From Pseudocercospora fijiensis CIRAD86 (taxonomy: Eukaryota > Ascomycota > Dothideomycetes > Mycosphaerellales > Mycosphaerellaceae), in NCBI RefSeq assembly GCF_000340215.1, contig NW_006921542.1:1454267-1518266 (forward strand): DNA of 64,000 nt, written 5' to 3'. The translations under genes were made by a program, and so were the position numbers. Position 1 is the stretch's first letter. Each line of letters opens with the position of its first letter. The notes under the pieces were generated by a model. It saw only the letters and a list, made by a program, of their open reading frames with translations, was not told the origin of the DNA and ran no database searches. Below are positions 1 through 64,000 of the stretch, one piece after another.

Positions 1-2735
1 GTATATATAGACGATATCCTAATTTATAGCAAAACGAAAGCGGAATACTACGAATATATCGAAAAGGTACTTTAGAAACTCGTAGAAGCTAGACGATATA
101 TCGATATCGATAAGTACGAATTCTATAAGTAAGAGGTAAAATTCCTCGGCCTTATTATCTCTTTAGAAGGTATTCGAATAGATCCCGGTAAGATCGAAGC
201 CGTTCTAAACTAGGGAGTACTACGAAACGTAAAAGAAGTCTAGGGCTTCCTCGGTTTCGCTAACTTCTACTAGAGATTTATACGGAATTTTAGCGGAATC
301 GCCCGTCTACTTATAGTACTTACGCGGAAAGACGTTAAATTTAAATAGTCTCCGGCCTATTAAGAAGCCTTCGACTAGTTACGGTAAAGTTTTACGACCG
401 TACCGATCCTATAGTACTTCGACTTTAATAAAGAAACGCGCCTAGAAACCGATACTTCCGACGGTATAACTAGCGCCGTTCTCCTTTAACGAACGACCCT
501 AGAAGATACGTAGCTACCTATAGCCTACCTTTCTAAGAAAATGTCCTCTATAGAATATAATTACGATATCTACGATAAGGAGCTCCTCGTAATCGTTAAG
601 GCTTTCGAAGAGTAGCGTCTAGAACTCGAAGGTTCTAAGTTACCGATCTAGGTTAGCTTAGATTATAAGAACCTTATCTACTTTCTTAAGAGCAAAATCC
701 TTAGCCGTAGGTAGGTACGCTAGAGTAAGTTTCTTTCCCGGTTTAACTTCGTTATTTAGTATACGCCCGGTAAAGTAAACTTATAGGCCGACGTACTTAC
801 GAGGCGTAACGGAGACTCGCCTTTAGATCGAGGTCCGTAGCGTAAAGAGTAGTCTATCCTTAAAGAGTATAACCTTAGCTAGGAACTATATAAGCTCCTC
901 GGAGACGACTTTACCGGCCTAGAGCCTCTCGTAGTATCCTTCGTACTAATAGCCGCTCCTACCTTTCTCGGAGATAACGATAGCTCGGACGACGAAGATA
1001 CGAGTTTAGAAAGCTTAGATAGCGACTAGGAAAGCGAAGAAGAAGTATAGAACCTCCTCGAACCTACCTAGCTCGAATAGTAGCTTACGATAGTATACGC
1101 CGAAGACGCTTTTACTAAAGGTCTAATTTACGCTTTACAGAACGAAGAATAGTTATACGAGAATATTTCTCTCTCGGAGTACGAGCTCCGTAGAACTCTA
1201 CTCCGAGCGCCCTATATAATATTTAGAAATGCCCTCTATATCCCGGATTTCGAGGATTTACGCGACTAGATTATACGTTCCACTTGTAACCCTCTCGGAA
1301 TAGTATATCCCGGTCGAGCTAAGATATTGTCTTAGCTCCGGAAGTAGTACTACTAGCCTAATCTATACCGAGATATCGACCGATTCGTTAAGAGCTACGT
1401 AGTATACCGTAGAGCGAAAGCAGATACGCGTAAGCCGTAAGGGCTACTAAAACCTCTTAAAGTCCCTCTACGACTATAGCAACACATTTTAATAGATTTT
1501 ATTATAGGCCTACCGAAAGGATCTGACTTTAATAGCCTCTAGTTTTAAAATATACTAGTCGTAGTTTGCCGCCTTACTAAACGTAAGAAGGTATTAAATA
1601 CCCGTAGCCTAACCGTAAAGAATACGGCTTAGGTCTTCTACCGGGATATATAGAAAGATATAGGCCTACCTAAATTAATTGTATCTAATCGCGGCCCGAA
1701 TTTCGTTACCCGTTTCTAGAAGCGCCTCTACGAGCGACTAAAAATTTAAGCGCGCCTTTTAACGGCTTACTACCCGTAGACCGACGGGAAAACTAAACGG
1801 GCTAACGCGTAGATCGAGCAAATTATTAGATACTTCTATAATTACTACTAAAATAACTAGCTAAGATTAACGCCTTCTATTAAATTTACTATTAATAATT
1901 AGGAGTCGGCTATAACCTAGACTACGCCCTTCTACGCTTCGACTAGATTTTACCCCCGAACCGGTATAAAACTAGTAGAAATTAAACTAGAGCCCCCGGT
2001 AAACGATCCGGAAAGAGACGCCGATACCTTCGCTCTTTAAATAGCCTAGACCTACTAGGAGCTCTAGGACGAGATAAGATACGCCTAGGAAGTATACGAG
2101 TACTACGCTAATTAGCGTAAACGCGCCGCGCTAGATTACTAGGTCGGAGATTACGTTTACCTCGACTTACGATATATTAGAACTAACCGACCTTCGAAAA
2201 AGCTCGACTAGAAAAATCTAGGACCCTTCCGAATTGTAAAGAAAGTCGGTATATACGTATACGAACTAGATCTCCCCGAAAATCTTAATATTTACCCGGT
2301 TAAATACGTTATTAACCTAAGAACCGCCGGAGAAATTACAGACCCCGAAGACATTCCGCCGATACCGGAAGCTATCGAGGCTACCGATTAGACCGAAGAC
2401 GAGCCGGAATCTGCCTTAGGTATAGTATAGGCGATTGTCGGATAGAGCTTTAGTAATATAAACTTCGGAAATCTCAACCCTCCCGGGCCGTAGGGAGAGG
2501 TATAGTAGGAGAGGTACTTAGACGAAGATACGACCTAGGAACCTCTACGCTATATTATCTTCGCCCGCGAAGTAATAGAGGAATTCCTACGAGATTATAC
2601 CGACTATACGATAATAGAAGGAGCTATCCCGGAATATTTTCTCCGAGAAGCGTACGAATAGAATTTAGATTAAGGTCTCTAATCCGAACTAGGGTAAGAA
2701 TACTAGTATCTATTATATACGGACCTCCTTTAGCG
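1..2735 (+). pseudogene. pol: Gypsy pol fragment of element A (RT end, RNase H, integrase)
   Basis: Frame 1 opens with VYIDDILIYSKTK, the reverse transcriptase YxDD active-site block. The RT thumb follows (EVKFLG, then GFLGFANFY at about 240-275), then RNase H with a DTSDG-like segment near 450, then integrase. Integrase is seen as a DFIIGLPKGSDFN segment near 1495-1525 and a decayed TDGQTERANA-like block near 1780-1810. A tail with a GPFRIVKKVG segment near 2220-2250 follows. There are dozens of in-frame TAG/TAA codons, nearly all where relatives carry Gln or Trp. No chromodomain is evident at the C terminus. The product would have been the polyprotein that copies and integrates the element. 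This copy cannot make it. Confidence 0.88.
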
Positions 2736-2754
2736 TCGTAGGAACTCCGTATAG

Positions 2755-2774
2755 AACGAGGGGGGGGGGGCTAC
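2755..2774 (+). other. Polypurine tract of element A
   Basis: A purine block (AACGAG followed by a run of ten or more G) abuts the 3' LTR, which begins at 2775. The same position in element B (57705-57730, complement) reads as a purine tract as well. It is the plus-strand priming site of the retroelement. Confidence 0.75.
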
Positions 2775-3478
2775 TATTATAGTAGCTACCTAGAAAGCAC
2801 TAACAAGTTCTATAAGCTAGCCGCTATACTATAAAGTAATATTAGATTTAAGTTGCCTTAGTAGTAGGGGCCCTTAGCGAAGTAGGTCGCCTAGTTAGCC
2901 GCCTATTTAGCCGTATAACGTAATATCTTAGGGACTCCCGCGGAGGCCGTATATAGTAGAACAATACGTTATATATTAATATACGAACGACGGGACTATA
3001 CTAAACTACGCGTACGCGTATACGGACGATAGTAAGCGAGATATATAGAGTCGTAGAATAGATCCGAGTAGTAGGAAGGAACCGGAAGGTAGGGAAGAGC
3101 TAGGAGAAATATATTTACTTAAGAGCGGTTAAACGAGTTCGTATATACGCGCTACGCAAGTTAGCTAGGAGATAAAGGCGCTACGAGATAGCGGATAAGC
3201 GGGATACGCGCGCGCGTACTTGGCCCGTAGGGAAGGACCTAAAAGCAGAGGTTTGCTAAGAAGTTAGCAAGTAGGATATACGTACTTACGCTTACGCGTC
3301 GGACGCGCTAGACGGCCGTAGGGCGGAATACTAAGGAAGGGGCTCTCCCTCTAAGGTACCCTTCTTCCTTTCTTTGTAGTTCGTCTTATATAGATAGCAG
3401 CTATATCAATTTAGTATTCCCTTTAGTTTAGTTTAAAGTTTCGTATATATTCTTACTACTTAGCCTCCGACCCTTATA
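2775..3478 (+). repeat. 3' LTR of element A (704 bp)
   Basis: The segment runs from TATTATAGTAGCT to GACCCTTATA. It matches the reverse complement of both LTRs of element B end to end and has the same 704-bp length. The expected TG...CA ends now read TA...TA, as RIP would produce. It contains CG-rich alternating stretches such as CGCGCGCG near 3210-3217. Confidence 0.9.
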
Positions 3479-4070
3479 CCTAGGATATAGGTCGTAAGTA
3501 AATAAGAGTAGTACGCCTAGTTATTTATATAGTACGTTACTCTATACGACTAAGAGCCTATATTATCTCGTACTTCGCTTATAAGACCTCGACTCTACTA
3601 ATATACTATTAATCTCCTACTCGGTCGCTATCTTAATTCTTCTTCGAGTTGCCGGACTTAGTACGTATCTATCGCTATATAATAGCGCTACGTATTATAG
3701 AGAATTAACTCCGCCGTATCTCGAAGGCTAAGGTACCGAGCGGAAATCCTATAGCTTATATTTACTCGGTTATCGCGGAGCGATTATAGGTAAAGTATTA
3801 GAAAAGAGTATAAAAAGTACGAGAAGAGTATCCTAAGATATAGGTCGTAAGTAAATAAGAGTAGTACGCCTAGTTATTTATATAGTACGTTACTCTAAAT
3901 AACTAGGAGCCTATATTATCTATAACTTCGCTTATAAGACCTCGACTCTACTAGTATACTATCGATCTCCTCCTCGGTCGCTAATACGCTATCTTAATTC
4001 TTCTTCGAGTTACCGGACTTAGTACGTATCTATAGCTATATAATAGCGCTACGTATTATAGAGAATTTCT
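3479..4070. repeat. 353-bp tandem duplication at the end of cassette 1
   Basis: The string GATATAGGTCGTAAGTAAAT starts at 3484 and again at 3837, a period of 353 bp. Element A is inserted at the start of the first unit. The same duplication occurs in the right inverted arm with the same period (56633 and 56986, opposite strand) and in single form near 49920. It lies on the far side of the H3-like ORF. No convincing reading frame was found. It could be a subterminal repeat of the hAT element, but I could not identify terminal inverted repeats. Confidence 0.7.
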
Positions 4071-4811
4071 CGTTAAAGTTTCTCTCTCGTAGGCTTACTA
4101 TCTACCTCGTAGTATAGAGGATTAAAGTACTAATACTAAAGAATCTCCTTATAGTAAGGATACTAGGGCTCCTTAGGACCTTTATATTTTAGGTCTAAAT
4201 AGAGACGTATTATAAACGTTCTATCGCCCTTTCGCTTACTATCCGCTAGGTCGTAATATACGAAGAAACTAACCTAAATATAGCTCGTCTCTATAAGAGC
4301 TAGGTAAATATAGAGCGCTAGGTTTCTACTTCGTACCTTAGATTTAGGGATAGCGCGGAGATAAAATTAGAAATATAGCCGGTATCTATAGCCGGTAAAA
4401 GGATGCGAAAATAGGCCTCCTCCTAGGTTAATCTAACGACTAAATATAATTTCTAACTAATCCGCTATAAACCGACGCCGAGTTCTAGCTAGAAGCTATA
4501 TATCTTTATTTTAAAGAGTAACCCGCTTCGTATAGATAGTAAGTAGGTTTAAAAGCTTAAGCTCGATTACGAGAAATGCCTCCGTAGCTTCCTAAAGAGT
4601 ACTAATCGCTTTAGCCGTAAATCGTATACTAAACCGAAAATCTAATATAATTTCTCGGACGAGTCGCTAGAAAGGAGTCTCAGGGATTAAAAGCTCGGTC
4701 CCTCTTTTATTTTAGACAAGCCGGATCTAGCGAAGGGTAATAGTATCTAGTTTAAAGCGCCGCTTCTTTATCGTCGAGTCCTACCTTATTCCCTTTTTTT
4801 TAATAGAAAGA

Positions 4812-5008
4812 TATTAGGACTAAAGAGGTTATACGTAATTGGTATATAACCGGGCTCGAGTAAAGCTAGGGTCTCGATGCCTTAGGTAGGGCTTAGCGCT
4901 TAGTAGTAGGCTAACTTGCCTACCTTCCTCCCTCTTCTCCTAGATCTCTATCGAATACTACTTGTACCTACTACTACCCTATCTACCTGCTAATATACCC
5001 TTCTTATA
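4812..5008 (+). repeat. 5' LTR of element C (197 bp)
   Basis: Matches the 3' LTR at 11677-11873 and the 198-bp LTRs of element D. The start TATTAGGACT is the RIP form of TGTCAGGACT, which is preserved at 15042. The end TTCTTATA corresponds to TTCTTACA of the 3' copy. Confidence 0.93.
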
Positions 5009-5020
5009 TAGTATTCGATC
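5009..5020 (+). other. Primer-binding site of element C, probably self-priming
   Basis: AGTATTCGAT (5010-5019) sits one base after the 5' LTR and is the exact reverse complement of ATCGAATACT inside that LTR (4950-4959). Element D has the same pair. It does not begin with the usual TGG complementary to a tRNA CCA end. Self-priming by the 5' end of the element's own RNA is established for Tf1 and its relatives, so this is the inferred mechanism. Confidence 0.55.
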
Positions 5021-5223
5021 TACCCTTTAAGGGTAGTAGCTAGATAGTCCTTATTTTAAGCTTTTAGCGGTATAGCTACGAAAACTATCGATTTAACTAT
5101 ATTGCGCCCGAATAACGGGACCTATACGTACTATTCTATTAAAACAACCGTACTAATTATTAAGCAAGGCCTTCTATACGGCCTATTATACTAAGTTAAG
5201 CATACTAGGCCGATATCTACTAA

Positions 5224-6660
5224 TTCCGCTACATCCGTATCTTAGGGGCTAATAATACATTATTAGTGTCGCCCCTTATAATAGCCGGTTTATTACGAAA
5301 CAACAACCGTGCTGCCGCTAGTAGCGCTAGTAACGACAACGCTAGTAGCACAATACCTACTAAAGTGCCTACTAAAGTGCCTGCCGAAGCACCTACTAAA
5401 GTGCCTGCTAAAGAGCCTACTAGAGGGCCTACTAAAGAACCTATAATCGAAGGGGATAACCCGTCGTTGCCCGTTAACGACATTCTCAATAATATTGTTA
5501 ACCGTCGATATAGCTAACTAGCCTTCGGGCCCTAGCTAGTAGCGAGGCTTTAAGAAGCTACCTAAAACAGGCTTACTGCCTTACGTTAAGAACAATAGCT
5601 AAAGGATAATCTTCTCGAGATTCGCCGCCTCTAGGAATCTCTAACAACTACTGCTAAGCTAATAGCAGGACCTTCTTTACTACCTATCTAAAAGAAGGAT
5701 GCTAAACTTAAGGACTACACTGTATTTAATAGCTCTAGTCGGAAGCAGTACAACGACTACATTCGTAACTATAAACTCAACTAGCGCAACGCACTAAGAG
5801 CGCTACTAGACGACTATTCCTTAGTCGTATACGCTATATAGTACATTAATAGCGACCTAAAGCGTATATAGGATAACCATTTTGACTCCCTTAACGATTA
5901 GACCGCTATTTAGTAGCAGACCTACAAAACTATTATACTAGACACCCTTAGAAACCCTATACTAAGGCAACAATATGCTTAGGACCTGTATCTTCGAGCT
6001 AAATAGAAGACTAATCAATCGGCTCGCTTATTTAAGGCCTATTTAAAGACCCTCGAAGATAACCTTCCGGCTAAGACTAATTCTATATAGATCTCGGAAA
6101 TACGCTCTAAATTAAGATAGGAATTGGTCCTTAAATTGGACCGCCGCCGTGTGTTCGAATAGGCTAATCTGATACGCATTCAATTTATAGTCGAAGTAGA
6201 GACAGCTAAACGAGCTGTCTAGCTCTAATAACGACTAGAATCGAGGATCCGACTAGCTAGTACTAACCGTAGCAACCGTAGTAGCCGCGGAGGAAACTAA
6301 GGTTCTTACTAAGATAACAATGCTAACAATAGGGATAGTAACGACCGTAGAAGAGGCCGTAGCCGGCGGCTATATAGAGGAGGCCGCGATAGGGGCCGTA
6401 GAAGGGGCTCGTATCCCTATAATACTAACCGCTCGACTAACAATAGCAGTAATAGCTATAGCAACCCTCCGACCGGATTAAAGTGCTTTAACTATAATAG
6501 TACTAGCTATCTACTAGGCTAATACGATAAACCTAAGGACTAGACCCGAATCGACCGTACTGCCGCCGAGTACCGTAAGCACCTTTTAGCCGCTAATACT
6601 ACCCCTGTCGGTCCTTCGAAAAAAGAGTAAGCGCCGTACTAACTATTAGCCTTATACGGC
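5224..6660 (+). pseudogene. gag: gag of element C
   Basis: The frame is open from about 5224, and no original ATG is left. The N terminus (about 5353-5441) is a run of four-residue units such as PTKV, PAKE, PTRG and PTKE. The middle carries an FNSSSRKQYNDYIRNYKL-like segment near 5730-5780 typical of fungal gypsy gag. An Arg/Gly/Asn-rich stretch lies at 6240-6470, then a decayed CCHC knuckle at about 6483-6525. In the knuckle only the first Cys survives; the second Cys, the His and the last Cys have become Tyr codons. Many Gln codons are now stops. Protein of this type forms the particle and binds RNA. Protease and pol continue in the -1 frame. Confidence 0.82.
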
Positions 6661-9600
6661 GTAAGACTATCGACATTGTACTAGCTATTATACGTACCTG
6701 TCTCGTATCGGATACGTATAGAACTAACTATAAGACTAAGGTTACACTAGATCTAGGAAATTCAGTTAGTGCCCTTATTAGCTATCGCCTAGCTAAGCAA
6801 TTAGACCTTCGACAATTGCCTAGGACTAACCTACTAACCCTTGCTTAGTTTAATAACGCTCGGCACTTGACCTATAGGGCCTACTATATTCCTATAGTTC
6901 TAAAGGACGACCTCGGAAATAAACGCCTACTAAACTTTACTGCCTACGCGGTAGATATAGACAGCCTCCTATCCGATATTGTTATTAGCAACCCTGTTCT
7001 TAAGTACTATGCTATAGTTATAGACTTGGGCAGTCAATAATAGCGATTTAGAATCGCTAGGAAAGAGGACATTAAATACATTAATATTAGCGAGTGCCCT
7101 AATAATATTAGGGTCCTATTTATTAGCAACCTAACCCTAGCTAATCCGACGGCCGACCTGCTCGGTAGTAATAACGATAAACTAGTGCCCCCTACTAGCA
7201 TAGATCCTAAACAACTTAAGCGCATACTAGAACCTATTCGAGAGACCTATATTAATATGTTTAAACACTACTTAGCATCGACATTGCCTATGTTTAAAGA
7301 GACGGATTATAAGATTAATATTATAGAGGGCAAGGAGGTTCCTTTTAGCCCCCTCTATAACCTTAGTAAACGAGAGCTTGCTATATTGCGTAAGTACCTA
7401 GAGGAAAACCTAGCTGATAGTCGAATTCGGTATAGCAATAGCCCTGCTAGTACACCTATCCTGTTTGTACTAAAGAAGGATAGCGGCCTACGTTTATGTG
7501 TTAATTATAGAGGGCTTAATGCTATTACTATTAAAGACCGCTATCTACTTCCGCTTATTAATAAGACTCTCGATCGCCTTTCTAGTACTTGCTACTATAC
7601 TGTATTAGACATTGGGGACGCCTATTACCGCATCTGTATTCGCAAGGGCGATAAATAGAAGACAGCCTTCTATACCCGCTATAGCTATTTCGAGTATTTG
7701 GTTATACTATTTAGGCTAGTAAACGCCCCTATAACATTCTAGTCCTGTATTAATCGGGCCCTTTCGGGTCTATTAGACTATCTCTATATAGTTTACCTAG
7801 ATAACATTATAGTCTATACCTATTTACCTAATATTGTAGAGCACTAGGCTATAGTGCGTAAGGTACTCGACTACCTACGGGCCTATAGCCTATATTACAA
7901 GCCTTCCAAATACACCTTTGCTACTAAAGAGGTATCCTTCCTTAGCTTCCTTATATCAACTAAGGGTGTTAAGGCTAATCCTAATCGGATTAAAACTATT
8001 ACTAAATAGCCTGTTCCTACGTTAATTAAGGAACTGTAGTCGTTCCTCGGCTTCGCTAATTTCTATCGTCGCTTTATTAAGGGCTATTTACGGCATGTAA
8101 TGCCCCTAACTAAACTTACTAAAACTGAGGCTAACCCTTCTAGAGAGTTCAAATAGACTAATAGAGCATAAGCCGCTTTTAACGGTCTAAAGCAACGCTT
8201 TACTAAAGTCCCCTTATTATACTATTTCGTGCTAAGCAAACAGATCCGAATTGAGACTAACGCTTTACAGTTCGCTATATTAGCTATTATATTACAGCAG
8301 GCTAATAACACCTACTAGCACCCGATTGCCTTCTTCTCGAGGAAGATAATTAATGCTAAACGTCGCTACGAGACCTACGAGTAAGAGCTGCTAGCTATTA
8401 TCGAGGCCTTTAAGCATTAGAGGCACTACCTCGATAGGGCTTAATATATAATACAGGTCTATATAGACTATAACAACCTCCGTAGTATTACTAAGGTTAC
8501 TAGGGTTATAGGTCGATAGGCTAGATAGGCCGTCTACCTCGCCGGGTTCGATTTTAATATATTATACCGGCTAGGCGTAAGTAACCCTACCGATAGCCTA
8601 TCGAGGCGACCTAATTACGATAGCGAGACCTAACACATTAATTCATTGTTTCTAACCCTATAGTATAAGATTGCTATAGCCCGTATTGTTAATAAGCAAA
8701 CGTAGGATAAGCAGACCTCCGGACCCCGCGGCGGTAACAAATACTATAGCGGAGTTGTCGTTCTTCTAGTGCACGTTAAAAAGGACGTAGATCGCTCGAG
8801 CTATAACGACTCGATTAAAGATATTGCTATCTATAGCGACAGTACTATAGAAGAGGTTGTAGTTAATCTGGCTACTAGTACTATTAGATATATATAATAC
8901 GTACCTCGTTTAATAGCGAGGGTGCTGTTAAATAACCTTATAAATAGGGATAGTCAATCGTTTATAGATAAGCTATTACGTACTTAGTAGAGGGACGCCT
9001 TTGCTATCGAGCGTATTAATAGGCTTGTAAGTAGACGGGCGACTCGATCTAGTAAGAGTAATAGTTAGTCGATCGACGATAAAGGTTACTTAAAGTTTAA
9101 GGGTAGATACTATATCCCCGCTAAACAATCGATTAGACAAGAGCTTCTTAAGCGACACTATAATACTAAGCTTGCCGGTTACTATAGTATAGAGAGGTCG
9201 TACGAGCTACTATCGCGTATATACTACTAGCTAAATAGTAAGCGGGATATAAAGGACTACGTAAATACGTATGCCGTATATCAACGAGTTAAAGCACTAA
9301 AGCACTTACTATTTAGCGAGTTGTCTTCACTCCCTATTCTAAAGAAGCCTTTTGTAGAGCTTATAATAGACTTTATTATAGGTCTTCCCCCTACTAAGCG
9401 AAGAGGAAGCAAAGACGTCTTTAACGCTATACTAGTCGTTATAGACCGATTTACTAAGGGTGCTCGCTATATTCCTACTCGGAAGGATTAGACGGCTATT
9501 AATATAGCTAAAGCACTATAGAACAATATCTTCTGCAGCTATTAGGGGACCCCTAAGGGGATAGTCTCCGATAGGGGCTCGATATTTATATCGCACTATT

Positions 9601-10499
9601 AGAGCGAATTATGCCTGTAGCTAAGACTAAAGCATCGGCTATTAATAGCCTTCTATCTATAGACTAACGGTCAAACAGAGAGGCAGAATGCTACGCTATA
9701 GCAGTACCTACGTAGCCGTATTAACAAGGACCCTAACAGATAGGTTAACCTCTTACAACTAGCTGAATTCGTATATAATAACAGTGTCTACTTATTAACT
9801 AAGGTTTCACTATATATAGCTATAATAGGTTAGAATGCTACTATACTACAAGACCCCCTATCGCTCGAGGCCGAGCGTAAGGAAAGGGAAGCGCGTTAAG
9901 TACCCGAAACACTAGCGGCTATTAAGAGGGTTTAGAAGATGCGAGAAATCTATACTAAGATAGCCGAGAAGTTAACAAAGGCTTAAGAGTACTAAAAGAC
10001 CTACTACGATAAGCACTATACGCTAATAACCTTCAAACAAGGCGATATAGTTATACTAAGTACTAAGAACCTCCGCATCCGCAAACACCTATTACCTAAT
10101 AGTAAAACAAGGCCCAAGCTCGCACTAAGATACATTAGCCTATTTCGTATCCGAGAACCGAAGGGCAATAGCTAGGCCTACTAGTTATAGCTTCTACCTT
10201 ATTACACTATCTATAATACCTTCTATATCTCCCTCCTTAAACTATACTACTAGCGCGAAGGCGATAAAGCGCCTACTAAGTTAGAAGAAGTCTTGGCTAA
10301 TAGTAAAGAGCTATAGTCTACAGAACGTATCCTAAAGTATCGGACTAGGCAGGGCAAGAAGGAGTACCTATTAAGATAGCAAGGCTATTTACCTAAATAG
10401 GACTTATAGGAGGCTAAAGACTCGTTTAAGAATATAACTAAGTTGTTAGATAAGTATTAGACTAGCGCGAAGAACACGAAGAAGGCTAAGAGCTTATAA
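6640..10499 (+). pseudogene. pol: pol of element C with chromodomain
   Basis: This frame is -1 relative to gag. Protease is seen at 6741-6800 (VTLDLGNSVSALI). Reverse transcriptase spans about 7290-7900, with an open stretch at 7185-7658 containing YYTVLDIGDAYYRI. The catalytic YLDD reads YLDN near 7797-7806, a G-to-A change in the RIP context. RNase H spans about 8100-8600 (IETNALQFAI, AFFSRK). Integrase spans 9120-9700 (DFIIGLPPTKRRGS, TNGQTERQNATL). A chromodomain lies at about 10307-10460, with ERILKYRTRQGKKEYLLR followed by decayed aromatic positions. The TAA at 10497 is CAA in element D, so the true stop is probably further on. Chromodomains direct integration into heterochromatin in this clade. 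Confidence 0.88.
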
Positions 10500-11676
10500 T
10501 GCCTATAATATTACTACTAAGCCTAGGAACAATGCTACCCCCGGGGTGCTATTAGCTAACTAATTAGAGGCAAGCAATTGTTAGCAACAAAGGACAATAA
10601 GACTATACTAGGCGCGCTACGACGCGTTAACTAATTGCCTGCTCTTTTAAGGACTCTACCTCTTTACTAACGCGCCCTATAGGTCCCCCTCTTATTCCCT
10701 TATTCTATCGAGGCCTCGAGGCCTAGGCGATCGGCGAGGACGGCGTCGCGCTTATAACGGCGCGGCCGGCGCGGCTATATTAGTAACAGTGTTGCGGAGT
10801 ATACTACTATTTAAGGAAGGAAGGACATAGCTATGTTAGTAACGGTATTGCCGAGTTGTTATTAGTTAAAGAAGGAAATTAGAAGAAGGTAGAGTTAGCG
10901 CTAAGACGACTAGCGCCGCTATTGTTAATATTACTTAGTCGCTACTATTATTAACCTTACCTATATTAAAACTTTAAGGCCGAGTCAAAACTTTAAGCCG
11001 CCTAAAAGATTGAGCGACTAATAGACTAACTAAAAGCAAAACTATAGAGCTAAGCTAGCCGGGGTCGATTTTGCGGATAATAGGTTACTCCTCGATCTTT
11101 CCGACCCTTTAAGCGAGGCGAACCTCTACTACTACACTTATAATAGCCTTTACCTATAGAAACTAGAAGAACTAAGTTTTTTGAAAAGATATAATTAGTT
11201 GATACTTAAAGGCTGCTAAACCTAACTAATTAGGGCTAGTAAAACTACGATAGTAAATAATAGCCCTCGTAATGATAAGGACAACCCTCGGAACGGACAA
11301 ACCCTCGGAAGCGGACATTTCTAGGTCTTTCAGAGTAGACGTAGAGAACTCGGAACGATATTACTTAGAACGGAGGCAGTACTATAATACCTCGTACGCC
11401 TACCTATTATAGTAGGGAAGGCGCGCTCGTATTGTAATTAGTCGATAGTCCTCAATTCTTATAGTTGTATATTACTTTATTATAGGCAAGGATAGCGCAG
11501 TTAGAGTTAGACATTGTACTAGAAGGTGAGGTTTAATAGAGTTATATAATCGGTAGTTGTACGTTTAATTTAGCGCGGACTAAGCGGCTTATTAGACCTA
11601 CTAAGTTAGTAGCAACGGAGATTGAGATTGGAACAAAGACCGGCTACGAGGGCGCGGCCTTTAGAAGGGAAGCGTA
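10500..11676 (+). other. 3' non-coding region of element C
   Basis: About 1.2 kb between the end of pol and the 3' LTR. It contains a very CG-rich patch near 10730-10790 (GGCGCGGCCGGCGCGG). I see no reading frame with recognisable content. It ends in a purine-rich tract (AGAAGGGAAGCG, 11663-11674) just before the LTR, the probable polypurine tract. Element D has an equivalent region, so it belongs to the element. Confidence 0.6.
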
Positions 11677-11873
11677 TATTAGGACTAAAGAGGTTACACG
11701 TAATTAGTATATAACCGGGCTCGAGTAAAGCTAGGGTCTCGATACCTTAGGTAGGGCTTAGCGCTTAGTAGTAGGCTAACTTGCCTACCTTCCTCCCTCT
11801 CCTCCTAGATCTCTATCGAATACTACTTGTACCTACTACTACCCTATCTACCTGCTAACATACCCTTCTTACA
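11677..11873 (+). repeat. 3' LTR of element C (197 bp)
   Basis: Same length and sequence as the 5' LTR, with a few RIP-type differences. It ends TTCTTACA, and is followed directly by the AAAGA target duplication and the resumed H3-like tail sequence. Confidence 0.93.
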
Positions 11874-12479
11874 AAAGATAACTTTTCTTTATAATAGCCT
11901 TCGTCCGCCTACTCTTTTTAGCTTTCTCCTATCTACTTAAAGCCTTCTTATTTTTTAGTACTATTTTCCGAGGAACCTCTTTCCTTTATATATACTACGG
12001 AGAGTCTTACTTATCCGATATCTCGTTCTCGCTACGGTCTCCTTATACCTAGCTTACTTTACCCTTGCCTTTTAGGCTCTAAAGATATTTATCTATACGT
12101 TTAGGCGACGAGGGAAAAATTAATAAGCCTATAATCGTAAGGAGACATTTATACTTCTTACCTTCTAGAACAAATAGTCTTCTATTAAACCGCCTTAGTA
12201 GGTTATCGTTAGATTTATATAAAGGATAGTCGCTTAAGGAAGGGGAGGTAGCTAGCTTAGGAAGGCCCGAAGAGCTAAATCCTTAAAGTATATTTGTCTT
12301 TAAGAATATAGGGAAAGGGAAGAAGGAGAGGAAGAGCGAATAGAGAATTAGAAATAGTCTATAGGTAAGCTAGGTAGGTTACTATAGTAACTAGTCTATT
12401 TGGGTTCTAGGAATTCGGAATATATTAAAGATATATACCGGCTATATACGCTAGCTACGTTACCTTCTATATAAACGCT

Positions 12480-14900
12480 TCGTCTCTTTAAAGCTACTCT
12501 AAGCCTATATACGTTTCCGCTTCTCGACCTAGTATCGCCTTCTACTTCCGCCCTCCTCCTCTTTGTTATCGCTAATTAGGCTTTCGCTTAGACTAAATTT
12601 CGTATTCTCTTCGCGCTCCTAGGTTTCTTCGATCTTAAGGTTTTCTAATTCCTCGATTAAGTCCTTTAGTATAATCTTTAGTATCCTACCTTAGCGACTC
12701 TAGTAGAGGAAATAGTATCGGAATACTATAATAGACTCGAAGGTAGTAGGCGAGTATATTCGATTAAAGCGGCCCTAATAACGAGCGATACTAAAAGACC
12801 TCTTATAGCCTATACCTACGCTCGGTATAGCGAGGACGTTTTAAGCGACCGACGCTATCGTTAGAAACTTAGGCTCTAACCGCTACTATATAGCGGGAAT
12901 ATTGTCTCCGAATTCGTCTAGAAGACCGGTAAGATCTAGAGATTATTAGCCCTCTTTCCGAGCTTATAGGTTTAGTACGTACCCGCGCGCCGATAGAGAT
13001 CGAACTCTTCTTTATTTACTTTAGTAGTTGCTTCCTCCTCTACCTCTACTTCCTACCTACGAAATAGGTATAATATCGGAGCCTTCTAAACCTTCTTTTT
13101 CTTTATAGGAGCGATATTTAGACTAGTTTCTTTCCGACGCTTATAGAATATCTTTTCTAGAATAGTCTAGTAATACTTAGGCTATTCCTCGTCGCCCTTC
13201 TATTCTAGCTTCTACTAGTATATATCCTTTTCTACTAGGTTAAGTAAGTACGTAACGCTATAGATATCCCCGAACGACTAAAAGGTAGTACTATAATATT
13301 TATATAACTTAGTATAGGTAGTATCTATAGCTTTCGTTATAGCTACTTTCTAGGGAACGCTCTTCTTAGCTAGCTTAGCGACGGTTTCGTTAAGCTCGTT
13401 AAAGAGCTAGTTATAGTACGTAAAGATAAGGTAGATCGTCGGTCCTCGGGTTCTTCTAATCGTAGTAGTAACCTTCGCGTAATACTTACTAATATCGACG
13501 AGATACTCTACTTAGCGCTATTCGGCGGTAGTAAGCGCGAGCTACTTAATACCCTCGGAACTCTAATAGATCTCGAGAGCGGTATATAAAGTATATCCCC
13601 TCGTAACTATATAGAAAGTCGAATCGAACTAGGTCTTAATGTCTTAGGTAAAACGGAGTAGGCGCTAAGGAGGCCGCTTTTACTATCGCTTATTTTATAT
13701 AATATTCTAGGTATCGGTTTTAGGGCGCTTAATTAGGTTCTTTTAAATAGCCTCTAATCGGTTATATCTCTATACGCTCGAGTTTGTATATATTACTAGA
13801 CGACGAAGCTAGAGAAAAAGAGTTAGAACTATACTAGGTTGCCGGCTATAGGTACCGGCTACGGATAAAAGTTATACCTTATATAAAACGAAAGCGAGGC
13901 TCTCTACTTTATCCCGTTTTATTACTATAACGAGTTTCTCGACTTCCGACTTTGCTTTATCCTTATCTAGGATCTTTTATTAGTCGTCGTTTAATAGTAT
14001 AATTTTAAGCGTCTTAAAGAGGGCTCGGATCGCGATTTAAACTATATAAGCGAGGTAGGGAAACTTCTATAGGGATATAACTAGTAACGACGTCGGCTCC
14101 GATTTAATAGGGCTAAGGCTATTACTAGGCTCCTCTTTATTGTTATTATCGTACGTATTATCGTACGTATCTAGAATCGTAGCGAGCTTAATATTTAGAA
14201 GATTAAGCTAGATTATAGACCTTATAATCTCCTCTACGTACTCGACCCTATCGATATAATTAGTAATTTCAAAGATATATACGAGTGAATTATATATATA
14301 ACGCCTTATATAATGTTCGATTATTACTAGCGTTATCCGTAGTAATCGAGATTAGTTTCCTTATTACGCTAACCCTATCTATTACCGTATAGATAAGCTT
14401 CGCTATATCCTTACTAGTATAGGAACCTAGACTTTTAGGGAATCCGATTATAAGTTCCTAGAGTTTCTAATCCGAATTATAAACGTATAGTATAATCGAG
14501 AGGAAGGAGGCTCTTATAGTCCGGCTTAACTAGCTATCGATAGTAATAGCTACTCGGCGAGTATTACGGAGGATCTCCCGAATATCGTCTAACGTAGCCT
14601 CTTTATTCTTTTCGAATATAATACGCTAGGTTGTCGCGCCGAGAAATAGGGGAGGGTAGTTTATAAGATATATATATATCTTCTATATAGACTCCCTTTT
14701 ATAGAAGTCTTCTAAAAGACTATTTATAGCTAGAATTTCGTTTACTAGTTACTTAAAGTCTTCGGGGGAGCAATCGGTAGCCTTTAATCCTAGAGCTTCC
14801 TTAAGCGTAGCCTATAATAATTAGCTAGATCTCTACGGTTAATTAAAGTAGCCGGTAGCTATAGCTAGTATTTTAGAAGACGTACCTCTTTCTAGAACGC
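12480..14900 (-). pseudogene. hAT transposase, cassette 1
   Basis: Reads right to left. An N-terminal part near 14780-14660 (EIL, LLEDFYKR) is followed by the catalytic-core blocks. These are VAITIDS.LSRTIRASFLSI near 14550 (first Asp, with Trp of the usual DxW lost to TAG), ELIIGFPKSLGSYTSKDI near 14450, and ISITTDNASNN near 14330 (second Asp). Then come the TRFDSTFYIVTRGYTLYTAL block (RW-type helix region) near 13640-13590 and a C-terminal dimerisation domain with NVLAIPSVGI and RSFSIAR near 12840-12770. That order is diagnostic of hAT transposases, which cut and paste with 8-bp duplications. A probable intron lies at the position matching 53558-53626. A frameshift lies near 14290. Terminal inverted repeats were not identified. 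Confidence 0.85.
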
Positions 14901-15041
14901 TATATCTATATTAACCCTCCTCTCTTCTTAAGATTCCTAATACCGTTTAGAAGAGAGATAGTTCGTAGGCGATAAGTTCCTATCCCCTAGTTTCGGGTAT
15001 TTTAAGAGTAAACCGTAGAAGTTATAGACAATTACTAGTTA

Positions 15042-15239
15042 TGTCAGGACTAAAGAGGTTATACGTAATTAGCATGTAACCGGACTCGAGTAAAGCTAGG
15101 GTCTCGATGCCTTAGGCAGGGCTTGGCGCTTAGTAGTAGGCTAACTAGCCTACCTTCCTTCTTCTCCTCCTAGTTCTCTATCGAATACTATACTGATTTA
15201 CTACTACCCTATCTACCTACTAATATAACCCTTCTTATA
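15042..15239 (+). repeat. 5' LTR of element D (198 bp)
   Basis: Matches 21953-22150 and the LTRs of element C. The primer site AGTATTCGAT follows at 15241-15250 and is complementary to ATCGAATACT near 15180-15190 inside the LTR. Confidence 0.93.
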
Positions 15240-15463
15240 CAGTATTCGATCTACCCTTTAAGGGCAGTAGCTAGATAGTCCTTATTTTAAGCTTTTAGCG
15301 GTATAGCTACGAATAAGACTAATCTAACTATATTACGCCCGAAGAACGGGACCTATACGTACTATTCTATCGAAGCAACCGTACTAATCATTAAGCAAGG
15401 CCTTCTATACGACCCATTATACTAAGTTAATTACACTAGACTAATATCTACTAATTCCGCTAC

Positions 15464-16880
15464 ATCCGCATCTTAGGGGCTAATAATACATTATTAGTAT
15501 TACCCCCTATTATAATAGCCGGCTTATTACGAAGCAACAACAACCGTGCTACCGCTAGTAGCGCTAGCAATAACAACGCTAGTAGCATAGTAACTACTAA
15601 AGTGCCTACTAAAGCACCTACTAAAGTGCTACCTACTAAAGAACCTGCTACTAGGCCTGCCGAAGAACCTATAGTTCTAGGTAACGACCTAGAGTTGCCT
15701 GTTAACGATATACTTAACAATATTGTCAATCGACGATATAGCTAGCTAGCCTTTAGCCTCTAGCTAGTAGCGAGACTTTAAGAAGCTACTTAAAACAGGC
15801 TTACTACCCTACGTTAAGAACAATAGCTAAAGGATAATCTCCTCGAGATTCGCCGCCTATAGGAAGCCCTAACAACTAACACTAAGCCGACAATAGGGCC
15901 TTCCTTACTATTAGTCCTAATTTAAAAGAAGGATGCTAAGCTTAAGGACTGTACCGTATTTAATAGCTCTAGCCGAAAGTAGTACAACGACTACATTCGT
16001 AACTGTAAGCTTAACTAGCGCAACGTACTAAGAGCGCTACTAGACGACTATTCCTTAGTCGTATACGCTATATAGTACATTAATAGCGACCTAAAGCGTA
16101 TATAGGATAACTATTTTAATTCCCTTTACGACTAGACCGCTGTTTAATAGCAAGACTATAAGACCGTTATACTAAACACCCTTAGAAACCCTATACTAAG
16201 GCAACAATATACTTAGAACTAGTACCTTCGAGCTAAACAGAAGACTAATTAATCGGCTCGCTTATTTAAAGCCTATTTAAAGACCCTCGAAGATAACCTT
16301 CCGGCTAAAACCGACTCTATATAGATCTCCGAAATACGCCCTAAACTAAGGTAGGAGCTTGTCCTTAAATTAGACCGCCGCCGTGTGTTCGAATAGGCTA
16401 ATCTTATACGTATATAATTTATAATTGAAGTAGAGACTACAGAGCGTATAGTACAGCTATAGCAACGGTTAGAATCTAAGATACGACTATCTACTAACCG
16501 TAGCCGCGGTAGAAACTAAGGAGGTACTCCCTAAACTAACGCTACTAATAATAGAAATAGTAACGACTAACGTAGAAGAGGCAGGGGCCGATACCTCGGT
16601 AGAAATCCCTAGCGAGGAAGAGGACAAGGAAGGGGCTTATTTCTATATGCCCCTAATCGTTCCTCTAATTCTAGCGCTAATCCGAGTAGATATAGCAACC
16701 TCCTAACCGGATTGAAGTGCTTCAACTACGATAGTACTAGCTACCTACTAGGCTAATGCGATAAACCTAAGGATTAGGCCCGAATCGACTATACTACCGC
16801 CGAGTACCGTAAGCACCTTTTAGCCGCTAATGCTACCCCTATCGGTTCTTCGAAAAAGGAATAAGCGCCGCACTAACTAT
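15464..16880 (+). pseudogene. gag: gag of element D
   Basis: Homologous throughout to gag of element C. It has the N-terminal four-residue Pro/Thr/Lys repeat (about 15595-15670), a matrix/capsid-like middle, an Arg/Gly-rich stretch (16490-16700) and a decayed CCHC knuckle near 16715-16760. No ATG is left at the expected start. It lies in frame 2, while pol lies in frame 1, the same -1 relation as in element C. Confidence 0.8.
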
Positions 16881-19800
16881 TAGCCTTATACGGCGTAAGA
16901 CTATCGACATTGTGCTAGCTATTATACGTACCTGTCTCGTATCGGACACGTATAGAACTAACTATAAGACTAAGGTTACACTAGATCTAGGAAATTCAGT
17001 TAGTGCCCTTATTAGCTATCGCCTAGCTAAGCAATTAGACCTTCGACAACTGCCTAGGACTAACCTACTAACCCTTGCTTAGTTTAATAACGCTCGGCAC
17101 TTAACCTACGGAGCCTACTATGTCTATATAGCCCTAAGAGACGACCTCGGCAATAAGCGCCTACTAAACTTTACTGCCTACGTAGTAGACATAGACAGCC
17201 TCCTATCTAATATTGTTATTAGCAACCCTGTTCTTAAGTACTATGCTATAGTTATAGACTTAGGCAGTTAACAATAGCGATTTAGAATCGCTAGGAAAGA
17301 GGACATTAAATACATTAATGTTAGCGAGTGCCCTAATAATATTAGGGTCCTATTTATTAGTAACCCAACCCTAGCTAATCCGACGGCCGACCTACTCGGT
17401 AGTAATAACGATAAACTAGTGCCCCCTAAAGGCATAGATCCTAAACAACTTAAGCGTATACTAGAACCTATTCGAGAGACCTATATTAATATGTTCAAAC
17501 ACTACTTAGTATCGACATTGCCTATGTTTAAAGAGACGGATTATAAGATTGATATTATAGAGGGCAAGGAGGTTCCTTTTAGCCCCCTCTACAACCTTAG
17601 CGAACGAGAGCTTGCTGTATTACGTAAGTATCTCGAGGAAAACCTAGCTAATAGCCGGATACGGTATAGTAACAGCCCTGCTAGCGCCCCTATCCTATTC
17701 GTACTAAAGAAGGATAGTAGCCTACGCCTATATATCGATTATCGTAGGCTTAATACTGTTACTATTAAAGACCGCTGTCTACTTCCTCTTATTAATAAGA
17801 CCCTCGATCGCCTTTCTAGTACCTACTACTATACTATATTAGACATTAAGGACGCCTATTACCGTATCTGTATTCGTAAGGGCGATAAATAGAAGACAGC
17901 CTTTCGCACTTATTATAGCTATTTCGAGTACTTAGGTATACTATTTAGGCTAGCTAACGCCCCTACAACATTCTAGTCCTATATCAATCGGGCCCTTTTA
18001 GGCCTATTAGACTACCTCTATATAGTTTACCTAGATAATATCCTAGTTTATATACACTCCCCTAATATTGCGGAGTACTAGGCTATAGTCCGTAAGGTAC
18101 TCGATCGCCTACGGGCCTATAGCCTATATTACAAGCCTTCTAAATGTACCTTTGCTACTAAGGAGGTGTCCTTCCTTAGCTTCCTTATATTAACTAAGGG
18201 TATTAAGGCTAATCCTAATCGGATTAAAACCATTACTAAATAGCCTATTCCTAGGTCAATTAAGGAACTATAGTCGTTCCTCGGTTTTGCTAACTTCTAT
18301 CGCCGATTTATTAAGGGCTATTCGAGGCATATAATGCTACTAACTAGGCTTGCTAAAACTATAGCTAACCCGACTAGAGAGTTCAAATAGACTAATAGAG
18401 CACAAGCCGCTTTTAACGGTCTAAAGCGACGCTTTACTAAAGTCCCCTTATTATACTATTTCGTGCTAAACAAGCAGATCCGAATTGAGACTAACGCTTT
18501 ACAGTTCGCTATATCGGCTATTATATCCTAGCAATTAGATAATAACTATTGCTAGCACCCGATTACCTTCTTCTCGCGGAAGATAATTAATACTAAGCGT
18601 CGCTACGAGACCTACGAGCAAGAGCTCCTAGCTATTATCGAGGCCTTTAAGTACTAGAGGCACTACCTCGATAGGGCTTAATATATAATATAGGTCTATA
18701 TAGACTATAACAACCTCCGTAGTATTACTAAGGTTACTAGGGTTATAGGTCGATAGGCTAGATAGGCCGTCTACCTCGCTAGGTTTGATTTTAATATATT
18801 ATATCGGCTAGGCGTAAGCAACCCTACTAATAGCCTATCGAGGCGACCTAATTACGATAGCGAAACCTAACACATTAATTCTTTGTTTCTAACCCTGTAG
18901 CATAAGATTGCTATAGCCCGTATTGTTAATAAGCACGCGTAGGATAAGCGGCTTACCGGACTCCGCGACGGCTTAAAGCATATTAATACTCTTGCTATAT
19001 TAATAGTGCGTATTAAGGCAAGGGCTAAGGACACAGATAGGAGAAGTTATAATAACTCCCTAGTCGATATCGCTATATATAGTAACAGCGATTAAAGCAC
19101 TAATACAGTTAATCCGGCTACTAGTGCTATTAGATATATATAATGCGTACCTCGTTTAATAGCGAGGCACCTATTAATAACTTGCAAATAGGGATAGTTA
19201 ATCGTTTATAGATAAGCTATTACGTGCTTAGCAGAGGGACGCCTTTGCTACTAAACGTATCGACAAGCTTATAAGTAGGCGAACGACTCGATCTAGTAAG
19301 AGTAACAATTAGTCGATCGATAACAAAGGTTATTTAAAGTTTAAGGGCAGATACTATATCCCCGCTAAATATTCGATCCGATAAGAACTTCTTAAGCGAT
19401 ACTATAATAGTAAGCTTGCCGGTTACTATAGTATAGAGAGGTCGCACGAGCTACTATCGCGTATATACTACTAGCTAAATAGTAAGCGGGATATAAAGGA
19501 ATACGTTAACACGTATGCCGTATGCTAACGTATTAAGGCGCTAAAGCATTAGCCTTTTAGCGAGTTGTCCTCTTTACCAATCCCTTACAAGCTATTTGCA
19601 GAGCTTATAATAGACTTTATTATAGGCCTTCCGCCTACTAAGCGTAGGGGCAGTAAGGACGTGTATAATGCTATCCTTATTATAGTAGATCGATTTACTA
19701 AAGGCGCTCGATACATCCCGGCGCGCAAGGATTAGACTGCTATTAATATAGTAGAGGCGCTATAGACTAACATCTTCTACACCTATTAGGGAACCCCCGA

Positions 19801-20754
19801 GGGGATAGTCTCCGATAGGGGCTCGACATTTATATCGTACTATTAGAGCGAAATATGCCTATAGCTAAGACTAAAGCATCGGCTATTAATAGCCTTCTAT
19901 CTATAGACTAACGGTCAAATAGAGAGACAGAATGCCACCCTATAGCAGTACCTACGTAGTTACATTAACGAGAACCCTAAGGATTAGGTCAATCTCCTAT
20001 AGCCTATAGAATTCGTATACAACAATAGCGTACACTTATCTACTAAAGTTTTACTATACATAGCTGTAATAGGCTAAAACGCTGCCCTACTATAAGATCT
20101 ATTTACCTCGCTCGAGGCCGAGCGTAAGGAAAGGGAAGCGCGTTAAGTACTAGAAACACTAGCGGCAATAGAACGTGTCTAGAAGATACGAGAAATCTAT
20201 GCTAAGATAGCTAAGAAGCTAACAAGGGCTTAAGAGTACTAAAAGACCTACTACGATAAGCGCTATATACCAATAACCTTCAAACAAGGCGATATAGTTA
20301 TACTAAGCACTAAGAACCTCCGTATCCGCAAACACCTATTACCTAATAGTAAAACAAGGCCTAAGCTCGCACTAAGATACATTGGCCTATTCCGTATTCG
20401 AGAGGCTAAGGGTACACAGGCCTATTAGTTGTAGCTTCTACCTTATTACACTATCTACGACACCTTCTATATATCCCTCCTTAAGCCGTACTACCTACGC
20501 GAGGGGGATAAAGCCCCTACTAAATACGAAGACATACTAGCGGATAGTGAAGAGCTGTAGTCTATAGAACGTATCCTGCGGCACCGGACTAGAAAAGGCA
20601 AGAAGGAGTACCTATTAAGATAGCAAGGCTACTTACCTAAATAGGACTCGTAGGAAGCTAAAGGTTCCTTTAAGGATATAACCGAGTTGTTAGATAAGTA
20701 TTAGACTAGCGTAAAGAACAAGAAAAAGGCTAAAAGCTTACAATGTTACTATTA
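16870..20754 (+). pseudogene. pol: pol of element D with chromodomain
   Basis: Protease (VTLDLGNSVSALI) starts at 16975. An open segment at 17419-17892 covers the start of reverse transcriptase (YYTILDIKDAYYRI). The YLDD site reads YLDN near 18030, the same change as in element C. RNase H, integrase (TNGQTERQNATL near 19910-19945) and a chromodomain (about 20560-20715, ERIL.HRTRKGKKEYLLR) follow. At the point where C has TAA (10497), D has CAA, showing that the C stop is a RIP product. The protein is not translatable as it stands. Confidence 0.87.
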
Positions 20755-21952
20755 AGGCCTAGGACAATGCTACCCCCGGGGTGCTATTAGCTAACTAATT
20801 AGAGGCCGGCAAACTAGGACAATAAGACTATACTAGGCGCGCTACAACGCGTTAACTATTCGCTACTCTTTTAGGGAACTACCTCTTTATTAGCGCACCC
20901 TACAAGACCCTTCTCTTAGCACCCCCTTGTTCTATCGGGATCTCGAGGCCTAGGCGGTCGGCGGGGATAGCGCGCGCGGATAGTAATAATAATAATAACG
21001 ACAGCGCGGCCGGCGCGGCTATATTAGTAATAGTATTGCGGAGTGTATTATCGGTTAAAGGAGAAGATTAGAAGCGAGGTAAAGTTGGCGCTAAGACGAC
21101 TAGCGCCGCTATTATTAATATTACTTGCTATTATCGCTACGCCTATAGGCACAACCTTACCTATACTACGAGCCGGAGCGTACTATACCGGTTAAGTTAA
21201 AGGAATAGCTACGTTAAAGGTTTAATCAAAACTTTAAGGCTAAGTTAAAACTTTAAGCCGCTTAAAAGATTAAGTAGACTAATAGACTAACTAACTAAGG
21301 GCAAAAACTATAGAGCTAAGCTAGCCGGGGTCGATCTTGCGGACAATAGGTTACTCCTCGATCTTTCCGACCCTTTAAGCGAGGCGAACCTCTACTACTA
21401 CACTTATAATAGCTTTTACCTATAGAAACTAGACGAGCTGTGTTTTTTGAAAGATAAGATAAGATTAACAATTAAAGGCTGCTAAACCTAACTAATTAGG
21501 GCTAGTGAAACTACGACAGTAAATAATAGCCCTCGTAATAATAAGAACAATCCCTCGTAATAATAAGAACAACCCTCGGAAGCGGACATTTCTAGGTCTT
21601 TTAAGAGTAGACGTAGAGAACTCGGTACGACATCACTTAGAACGGGGGCAGTGCTACAATACCCCGTATACCTACCTATTATAGTAGGGAAGGTGCGCTC
21701 GTATTATAATTCGTCGATAGTCCTCAATTCTTATAGTTATATATCACTTTATTATATACAAGGATAGCGTAGTTAGAGTTAGACATTATATTATATTAGA
21801 GGTAAGGTTTGATATAGTTATATAATCGGTAGTTATGCGTTTAATTTAGCGCGGACTAAGCGGCTTATTAGACCTACTAAGTTAGTAGCAATAAAGGTTG
21901 AGATTAGAATAAAGACCGGCTACGAGGGCGCGGCCTTTAGAAGGGAAGCGTA
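20755..21952 (+). other. 3' non-coding region of element D
   Basis: Equivalent to 10500-11676 of element C, including the CG-rich patch (near 20940-21030, with a short ATA/ATAATA run) and the terminal purine tract before the LTR. No reading frame was recognised. Confidence 0.55.
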
Positions 21953-22150
21953 TATTAGGACTAAAGAGGTTACACGTAATTAGTATATAACCGGACTCGA
22001 GTAAAGCTAGGGTCTCGATGCCTTAGGCAGGGCTTGGCGCTTAGTAGTAGGCTAACTAGCCTGCCTTCCTTCTTCTCCTCCTAGTTCTCTATCGAATACT
22101 ACACTGATTTACTACCACCCTATCTACCTGCTAATATAACCCTTCTTACA
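21953..22150 (+). repeat. 3' LTR of element D (198 bp)
   Basis: Ends in TTCTTACA and is followed by the AGTTA duplication. Same length as the 5' LTR. Confidence 0.93.
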
Positions 22151-22929
22151 AGTTAACCTTTAAGTCGAGAAGTTATATAACGGTATAATACCCCCTCTAT
22201 AAAGAACTTCTAGAATATATCCGTTCGCTCCTTACTACCCTATCGTATCGAGTACTTCCGGAGTTTATACTCCTTCGAACGTAAGTATAAAGGGAACTAT
22301 ATCTTAGAGACCTATTAATTAAACTACTCGGTATACTCGGGGGTCTAAAGATACGCCTAGCTAGCCTTTTCGAAGATATCCGGATTAATACTCGATATTC
22401 TTATATCTCCGAATAACCTTCTACTTAGACTCTATAAAGATAAGGGCTAGGTAGTAGTACCCTATAATAAATTCCTACTACTAGGATTCGGAGAGGATAA
22501 ATCTAGCCCTAATCGTCGTCTAGGACTCGATAGGCTCGAAGGTAAGTATACGACCTCCTCTCGACGTTGTCGTAATCTCGCTCGTATACTAGACTGTTTC
22601 GACTATCGTCTCGTTATTACCCTTCCTAGTATAGCGCCTAATATATATACAATGTCGGTTAGTATGTTTTAAGGTTTCGTACGGTAAGGTAAGGGCTTAG
22701 GAGTAGTAGATATATACTAGTAGCTATAGGGAAACACCCTTTCTTTTATAGTATCGTATCGTTAGGAATAGCTAGGTACTAAACAGCTAGCTACTTTTTT
22801 TTTGTTTCCTAGCTACCTAACTACTAGATTTTTTTCCTAGCTACCCTAGCTAGCCTAACTACTAGAATTTCTTTCCTAGCTACCCTAACTACCTGAATTT
22901 TGCCTTCTATACGGCGGCTCTCTCCTACT
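22151..22929. other. Decayed spacer with short tandem repeat
   Basis: No frame here could be assigned. Between about 22783 and 22900 there are three or four imperfect copies of a roughly 35-bp unit containing TTTCCTAGCTACCCTAACTAC. The rest may be upstream sequence of the hAT transposase or remains of the neighbouring minus-strand ORF. Confidence 0.4.
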
Positions 22930-24300
22930 AACGGAACCGAGCTACTATACCTAACGAATCTAAGCTCGTTTTTAGTCTTAATCTATCCTCTTTCGGTATA
23001 AGACACTCGATAAGCAAATGCTTAGGCCGAGTCTAACTACGAAACCTAAGACTAACTAATAGCTCTATTAACTAATCCTAATCCTCGAACTCCTTCCGCT
23101 TCTTAGTAAAGACCTTAAAGAGCGCTCGAGCTTCTTCGAGTACCTACGGAGTAGTCGAGATAAAGCCGTATCGCTAAAATAGGTAATCCTTCGGAGGCTT
23201 ATATAGAGATTTAGAGAATTCTAACGCTAACCTATCCTACTAGTAGCTTAGATTCCGGATATACGCCCTCTCTGCCTTAGTAAAGATTTTATATAGTAGT
23301 AGTACTCTGCCTTCGAGAAACGCTTTCTATTTAACTATTAGTATCTACCGGCTACGAACGCCGGCTATATATACCGAGTATAGAATAATTACCTATACCC
23401 CTTCCTCCTTTAGTAATACTTCTACCGTCCCTAGATACCTAGCCCCGATCGTATTAATCGTAAGCTACTTTGCCTTTATAGACGTAAAGGCTTCGCTCTA
23501 ATACTAATAAAGAAACTTCTACTCTATATCGAGGATACAAAGACGACTAGTCTCGATTGTAATCCTTACTAGCTTCTCGTAGTAGCTTTAACTATAATTT
23601 TCTAAATTAATAGGACTTATACCTTAGCCCTTTACTAGTATCTCGTCTCTTTAACTATACTCGATCTACTCCTAGCGCTTATCTTCTATAGCGTTAGGCC
23701 CTAAGACTATACCTATTACTAGATCGACGTATAGTATCTCCTCGCTTTTTTTAGTTTCTTTATTCGTAGTATTAAGCTCTATCGCGGTATCCTAAACTCT
23801 AGTATTATTATTCTCGGCGATCTAAATATCTCCGTTACTATCGGTTATATCGATAGAGGTAGTAGCTATAGGTCTAAATACTATTAGTTAACGTCTTAAA
23901 GAAAAATATACCGGCTATAGCTGCCGGCTACGGCTGCTAGCTATAGCTGCTAGCTACGGCCGCTAGCTAGATTAACTTACGCTACTAGAACTTTATACTC
24001 GAAAACTAGGTATAATTCTTTCCTCCTCTTAGCCTTCTCTTAGGTTATCTTCTTATTCTAACCTTTACTTTTTTCTATAGGCGCTAGCTATCGATAGAAT
24101 GCCTTATTCCGCGCCTTTCTTCTCTTATCTTTAGCTCTTTTATCCTTATCTATCTTCTCCTTTCTCTCGCGGTCTCGTACGGAATTCTTCTTCGTAGAGT
24201 ACTCCTTTTTAGTCTTACGCTTTTTAGTTAGATACTTAGGTAAAATAAACTCGCGGTCTTTAGTTCTATCTTCTATTTAGCGCGCGGCGCGCTTCTCTCT
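22930..24300 (-). pseudogene. Unidentified minus-strand ORF with basic N terminus
   Basis: Reading leftwards, a long Lys/Arg-rich region comes first (KYLTKKRKTKKEYSTKKNS, KEKIDKDKRAKDKRRKARN near 24240-24100). A more acidic part follows (SIDITDSNGDI, NTTNKETKKSEEIL near 23850-23740), then an aliphatic and aromatic part (KAFLEGRVLLLYKIFTKAER near 23320-23260, KPPKDYLF). One probable intron (about 23378-23327) begins GTATAT, has ATACTAATAG before its end and closes with AAATAG. Removing it joins two coherent frames. A second paired-TAGCCGG stretch at 23903-23970 is also flanked by GTAAGT and TAATAG. Stops are of the RIP type. I do not recognise the family. It points the same way as the hAT transposase and could be part of the same larger unit. 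Confidence 0.45.
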
Positions 24301-25199
24301 TACTATTATAAGGAAAAGGGGCGGGGGCGTAGCGTATAGTAGTTGTTGTTAGTATAGGTATAGAGGAAGAATTTAAAAGGTATAAAAATATCGCGAAGCC
24401 CTAATTGTTGCCGCCTACGTAACGTTATATAGGTAAGCTTTCGTAACTACGGCAACTACGCCCCGGTAATAGTAACTACGCCCTAGTAACGGCAACTACG
24501 CCCTAGTAACGGTAATAGAGCGTAGTAAATACAACCTAGTAACTATTATAGCCGGCAATCGTACCCGGCAGTTCGAATAAGAGTGTCTTTATAGTAAACT
24601 ACGCCCTAGTAACGGCAACTACGCCCTAGTAACGGTAAAAGAGCGTAGTAAATGTAATATAGTTACTATTATAGCCGGCAATCGTAGCCGGTAGTCGAAT
24701 AAGAGTGTCCTTATAGTAAAACTAATATAGTCTCTAGTTTAAACTAGGAATCTATATAGTTCGAAAAAACTAAACCGGAACTAGGGAGCTAGTTCGCCGC
24801 TAAGAAACCAAACTATATACGTTTAGTAGTTTAGAAACCGAACTACTACGGGGTCTAGACCTAACTCGAAACCTCCTTCCGGACTACTACGACCCTTCCG
24901 TAAAACTATAATCGGTATACTACGGGTTAATAGAAATTAGTAGTAAGGAATGAAGGGGATTTAGAATAGATATAGCAGGTATAGTAGCCGGCTAGCTAGG
25001 AAACCTTCGCCTCCCCCCTTTATTCCCTATATATATAGGCTACTACCTACCCTCTTCTTACTTCGAAGATACGGACGCGATACGTACTATAAGATACGCT
25101 ATAATATACTTACGTTCTTTACCCTAAAAACACCTAATAACCTATCTAATTTTATTAATACTATATCCTTTCTATCTCTTTTAATTATTTATCGTCTTC
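24301..25199. other. Non-coding stretch with tandem repeats
   Basis: Contains a repeat at about 24447-24720. A short unit around GTAACGGCAACTACGCCCTA recurs, and a larger block of about 123 bp, ending in TAGCCGGCAATCG-type sequence, is present twice. The remainder up to 25199 has no assignable frame and could hold the 5' LTR and leader of element F, though I could not define its ends. Confidence 0.45.
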
Positions 25200-25249
25200 T
25201 ATAAATCGTTTCTTCTATCGACGAAATAAGCTCTTAGGAGAATAGCAAT

Positions 25250-26720
25250 AACCCTCCCCTAGTAGAGCCGCCTTTATAGGCTCCCTCGGATGCTACTACC
25301 TACCGAGACCTACCTCTAAATTTTGTTCGTAACTACCTCGATACTAACTCTAATACTAAGAGGACTACGGCCTCGGGAAGCGATAGAGATACTAGTATAG
25401 ACAATTGTAAAGCGGCTTAAGGAGGTACTACCTAAGAAGGCGGTACTCGAGAAGTTTCCTAGTAGCTTACCTAAGTAGCCGGAGGGCTATCCCTCTAACT
25501 TCTCTAGGGTCTTCTTTAGGCCTTCCCGGACTTACCGTAAATGCCTCTCCTAGGGACCGTTAAGAACCCCCTCTTTACTAGAGAAAACGCTACTAACTTT
25601 ATTAAAAGGTTCTATACTATCCTTAAGCGATACTACCCTAGGTATAAAACTACTACTACGGTAAAGCTCCTTATTGCTAATTATAGAACTAGTATCTGAC
25701 CCCGAGTTATTCGGCTTCTAGGAACTAAGCCTCTTAAGTAGGGGACCTTTTTAAAAAAATTTAAGTGCGAGTTTACTAACTAGGATATCGTAGTTCGGTT
25801 AAACTCCCGCGAATACCTTACGTAGCTATATACTAGACAAACGACTAAGAGTAATACCCTTCGTTTTTGCTAGGACTTCTATAGTTTCGTAGAAGGGATA
25901 CCGAGGAGACTTCTTAATAATATTACGAGGAGCCGTCTATTTCTAAAAGGCCTAGGAGGCTCTATACCTACTAGTATACCTCGTATCTACGAAAAATATA
26001 GTATTTACCCTTATAATAAGAAGTCCTATACTAACTTCGAATAGATTTATCGTACTAGGTACGATCTAGCTCGTAGCTTATAGGGCTTCTCGCTCCTTAC
26101 TAGTAACGATAGCGGCTACTTGAAAGAGCTACGAGAGATAGAAAAGAATACTAAGTATACGGCCTACCCTAGATATCTAATAATAAGAGGTAGCCCTTAA
26201 GCCTATTACTAAGCCTAGTATCGACGACCTTATTAAACAATTCTAAGACCTAAAGCTTTACGTCCTCTCCCGAAATAATTAGAAGGGTCCTACTATAGGC
26301 CCGGTTAATACTAATGCCAATTCGTATACCTTATAGCGCCTTTATCCCTTCTAGAACAATAATACTCTTATAGTTTAGCTATATAGCAACTAGTTTATAT
26401 AAGAGCCGACTATTAATGCTTTTACTTTTTAGTCTATCCCTAGTATAGAGAGTCGCTATTACTATTACGGAGCTAAAGGCTACCTTCGCCTAAACTATAG
26501 ACTCTATCGGTATATATAGGACTAAGGGTTCTACTATATTCGAGACCGTACGTAGTACCTCGGACCCTTAGGTATACTATACGCTATACTATTCCGCTTC
26601 CGTAATAGCCCTACTCTCCTAAAGCTCGCTATTATACTTCTACTCCTCGAAGCCTATTACTAGTAGGAGATTGTCTTTCTACCTAAATTTAGGATAGAAG
26701 CCCTTCGAAAATAATTTAAC
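25250..26720 (+). pseudogene. gag: gag of element F
   Basis: The frame contains FTRENATNFIKRFYTILKRY near 25570-25625 and RLNSREYLT.LYTRQTTKS near 25797-25855, typical of a gypsy capsid. A CCHC knuckle lies at 26457-26498. All four metal ligands of the expected Cys-x2-Cys-x4-His-x4-Cys pattern now read as Tyr codons (26457, 26466, 26481, 26496), while the spacers GAKG and LRLN are intact. This is exactly what G-to-A and C-to-T changes in the TpG/CpA context do to TGY and CAY codons. Confidence 0.75.
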
Positions 26721-29205
26721 TATCCTCCTTAGTAACTACGGCGAACTGTAGCTTCTAGTATCCTAGCTTAACTATCCCCTCGAGTTCCGACCCCTCGAGC
26801 CCTAGCTCTAATAATCCCTTCTATCCTACCCCCTCTATCTTTAAGGTCTCCGGGGAACCCTTATAGAGGGATCGCCTCGAACGATACTCGTAACGGCCTT
26901 TCTACCCCTACTACTACCCCTACTACTACTAAGCGAGTTATACTATACTAGAGGTCCTATAATCTAGATATTATCGAAGAGGCCGATAAAGAACTAGATT
27001 TTAGCGACTACGAGGCGGTAATAGTTATAGATACCCTTGCCTATACTCGTAGCTAGGATGCCCCGCTTAGGAATAGTCTTCCTATTACCGCTATTACCGA
27101 CGTAACCCGAATTCGGAAGGCTACTACTAAGTAGAAGGGTACTACGAAGACTAAGGGTATTCGTAATATAGTTTAAGGACTTAGTATTCGTAAGATAGAG
27201 AAGCGAATTCGAAAATAAACCTAGACTCGGAGAGCTGCTTAAAGGTCCCCGAGCCTACTACCTCTAAGAGCTTAGTCTAAGAAAACGGTTAGTCGTAAGC
27301 CTCCTACTACTAGCCCTACTAGTACCTATAGGCAGCGTACGGCTAAATATTTAAATAGTAACGCTAGCCTACCTAAGAATAGTAACTTAGAAATAGATAA
27401 CGTACTACCCCCTACTCCGAAACCTACCGCTAAAGAGCTATCGAAAGGGGTAAACCCTCCGAGCCGGTAGCGAGCTACGAGAAAGGAGGCTAAGACAACT
27501 AATATTATAAAGAATCTTTAGAAACATTATAAGGATCCCGACTTTTAGGTAAAGAAGTTCCTTAGTAGAAATAGTATATAGCTTAGTAATACTAAGGCCC
27601 TCGCCTATATTCCGGAATATTAGATGCTCGTTACCTATTAGCTAAACGATAACGCGCTTGCTTTAAGAGTTCGGGAGCTAGAAAAGGATAAAATCGATAA
27701 GATTCCCTACTAGATTATAGAGATAGTAGGTAGGGTAGCTACCTCAGCTACTAGGAGAACTAGACCTAGGCGACCTAAGGACTACCCTATTCTAGTCCTT
27801 ACCTCTATACGGGAATTCTTTACTAGCCTTAATAAGGAAGAAGGTTATAAGAAGTACGAGGTCGCTAACGAAGAAGTTATCTAAGACCCTAATTCGATTA
27901 GCCGGAGGAATAGACTTAACTACTACGCGGTATAAGTTATTTCGTCCGGGGTAGATACCCTTTCTAACGAAATGCTCTATATCGACCCTAGCTAAATACG
28001 CCTTTTATTAGTTAACGACAACTTCGCCCTTATTCCTAGCCCGTATATTACTATTACTATTAATAGATGCCTTAAGATCCGCACTCTTATTAATAAGGGC
28101 TCCGAGAGAAATATATTAAATACGAAATTCCTATAACGAGCTAGCCTTACTCTTTTAAAAGGTCTTATTCTAAATATACGAGGAGCTAGAGGAAGGGCTA
28201 GATTTATCGGTATTAGTACTTCCGTTCCTGTCTCTACCTTTAATATCGAGTATAAAACCGACTTCCTAAATCCTTATTATACCCCTAGGATATAAGGACC
28301 TCCCTATTATCCTTAGTCGCCCGTAGGCTCGTAAGAACCGCCTTATCGCTCGAAATGTAGACGACGGCTCCTAGGAAGGGACTATTTCTACACGCGGGGG
28401 CCGCTCTACTACCTTTACTACCCTTACTAGCTCTAGGAATTATATCCTGCTTAAGGAGCTCCTTAGTCGTAATAATACCTAGTAGTAAAAAACTTAGGTA
28501 GCAGACGAGAAACTAGCGTCGAGTCCGCCCTAGTTTCGAAACTACTAGATAGAGGTATTATATATATATACCGTAGCGGCTTATTGTTTAATAAGAAATG
28601 TTAATACGGTGGTATACGGCAAAAAGGTAGGTAGCCGTATAGTATACTAGCTAGCTAGCTAGGGTATATTAATTAGTCCGGTAGCTAGCCTACCCCTACT
28701 CCCGCTACCTTTTCTAAGCTCGCTTAGACTAGCCCTAGCGTCTCCCGGTATTCCCGGTATCCCTGTATTCCTATAACTGCCCTCTAGTAATAATCTATAT
28801 AAAGGCCGCCTAGCTAGTATCCCTATTAGAGAATAGGTATACGACGACGTACTAGTCCTAGCGGTATAGCGCTAGTCCTTTCTCGAAAATCTATCCTAGC
28901 TAAATCCGACGATTAGCCTTACCTAGCTTAGGCGTGTAGAGGCGATTCTCGAGCCTCTAATCCGAGACGATTAGGCGGCAATACTTTAATAGTCGGAAGC
29001 GAATAGATTTTGCAAATAGTATAAGCGGTACTATAGATTTTAGAGCTTTCGAAGGTTCCCTACCTAGCTACTATCTATTAAGAAAATACTTAAGGAAGAT
29101 TCGGAGACTAGTAGGTACCGTACGGTCGGGGCTTGTAGAATATGTAAGAAGAAGGTAGACAAAGTAAGACCGGTCTTTAGACCGAAAGTAAGGCCCGATA
29201 TAACG
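26721..29205 (+). pseudogene. Linker, protease and following region of element F
   Basis: A Ser/Thr/Pro/Lys/Arg-rich linker covers 26800-27500. A retropepsin-like segment lies near 28020-28130, with ALIDSG decayed to TLINKGSERN. It is followed near 28295-28330 by DLPIILSRP, the block that closes the protease region in many gypsy elements. The frame continues to 29205 with no family I can name, including a CRICKKKV segment near 29129-29155. Reverse transcriptase would be expected here but no RT motif is visible. Confidence 0.55.
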
Positions 29206-30900
29206 CTAGCGAACGAGAATACCTTGCTATACTTAAACTACTAAAGAAGTTTAAGAAGTATCTCGTTAGGTAGTACTTTCGGATCGAAATTAATACTACT
29301 ACCCTTATCTACTAACTTAATAAGTCTACCTCGGATCTCCCTAATTTAGTAATAGCTCGTTAGGTAGCCTAGATCTAACTATTTAATTTCGAGGTTAAAT
29401 ATATCCCTAGGCGGAAACACTCTATAGCTAATAGGCTATCCCGTCGCAATACTACTAAAGAGGATATCGCCGAGCGAGATAACTAAATCGACGACGATAA
29501 TATAATCGATAACGACTTTTTTTATAGTATTGTCTAAACCGAGCCTATAGACCCCCTAGCTAAGTCTAGCTTCCTTAACGAGGACGAATATTAGTCTCGA
29601 GAATCGCTTCTTATTAGATATTTTAAGTCGACCCTTTGTTTTCTATAGAATATCTCTCGTAGCGAAGCTCGAAGAGTTCGACGTACTACCTAGAAATATA
29701 TTATTAAGGATCGGCTTCTATTCTATTAGCGATACCCGAATTCCCCCCTTTAACGAGTAATTAATAACGCGAAGGTTTAAGAAGAAATAATTTAATTACT
29801 TTATAAGGATTATAGCTATAAGGGCTAGGAAGCAGTATATATCTAGCCTTAAAAAGGTACTTCTAGTATAGTATATAGTCCTAAATCGCTACGTAGGTTC
29901 GGTCGTATTATATTTACTAGATACGAGAAGGATATAGGATTGCTAGAACGCTTTACCCTACCTATTTTCGGGTTGTTAGCTATTACTAGTTTGCTAATAT
30001 ACTTTATATCGACAATAAGGGGTCTATTGCTTTAGTACGCGAGGTTGTTAGCGGCTAGGTTAAGGGGAGGATATATAACTACGCGGGCAAATCGGTTACT
30101 ATAAACTAAATAGCTAAGTTCCTATATAAGGAGGTCTACTACCGATATAGCTACTCGGATAAATTCGTTATAAATAATAGGTCTAAAAATCGAAAGGATA
30201 CTAAAGAGTTACTTAAACGAATAGCTACGTACCGAGTCCGGATTTCCCTATACTACCTAAAGGCGAATAGTTAAATCGAAGTTAGGAACCGACCTATCCT
30301 TACTACCCTTTCTAAACTAATAAATAGTACTAGAAAAGGTTAGAGAAAACACCTCCTACCTATGCTATAGGCTAACCGAATAATATACTAACGAACGACT
30401 AGTAAAACGCTTATAGAGATTTTATATAAAGGAGCCGATATTATACTTCCTATTAAGAGTACCTACCGAACCTTCTAAATAGTCGACTAGGATACTATAC
30501 GTAATACTGCCTCGCTACTTATATACCGTACCTAGTAGCTAGTATATATACCTAACGATAACGAAGAGGCGGCCCTCTAGCTAAAGAGGACCTACGATAA
30601 GAATACTCGCTAGTACGACGAGAAAGGAGTAGTATTAAACGCTCCCCTTAAGGTTAGCTCCCTTATACTTATTACTAGGAACGAGATCGAGGACTTAAGG
30701 TCTAGTAAGCTTGCTTTTTAATAGAAGGGTCCCTTTCGTATTAAGGGAATTACTACCTCTAGAACCTTATACTACCTTACCGAACTTAATAGGGCTAATC
30801 TAGCTATTACCTTTCTATACGATCAATTAAAGGAAGTACCTCCTTTCCGGCCTAACCGGCTCTCGGGGGAAAACGCTAGTATAACGGATAACGAACCTAT
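29206..30900 (+). pseudogene. pol: RNase H end and integrase of element F
   Basis: Starts EREYLAILKLLKKFKKYL, the end of RNase H, then FRIEINTTTLIY and RRKHSIANRLSR. Integrase follows with a zinc-binding region near 29720-29830, a catalytic core (YSYSDKFVI near 30150-30180, IEVRNRPILTTLSKLIN near 30275-30330) and the GPF/Y module (KGPFRIKGITTSR near 30725-30765). The RNase H start joins directly to unrelated upstream frame, which marks an internal deletion of RT. Confidence 0.75.
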
Positions 30901-32220
30901 TAATAAAGAAGTCGAAGCAGAGAGAGATAGCTAGTCTAAGTCCTCCGCGTCTAGGGACGATAGTAAGTCTAATACTAGTTCCGGTAAAGAAAGGGATATA
31001 GACGTCTATACTATTATATTCCTTCCTAGGGAGGAGTAAAGGCGAGCCTTTAAAGCCTATACTATAGCTATATACCGAGTCGACCCTAAAGTTAATACTA
31101 TCTCTTAGATTAATAACCTAACGCGAGATCTTCTTAGTATACCCCTTATCGAAGACTATTCGAATAACTGTCTCTTCTTTAATAGCTCGGCCGAGCCTAA
31201 TAGTTTTCTAGCTTTTAATTACCCTACCCTATTTACCTAGAGAGGGGTAACCTAGCCTTTAGCTTAGTACTACAGGTTCGGCTAGATAGCAATTCTATAT
31301 AGAAAATAGGACCTATACGAATAAGCCTACTACGTTAGCGCTCTTCCGAGGCTTACCTAGGACCCTAGCTTTCGCCTAGTACTATAGTAAGACCCTACCT
31401 AGTAGGTAGCTTAGAGGGTCTAGGTCTACGACGAAATAAATATATTAAAATTCGAATACAACCTGTATCTCTTTAAGGCGCTAGTAGAAACTAGCCTTGC
31501 TACCCTAGTATATACTAATCTATATAGGCGACGAGGTATTAGGTTTCTCGCCTAAGAGGCTATAAATAACGTTGCAAACTAGGGAGACAACGAATATAGA
31601 TTGTCCTTAATAAGGATACGAGATAGGCTTCGGCTTACCTAGATAGAATAGGAGGAACTCTACTATACTACTAACTCTAAGGGCCTAGATTCGAACCCCG
31701 GAGCTTGTAATAAACCCTTAGAAGCGGAGTAGGCTATAGAATGTAACGAAATAGGACTACTACTACCTTAGTAGAGCTACTAAACTACTAACTAGGGTCG
31801 TACTTGCCTACAACTACTCGCCTTTATCCTCCTTCTTACCTATATTTACTCGCTTTATATTAATTTCTTTTACTCGCTAGTACCCCTATTCGCGTATTTA
31901 AACGGATTATCGACGTATACTAGGATCGATTGTCCCTTTATATATTAGTAGCTAGATAGAGTACTACTTTTAGAGCCTTATCGTTACTTCTTTTTCCTTT
32001 ATACTACTACCGCTAAGGGTAAGGGCTTTAGTAAGGAGCCCCCGTCCTTAATAATATCCCTAGACCTACTCCCCGGGGTAGTCTAAGTACTAGCTTATCC
32101 GAGGACCGAGTAAATAATTTTAACTCGGCGAAAATAGGCCTACTAGAAGCTCTACGTTACGCCTAGCTCTATAAACCGAAATCTACTCTACGGAGTAAAT
32201 CTAGAAAAACCTTACCCCCC
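30901..32220 (+). pseudogene. Extra reading frame after integrase in element F
   Basis: The frame continues about 300 codons beyond the integrase with coherent composition. An acidic and serine-rich start (KSSASRDDSKSNTSSGKERD near 30935-30995) is followed by a region with KVNTIS, INNLTRDLLSIPLIEDYS and LYLFKALVETSLATLVYTNL near 31460-31520. It matches no domain I recognise. It could be an envelope-less accessory ORF of the element or a C-terminal extension of pol. After about 31800 nothing is assignable. Confidence 0.4.
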
Positions 32221-32799
32221 TTAAAGATTTCCTTTATTAAAAAACCTTTCTTTTATATTATTTTAATAGCCTATATCGGCCGATATCTCGAAGGTTCTAG
32301 GAATCCCGGGAGCTCCCGCTTATAGTAGCTAGCTAGCTAGGATATATTATAGCTACTACCGCTACCCTATACTACCTAGAGAAGCCCTTATAACTATGCC
32401 TTAGTATAGTAGGGATTAGAGCGGAGGGGTTAGTATATTATATAATATTAACTCCCTAGATCTAAATACTCTAGCCTTATACCCTCGAATCTCGTTACTG
32501 CGCGAATTACCTAGGCCTTTAGAAATGTTACCGCTACCTACTACGTACTCTTTACTTCCTTTAGGATACGTGCCTTACTTTCGAATTTATATGTAAACGC
32601 GCGTATACGCGTAAGGTAGGTGCCTCCCGTCTCCTCCTATATACCCGCGCTACTACTACGATAAAAAGGCGACCCTTCTTATATCTAACCTTCTATACAG
32701 ACAAATATACCTATACTGCCCTTCTCTTAATAAAACGATAGGTACCTATAGCAAATACTACCCGCCTTAATTAGCTATTAAAGACCGTTAAGCCCTAAT
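32221..32799. other. Unassigned decayed stretch
   Basis: No gene recognised. At 32321 the string TAGTAGCTAGCTAGCTAGGA occurs; it occurs again at 41347, on the far side of ORF G, and in a close form near 28638. The sequences after these strings differ, so they are not shown to be LTRs. Confidence 0.3.
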
Positions 32800-35700
32800 A
32801 TCCTCTACGTAACCCGATTTATAAACCCCCTACTACCTCGTAGGAGCGTAATAGTAGAAGCCTCTAGCCGAGACCTTATTGTAAGCGTAGCCTATAGCGC
32901 TATTTCCTACCTTCCTACCGACTAGCGACTAAGTAATTATAATATCCCGCTCGAATAGGTATAGTATCTTTAATCCGCTAACCTATCCCGCTAAACTAAA
33001 GTAGATATAATCTACAATAACCTAGGGAGTATTAATAAGCTTATTAAAGGCACCGAGCTAACCTATTATCGGCTTAAAGAGGCGCTCTTTAAAGGGCTAC
33101 CGAAAGAAATAGGAGATATTCTACGTACCCGAGGGTCTACGATAGTATAGGCTATCGAGTAGTATATAGATAACGAATTTACTATCCTATAAGCCGCTAC
33201 TACTCGCGGGAAAGCTACTAAGGATCGCTATAAGAACGATATTGCTAATAGCCCTACGTTCTTTAGGAATTACCTAGACCTCTATAATGTCCGAGGTAAT
33301 ACTATAAAAGAGATAGCTCGAGTCTTTAGGCTATAGAGAGATAGAAACCTTAATAGCCTAGTAAACTTTAAAGGCGTTAGCTAGGTTACCGAACTTTAGC
33401 TAGTCCTTTATATCCTAAGCAATTATCTATACCGTCGAATACTTAGAGCAAGATAGGGACGGGCAGATATTAATACCGTTACTATTACCGCTAGGGATTA
33501 CGTAGTAGATAAGAAAGACGATACTCGTAAGGGGGGTAAGAATAAGTTCTTTCCCTAGAAAACGGAGGCTAGTAAAGCTAAGCTCGAGGCTATCGGTATT
33601 CGAATTAGCTAGCGCGAAGGCCCTTCTATAATTGCTATTACTCCCGATAGGCGCCCTTTTCCGAGGCCGCTAGGTAGCTACGTTAAAGGCACCGCGTCTA
33701 AGACCCTAGGACTTAATATCTCTCGTTCCTATATAGGTATATACGAGCGTATTAGTATACCTATTAGATTACTAGTTATATATACCCCGGCTAGCGACCC
33801 TCTAGCTAGACTAAATAACTAGTAGCTATCCCTCGCTCGCCCTACTTAGCTTATTAGCTTACGATAAAATACGCCTCTATAACGCTATACGACTCGCCCT
33901 AATCTCTTAGTCGAAAACTCTATATTACTACCCGATCGAACCGGTAGTAGGAGTAGTAATAACAGCCTTACTCTAGGGGCTCCGCCTACTCGTCGAATAT
34001 AGACTACTACGCCTATCCCCCCTCTAGGTAGGACCCGTAGATCGAATAGACTTAATAAGCCGAGTAGAGACCTTACCGTACCCCTTAAAGAGAACCTAAT
34101 AGACGATCTCGATACTTTAGAACCTAAGCGAGGAGGTACTGTATACTATAAGGAGCTTACCTACGATAAAGACACTTAAATTAGAAACAACCTAGCCTAC
34201 TATAGCTATAATAGATTTTCTAAAGCCGACCGTAGTACCTTAATATAGTACAATAGTAAATCTAATAACGCTACGTAGGGGAGAGCAATTACCCTTATTA
34301 TAACTACCCCTTACCCGCCTTACTATACTTATACCTACTACCTATTTAGGACAGTAGTTAGGTTCCGAGGAAAGATTAGTCGGGATTAGATAATAGAAAC
34401 CTTAAGCGGCCCTAGATATAAGTACCGGAACGACCTTCTCCGCCTTCGGAATAAGCGACCCGACCTATTTCGGAAAACTCGCCGCTCTCCTATCCCTAGC
34501 TACTACCTTAGACTATATCGGTTCTTCCCTAAGGCCTATAACTACGAGAGTAAGATATATAACCCTTTAACTATCGAACGCGTTACCCTAGCGATCGCTA
34601 CTAAGATTCGTAAGGCCTTTTCCCGTATAGGAGCAATAACTAAGGCTAGCTAGGATGCCTAGGTAAGAGATAGTAGTATTACCTTAGATAGTATTATAAG
34701 CGATAAGGGCTCTACCGAGCTATATAGGGCGGCTATCTTTAGTTAGTACGATAATAGGAAAGTCGAAGTCGCCGCGGCCTCTTTACCTTTCGGAAAGATA
34801 TCCTTATCTAACCAGTTTAAGCTAGAGGCTATAATATACTTATTGTACTAGCGTAAGGTTAATAGAGTTTCGAATAAGGGTTAGCTTCGAACCGCCTTCT
34901 CTTCTAGGTTCTAGTAGGTCTACCGAGGAGACCCCGTCTACTAGCTCCTCTATAGCCTTACTCGCCCTAACTACGCTCTTAACCTTATCTCCTACCTATA
35001 CTACGCTAAGATAACTTAACCTAATAATAGCAGCTCGACCGAGTTTACCTATATTAACTAATACGCTCTCGATCTCTAGGACGGTATTACTATAAACTAA
35101 GTTTAAGGTTCCGTATCCTTCCTTCCTAAAGCTATAGAGACTACTACGAAGGTCTTCGCTAGGATCTACTAACTAGAGGTCTTTAGTAAGTAGTATAAGG
35201 AACTTAAGATCCTTCGCTAGGAGAAGGGCCCTATATACGCCCCTCGAGGTTATATTCTCTCTATTAACTATAATATATATTGCCTAAATACTAAGATAGA
35301 GAATACCCTTAATAGCTTAATTAAGAACGAGCTAAAAGGCAAGTATGAAATATAGGCTAGGAATAGTATCCGGTCGGTGCTTTTAGAGTACGATTAACCC
35401 TCCCCTATCTTCCGTACGGCGCTTAGGTATTACTAAAGAATACTAAGAGGATAACTATACTCCCCTAGTTCTATCGGTACGACTTAATAACGAGAAAGCT
35501 CGATTACGAAGCTAGAGGTATATTCTAGGAACTTGCCGCCGCCTACCGAGACCTTCTTCCTAGTCCTACCTCGCCCTCTAGTCTTATAAACAAGTATAGT
35601 GCCCCTCTATACGCGTTCCCGGCTATAGTACGCCTATATAATAACACTCTAATCTCGGAAGCCCTCGTCGGTTAGTTAAAGTAGGATAATACTATAGTAT

Positions 35701-35882
35701 AGTAGTTTATTCGAAGACTCTTTCGTAACCTTAATAAAGAAGGCTCCTCTTATATACTTAAGAACTATTTAAAGTAGTATCGTAAGCATATAGAGTCGGC
35801 GTACTCTAAAATAATAAGTAAGGTTATTCGGCTCGAGTAGGAACGTTTCGGAGAAAAATTATTCTTTAAGGCTCTTATATAG
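32800..35882 (+). pseudogene. Unidentified polyprotein G, first part
   Basis: A long plus-strand frame with RIP-type stops. Its start looks gag-like: NNLGSINKLIKGTELTYYRL near 33010-33070, then LKEALFKGLPKEIGDIL, then a Lys/Arg patch. Further on are DKKDDTRKGGKNKF near 33510-33550, TRIVRF-type stretches, and near 35690-35870 RRLFRNLNKEGSSYILKNYL followed by an acidic amphipathic part. I recognise no enzyme domain. It is interrupted at 35882 by the LINE and resumes at 40780. It may be the gag-like ORF of another retroelement. Confidence 0.45.
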
Positions 35883-36039
35883 ATGGATAGATATTTTATT
35901 TGCCTATTATAGTGCCTTTCGGCCTATGCAGGTCTGTTTCTATGTATTGTTTTAGGTAGGAAACCAACTTAGTTAGTAAAAACCTCCCTCCTGTCCTATT
36001 TATAAGTGTTAATCTTCCTTGTTTCCTTGTTCTCCTTCC

Positions 36040-39000
36040 TCTAGGGTGTACTAGTGTTATAGTTGTTACCCTCTAACTACCTTGCCTGCTACCCTGCCCT
36101 TCTTTCCCCCTCTTCTTCCCTCCTTCTTATCTACTCCTTAGTTTCCCTTGCTAGTGCGAATTGTTGTACAAATCCCTATTTAATGATCTACTTTACTATC
36201 CTCTTTAGGTCTTCTTTACTCTAGATTAGTTTGTCGTATTCCCTTTCTATTGCTTTTAGTCTCTAATTACTTCTACCTTCTAACTATTGAGGGCAGACTA
36301 GCAGTATATGCTTAGGGTTCTAAGATTGGTAGCTATATTAGTAAGCCCTACTTTCAATTCCTAGGACGTTTCTTCTAAACAGGTAAGATCTAAATCTAAT
36401 ATGTTTAGATCTGATTTAGATAGCTAGGCTTGCCTCGGCCCTGTTTAGGTCCTTATAGAGCTAGTAGTTGTGTTAACTAAATTTGATTAGTGCCTTTAGG
36501 GTTCCTAGTCTAACTTGTGTTTTGTTCTATTCCTACTCCTATAGGTGTCTAGCAATTGATTCTACTAGGCTTTGTTTCTCTCCCTTTAGTTTGTCTTCCT
36601 TTAGCCTTATATTTAGTCCCTAAAGCTCTTTCTCTAGCATTTCTCTTATTAAGACTCTATATTGCTCTAGGTCTTTGACTTTCTAGAGAGTTATTTGTAG
36701 TCTATCTCGCCTCCTAGTCCTAATGCACTAGGCTTTTATCTTGTCTAGTGCCTTTTAGATAGTCTGTTAGGCTAGGTATTCTATTGTCTTTGCTACATAT
36801 TAGTGTCTTAGTCCCTTGAAGTATTATTTAACTAGTAGGACCCCTAATTCTATTTCTACTACCCTTATTAGTGTAGTTTTGTATACTCCTAGGATTTTCT
36901 TTAGGCTTTGGGTTTAGGACCTACTAACTAGTTGTTCAATCCTCTTTAGTGTTTTCTCCTAGGCTGTCTATATCTATGCTCTATATAGCATTGCTAGCTT
37001 AACAATTGCTTTATATATAACTTTAGCTTTCTCGAATGTAGCCCCCTATATAGAGGCTGTAAGCCTATTAATAGATTGCATGTTAGTATCTGCCCTCTGC
37101 TTTGCCTTCTTTACTTGTAGTCCCTAATTTAGTTTTGGATCTAGCTAGATCCCTAGTACCCTAAGCTCTACTAATAGTTGGGTTTTAAAGCCTTAGATAG
37201 TGATTAATTGCTTTATATTGTAGGTTGATTTAGCCTTACTAAAGTAGATAAGCTAGTACTTTTCTAGGGCGAATTTTGCTCTATACCTCCTTGCCTATTT
37301 TTTATACTCCTAGTGCTTCTCTTCTAGGATCTTATAGTTGGTTTCTATTGTCTTAGACTAGGCTAGGATGTTCGTATTATCTATAAACCCTAATGCTAAT
37401 ATGTTTTTTGATTCTAGGAGTAGGAGTAGGTCTGCTATAAAGATAAGGAAGAGGATTAGGGAGAGTATTAATCCTTAGGGGATTCCCTTTTCAGTTAGTA
37501 TTAGGTCTGATTTGAATTTGCCTAGAATGAGCTGTGTTAATCTTTCCTATAGGAAGGACTAGATAAATTAGACTATCTAGTTTGGTATAGCTTTCTGTTT
37601 AAGTATATATAGGAGCCTTTTATAGGAGACATTGTTAAAGGCTCCTAAGATATTAAGGGAGAGGAGGGTTGCTACCTGGTTTTAACTATAGTGCTAGATA
37701 TACTTAATCTGCTCTATAATTAGTTCTATAGCTATTAGTGTTGACCTCTTCTTTCTTCCTCCTATCTAGCCTTTAGGAAGGATATTCCTTTCCTCGGCAA
37801 AGGTTGTTAGCCTTTTAGCGACAATTTTTTCTAGTACCTTGCCTATTGTATTAAGTAGGGCTATTAGTCTGTAGGCCTTGAGCTATGTATAGTCTTCCTT
37901 CTAGGGCTTCCTTAGCACTACTATTAGGGACTTCCTAAATAGTCTTAGGTAGTGTCCTAGTACTAGGCTTTATAAAAAGATATTGGCTAGTACTAGGGCT
38001 AGCCCCTTCCTATATGCTTTTAGAAGTTTGTTATAGATCTTGTCTTCTCCTAGTGCCTTGTTGCCTAGAATTTTCTTTAGGATCCTTTTAATAGTTTCGG
38101 GTTTGACCTAGGTGTCTCTTAGTATGCCTAGCAGTAGAGTCTCTTATTCTATCTCCCTTATGTCTAATAGGTCTGCTTGTACTTTTCTATAGAAGAAGTG
38201 TTAGCCTAGGGCTCTTGCTTTCCCTTCTATTGTAGTCTACATTTGTCCTTATTAGTCTATAATGTCCGGGAATTGTAGTAGCATATCCTTATCCTGTTTA
38301 GGTCTCCTTACCTATTTAGCTATCCTCTATATCTCCTCTAGTTTTTTTGTAATCATTCCTATTATAGATCTCTATTCTTGTATCTTATCTTTCTTAATCT
38401 AGATCTTCTTTTCCTAGCAGGCTTTGTTATAGATGTCCTATACTTCCTAGGTATAGGTTTGTATCTACTGCCTCCTAGCCTTCCTTGCTGCTTTAACCTT
38501 CCTTGTATACTTACTAGTCTAGTATAGTTGCTAGTACAGTGAATGTTTCTTTACTAGGGTATGCTTTCTAGCTACCTGTTTTAGGATTCCTATTAGTTCT
38601 TCTACTACTTTGTCAATGTCCTCTAGCCTTAGTAGGTGCTTTGTTAAGAGTTCCTCTAGTTTTAGGTCCCTTTCTAGTTCCTCCCTAATCCTGCCCTATT
38701 AGGTACCCTTCTAGTTAAGCTTCTCCTCTAGTTCCCTTTCCTAATTAGCTTAGACATTTAGCTCAATCTGTACCGGGAAGTAGTCTAATAATTCTTCTAG
38801 TTCCTAGTTAATCCTATATCTTATAATCCTATTCCTAATCTAATGTAATGCAAAGTATAGGTCTAGTGTACTACTGCTTCCTCTTGCCTCCTAAGTAATT
38901 AGTCCCTTTAGGGTAACAATTTCTATTTCTTCCCTCTCTAATATGTTAATCAGTCTTCCTACTAGGAAGTAGTAAGCTAGGGTAAAGTCTAAGCCCTAGA

Positions 39001-39460
39001 GGGGATAGTAGAGGTTGAAATCCCTAAGTAGGATTTAGTAGGTGTTCCCCTAGATAACTCTAGGTAGTCTTTCTAGGGTTTTTAGTTAGGTACTACTTCT
39101 TGAGTCTAGTAGTAGGTTGTATATATAGTGGACTTGGAGTGTACCTTAGGATGTCTCTACTTGAACTAATATTAGGTCCCTATCCTCCTATAGTAGAGCC
39201 TGCTAGGTTTCTGTATCTATCTCCTTGCTAATATAGATGTATATCCTTAGGGCTCCCTAGTTGTAGATAATTAGGTAGTATCTTAGGTCTTTAACTATTG
39301 CTAGTCTCTTTGTATATAGGTTAAGCTAGGGCTCTTAGATTGCAATAATGTAATGTTCTTTTAGGTTTAGTACTTGAAGGAAGCTCCTCTATACCTTGTC
39401 TTTGCTCTTATTGATATTGTTCTATATAATGTTTAGTAATGTTGCAATGTTTATTGGGTT
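36040..39460 (-). pseudogene. LINE ORF2: endonuclease and reverse transcriptase
   Basis: Reads leftwards. The APE-type endonuclease starts near 39440 (NIATLLNII, then HYIIAI.EP.LNLYTKRL, the EPW-type block) and includes LLRDFNLYYP near 39030. Reverse transcriptase follows with LRKP near 37900, YRLIALLNTIGKVLEKI near 37860-37810, GIP.GLILSLILFLIFIADL near 37480-37425 and the active-site block ALGFIDNTNILA near 37400-37365, where FIDD has become FIDN. A C-terminal His/Cys-poor region ends near 36040. The frame is almost continuous; stops fall mostly at Trp positions, with only a few at Gln, because the coding-strand cytosines were largely spared. Confidence 0.88.
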
Positions 39461-39479
39461 TCATCTATATCATTTCCCT

Positions 39480-40763
39480 ATAAGTTTTCCTTTAGTCTTC
39501 CCTTACTTTAGACTAACATTTGACTAAGCTTTGTCTGCCCTGCTTCCTTTCCTACAATATTAAGGTATCTTAGTCTCCCTAGTTGCTAGTGACTCTCTTG
39601 TACTAGTGAGGCCCTAAATGTGAACCTATTATCTTGTCTAGATCTCTTTTGTAGCACTTAGCTAGGTTGCTTCTATACCTAGCTGCCCTAGCTTATTGTA
39701 TATCTTTTTAGTATATTGATTCTAGCTTCCTTTACCTTCCTCGCTGCCTGTATTCTTACTAGGCATTCCTTCGCCTAAGAGGGGTATCTTTTAGTGCAGT
39801 ATATATATCTTGCTTCTCCCTTGTATGCTTTGCATTCTTTAACCTAGTAATCCCCTATATAATAGGAGCAGGTGTTGGTTGTCTTTATATACTTAGCTGC
39901 TAAGTGTCTATAGTATTGATATTTAAAGCACTGCATTATCCTGTAGTTGCTTCTATATATCTCTGTTTCTAATCTCTTATAGTCCTAGAACAACCCCTAG
40001 TCTAGCACTATATTAGCTTGCTCTACACTCCCTACCTAGATAATTAGGGAAGACTGCTTCTTAGTCTCCTCGATTTTCCTTTTAATCTATGCCACTTTTG
40101 TAATCTTTAGGCCTAGGTATGTGGCTTAGTTTTGTCTCTATAGGCTCTTAATATCCTATTCTTCCTTAAAGCTTCTTATTATACTATAGGCTATAATTAT
40201 GAATTGCTATTAGGAGACCTTTGCTGTTTTCCCTATCTTAGTTGTCTATTCTTTTTGTGTTTCTAGCGTCTTTTTATCCTGCTCTTATGCTATAAACAGC
40301 TTAATTACCCCTTTTCCTTCGTTCTTAGCCCTAATTACCTCTTTAACTGCAATTCTTTCTATAATCTCTTTCCCTATAAGTCCTTAGATTTCCTTTTGCT
40401 CCTATAGGTCCGTAATATAGACTCTAACTACTGTCCTCGGGGGTTTTAGCGCCTCCTAACTAGCTACTGCTACCTAGGTGCGGTAGTTTAGGCTTGTTTC
40501 CTATTGTTTCTTCGTAATCTTTGCTGCGACTGTATTAGCTACCTTTGTAATTACGTAGCTTGCCTAGTTGTAGATTGCTTTTAGTCCTCTAAGGAGTTCT
40601 AAGATTATTATCCTATATGCCCTCTTAGGGGTTCTTCTATCTTCCGCCTTTAGCACCTCCTCTGCCCTAGTATATAGTGCTTTCTATTCGTCCTCCCTTC
40701 CTTCTTAACTGTCTTCCCTTCGTCTCTAATTGTTCGCTACTATCCCGCTTCTAGAGGTTTTTC
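39480..40763 (-). pseudogene. LINE ORF1: gag-like RNA-binding protein
   Basis: Starts near the 5' end of the element. It carries an RRM-like or gag-like middle (KPPRTVVRVYITDL near 40440-40400, IGKEIIERIAVKEVIRAKNE near 40385-40325). Cysteine knuckles lie at about 39940-39770, with CFKYQYYRHLAAKYIK followed by further Cys-x2-Cys-type remnants (CTKRYPS.AKEC). The second Cys of the first knuckle is Tyr and the last is Tyr, while the His is intact. This arrangement is the usual ORF1 of Tad and related fungal LINEs. Confidence 0.82.
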
Positions 40764-40770
40764 CCTACGA

Positions 40771-41340
40771 CTTATATAGCGGAGCGTTTAATACTTAATA
40801 TAATAAAGGTAATCTCGATAAGGCTCTTATATAGTCTTTAAAAGATTAGAGCTATATTCTAAACAACGGCGAAGATCGGTATATACGCCTAAACTAGGAT
40901 AACTTCTACAGATACTAGCCTACGCCTAACTCTAGGGAGGAGTTTATCTAGGGAGGATAGGGATTTATATACTAGTAGGAGCCTAGTAAGGCGGACCTTC
41001 CTCCTAACTAGTAGCAATCTAGCGCTCTCTTAGCAAAGCCTACTATATACGCTTCGAAGGTCTCTACTCCTAGTAGAGTGCTCCCGAACGTTAACCCCTA
41101 ATAGCTTAGTACTCCTAAGAGGTAGCCTCCTTAGCTACCCTCGTTAAAGTAGCCTATAGCCCCTATAGCTAATCCGAATAAGCGATAGACTCGCTAGGAT
41201 ATACGAGCTAAGGCTACGCGGACCTAGGCTCTTATCGATTAGTTTACCTAGTAAGGGCGTAGCGGCAAATATAGCGGCTAAGGTCGTAGAGGAAACTATA
41301 GTAGACTAACGACTCGCGGTAGGAAGAAATAAGTAAGAGG
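40771..41340 (+). pseudogene. Unidentified polyprotein G, second part
   Basis: Resumes after the LINE. The frame reads GAFNT.YNKGNLDKALI, then YILNNGEDRYIRLN near 40850-40890, then a Pro/Ser/Gln-rich part and a Gly/Arg-rich basic tail (GKYSG.GRRGNYSRLTTRGR near 41265-41320), like the nucleic-acid-binding end of a gag protein. Relation to the first part is inferred from the LINE target duplication. Confidence 0.4.
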
Positions 41341-41835
41341 GCCTATAGTAGCTAGCTAGCTAGGATACCTTCGTAGAATAATTAATTTGGTTTCTTTATA
41401 TATTTAAGGTTTCTTAGTCCTAGAGGTAAGGAAAGCGTTAGTCTAAGGGCAGACTTCTTAGTCCGGGAGGGAAAATATAGTAGGGAAACCCGGCTTAGTA
41501 TAGGTATATACCTTTGTATCTTTTCTTTCCCTTAGAGTATCTTTAAGAGATATATATATACGGATAAACAGAGAGATGAACAGCTACGATAATGCTTAGA
41601 AAGGCAGATATAAGAACTGTATCTTATCCCGCTATAATATAGCCCTCTCTACGATTATTCCCTTCTTATTAATATTTATAATGCCTTATCTTAGAGGTAT
41701 ATAATGCTACGCCGACCCCTCGTAGATACCTAAGAGGCATTAAATACTAGGCCTATAGTATATAGTTCCCTATATACGTACCTCTACCTACGCTCTACTC
41801 GTCCCGCCTATACTACTTAGCTTCTAACCCTTATA
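41341..41835. other. Spacer and probable diverged LTR of element H
   Basis: No gene seen. The last bases (TACTACTTAGCTTCTAACCCTT, about 41812-41833) resemble the end of the A/B LTR, so a diverged 5' LTR of element H probably ends at 41835. Its start is not defined. Confidence 0.4.
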
Positions 41836-41867
41836 TTACAAACTACTTTAAAAACGCCTCCGCTACG

Positions 41868-43300
41868 ATAGATACTCCTAATAAGTAGATTTAAAATATA
41901 AGACCTTACGCCGTACCCGATTTTTTAAGCTTAGTATAGATAGAGATCCCCGCTATATACGAGTAACTAGATTACGCCTATACTACTAACCTAGAACTAC
42001 TCGCTAGCCTACTTAAAGCCTATAAAGACGCTACCTACTTCCTCTCGGTCTCTCGTACTAGCCTTAGTACTACTCTTAACGACGCGAATACCTCTATTAT
42101 AGAAAAAGAAGACGATATAGGCCGCCTTTAGTTATAGCTCGCCTCTACTCGCTTAGGCGCCGTAGTACCTATCTCGTATCTATTTACGCCTACTTCTAAT
42201 AAAAGTAAGAAACTTAGCGACCTAGAACGCTTTACCGGTAAGCGTAAAGTATACGAAGAATTTAAGATATAAGTTAAAATCCGCTTCTTCGCTAATACCG
42301 ACTACTACCTAACTAAAGCTTTAAAGACTAGATTTATATTCTCCTTACTCGGCGGCTCTACCCTCAATTCCTACTATAGCCTATTAGAAGACGTAGAAAA
42401 CACTACTACGACTAGTATCTAGAAGGCCCTTAACGCTAGCTTCGGCGGCCTAGACCGTAAGCAAACTACGCGTTTAAACTTAGACAAACTTAAGTATATA
42501 AACAAGACCTACTAAGAATACTATACTACTTTCTAGTACGAGATTAGATATATAGAGTACCCCCCGGACGTTACTAAGTAGATCTTAGTATACGGTCTTA
42601 GCGAGGAAATAATATTACAAGTCCGCGATAAGGATACGGAGACTCTAAACATTACCGAACTATACGCCTTACTAATACGTATCGATAATACGACTCGAAA
42701 CTTCGCGACAATTATCGCTAACTATAGAGGCGCCTATATAAACGCTAGCTGCTTTATATTACCGTTTGCTACGCTACCGTCGAAACTATTATTAGCTAGT
42801 AACCGGCCCTACACCTATAGGCTAAGTTTGAGCCTATATAAGAGGCCTCCTTCGGCATAGTAGACAAATCACTAACCTCGTATAGCATATTGTTTATGTC
42901 ACACTTCTACAATGCCTATATTGCAGGGCTCTAGTCATTAGCCTAAGCAACCGTCTTGTCATCCTATTATGCTAAACATAGCTGCCTATATTGCTATAGG
43001 TTATATTACCCTCGGTGGCCTATACTATTACTGCTAGTAGTGGTAGTAGTGTTGGTTTCCGTCCTTCACTATATCTATCTTAGACGCCGGCTTTAGTACT
43101 AGCTCCCGCTATAGCCCTAATACTGCTAGGTACCTAGCCTACTACTATACTAATAGACTTAAGCGCTGCCTCGCGCGGTACCCGCCTACGAGCGCCCCTA
43201 GTAAACGGGAAGCTTTTAGAAGAATAGAAGTAGCGCTATCGTACTATAGGAGAATATATCTACTATAGTATAAAAGAATATATTACTTGCCTTTACCTAT
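41868..43300 (+). pseudogene. gag: gag of element H
   Basis: Contains VPDFLSLV near 41910-41935, SLSTTLNDANTSIIEKEDD near 42060-42120, ERFTGKRKVYEEFKI near 42225-42270, KALKTRFIFSLL near 42320-42350 and LNLDKLKYINKTY near 42475-42515, all shared with element B. The frame is broken after LPSKL by the 278-bp insertion and resumes at 43073. A decayed CCHC knuckle lies at 43255-43296, with the three Cys and the His positions as Tyr. A capsid/nucleocapsid precursor in life. Confidence 0.8.
42790..43067. mobile_element. Non-RIPed 278-bp insertion, possible solo LTR
   Basis: Interrupts the gag frame of element H. ACTAT precedes it (42785-42789) and follows it (43068-43072), and element B is continuous across the site. 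Inside, CpA and TpG are both common (about 14 each), in contrast to the surrounding sequence. It begins TATTAGCTAG and ends CCGTCCTTC, with CA reached if the boundary is moved one base, as in an LTR of the TG...CA type. It is too short to code. A solo LTR or small non-autonomous element inserted after RIP of H is the simplest reading. Confidence 0.65.
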
Positions 43301-46300
43301 CTCTCGTCGGCCGGCTAAATACGCTAACGATAGAGCGAGTCGCCGCCGTAAATATTACGACTCTAGATACGCCTTTACCGGCTAGCGCTACTCTAAGCGG
43401 CTAGGGAAAGGCTTAAACTTTATATATAGTCGCTTATAAGGTTTATTCGTTCCGAAAGTAAGAGTATCTACTACTACCTTTCCTTTCTCTAGCTTAGCTA
43501 TAGAGAAAGAGTTAGTTTACTAGCCTTTCGTAGTATAAACGCTAATAGGAAGTTAAAAGAAATTATTAAAAACTATAGCTTTTATTAATAACGGCGTATA
43601 CTCGTTTATAGATTACGACTATACGAAAGAGCTTAGCTTAACGTTCTAAGACCTTACGTATACTCGGGAGTTAGAGATATTTAATAGTATAACCGCGGCC
43701 GCTAGTAAGGTAACCTAAATCTACTACTTATCTATTACTATCGGCCTATATACCGAATATACTATATTTTTCCTTATAAAACTTCCGTAGACTTACCCTA
43801 TTATTCTTAGTCTCTAGACTCCCTTAGCTTAACAAATATAACCCGGTTATTAACTAGGCCTCCTAATCTCTATCCTTTACGAGTAAGTACTATATAGAGA
43901 ACTACTTTAGCGAATTTAGTTCTATTCCCGAAACTTCCCGAGATCGTACTATATTCGCTATTATCGCGGCTATCTTCTCGCGTCTTACCGGCGATAAACG
44001 TACTTAGATCTTTGCTATAATAATATAGGATATCGAGAAGGCTATCCGAAAGTTCGATAAAGAACCGATAGATCTAAAAACGAAGCTACTAAAGAAGTAT
44101 TAGTACTAACTCTACTAGTTTTCGAAAAAGAACGCTAATATTCTCCCGCTATACTAGCTAGGCGTCGACTCTAAAATCGAATTAATCGACGGTAAGCCGC
44201 CGCCGTACGGCCCTCTCTACTCTATATCTTAAGACGAGCTCTTCGTACTAAAGAAATACCTAGAAGATAACTTATAAAAAGGCTTTGTTCGTCTTAGTTC
44301 CTCTAAAGCCGCTATACTAGTTATATTTGCCTAAAAACCTAGCGGAGGTCTCTCTACGTAGACTACTAGGGCCTTAACGCCTTAACGAAAAAGAACTATA
44401 ACCTAATTCCTCTCGTAAATAAAACGCTCGAACGCCTTACGAAAGCTCGCTAGTTTACTAAGCTCGAGGTAATCGCTACCTTTAACGCGATCCGTATTAC
44501 TAAGGGAAACGAATAGCTAATAGCTTTCCGAACCCGTTATAGCCTTTTTAAATACCTAGTCTTACTATTCGGACTCTATAACGGGCCTAGTACGTTCTAA
44601 TCTAATATTAACGATACGTTTAAAGAATTCTTAGACGCCTTCTTCTTAGTATATATAGACGATATCTTAATCTATAGTAAAACGAAAGCCGAGTACTACG
44701 AATATATCGAAAAGGTACTTTAGAGACTCGAAGAAGCTAGACTATATATCGATATTAATAAATACGCCTTTTATAAGTAAGAGGTAAGGTTCCTCGGCTT
44801 TATTAGCTCTTTAGAAGATATCCGAATAGATCCTAGTAAAATCAAAGCCGTTCTAAACTAGAGAGTACTACGAAACGTAAAAGAAGTCTAAGGTTTTCTC
44901 GCTTTTACTAACTTCTATTAGAGATTTAGATAGAATTTTAGCGGAATCGTACGTCCTCTTATAGTAGTTACGTAGAAGGACGTTAAATTCGAGTAGTCTC
45001 CGGCCTATTAAGAAGCGTTCGACTAGCTACGATAAAGTTTTACGACTATACCGATTCTATAATACTTTAACTTCGATAAGGAAACGCGTCTAGAGATAAT
45101 ACTTCTAATAGTACAACTAGCGCCGTTCTCCTTTAGAAAGCGACCCTAGAAGATACGTAGCTACCTATAGCCTACCTTTCTAAGAAAATACCCTCTACGG
45201 AATATAGTTACGATATCTAGAATAAGCAACACCTCGTACTCGTTAATACCTTTAAATAATAGCGCCCGGAGCTCGAAGGTTCCGAATCGCCGATCTAGAT
45301 TAGCTTAGATTATAAGAACCTCGTCTACTTTCTAAAAAGCAAGATCGTTAGCTATAGGTAAGTACGCTAGAGTAAGTTTCTTTCCCTATTTAGAATCGTA
45401 ATTTAGTATATACCCGGTAAAGCGAATTTAGAGGCCGACGTACTTATAAGACGTAACGGAGACTCGCCTTTAGATCGAGGCCTATAGCGCGAAGAATAGT
45501 CTATCCTTAAAGAGTATAATCTTAGCTAAGACCTATACGAGCTCCTCGGAGACGACTTTACTAGCCTAGAGCCTCTTATAGTATCCTTCGTACTAATAGC
45601 CGCTCCCGCCCTTCTCGGAGATAATAATAGCTTAGAAGACGAAGATACGAGCTAAGAAAGCTTAGATAGCGACTAGAAAAGCGAGGAAGAATTATAAGAC
45701 CTCCTTAAACCTACCTAACTAGAGTAGTAGCTCGTAACGGCGTACGCCGAAAATGCTTCTACTAAAGGCCTAATTTGTACTCTATAGAACGAAGAACGGC
45801 TATATAAAAATGTTTTGCTCTCGGAGTATAAGCTCGATAGAACTCTACCCTAAGCGCCCTATATAACGTTTAAATATACCCTCTACGTCCCGGACTTCGA
45901 AGATCGACGCGATTAGATTATACGTTTAGCTTACGACCCTCTTAGAATAGTATATCCCGGCCGAGCTTAGATACTATCTTAGCTTCGGAAGTAATACTAC
46001 TAGCCTAATCTATACTAAGATATCGACTGATCTATTAAGAACTACGTAGTATACTATAGAGCGAAAGTAGATATACGTAAGCCGTAAGTACTACTAAAGC
46101 CTCGTAAAATTCCTCTACGACCCTAGTAGTATACTTTAATAAATTTTTTATAGGCCTACCGAAAGGTTCCGACTTTAACGGCTTCTAGTTTTAGAGTATA
46201 CTAGTCGTAGTTTGCCGCCTTACTAGACGTAAGAAGGCATTAAATACCTATAGCCTAACGGCAAAGAATATAGCTTAAGTCTTCTACCGCGATATATATA

Positions 46301-47345
46301 AAAATATAGGCCTACCTAAATTAATTGTATCTAATCGTAGCCCGGATTTCGTTGCCCGCTTTTAGAAACGCCTCTACGAGCGACTTAAAATTTAAGTACG
46401 CCTTTTAACGGCTTACTATCCGTAGACTAATAGGCAAACAGAACGGGCTAACGCTTAGATTAAACAAATTATTAGGTACTTCTATAATTACTATTAAAAT
46501 AACTAGCTAAGATTAACGCCTTCTATTAAATTTACTATTAATAATTAGAAATTAGCTACGATATAAACTACGCCCTTCTACGCTTCGACTAGTTTTTAGT
46601 CCTAAACCGGTATTAACCTAGTAAAAATCGAACTAGAGCCTCTAGTAAATAATCTAGAAAGAGACGCCGATACCTTCGCTCTTTAGATAGCTTAGACCTA
46701 TTAAGAGCTCTAAGACGAGATAAGGTACGCCTAAGAAGTATACGAGTACTACGCTAATTAGCGTAGACGCGCCGCGCTAGATTACTAAGTCGGAGATTAC
46801 GTCTACCTCGACTTACGGTATATTAAAACTAACCGACCTTCGAAAAAGCTCGACTAGAAAAACCTAGGACCCTTTCGGATTATAAAGAAAATCGGTACGT
46901 ACGTATACGAGCTAGATCTCCCTAAGAATCCTAATATTTACCTAGTTAAATACTTTATTAACCTTAGAACCGCCGGAGAAATTACGGACCTTAAAGACAT
47001 TCCGCCGGCGCCGATTCCGGAAGCTACTAAGGCTACTAATTAGGCCGAAGATAAGCCGGGGTCTACCTTAGGTATAGTATAGGCAATTATCGGATAGAGC
47101 TTCGGTAATACGAACTTCGGTAATCTTAACCCTCTCGGACCGTAGAGAGAGGTATAGTAAGAGGGGTACTTAGACGAAGATACTACCTAGGAACCTTTAC
47201 GCTATTACGAAATAATCGAAGAATTCCTACGAGATTATACCGACTATATAATTATAGAAGGAGCTATTCCGAAATACTTCCTCTAAGAAGTATACGAATA
47301 GAATTTAGAATAAGGTTACTATCCTAAACTAGGATAAGAATACTA
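43301..47345 (+). pseudogene. pol: pol of element H
   Basis: Protease near 43575-43640 (decayed ALINNGVYSFID). Reverse transcriptase spans about 44150-44800, with [19 protein letters not shown] near 44349-44410 and an intact VYIDDILIYSKTK near 44650-44690. RNase H and integrase follow, the latter with FFIGLPKGSDFN near 46146-46180 and TNRQTERANA near 46428-46460. A C-terminal tail carries GPFRIIKKIG near 46870-46900. The order and C-terminal sequence match A and B. At least one frameshift occurs in the RNase H region. Stops mostly replace Gln and Trp. Confidence 0.84.
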
Positions 47346-48595
47346 GTACCTATCATTAGACCCCGTAGTAGTTCGGGTTAGTTTAGTTTAGTTTGCTAAG
47401 CTAAAGATCTAGTTTAGTTTAGGTTAGTCTACTAAGTAACTATAGGAGTAGCTAGTTCGAACTATAGAATTTATCGGTTTCTAAGAAGTATAAGAATATA
47501 TACGTAACTCGAAGTAAGCCCTTTATAAGACACGAGAGTATAGCCGGTAGCGTAGCCGGCATTTTTTAGTTATAGGAAGGTACTTATATAACCCTAAATC
47601 TATAGACAATTAGCTAAGGGCACTAACTAATTAAAAGTATATATATATATATATATAAGCTATTATAGTTTAGTTTAGAAACTGGACTTATTAGGTATAA
47701 ATTTCATCCTTTCGCTCGCTATTTAATTCCCTAACTACTCGGTAGAATATTATTATCTAGATCTAGGTAGAACTTATCGATTTCCCTAGAAGCCCTTCTT
47801 ACGAAGTTCTAATACTTTCCTACTAAACTATTCTCTAATATTAAGTACTAGGATAGCTCCTCCCTTAGTATCGGTATAGTATATCAAAGAGCTATAAAGC
47901 AGCTCTATACTACGTTCTACTAGTTACTCGCTATACTAAGGCCGAATGCTAGTTCGTTCCCTAGAACTCTTAGTTATTTAGTAGATATAAAGGGTAGGGT
48001 AGGTAGTAACTTCGTATTATATAGGAAGGTAGAGGCTACTATAGAGGAGTCCTTTAAACTATATAAGATAGTAAAAGATATAGAGGTAGCTATAGGTCTA
48101 GGTACCTAGTTAAATTTCTAGTAGGTAGAGTATAAGGATTTTTAGAGGGAGTATTAGGTAGAGTTGCGAAGGCAGGTATATAATATAGTCTAGAACATAG
48201 GGATAATGCCTATAACTATAAGTATTAGGCTCTTTAACCTTCGTCCTTTTTTCCTGTTTTCTTTTTATAAAAATCTAAACTAATATAAATTAACTAGAAT
48301 ATCTATTTTCTTTTAGTTCTTTAAAAGACCTAGTAGCGTAACTAGTAGCGTAGCTAGTAGCGTAGCCGGCCTTTTTAGTCCTTAGTACTAACGGGATTTT
48401 CGAAGACTTCTATTCTATACGGCTAATAAAGTATACTATACTATATATATATACTTAGAGAGTATTTAGAGCGCGGTATATAGGGCCGTATAATAGCGGC
48501 TTATTTCGTATATAGAAAAGCTTATAGATAATACTAAGAACATCCTTCCTACTAGAATATCTATCCTACCTAGCACTATCTTAAATATAGACATT
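47346..48595. other. Decayed spacer with (TA)n run
   Basis: No gene recognised. It holds an AT-rich repeat TAGTTTAGTTTAG near 47385-47430, a (TA) run of about 20 bases at 47639-47658, and TAGCCGG motif units near 47533-47551 and 48342-48375. The unit AGTAGCGTA(A/G)CT is repeated three times at about 48340-48375. Confidence 0.5.
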
Positions 48596-48681
48596 CTAGC
48601 CTTTTAGAATCTAATCGAGGGCTTTAAAATCCTTATCTATAATCGTAATACGCTTCGCGTAGATAGCTATAAAGTTAACCG

Positions 48682-48729
48682 CTAAAATAGTGTTAGTATA
48701 GTTCGAAAAGAGATATAAGAGAATTATAT
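48682..48729 (-). other. Intron 2 of the histone H3 pseudogene, 5' splice site lost
   Basis: 48 bp, branch site TACTAAC (48692-48698), 3' end TTTTAG. The first base now reads A where GTATAA would be expected after T. A TpG to TpA change explains it. With the intron left in, 16 extra codons interrupt the fold. Confidence 0.7.
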
Positions 48730-48912
48730 ATTCGAAGATACTAACTAGGTAGGCTTCTATAGCCTCTTAAAGGGCGTCTAGTATAGAGACTTAGAAGCGA
48801 AGGTCTAGTATATAATACTAGGTAATTTCGCGAATAAGTCGACGGAAAGGAGCTTTACGGAGTAGGAGACTAGAGTCCTTCTAATACTTCCGAATCTTAC
48901 GAAGGGCTACGG

Positions 48913-48991
48913 CTAATAAAGGAATAGTAAAAAGATAGTAAGAATGCCGGCTACGCTACCGGCTACGCTACCGGCTATAAATAGGACTTAC
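48913..48991 (-). other. Intron 1 of the histone H3 pseudogene
   Basis: 5' GTAAGT, 3' TTTATTAG, 79 bp. The interior carries two full TAGCCGG units spaced 12 bp apart (GTAGCGTAGCCGG pattern, 48944-48976). Removing it restores the reading frame and the GTVALR signature. Confidence 0.75.
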
Positions 48992-49283
48992 TTCCTAGGC
49001 GCTATCGACGCTTCGTACGATTATTACTACTAGTAGTAGAAGCGCTAGTCGTCGTCTTACGCGGAGCCTTATCTACCGTCGTCTTACGCGGACCCTTACT
49101 CGCGACGCCCTTTCTAGTACTAGAGCTAGCGGTAGTAGTAGTAGCCTTCGTCCGTTAATATAGTATACTCCTTCTACTACTTCCGGTCTTATTATAACCC
49201 GTAGAAGTAGTAGGTCCCTTCTTACGAGTCGTCGTAACTTAGTTAAGTAGACTCGGTCTTATAAAAGTCGTCGAATTAATAAA

Positions 49284-50542
49284 AAAAAGTATATTACGAA
49301 GATATACGTAGGCGCGCGCGGAGCGAGGGTATTATAGAGGTAGTAGATATAGAGCGTAGAGGTATAGGTATCGATACGAAGGTTAAATATAGCGAGAGAG
49401 GTAGTATCGCGGTATCGCTAGGCAATAGAGTAAGCTTCGCGTAAGCCTGTATTATAGTTACGTTAGAGTAAGGAAAGAAGATAGATACGGCTAAAAAAGG
49501 CAGATACGGCAAACTTTAAAATATAGCCGGTATATATAGCCGGTATAGTAATAGGCGAACGCCTTCTTTTAATAAATAGTCGGCGTAATAATAGTATACT
49601 ACTATAGTATAGATATTCTCTAGTAATTCCCTTACTAGCTATAGTAGTCTTATAAGTAACCTAGGCCTATTACTAGAAAATATAAGAAATATTAGGTAGG
49701 CTATATTAAATAAGTTAGTTATCTAGTAGGAAAGGGCCTACTACCGTCTCTATATATCGGCTACGAGTGCCGGCTATCGCTCTAATCTTAACTCCGCCCT
49801 ATCTCGGAGACTAAGGTACTAAGCGGAAACCCTATAGCTTATATTTGCTTAGTTATCGCGGAGGGCTTATAGGTAAGGTATTAGAAAAGAGTATAAAAAG
49901 TACGAGAAGAGTATCCTAGGATATAGGTCGTAAGTAAATAAGAGCAGCACGCCTAGTTATTTATATAGTACTACGTTACTCTATACGACTAAGAGCCTAT
50001 ATTATCTCGTACTTCGCCTAGAAGACCTCGACTCTACTAATCTACTATCGATCTCCTCCTCGGTCGCTATCTTAATTCTTCTTCGAGTTGCCGGACTTAG
50101 TACGTATCTATTGCTATATATTAGCGCTACGTATTATAGAGAATCTCTCGTTAAAGTTTCTCTCTCGTAGGCTTACTATCTGCCTCGTAGTATAGAGGAT
50201 TAAAGTACTAATACTAAAGAATCTCCTTATAGTTAGGATACTAGGGCTCCCTAGGACCTTTATATTTTACGTCTAAATAGAGACGTTACGACGTATTATA
50301 AACGTTCTATAGCCCTTTCGCTTACTACCCGCTAGGTCGCGATATACGAAGAAACTAATCTAGTTATAGCTCGTCTCTATAATAGCCGAGTAAATATAGA
50401 GCGCTAGGTTTCTACTTCGTACCTTAGATTTAGGGACGGCGCGGAGATAAAATCAAAAATATAGCCGGTACCTATAGCCGGTAAAAGGATACGAAAATTA
50501 GCCTTATCCTAGGTAAATCTAACGACTAAATTCAAATTCTAA
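49284..50542. other. Region between the two H3-like pseudogenes
   Basis: From 49641 onward this is the outer end of the left arm of the inverted repeat. It includes the single-copy form of the 353-bp repeat (near 49800-50160). Paired TAGCCGG units occur at 49522-49545, 49748-49775 and 50461-50485. The 72-codon open frame at 49294-49512 (minus) overlaps the region just upstream of H3 exon 1 but is in another frame and looks like chance. Confidence 0.45.
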
Positions 50543-51182
50543 CTAATTCGCTATAAACCGACGCCGAATTTTAGATAGAAGCTATATATCTTTATTTTAA
50601 AGAGTAACCCGCTTTATATAGATAGTAAGGAGGTTTAAGAGCTTAAACTCGGTTACGAGAAATGCCTCCGTAGCTTCCTAAAGAGTACTAATCGCCTTAG
50701 CCGTAAATCGTATACTAGACCGAAAATCTAATATAATTTCTCAGTCGAGTCGCTAGAAAGGAGTCTTAGGGATTAAAAGCTCGGTCCCTCTTTTATCTTA
50801 GAATAGCCGGATCTAGCGAAGGGTAATAGTACCTAGTTTAAAGCGCCGCTTCTTTATTACTAAGTCCTACCTTATACTCTTTTTTAAGAGAAAGATAACT
50901 TTTCTTTACGATAGCCTTCGTCCGCCTACTCTTTTTAGCCTTCTCCTATCTACCTAAAGCGTTCTTATTTTTTAGTACTATTTTCCGAGGAACCCCCTTT
51001 ATTCGTATATACTACGGAGAGTCTTACTCTTCCGATATCTCGTTCTCGCTATAGTCTCCCTATACTTAGCTTGCTTTACCCTTGCCCTTTAGGCTCTAAA
51101 GGTATCTTTATATACGTTTAGGCGACGAGGGTATATCGCTAGGACCTAGAAGATTAATAAGCCTATAATCGTAAGCGGACAT
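50543..51182 (-). pseudogene. Histone H3-like ORF, cassette 2
   Basis: ATG at 51182, reading MSAYDYRLINLLGPSDIPSS, closely matching the start of the copy at 55381. A Lys/Arg-rich tail follows. The fold lies at about 50846-50550, with TELLIP, TPF.RLD.EII and TKRVTL.NKDI.LL visible. A 2-bp deletion in an A run (near 50880) shifts the frame between tail and fold. Not interrupted by element C, whose empty site is visible at about 50885-50895. Same strand and spacing relative to the hAT transposase as in the other cassettes. Confidence 0.74.
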
Positions 51183-51619
51183 TTATACTTCTTACCTTCC
51201 GAATTAAATAGTCTTCTATTAAACCGTCTTAGTAGGTCCTCGTTAGATTCCTATAAAGGATAGTAGCTAAAGGAAGGGGAGGCGGCTAGCTTAGAAAGGC
51301 CCGAAAAGCCGAATCCTTAAGGTATATTTATCTTTAAGGATATAGGGAAAGGGAAGAAGGAGAAGAAGAGCGAATAGAGAATTAGAAATAGTTAGTAGGT
51401 AAGCGGGGTAGGTTGCTATAGCAACTAGTCTATTTAGGAATTCGGAATATATTAGGGATATATACTAGCTATATACGCCGGCTATATTACCTTCTATATA
51501 AGCGCTTTACTACTATAGTAAGTAGTCTGTTTAGCAATTCGAAATATATTAGGGATATACGCCGGCTAACTACGCCGGCTATATATACCGGCTATATTAC
51601 CTTCTACGTAAACGCTTCG

Positions 51620-53387
51620 TCTCCTTAAAGCTACTCTAAGCCTATATACGTTTCCGCTTCTCGACCTAGTATTGCCTTCTACCTCCGCCTCCTTCTATCC
51701 GTTATCGCTAATAAAGTACCGTATAGGTAGGTACTACCTAAGGGTTGCCGAGCGAAGCGAGACCTAAGCGGAATAACCGTTAGAAGTCGTTACTATATCC
51801 CTATAGGACTATATCGCAATATATATCGTAGCGGTATATCGTAATAGGGTACCGTAGTATTATTATCGCAATATCGTTATCGCTATAGCGTTATATTGTC
51901 GTAGTTAGTAGTAGGCAAGGTAGTAAGGTAGAAGTTATATAGGAGGGATATTTTAATTTCTTCTAATTAGAGGCCGACCCTGAATTTGTAGTAGCGGTTC
52001 TTTAGATTAAACCCCTAGCGAATACCTTATACGTAACGCAACTACTTCTAACTACTATTCCGCTTAGCTCGTAAATAGAAAATACCTCCCTATGCTCGTT
52101 ATAAGCTCCTCGAATACTTCGGCTTATACCTATTTACTTCGCTTCGCTCGGATAAGGGTTTCGCTTAGACTAAATTTCGTATTCTCTTCGTACTCCTAGG
52201 TTTCTTCGATCTTAAGGTTTTCTAATTCCTCGATTAAGTCCTTTAGTATAATCTTTAGTATCCTACCTTACCGACTCTACTAGAGGAGATAGTATTGGAA
52301 TACTATAATAGATTCGAAGGTAGTAGGCGAGTATATTCGATTAAAGTAGCCCTAGTAACGAGCGATACTAAAAGACCTCTTATAGCCTATATCTACGCTC
52401 GGTATAGCGAGGACGTCCCGAGCGACCGACGCTATCGTTAGTAACTTAGGCTCTAACCGCTACTATATAGCGAGAATACCGTCTCCGAATTCGTCTAGAA
52501 GACCGGTAAGATCTAGAGATTATTAGCCTTCTATCCGAGCCTACGGGTTTAGTACTTACTTACGCGCTAATAGAGATCGAACTCTTCTTTCTTTACTTTA
52601 CTAGTTACTTCCTCTTCTACCTCTACTTTCTACCTACGAAATAGATATAATATCGGAGCCTTTTAAACCTTCTTTTTCTTTATAGGAGCTATATTTAGAC
52701 TAGTTTCTTTCCGACGTTTATACTTTATAGAATATCTTTTCTAGAATAGTCTAGTAATACTTGGGCTATTCTTCGTCCCCTTTCTATTCTAGTTTCTACT
52801 AGTATATATCCTTTTCTACTAAGTTAAGTAAGTACGTAACGCTATAGATATTCCCGAACGACTAAAAGGTAGTACTATAATATTTATATAACCTAGTATA
52901 GTAGGTATCTATAGCTTTCGTTATAGCTAATTTCTCGGGAACGCTCTTCTTAGCTAGCTTAGCTACGGTTTCGTAGAGCTTATTAAAGACCTAGTTATAG
53001 TACGTAAAGATAAGGTAGATCGTCGGTCCTTAGGTTCTTCTAATCGTAGTAGTAACCTTCGCGTAATACTTACTAATATCGACGAGATACTCTACTTAGC
53101 GCTATTCGGCGGCGGTAAGCGCGAGCTACTTAATACCCTCGGAACTCTAATAGATCTCGAGAGCGGTATATAAAGTATATCCCTTCGTAACTATATAGAA
53201 AGTCGAATTAAACCGGGTCTTAACGTCTTAGGTAAAACGGAGTAGGCGCTAAGGAGGCCGCTTTTACTATCGCTTATTTTATATAATATTCTAGGTATCG
53301 GTTTTAGGGCGCTCGATTAGGTTCTTTTAAATAGCCTCGAATCGGTTATATCTCTATACGCTCGAGTTTATATATATTACTAGACGA
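51620..53387 (-). pseudogene. hAT transposase C-terminal part, cassette 2
   Basis: Starts at the inverted-repeat junction, so the N-terminal half with the two catalytic Asp blocks is missing. Readable are TRFDSTFYIVTRGYTLYTAL near 53220-53160, a middle helical region and the hAT dimerisation block (LAIPSVGI, then RSFSIAR) near 52420-52350. The last part of the frame is split by the insertion at 51712-52156. Confidence 0.8.
51712..52156. mobile_element. About 445-bp insertion in cassette 2, MITE-like
   Basis: Present only in this copy; cassettes 1 and 3 read GCTAATTAGGCTTTCGC across the site. The inner ends carry CCGAGCGAAGCGA (near 51755-51770) and its complement TCGCTTCGCTCGG (near 52137-52152), an imperfect terminal inverted repeat. 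No frame is apparent. Exact ends and target duplication are unclear. Confidence 0.45.
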
Positions 53388-53557
53388 ATATAGTTTAAAT
53401 CGCGATCCGAGCCCTCTTTAAGACGCTTAAAATTGCACTATTAAACGACGACTAAAAGAAGATCCTAGATAAGGATAAAGCAAAGTCGAAAGTTAAGAAA
53501 CTCGTTATAGTAATAAGATAGGATAAGGTAGAGAGCCTCGCTCTCGTTTTAAATAAG

Positions 53558-53626
53558 GTATAACTTTTATCCGGAGCTAGTACCTATAGCTAGTAACCTA
53601 GTATAGTTCTAACTGTTTTTCTCTAG
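53558..53626 (+). other. Predicted intron in hAT transposase
   Basis: 69 bp, GTATAA at the 5' end, GTTCTAAC before CTCTAG at the 3' end. It contains a degenerate pair of TAGCCGG-type units. In cassette 1 the matching intron (near 13872-13804, minus) has an intact pair. Confidence 0.65.
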
Positions 53627-54898
53627 CCTCGTCGTTTAGTAATATATATAAACTAGAGCTTATAGAGATATAACCGATTCGAGGCTATTTAAAAGAACCT
53701 AATCGAGCGCTATAAAACCGATATCTAGAATATCGTATAGAATAAGCGATAGTAAAAGCGGCCTCTTTAGCGCCTACTCTATTTTACCTAAGACGTTAAG
53801 ACCCGGTTCGATTCGACTTTCTATATAGTTACGAGGGGGTATACTTTATATACCGCTCTCGAGATCTATTAGAGTTCCGAAGATATTAAGTAGCTAGGAC
53901 TTACCGCCGCCGAATAGCGCTAAGTAGAGTATCTCGTCGATATTAGTAAGTATTACGCAAAGGTTACTACTAGGATTAGAAGAACCCGAGGACCGACGAT
54001 CTACCTTATCTTTATATACTATAATTAGCTCTTTAATAAGCTCGACGAAACCGTAGCTAAGCTAGCTAAAAAGAGCGTTTCCTAGAAAGTAGCTATAACG
54101 AAAGCTATAGATACCTCCTATACTACGTTATATAAATATTATAGTACTACTTTTTAGTCGTTCGGGGATATCTATAGCGTTACGTACTTACTTAACCTAG
54201 TAGAAAAGGATATATACTAGTAGAAGCTAGAACAGAAGAGGGACGAGGAATAGCCTAAGTATTACTAGACTATTCTAGAAAAGATATTCTATGAGCGTCG
54301 GAAAGAAACTAGTCTAAATATAGCTCCTATAAAGAAAAAGAAGGTTTAGAAGGCTCGGATATTATACCTATTTCGTAGGTAGGAAGTAGAGGTAGAGGAG
54401 GAAGCAACTACTAAAGTAAATAAAGAAGAGTTCGATCTCTATCGGCGCGCGGGTACGTACTAAACCTATAAGCTCGGAAAGAGGGCTAATAATCTCTAGA
54501 TCTTACCGGTCTTCTAGACGAATTCGGAGACAATATTCCCGCTATATAGTAGCGGTTAGAGCCTAAGTTTCTAACGATAGCGTCGGTCGCTTAAAACGTC
54601 CTCGCTATACCGAGCGTAGGTATAGGCTATAAGAGGTCTTTTAGTATCGCTCGTTATTAGGGCCGCTTTAATCGAATATACTCGCCTACTACCTTCGAGT
54701 CTATTATAGTATTCCGATACTATTTCCTCTACTAGAGTCGCTAAGGTAGGATACTAAAGATTATACTAAAGGACTTAATCGAGGAATTAGAAAACCTTAA
54801 GATCGAAGAAACCTAGGAGCGCGAAGAGAATACGAAATTTAGTCTAAGCGAAAGCCTAATTAGCGATAACAAAGAGGAGGAGGGCGGAGGTAGAAGGC

Positions 54899-54998
54899 NN
54901 NNNNNNNNNNNNNNNNNNNNNNNNNNNNNNNNNNNNNNNNNNNNNNNNNNNNNNNNNNNNNNNNNNNNNNNNNNNNNNNNNNNNNNNNNNNNNNNNNN
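54899..54998. other. Assembly gap of 100 N
   Basis: Exactly 100 N, a conventional placeholder. Flanks align to cassettes 1 and 2, where only six bases (GATACT or AATACT type) separate the same flanking sequences. Confidence 0.95.
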
Positions 54999-55380
54999 AG
55001 GTCGAGAAGCGGAAACGTATATAGGCTTAGAGTAGCTTTAAAGAGACGAAGCGTTTATATAGAAGGTAACGTAGCTAGCGTATATAGCCGGTATATATCT
55101 TTAATATATTCCGAATTCCTAGAACCCAAATAGACTAGTTACTATAGTAACCTACCTAGCTTACCTATAGACTATTTCTAATTCTCTATTCGCTCTTCCT
55201 CTCCTTCTTCCCTTTCCCTATATTCTTAAAAACAAATATACTTTAAGGATTTAGCTCTTCGGGCTATCCTAAGCCGGCTACCTCCCCTTCCTTAAGCGAC
55301 TATCCTTTATACGAATCTAACGATAACCTACTAAGGCGGTTTAATAGAAGACTATTTGTTCTAAAAGGTAAGAAGTATAA

Positions 55381-56022
55381 ATGTCTCCTTACGATTATAG
55401 GCTTATTAATTTTCTAGGTCCTACCGATATACCCTCGTCGCCTAAACGTATAGATAAATATCTTTAGAGCCTAAAAGGCAAGAGTAAAGTAAGCTAGGTA
55501 TAAGGAGACCGTAGCGAAAACGAGATATCGGAAGAGTAAGACTCTCCGTAGTATATATAAAAGAAAGGGGTTCCTCGAAAAATAGTACCGAAAAATAAGA
55601 AGGCTTTAGGTAAATAGGAGAAAGCTAAAAGGAGTAGGCGGACGAAGGCTATTACGAAGAAAAGGTATCTTTCTAATAAAAAAAAGGGAATAAGGTAGGA
55701 CTCGACGATAAGAAAGCGGCGCTTTAAACTAGATACTATTACCCTTCGCTAGATCCGGCTTTTCTAAAATAAAAGAGGGACCGAGCTTTTAATCCCTAAG
55801 ACTCCCTTCTAGCGACTTATCTAAGAAATTATTCTAGATTTTCGGTCTAGTATACGATTTACGGCTAAAGCGATTAGCACTCTTTAGGAAGCTATAGAGG
55901 CATTTCTCGTAACCGAGCTTAAGCTTTTAAACCTACTTGCTATCTATACGAAGCGGGTTACTCTTTAAAATAAAGATATATAGCTTCTAGCTAGAACTCG
56001 GCGTCGGTTTATAGCGGATTAG
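55381..56022 (+). pseudogene. Histone H3-like ORF, cassette 3 (best preserved frame)
   Basis: 214 codons without indel, from ATG (MSPYDYRLINFLGPTDIPSS) to TAG, though that TAG may be a lost Gln. A basic tail of about 100 residues (KKGVPRKIVPKNKKALGK, KRSRRTKAITKKRYLSNKKK) leads into the fold at about 55720-56010: TITLR.IRLF, GTELLIPKTPF.RLI.EII, RFTAKAISTL.EAIEAFLV and TKRVTL.NKDI.LL. The dots are TAG/TAA at Gln-like sites. H3 has the same order and spacing except for two extra residues before TELLI and one near the end. It lies about 310 bp after the hAT transposase on the same strand. The function would be nucleosome assembly or a derived role; the tail shares little with canonical H3. Confidence 0.78.
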
Positions 56023-57000
56023 TTAGAAATTATATTTAGTCGTTAGATTAACCTAGGAGGAGGCCTATTTTCGTATCCTTTTACCGGCTATAGATACCGG
56101 CTATATTTCTAATTTTATCTCCGCGCTGTCCCTAAATCTAAGGTACGAAGTAGAAACCTAGCGCTCTATATTTACCTAGCTCTTATAGAGACGAGCTATA
56201 TTTAGGTTAGTTTCTTCGTATATTACGACCTAGCGGATAGTAAGCGAAAGGGCGATAGAACGTTTATAATACGTCTCTATTTAGACCTAAAATATAAAGG
56301 TCCTAAGGAGCCCTAGTATCCTTACTATAAGGAGATTCTTTAGTATTAGTACTTTAATCCTCTATACTACGAGGTAGATAGTAAGCCTACGAGAGAGAAA
56401 CTTTAACGAGAAATTCTCTATAATACGTAGCGCTATTATATAGCTATAGATACGTACTAAGTCCGGTAACTCGAAGAAGAATTAAGATAGCGTATTAGCG
56501 ACCGAGGAGGAGATCGATAGTATACTAGTAGAGTCGAGGTCTTATAAGCGAAGTTATAGATAATATAGGCTCCTAGTTATTTAGAGTAACGTACTATATA
56601 AATAACTAGGCGTACTACTCTTATTTACTTACGACCTATATCTTAGGATACTCTTCTCGTACTTTTTATACTCTTTTCTAATACTTTACCTATAATCGCT
56701 CCGCGATAACCGAGTAAATATAAGCTATAGGATTTCCGCTCGGTACCTTAGCCTTCGAGATACGGCGGAGTTAATTCTCTATAATACGTAGCGCTATTAT
56801 ATAGCGATAGATACGTACTAAGTCCGGCAACTCGAAGAAGAATTAAGATAGCGACCGAGTAGGAGATTAATAGTATATTAGTAGAGTCGAGGTCTTATAA
56901 GCGAAGTACGAGATAATATAGGCTCTTAGTCGTATAGAGTAACGTACTATATAAATAACTAGGCGTACTACTCTTATTTACTTACGACCTATATCCTAGG
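56023..57000. other. Downstream part of cassette 3 with 353-bp tandem repeat
   Basis: A paired TAGCCGG motif at 56085-56106 sits in a possible intron (GTATCC to TTTCTAAT and beyond) just after the H3-like stop, so the ORF may once have continued. Two copies of the 353-bp repeat follow (markers at 56633 and 56986). The second is interrupted by element B at 57001 and resumes at 63726. Confidence 0.5.
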
Positions 57001-57704
57001 TATAAGGGTCGGAGGCTAAGTAGTAAGAATATATACGAAACTTTAAACTAAACTAAAGGGAATACTAAATTGATATAGCTGCTATCTATATAAGACGAAC
57101 TACAAAGAAAGGAAGAAGGGTACCTTAGAGGGAGAGCCCCTTCCTTAGTATTCCGCCCTACGGCCGTCTAGCGCGTCCGACGCGTAAGCGTAAGTACGTA
57201 TATCCTACTTGCTAACTTCTTAGCAAACTTCTACTTTTAGGTCCTTCTCTACGCGCTAAGTACGCGCGCGCGTATCCCGCTTATCCGCTATCTCGTAGCG
57301 CCTTTATCTCCTAGCTAACTTGCGTAGCGCGTATATACGAACTCGTTTAACCGCTCTTAAGTAAATATATTTCTCCTAGCTCTTCCCTACCTTCCGGTTC
57401 CTTCCTACTACTCGGATCTATTCTATAACTCTATATATCTCGCTTACTATCGTCCGTATACGCGTACGCGTAGTTTAGTATAGTCCCGTCGTTCGTATAT
57501 TAATATATAACGTATTGTTCTGCTATATACGGCCTCCGCGGCAGTCCCTAAGATGTTACGTTATACGGCTAAATAGGCGGCTAACTAGGCGACCTACTTC
57601 GCTAAGGGCCCCTACTACTAAGGTAACTTAAATCTAATATTACTTTATAGTATAGCGGCTAGCTTATAGAACTTGTTAGTGCTTTCTAGGCAGCTACTAT
57701 AATA
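57001..57704 (-). repeat. 3' LTR of element B (704 bp)
   Basis: Matches 63017-63720 base for base apart from RIP-type differences and a few indel-free substitutions. Ends read TATA...AATA on the + strand, in place of TG...CA. Confidence 0.93.
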
Positions 57705-57739
57705 GTAGCCCCTCCCCCCTCGTTCTACGCGGAGTTCCT

Positions 57740-60700
57740 ACGACACTAAAGGAGGTCTGTATATAATAGATACTAGTATTCTTACCCTAGTTCGGGTCGG
57801 AGACCTTAATCTAAATTCTATTCGTACGCTTCTCGGAGAAAATGTTCCGGGATAGCTCCTTCTATTATCGTATAGTCGGTATAATCTCGTAGGAATTCCT
57901 CTATTACTTCGCGGGCGAAGATAATATAGCGTAGAGGTTCCTAGGTCGTATCTTCGTCTAAGTACCCCTCCTACTATACCTCTCCCTACGGCCCGGGAGG
58001 GTTAAGATTTCCGAAGTTTATATTACTAAAGCTCTATCCGATAATCGCCCGTACTATACCTAAGGTAGATTCCGGCTCGTCTTCGGTCTAATCGGTAGCC
58101 TCGGTAGCTTCCGGTATCGGCGGAATGTCTTCGGAGTCCGCGATTTCTCCGGCGGTTCTTAGGTTAATAACGTATTTAACCGGGTAAATATTAAGATTTT
58201 TGGGGAGATCTAGTTCGTATACGTATATACCGACTTTCTTTATAATTCGGAAGGGTCCTAGATTTTTCTAGTCGAGCTTTTTCGAAGGTCGGTTAGTTCT
58301 AATATATCGTAAGTCGAGGTAAACGTAATCTCCGACCTAGTAATCTAGCGCGGCGCGTCTACGCTAATTAGCGTAGTACTCGTATACTTCCTAGGCGTAT
58401 CTTATGATCTCGTCCTAGAGCTCTTAGTAGGTCTAGGCTATTTAAAGAGCGAAGGTATCGGTGTCTCTTTTTAGATCGTTTACCGGAGGCTCTAGTTTGA
58501 TTTCTACTAGTTTTATACCGGTTCGGGGGTAAAATCTAGTCGAAGCGTAGAAGGGCGTAGTCTAGGTTATAGCCGATTCCTAATTATTAATAGCAAATTT
58601 AATAGAAGGCGTTAATCTTAGCTAGTTATTTTAGTAGTAATTATAGAAGTACCTAATAATTTGCTCGATCTACGCGTTAGCTCGTTTAGTTTACCCGTCG
58701 GTCTACAGGTAGTAAGCCGTTAAAAGGCGCGCTTGAATTTTTAGTCGCTCGTAGAGGCGCTTCTAGAAACGGGTAACGAAATTCGGGCCGCGATTAGATA
58801 CAATTAATTTAGGTAGGCCTATATCTTTCTATATATCCCGGTAGAAGACCTAAGCCGTATTCTTTACGGTTAGGCTACGGGTATTTAATAGCTTCTTACG
58901 GTTAGTAAGGCGGCAAACTACGACTAGTATATTTTAAAACTAGAGGCTATTAAAGTCGGATCCTTTCGGTAGGCCTATAATAAAATCTATTAAAATGTAT
59001 TACTATAGTCGTAGAGGGACTTTAAGAGGTTTTAGCAGCCCTTACGGCTTACGCGTATCTACTTTCGCTCTACGGTATACTACGTAGCTCTTAACGAATC
59101 GGTCGATATCTCGGTATAGATTAGGCTAGTAGTACTACTTCCGGAGCTAAGATAATATCTTAGCTCGACCGGGATATACTATTCCGAGAGGGTTGTAAGC
59201 GGAACGTATAATCTAGTCGCGCAAATCCTCGAAATCCGGGACGTAGAGGGCATTTCTAGATATTATATAGGGTGCTTAGGGTAGAGTTCTACGGAGCTTG
59301 TACTCCGAGAGAGAAACATTCTCGTATAACTATTCTTCGTTCTATAAAGCGTAAATTAGACCTTTAGTAAAAGCGTCCTTAGCGTATACTATCGTAAGCT
59401 ACTATTCGAGCTAGGTAGGTTCGAGGAGGTTCTATACTTCTTCTTCGCTTTCCTAGTCGCTATCTAAGCTTTCTAAACTCGTATCTTCGTCGTCCGAGCT
59501 ATCGTTATCTCTAAGAAAGGTAGGAGCGGCTATTAGTACGAAGGATACTACGAGAGGCTCTAGGCCGGTAAAGTCGTCTCCGAGGAGCTTATATAGTTCC
59601 TAGCTAAGGTTATACTCTTTAAGGATAGACTACTCTTTACGCTACGGACCTCGATCTAAAGGCGAGTCTCCGTTACGCCTCGTAAGTACGTCGGCCTATA
59701 AGTTTACTTTACCGGGCGTATACTAAATAACGAAGTTAAACCGGGAAAGAAACTTACTCTAGCGTACCTACCTACGGCTAAGGATTTTGCTCTTAAGAAA
59801 GTAGATAAGGTTCTTATAATCTAAGCTAACCTAGATCGGTAACTTAGAACCTTCGAGTTCTAGACGCTACTCTTCGAAAGCCTTAACGATTACGAGGAGC
59901 TCCTTATCGTAGATATCGTAATTATATTCTATAGAGGACATTTTCTTAGAAAGGCAGGCTATAGGCAGCTACGTATCTTCTAGGGTCGTTCGTTAAAGGA
60001 GAACGGCGCTAGTTATACCGTCGGAAGTATCGGTTTCTAGGCGCGTTTCTTTATTAAAGTCGAAGTACTATAGGATCGGTACGGTCGTAAAACTTTACCG
60101 TAACTAGTCGAAGGCTTCTTAATAGGCCGGAGACTATTCAAATTTAACGTCTTTCCGCGTAAGTACTATAAGTAGACGGGCGATTCCGCTAAAATTCCGT
60201 ATAAATCTCTAGTAGAAGTTAGCGAAACCGAGGAAGCCCTAGACTTCTTTTACGTTTCGTAGTACTCCCTAGTTTAGAACGGCTTCGATCTTACCGGGAT
60301 CTATTCGAATACCTTCTAAAGAGATAATAAGGCCGAGGAATTTTACCTCTTACTTATAGAATTCGTACTTATCGATATCGATATATCGTCTAGCTTCTAC
60401 GAGTTTCTAAAGTACCTTTTCGATATATTCGTAGTATTCCGCTTTCGTTTTACTATAAATTAGGATATCGTCTATATATACCGAGACGAAGGCGTCTAGG
60501 AATTCTTTAAGCGTATTATTAATATATAATTAGAACGTACTAGGTCCGTTATAGAGCCCGAACGGTAAGACTAGGTATTTAAAAAGGCCGTAACGGGTTC
60601 GGAAGGCTATTAACTATTCGTCTCCTTCGGTAATACGGATTGCGTTAAAGGCGGCGATTACGTCGAGCTTAGTAAACTAGCGAGCTTTCGAAAGACGTTC

Positions 60701-61640
60701 GAGCGTTTCGTTTAAGAAAGGAATTAGGTAGTAGCTCTTTTTCGTTAACGCGTTAAGGCCCCGGTAGTCTACGTAGAAGCGGAGACCTCCGCTAGGTTTC
60801 CGGGCAAATATAACTAGTACAGCCGCTTCGGAGGAACTAGGGCGGATAGAGCCCTTTTATAAGTTGTCTTCTAGGTATTTCTTTAGTACGAGGAGCTTAT
60901 CTCGAGATATCGAGTAGAAAGGACCGTACGGCGGCCGCTTACCGTCGATTAGCTCGATTTTATAGTCGATACCTAGCCGGTACGATAGTAGAATATCGGC
61001 GTTCTTCTTCGAAAACTAGTAGAGTCGGTACTAATACTCCTTCGGTAGTTTCGTTCTTAGATCCGTTAGTTCTTCGTCGAACTTTCGGATAGCCTTCTCG
61101 ATATCCTATATTATTATAGCGAAAATCTAAGTACGTTTATCGCGAGTAAGACGCGAGAAGGTAGCCGCGCTAATAGCGAATACGGTACGATCTTAGGGAG
61201 TATCGGAGGTAGAACTAGATTCGTTAAAGCAGTATTTAGCGTAATGCTTACTCGTAAAGGAAAGAGATTTAAAGGCCTAGTCGATAACCGGGTTATACTT
61301 TTTAAGCTAAGGAAGACTAAGAATAACGGGGTAAGTCTTCGGGAGTTTCGTAAGGAAAAATATAATATATTCGGTATATAGGCCGATAGTAATAGATAAG
61401 TAGCAGATCTAGGTTGTTTTACCGGCGGCCGCGGTCGTACTATTAAATATTTCTAACTCCCGAGCGTATATAAGGTCTTAGAACGTTAAGCCGAGCTCTC
61501 TCGTATAGTCGTAATCTATAAACGAGTAGCTAGTTACGCCGTTATTAATAAGAGCTATAGTTTTTAATAATTTCTTTTAATTTCCTATTAACGTTTCTAC
61601 TACGAAAGGCTAGTAGACTAACTCTTTCTCTATAGCCGAG
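57740..61640 (-). pseudogene. pol: pol of element B
   Basis: Reads leftwards. Protease near 61560-61490 (ALINNGVTSYSFIDYDYTREL). Reverse transcriptase with the active site VYIDDILIYSKTK at about 60481-60443. RNase H at about 60100-59800. Integrase with DFIIGLPKGSDFN near 58990-58950 and a TDG.T.RANA.IEQII block near 58700-58660. The tail has GPFRIIKKVG near 58255-58225 and an acidic, Gly/Asn-rich end near 58000-57800. Stops fall mostly at Gln and Trp. Matches A and H throughout. Confidence 0.87.
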
Positions 61641-61799
61641 CTAGAGAAAGGGAAGGTAGTAATAGATACTCTTAGTTTTAGAACGAATAAACCCTATAAG
61701 CGACTATACATAAGGTTTAAGCTTTTCCCTAGCCGCTCGGAGCAGCGCTAGCCGGTAAAGGCGTATCTAGAGTCGTAATATTCGCGGCGGCGACTCGCT

Positions 61800-62985
61800 A
61801 TATCGTTAGCGTATTAAGCCGGCCGACGAGAGATAGGTAGAGGCGAGTAATATATCCTTTTACTCCGTAGTAGATACATTCTCCTACTATACGGCGACGC
61901 TGCTTCTCTTCTTCTAAAAGCTTACTATTTACTAGGGGCGCGCGTAGATAGGCGCCGAGCGAGGTAGCGCTTAAATCTATCGGTTCGGCGGTAGGCTAGG
62001 CGCCTAGCGGTATTAGGGCTATAGTAGTAGCTAGTACTAAAGCCGGTATCTAAGCTATCTATAACTTCGACGGTAGTATAGCGAACGGCGACGTAAAGCG
62101 GCTAGTATTCGTACGGGCGCCTCCGCGGTTAGCGATAATTTTCGCGAAGTTTCGAGTTGTATTATCGATACGCGTAAGTAAGGCATATCGTTCGGTAATA
62201 TTTAGATTCTCCGTATCCTTATTGCGGACTTATAGTATTATTTCTTTACTAAGACCGCGTACTAAGATCTACTTAGCGACGTCCGAAGGGTATTCGGCGT
62301 ACCTAATCTCGTATTAGAAGGCAGTATAGTATTCTTAGTAGGTCTTATTTGCTTGCTTAAGTTTATCTAAGTTTAGGTACGTAGTTTGCTTATAGTCGGG
62401 GTCGCCGAAACTAGCGTCGAGGGCCTTCTAGATAGTAGCCGTCGTAGTAGTTTCTATATTTTCTAAGAGGCTATAGTAGGAATCGAGGGTAGAGCTACTA
62501 AGTAGAGAAAACATAAATCCGGTTTTTAAAGCTTTAGTCGGGTAGTAGTCGGCGTTAGCGAGAAAGCGGATCTTAACCTATATCTTAAATTCCTCGTATA
62601 CTTTACGCTTACCGGTAAAGCGTTCGGGGTCGCTAAGCTTCTTACTCTTATTCGAAGTAGGTATAAATAGGTAAGAAGCGGGTACCGTAGCGTCTAGGCG
62701 AGTAAAGGCGAGCTACGACTAGAGGCGGCCTACCTCGTCTTCTTTTTCTACGATAGAAGTATTCGCGTCGTTAAGAGCCGTACTAAGGCTAGTACGGGAG
62801 ACCGAGAGGAAACGAGTAGTATCTTTATAAGCCTTAAGTAGGTTAGCGAGTAGTTCTAGGTCGGTAGCGTAGGCGTAATCTAGCTACTCGCGCGTAGCGG
62901 GGATTTTATTCTATACTAAGCTTAAAAAATCGGGTACTTCGTTAGCTCTTGTATTTTAAATATATTCGTCGGGCGTATCTATCTT
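61800..62985 (-). pseudogene. gag: gag of element B
   Basis: VPDFLSLV near 62940, SLSTALNDANTSIVEKEDE near 62795-62740, ERFTGKRKVYEEFKI near 62620-62580, KALKTGFMFSLLSS near 62540-62500, LNLDKLKQANKTY near 62370-62330. A CCHC knuckle lies at 61837-61878: the first Cys is intact, and the second Cys, the His and the last Cys read as Tyr. The capsid/nucleocapsid precursor of the element. Confidence 0.83.
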
Positions 62986-63016
62986 AATAGAGGCGTTTTT
63001 TTAAGGCAGTTTGTAA

Positions 63017-63720
63017 TATAAGGGTCGGAGGCTAAGTAGTAAGAATATATACGAAACTTTAAACTAAACTAAAGGGAATACTAAATTAATATAGCTGCTA
63101 TCTATATAAGACGAACTACGAAGAAAGGAAGAAGGGTACCTTAGAGGGAGAGCCCCTTCCTTAGTATTCCGCCCTACGGCCGTCTAGCGCGTCCGACGCG
63201 TAAGCGTAAGTACGTATATCCTACTTGCTAACTTCTTAGCAAACTTCTACTTTTAGGTCCTTCTCTACGCGCTAAGTACGCGCGCGCGTATCCCGCTTAT
63301 CCGCTATCTCGTAGCGCCTTTATCTCCTAGCTAACTTGCGTAGCGCGTATATACGAACTCGTTTAACCGCTCTTAAGTAAATATATTTCTCCTAGCTCTT
63401 CCCCACTTTCCGGTTCCTTCCTACTACTCGGATCTGTCCTACGACTCTATATATCTCGCTTACTATCGTCCGTATACGCGTACGCGTAGTTTAGTATAGT
63501 CCCGTCGTTTGTATATTAATATATAACGTATTGTTATACTATATATAGCCTCCGCGGGAGTCCCTAAGATGTTACGTTATACGGCTAAATAGGCGGCTAA
63601 CTAGGCGACCTGCTTTACTAGGGGCCCCTACTACTAAGGCAACTTAAATCCGATATTACTTTATAGTATAGCGGCTAGCTTATAGGACTTGTCGGTGCTT
63701 TCTAGGCAGCTACTATAATA
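63017..63720 (-). repeat. 5' LTR of element B (704 bp)
   Basis: Right-hand LTR. The internal region beyond it (reading leftwards) begins TTACAAACTGCC, the probable primer-binding site, which is not a standard TGG-type site after RIP. Confidence 0.93.
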
Positions 63721-64000
63721 CTAGGATACTCTTCTCGTACTTTTTATACTCTTTTCTAATACCTTACCTATAAGCGCTCCGCGATAACCGAGTAAATATA
63801 AGCTATAGGGTTTCCGCTCGGTACCTTAGCCTCCGAGATAGGGCAGAGTTAAATTTAGAGCGATAGCTGGCACTCGTAGCTAGTATATAGAGACGATAGT
63901 AGGCCTTTCCCTACTAAATAACTAGCTTGTTTAGTATAGCCTACCTAATATTTCTTATATTTACTAGTAATAGGCCTAGGTTACTTATGAGATTACTATA

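What the first reader, a model, noticed from the sequence alone, without database searches (positions are those of the whole stretch)
53395..56022. Histone H3-like gene travelling with a hAT transposase
A histone-fold ORF with clear H3 blocks (TELLI, PF.RLVREI, EA.EAFLV, KRVTL.NKDI.L) lies about 310 bp downstream of a hAT transposase on the same strand. The pair recurs in three places in this window (4457-14900 minus, 50543-53387 minus, 53395-56022 plus) with the same spacing and the same ATG. I know of no hAT transposon described with an H3-type passenger. A mobile element carrying its own nucleosome component, possibly to influence chromatin at its insertion sites, would be new. The functional idea is inference; the linkage is seen directly.
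Basis: partly seen in the sequence, partly recalled or inferred. Interest (0 to 1): 0.93.

Follow-up and report, generated by a model that had tools for sequence, protein, structure and literature searches.

The report
Dead fungal transposon carrying histone H3
A fungal jumping gene picked up histone H3-like genes and spread them before the fungus mutated the copies to death; the case was already published in 2019, and this work only adds details on how the histone genes are built.

Summary

Dhillon et al. 2019 (PMC6710886) describe this family in Pseudocercospora fijiensis: 784 H3-like copies, 9.5-9.9 kb, two H3 copies per element, RIP-killed. The unnamed 73.9-Mb genome matches in size, element anatomy and native H3 on contig 6. 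hAT plus H3-like is also published for Pyrenophora (2013).

Additions: (1) the published '16-aa insertion' of the second H3 copy looks like a 48-nt intron, and another intron lies one codon from native H3 intron 2, same phase; this argues against a pure mRNA origin for that copy. (2) Between subfamilies of the first H3 copy, length changes are multiples of three inside the ORF (4 of 4) but not upstream (0 of 3), hinting at a once-maintained protein; the codon-position test is not significant. (3) Window copies 1 and 3 share a nested insertion, so are not independent. Any effect on chromatin is untested; every copy read is dead.

The parts
53388..57000 (+). Copy 3 of the hAT element, left end missing (element positions about 3842-7136); goes on at 63713-64000 and beyond the window to its right TIR (L004:2265-2284)
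54559..54651 (+). hAT dimerisation-like stretch of copy 3 (weak, below cut-off)
   Evidence: PF05699 12.2 bits, cut-off 21.4; same domain over cut-off in other copies
54899..54998 (.). 100-N gap in the assembly, between hAT and H3-like
55381..56034 (+). H3L-A of copy 3: H3-like gene with long basic tail, stops inside; fold about 55735-56001
   Evidence: PF00125 76.5 bits
57001..63724 (.). Retrotransposon-like insertion in copy 3 (708-bp direct repeats at its ends)
63713..64000 (+). Copy 3 of the hAT element resumes
47357..53387 (-). Copy 2 of the hAT element, left end missing; abuts copy 3 head to head at 53387/53388
47357..47376 (+). Right TIR of copy 2, 20 of 20 match
50564..50833 (-). H3L-A fold of copy 2 (2-nt deletion in the ORF)
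48623..48910 (-). H3L-B fold of copy 2, second H3-like gene, holding the 48-nt proposed intron
   Evidence: PF00125 63.6 bits for 48581-48910
22146..24857 (-). Copy 1 of the hAT element, left end with TIR 24838-24857
11874..15041 (-). Copy 1, middle part (hAT region and start of H3L-A)
3479..4813 (-). Copy 1, further part with the H3L-A fold at 4478-4744; its right TIR lies outside the window (L003:3681-3700)
4811..11871 (.). Retrotransposon-like insertion splitting H3L-A of copy 1 (about 196-bp end repeats)
15040..22148 (.). Second copy of that insertion, also inside copy 1 of the hAT element

Best explanation
[quoted passage not shown] A hAT element took up histone H3-type coding DNA between its TIRs (transduplication), multiplied by transposition to hundreds of copies, and its copies were then mutated by RIP (CpA to TpA), leaving stops in both H3-like genes (H3L-A, H3L-B) and the transposase. 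Shown here: H3-type fold, place between TIRs, TSDs, RIP bias, stops. Inferred: organism name; that the H3-like proteins were once made; that H3L-B still has two introns and so was not taken up purely as a spliced transcript.
For: Histone profile over cut-off; TIR TAGACCCCGTAGTAGTTCGG and 8-bp TSD perfect in c13a, c2b, c6a; lengths 9663, 9783, 9663 bp; two H3-like genes per element; RIP indices TpA/ApT 1.87-1.95 and (CpA+TpG)/(ApC+GpT) 0.06-0.09 in window copies 2 and 3 against 0.53 and 1.36 at the native H3 locus; 772 and 780 first-look candidates beside 784 published; native H3 on contig 6 with two introns, published: scaffold 6, three exons.
Against: 3 of 6 two-ended copies lack a matching TSD or TIR pair: c11a (3 of 8), c2a (no TIR pair), window copy 1. 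The paper reports DUF659 in the family; the one copy scanned here gave no transposase domain. The published TIR letters are only in a figure and could not be compared.
Confidence: 0.94

Rival explanations
1. Pure retrocopy capture (the 2019 authors' reading): a spliced H3 transcript was taken up, and the 16-aa insertion in the second copy is a coding mutation.
For: H3L-A runs without interruption through the place of native intron 2. 48 nt is a multiple of three and the insert has no stop in the copies read, so it can be read as coding.
Against: H3L-B: the tail-like and fold parts lie in different frames, parted by 67-103 nt (all 1 more than a multiple of three), GTAAGT in 14 of 14 copies and AG at the end in 13 of 14, the joint reading G-T-V-A-L(or I) as in native H3, one codon from native intron 2 and same phase 1. 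The 48-nt insert ends in AG in 14 of 14, has ACTAA[CT] in 12 of 14, and leaving it out gives native H3 spacing. Intron-like composites: 4, 3, 4 hits on the coding strand of three copies (overlapping pairs counted twice), 0 on the other, expected 0.1-0.27. Against the intron reading: GT at the 5' end of the 48-nt insert is kept in 1 of 14 copies only, and the one copy without AG at the first intron shows GG, which RIP could have turned into AG elsewhere.
Confidence: 0.25
2. H3L-A/B were working passenger histones that helped the element (for instance against silencing) until RIP killed them.
For: 4 of 4 distinct length changes between H3L-A subfamilies are multiples of three in the ORF, 0 of 3 upstream, 2 of 4 downstream; transversions 31/632 in the ORF against 31/343 upstream, p=0.013. 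Pyrenophora has intact, expressed H3L in a hAT (PMC3538342).
Against: Codon-position test not significant (12/211, 7/212, 12/209; p=0.31) and for A1 against A3 it leans the other way (9, 4, 3; p=0.94). Small numbers; all copies read carry stops. No functional datum.
Confidence: 0.25
3. The H3-like ORF is a chance or low-complexity match, or lies outside the transposon.
For: Basic tail; transposase domain weak.
Against: 76.5 bits over the whole fold; inside TIR/TSD-bounded copies.
Confidence: 0.01

Closest known systems
H3-carrying hAT family of Pseudocercospora fijiensis (Dhillon et al. 2019, PMC6710886; abstract, Results, Methods, first part of Discussion read)
   Same: Element length, two H3-like copies, 20-bp TIR, 8-bp TSD, RIP, native H3 on scaffold 6, about 780 copies
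   Different: Authors could not find the dimerisation domain (found here over cut-off in 4 copies) and read the capture as an intronless transcript; here H3L-B shows two likely introns
H3L-carrying hAT of Pyrenophora tritici-repentis (Manning et al. 2013, PMC3538342; passages and first part of one section read)
   Same: hAT with H3-like gene between TIRs; H3-like neither canonical H3 nor CenH3
   Different: 5.6 and 2.3 kb, nearly unmutated, expressed; the 2019 paper reports no DNA similarity between the hATs; sequence not compared here
Repeat R25 of Stagonospora nodorum (Hane and Oliver 2010, PMC3017866; passages read)
   Same: RIP-damaged repeat with histone H3 and weak DNA-transposon similarity
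   Different: Not called hAT; no TIR/TSD given in the passages seen

Membership tests
hAT transposon superfamily | 8-bp target site duplication | tested here: met
   8 of 8 in 3 of 6 two-ended copies; not in c11a, c2a, window copy 1
hAT transposon superfamily | Short terminal inverted repeats | tested here: met
   20 of 20, 20 of 20, 17 of 20 and 18 of 20 in four copies
hAT transposon superfamily | Transposase with C-terminal dimerisation domain | tested here: met
   Over cut-off in 4 copies with H3-like 830-893 bp downstream; below cut-off in the window copy; none in copy c2b
hAT transposon superfamily | Catalytic RNase H-like core | not tested
   Frames too broken; no residue check made
P. 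fijiensis H3-hAT family of 2019 | 9.5-9.9 kb, two H3-like copies, second with 16-aa insertion, RIP | tested here: met
P. fijiensis H3-hAT family of 2019 | DUF659 in the transposase | tested here: inconclusive
   No hit in read-through frames of one copy
P. fijiensis H3-hAT family of 2019 | Captured H3 lacks introns | tested here: inconclusive
   H3L-A unbroken at the place of intron 2; H3L-B has an intron-like stretch there
Canonical histone H3 | H3 histone fold with H3-length loop 1 | tested here: met
   PF00125; fold identity to native H3: A1_c2b 53.5%, B_c2b 65.9%
Canonical histone H3 | Conserved tail ARTKQTARKSTGG | tested here: not met
   H3L-A has a long different basic tail; H3L-B tail only similar
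CenH3 | Longer loop 1 with RWQS and closer identity to CenH3 | tested here: not met
   No loop insertion; A1_c2b 50.0%, B_c2b 56.1% to native CenH3, lower than to H3

The most novel reading that the evidence does not exclude
hAT elements of Dothideomycetes carry selected, intron-bearing histone H3 variants as working genes of the transposon, used to shape chromatin at its own copies; the family in this window is a dead branch of such a lineage, with two different variants per element, at least one taken up as genomic DNA.
Probability: 0.2. Interest if true: 0.8.

Novelty: already known. Interest (0 to 1): 0.3.

Why it matters
The finding itself is in print. What would matter is whether the histone was a useful passenger: a mobile element that keeps its own histone variants would be a new way for a transposon to meet chromatin silencing. 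The likely introns in H3L-B also question the published account of how the gene was captured, and can be checked in any related genome with less damaged copies.

Tried and rejected
CenH3 origin for the H3-like genes: rejected on loop length and identity. A shared origin of H3L-A and H3L-B: the tree of 37 rows has 18 of 34 inner branches open and does not decide it. Protein search for relatives of H3L-A: 4 proteins at E <= 0.001 among 202 candidates, 32-43% identical, H3-like, genomic context not examined. Rfam on 47000-57000: no match. Composite transposition of the head-to-head copies 2 and 3: outer flanks CCTATCAT and TCGCGAAG differ. Structure prediction was not run. Paper search returned 628 papers, the 15 listed concerning other topics, and was no use.

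Full report
What is there. The reported ORF at window:55381-56034 (+), stops read as Q, matches Pfam Histone with 76.5 bits (cut-off 26.4) and H3 chains in the PDB (176 distinct sequences, 60 shown, all H3 types). I call it H3L-A. It has a tail of about 115 residues, mostly basic and unlike the canonical H3 tail, before the fold.

The element. Ten further copies of the hAT segment were fetched as 20-kb pieces, of 40 scored among 394 candidates. Complete copies are 9663, 9783 and 9663 bp, start and end with TAGACCCCGTAGTAGTTCGG and its complement, and c13a, c2b and c6a have perfect 8-bp duplications; c11a does not (3 of 8), c2a gave no TIR pair, and window copy 1 has both TIRs (20 of 20 and 19 of 20) but different flanks. 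In c2b element coordinates, the hAT segment is 4095-5314, H3L-A begins at 5740 with its fold at 6091-6360, and a second H3-like fold, H3L-B, lies at 8027-8314. Both histone genes are therefore inside the TIRs. The hAT dimerisation domain is weak in the window copy (12.2 bits) but over cut-off in 4 other copies, with a fifth just under, 830-893 bp upstream of an H3-like hit. A Pfam scan of one copy's frames found no transposase domain.

The window copies. Copy 1 (-) runs 24857-22146, 15041-11874 and 4813-3479 and out of the window, cut by two retrotransposon-like insertions (4811-11871, 15040-22148) and a third at 3478. Copy 2 (-) is 53387-47357. Copy 3 (+) is 53388-57000 and from 63713 on, cut by the insertion 57001-63724. 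Copies 2 and 3 abut head to head with their left ends missing. Copies 1 and 3 share the same insertion at the same place, 97.9% alike over 4.8 kb; most simply they are a duplicated segment.

RIP. Window copies 2 and 3 have TpA/ApT of 1.95 and 1.87 and (CpA+TpG)/(ApC+GpT) of 0.09 and 0.06; the native H3 locus has 0.53 and 1.36. Of 150 scored histone hits 148 carry 4-7 stops. All 18 H3L-A and 14 H3L-B copies aligned or translated carry stops. No RIP reversal was done.

Prior work. Dhillon et al. 2019 (PMC6710886; abstract, Results, Methods and first part of the Discussion read) describe this in P. fijiensis: 784 H3-like copies, 4.1% (3 Mb) of the genome, one or two per element, full-length elements of 9.5-9.9 kb, 20-bp TIR, 8-bp TSD, native H3 with two introns on scaffold 6, and a 16-aa insertion in the second copy. 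The native H3 here is on contig 6 and has two introns. The same paper lists five more species. Manning et al. 2013 (PMC3538342; passages and part of one section) report an expressed H3-like gene in a hAT of P. tritici-repentis. Hane and Oliver 2010 (PMC3017866; passages) report histone H3 in repeat R25 of S. nodorum. So the finding is already known (paper searches).

New details 1: introns in H3L-B. In 14 copies from the ten fetched pieces and three window copies (one fetched piece, c9b, held none), the 48-nt insert ends in AG in 14 of 14 and has ACTAA[CT] near its end in 12 of 14; its first six letters are ATATAT in 7, ATATGT in 4, and GTATAT, ATATAA, ACACAT in one each, so GT itself survives in one copy; a TG-to-TA change by RIP would explain the others (inference). 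Leaving the insert out gives the spacing of native H3. Further upstream, a tail-like part in another frame ends at GTAAGT (14 of 14), 67-103 nt before an AG (13 of 14; GG in c11a, which leaves open that RIP made the AG), and the joint reads G-T-V/I-A-L. Native H3 intron 2 is phase 1 in the Gly codon; this one is phase 1 in the next codon, Thr. A scan for such composites in three copies found 4, 3, 4 for the short type and 1, 2, 1 for the long type on the coding strand (overlapping pairs counted twice) and none on the other; 30 simulated sequences per copy gave 0.1-0.27 and 0.1-0.23 per strand. The three copies are related, so this is not three tests. The further hits lie in the left half of the element. 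H3L-A runs on without a break at that place. This speaks against a pure transcript capture for H3L-B.

New details 2: was the histone kept? H3L-A has diverged subfamilies (A1: 12 copies, A2: 5, A3: 1; window copy 1 left out because it is split). Distinct length differences between them in the ORF are 3, 6, 12 and 21 nt (4 of 4 multiples of three), upstream 7, 1, 1 (0 of 3), downstream 151, 30, 3, 5 (2 of 4) (the flanks were printed for 4 of 5 A2). Private changes in single copies, which came later, are not multiples of three. Transversions, which RIP does not make: 31/632 in the ORF against 31/343 upstream (p=0.013). By codon position 12/211, 7/212, 12/209 (p=0.31), and A1 against A3 9, 4, 3 (p=0.94): not significant. 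So constraint is hinted at and not shown.

H3 or CenH3? Fold identity to native H3 and CenH3 is 53.5 and 50.0% for A1_c2b, 65.9 and 56.1% for B_c2b; neither has the longer loop 1 of CenH3. The tree does not settle whether A and B are sisters.

Verdict. Real, published, dead copies; the functional idea is open. Interest 0.3 for the details and for the open question.

Noticed in passing
window 53387/53388: Two hAT copies with missing left ends abut head to head; fetched piece c1b has a similar head-to-head joint at another point. Possibly a recurrent by-product of transposition or rearrangement.
   Followed up: partly
window 57001-63724, 1-3478 and 41811-47356: Retrotransposon-like element with 708-bp end repeats; copies in hAT copies 1 and 3 sit at the same point, and a diverged one (82-85%) lies next to the right TIR of copy 2.
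   Followed up: partly
window 4811-11871 and 15040-22148: Two copies of another element with about 196-bp end repeats, both inside hAT copy 1.
   Followed up: no
L025-L028, L031 and L030: Diverged H3L-A subfamilies in the same genome (called A2 and A3).
   Followed up: yes
L028: An H3L-A2 copy whose upstream part is replaced near a TIR-like sequence, so perhaps a shortened element.
   Followed up: no
c2b element positions 1525 and 3590: Intron-like composites in the left half of the element, perhaps introns of the transposase gene.
   Followed up: no
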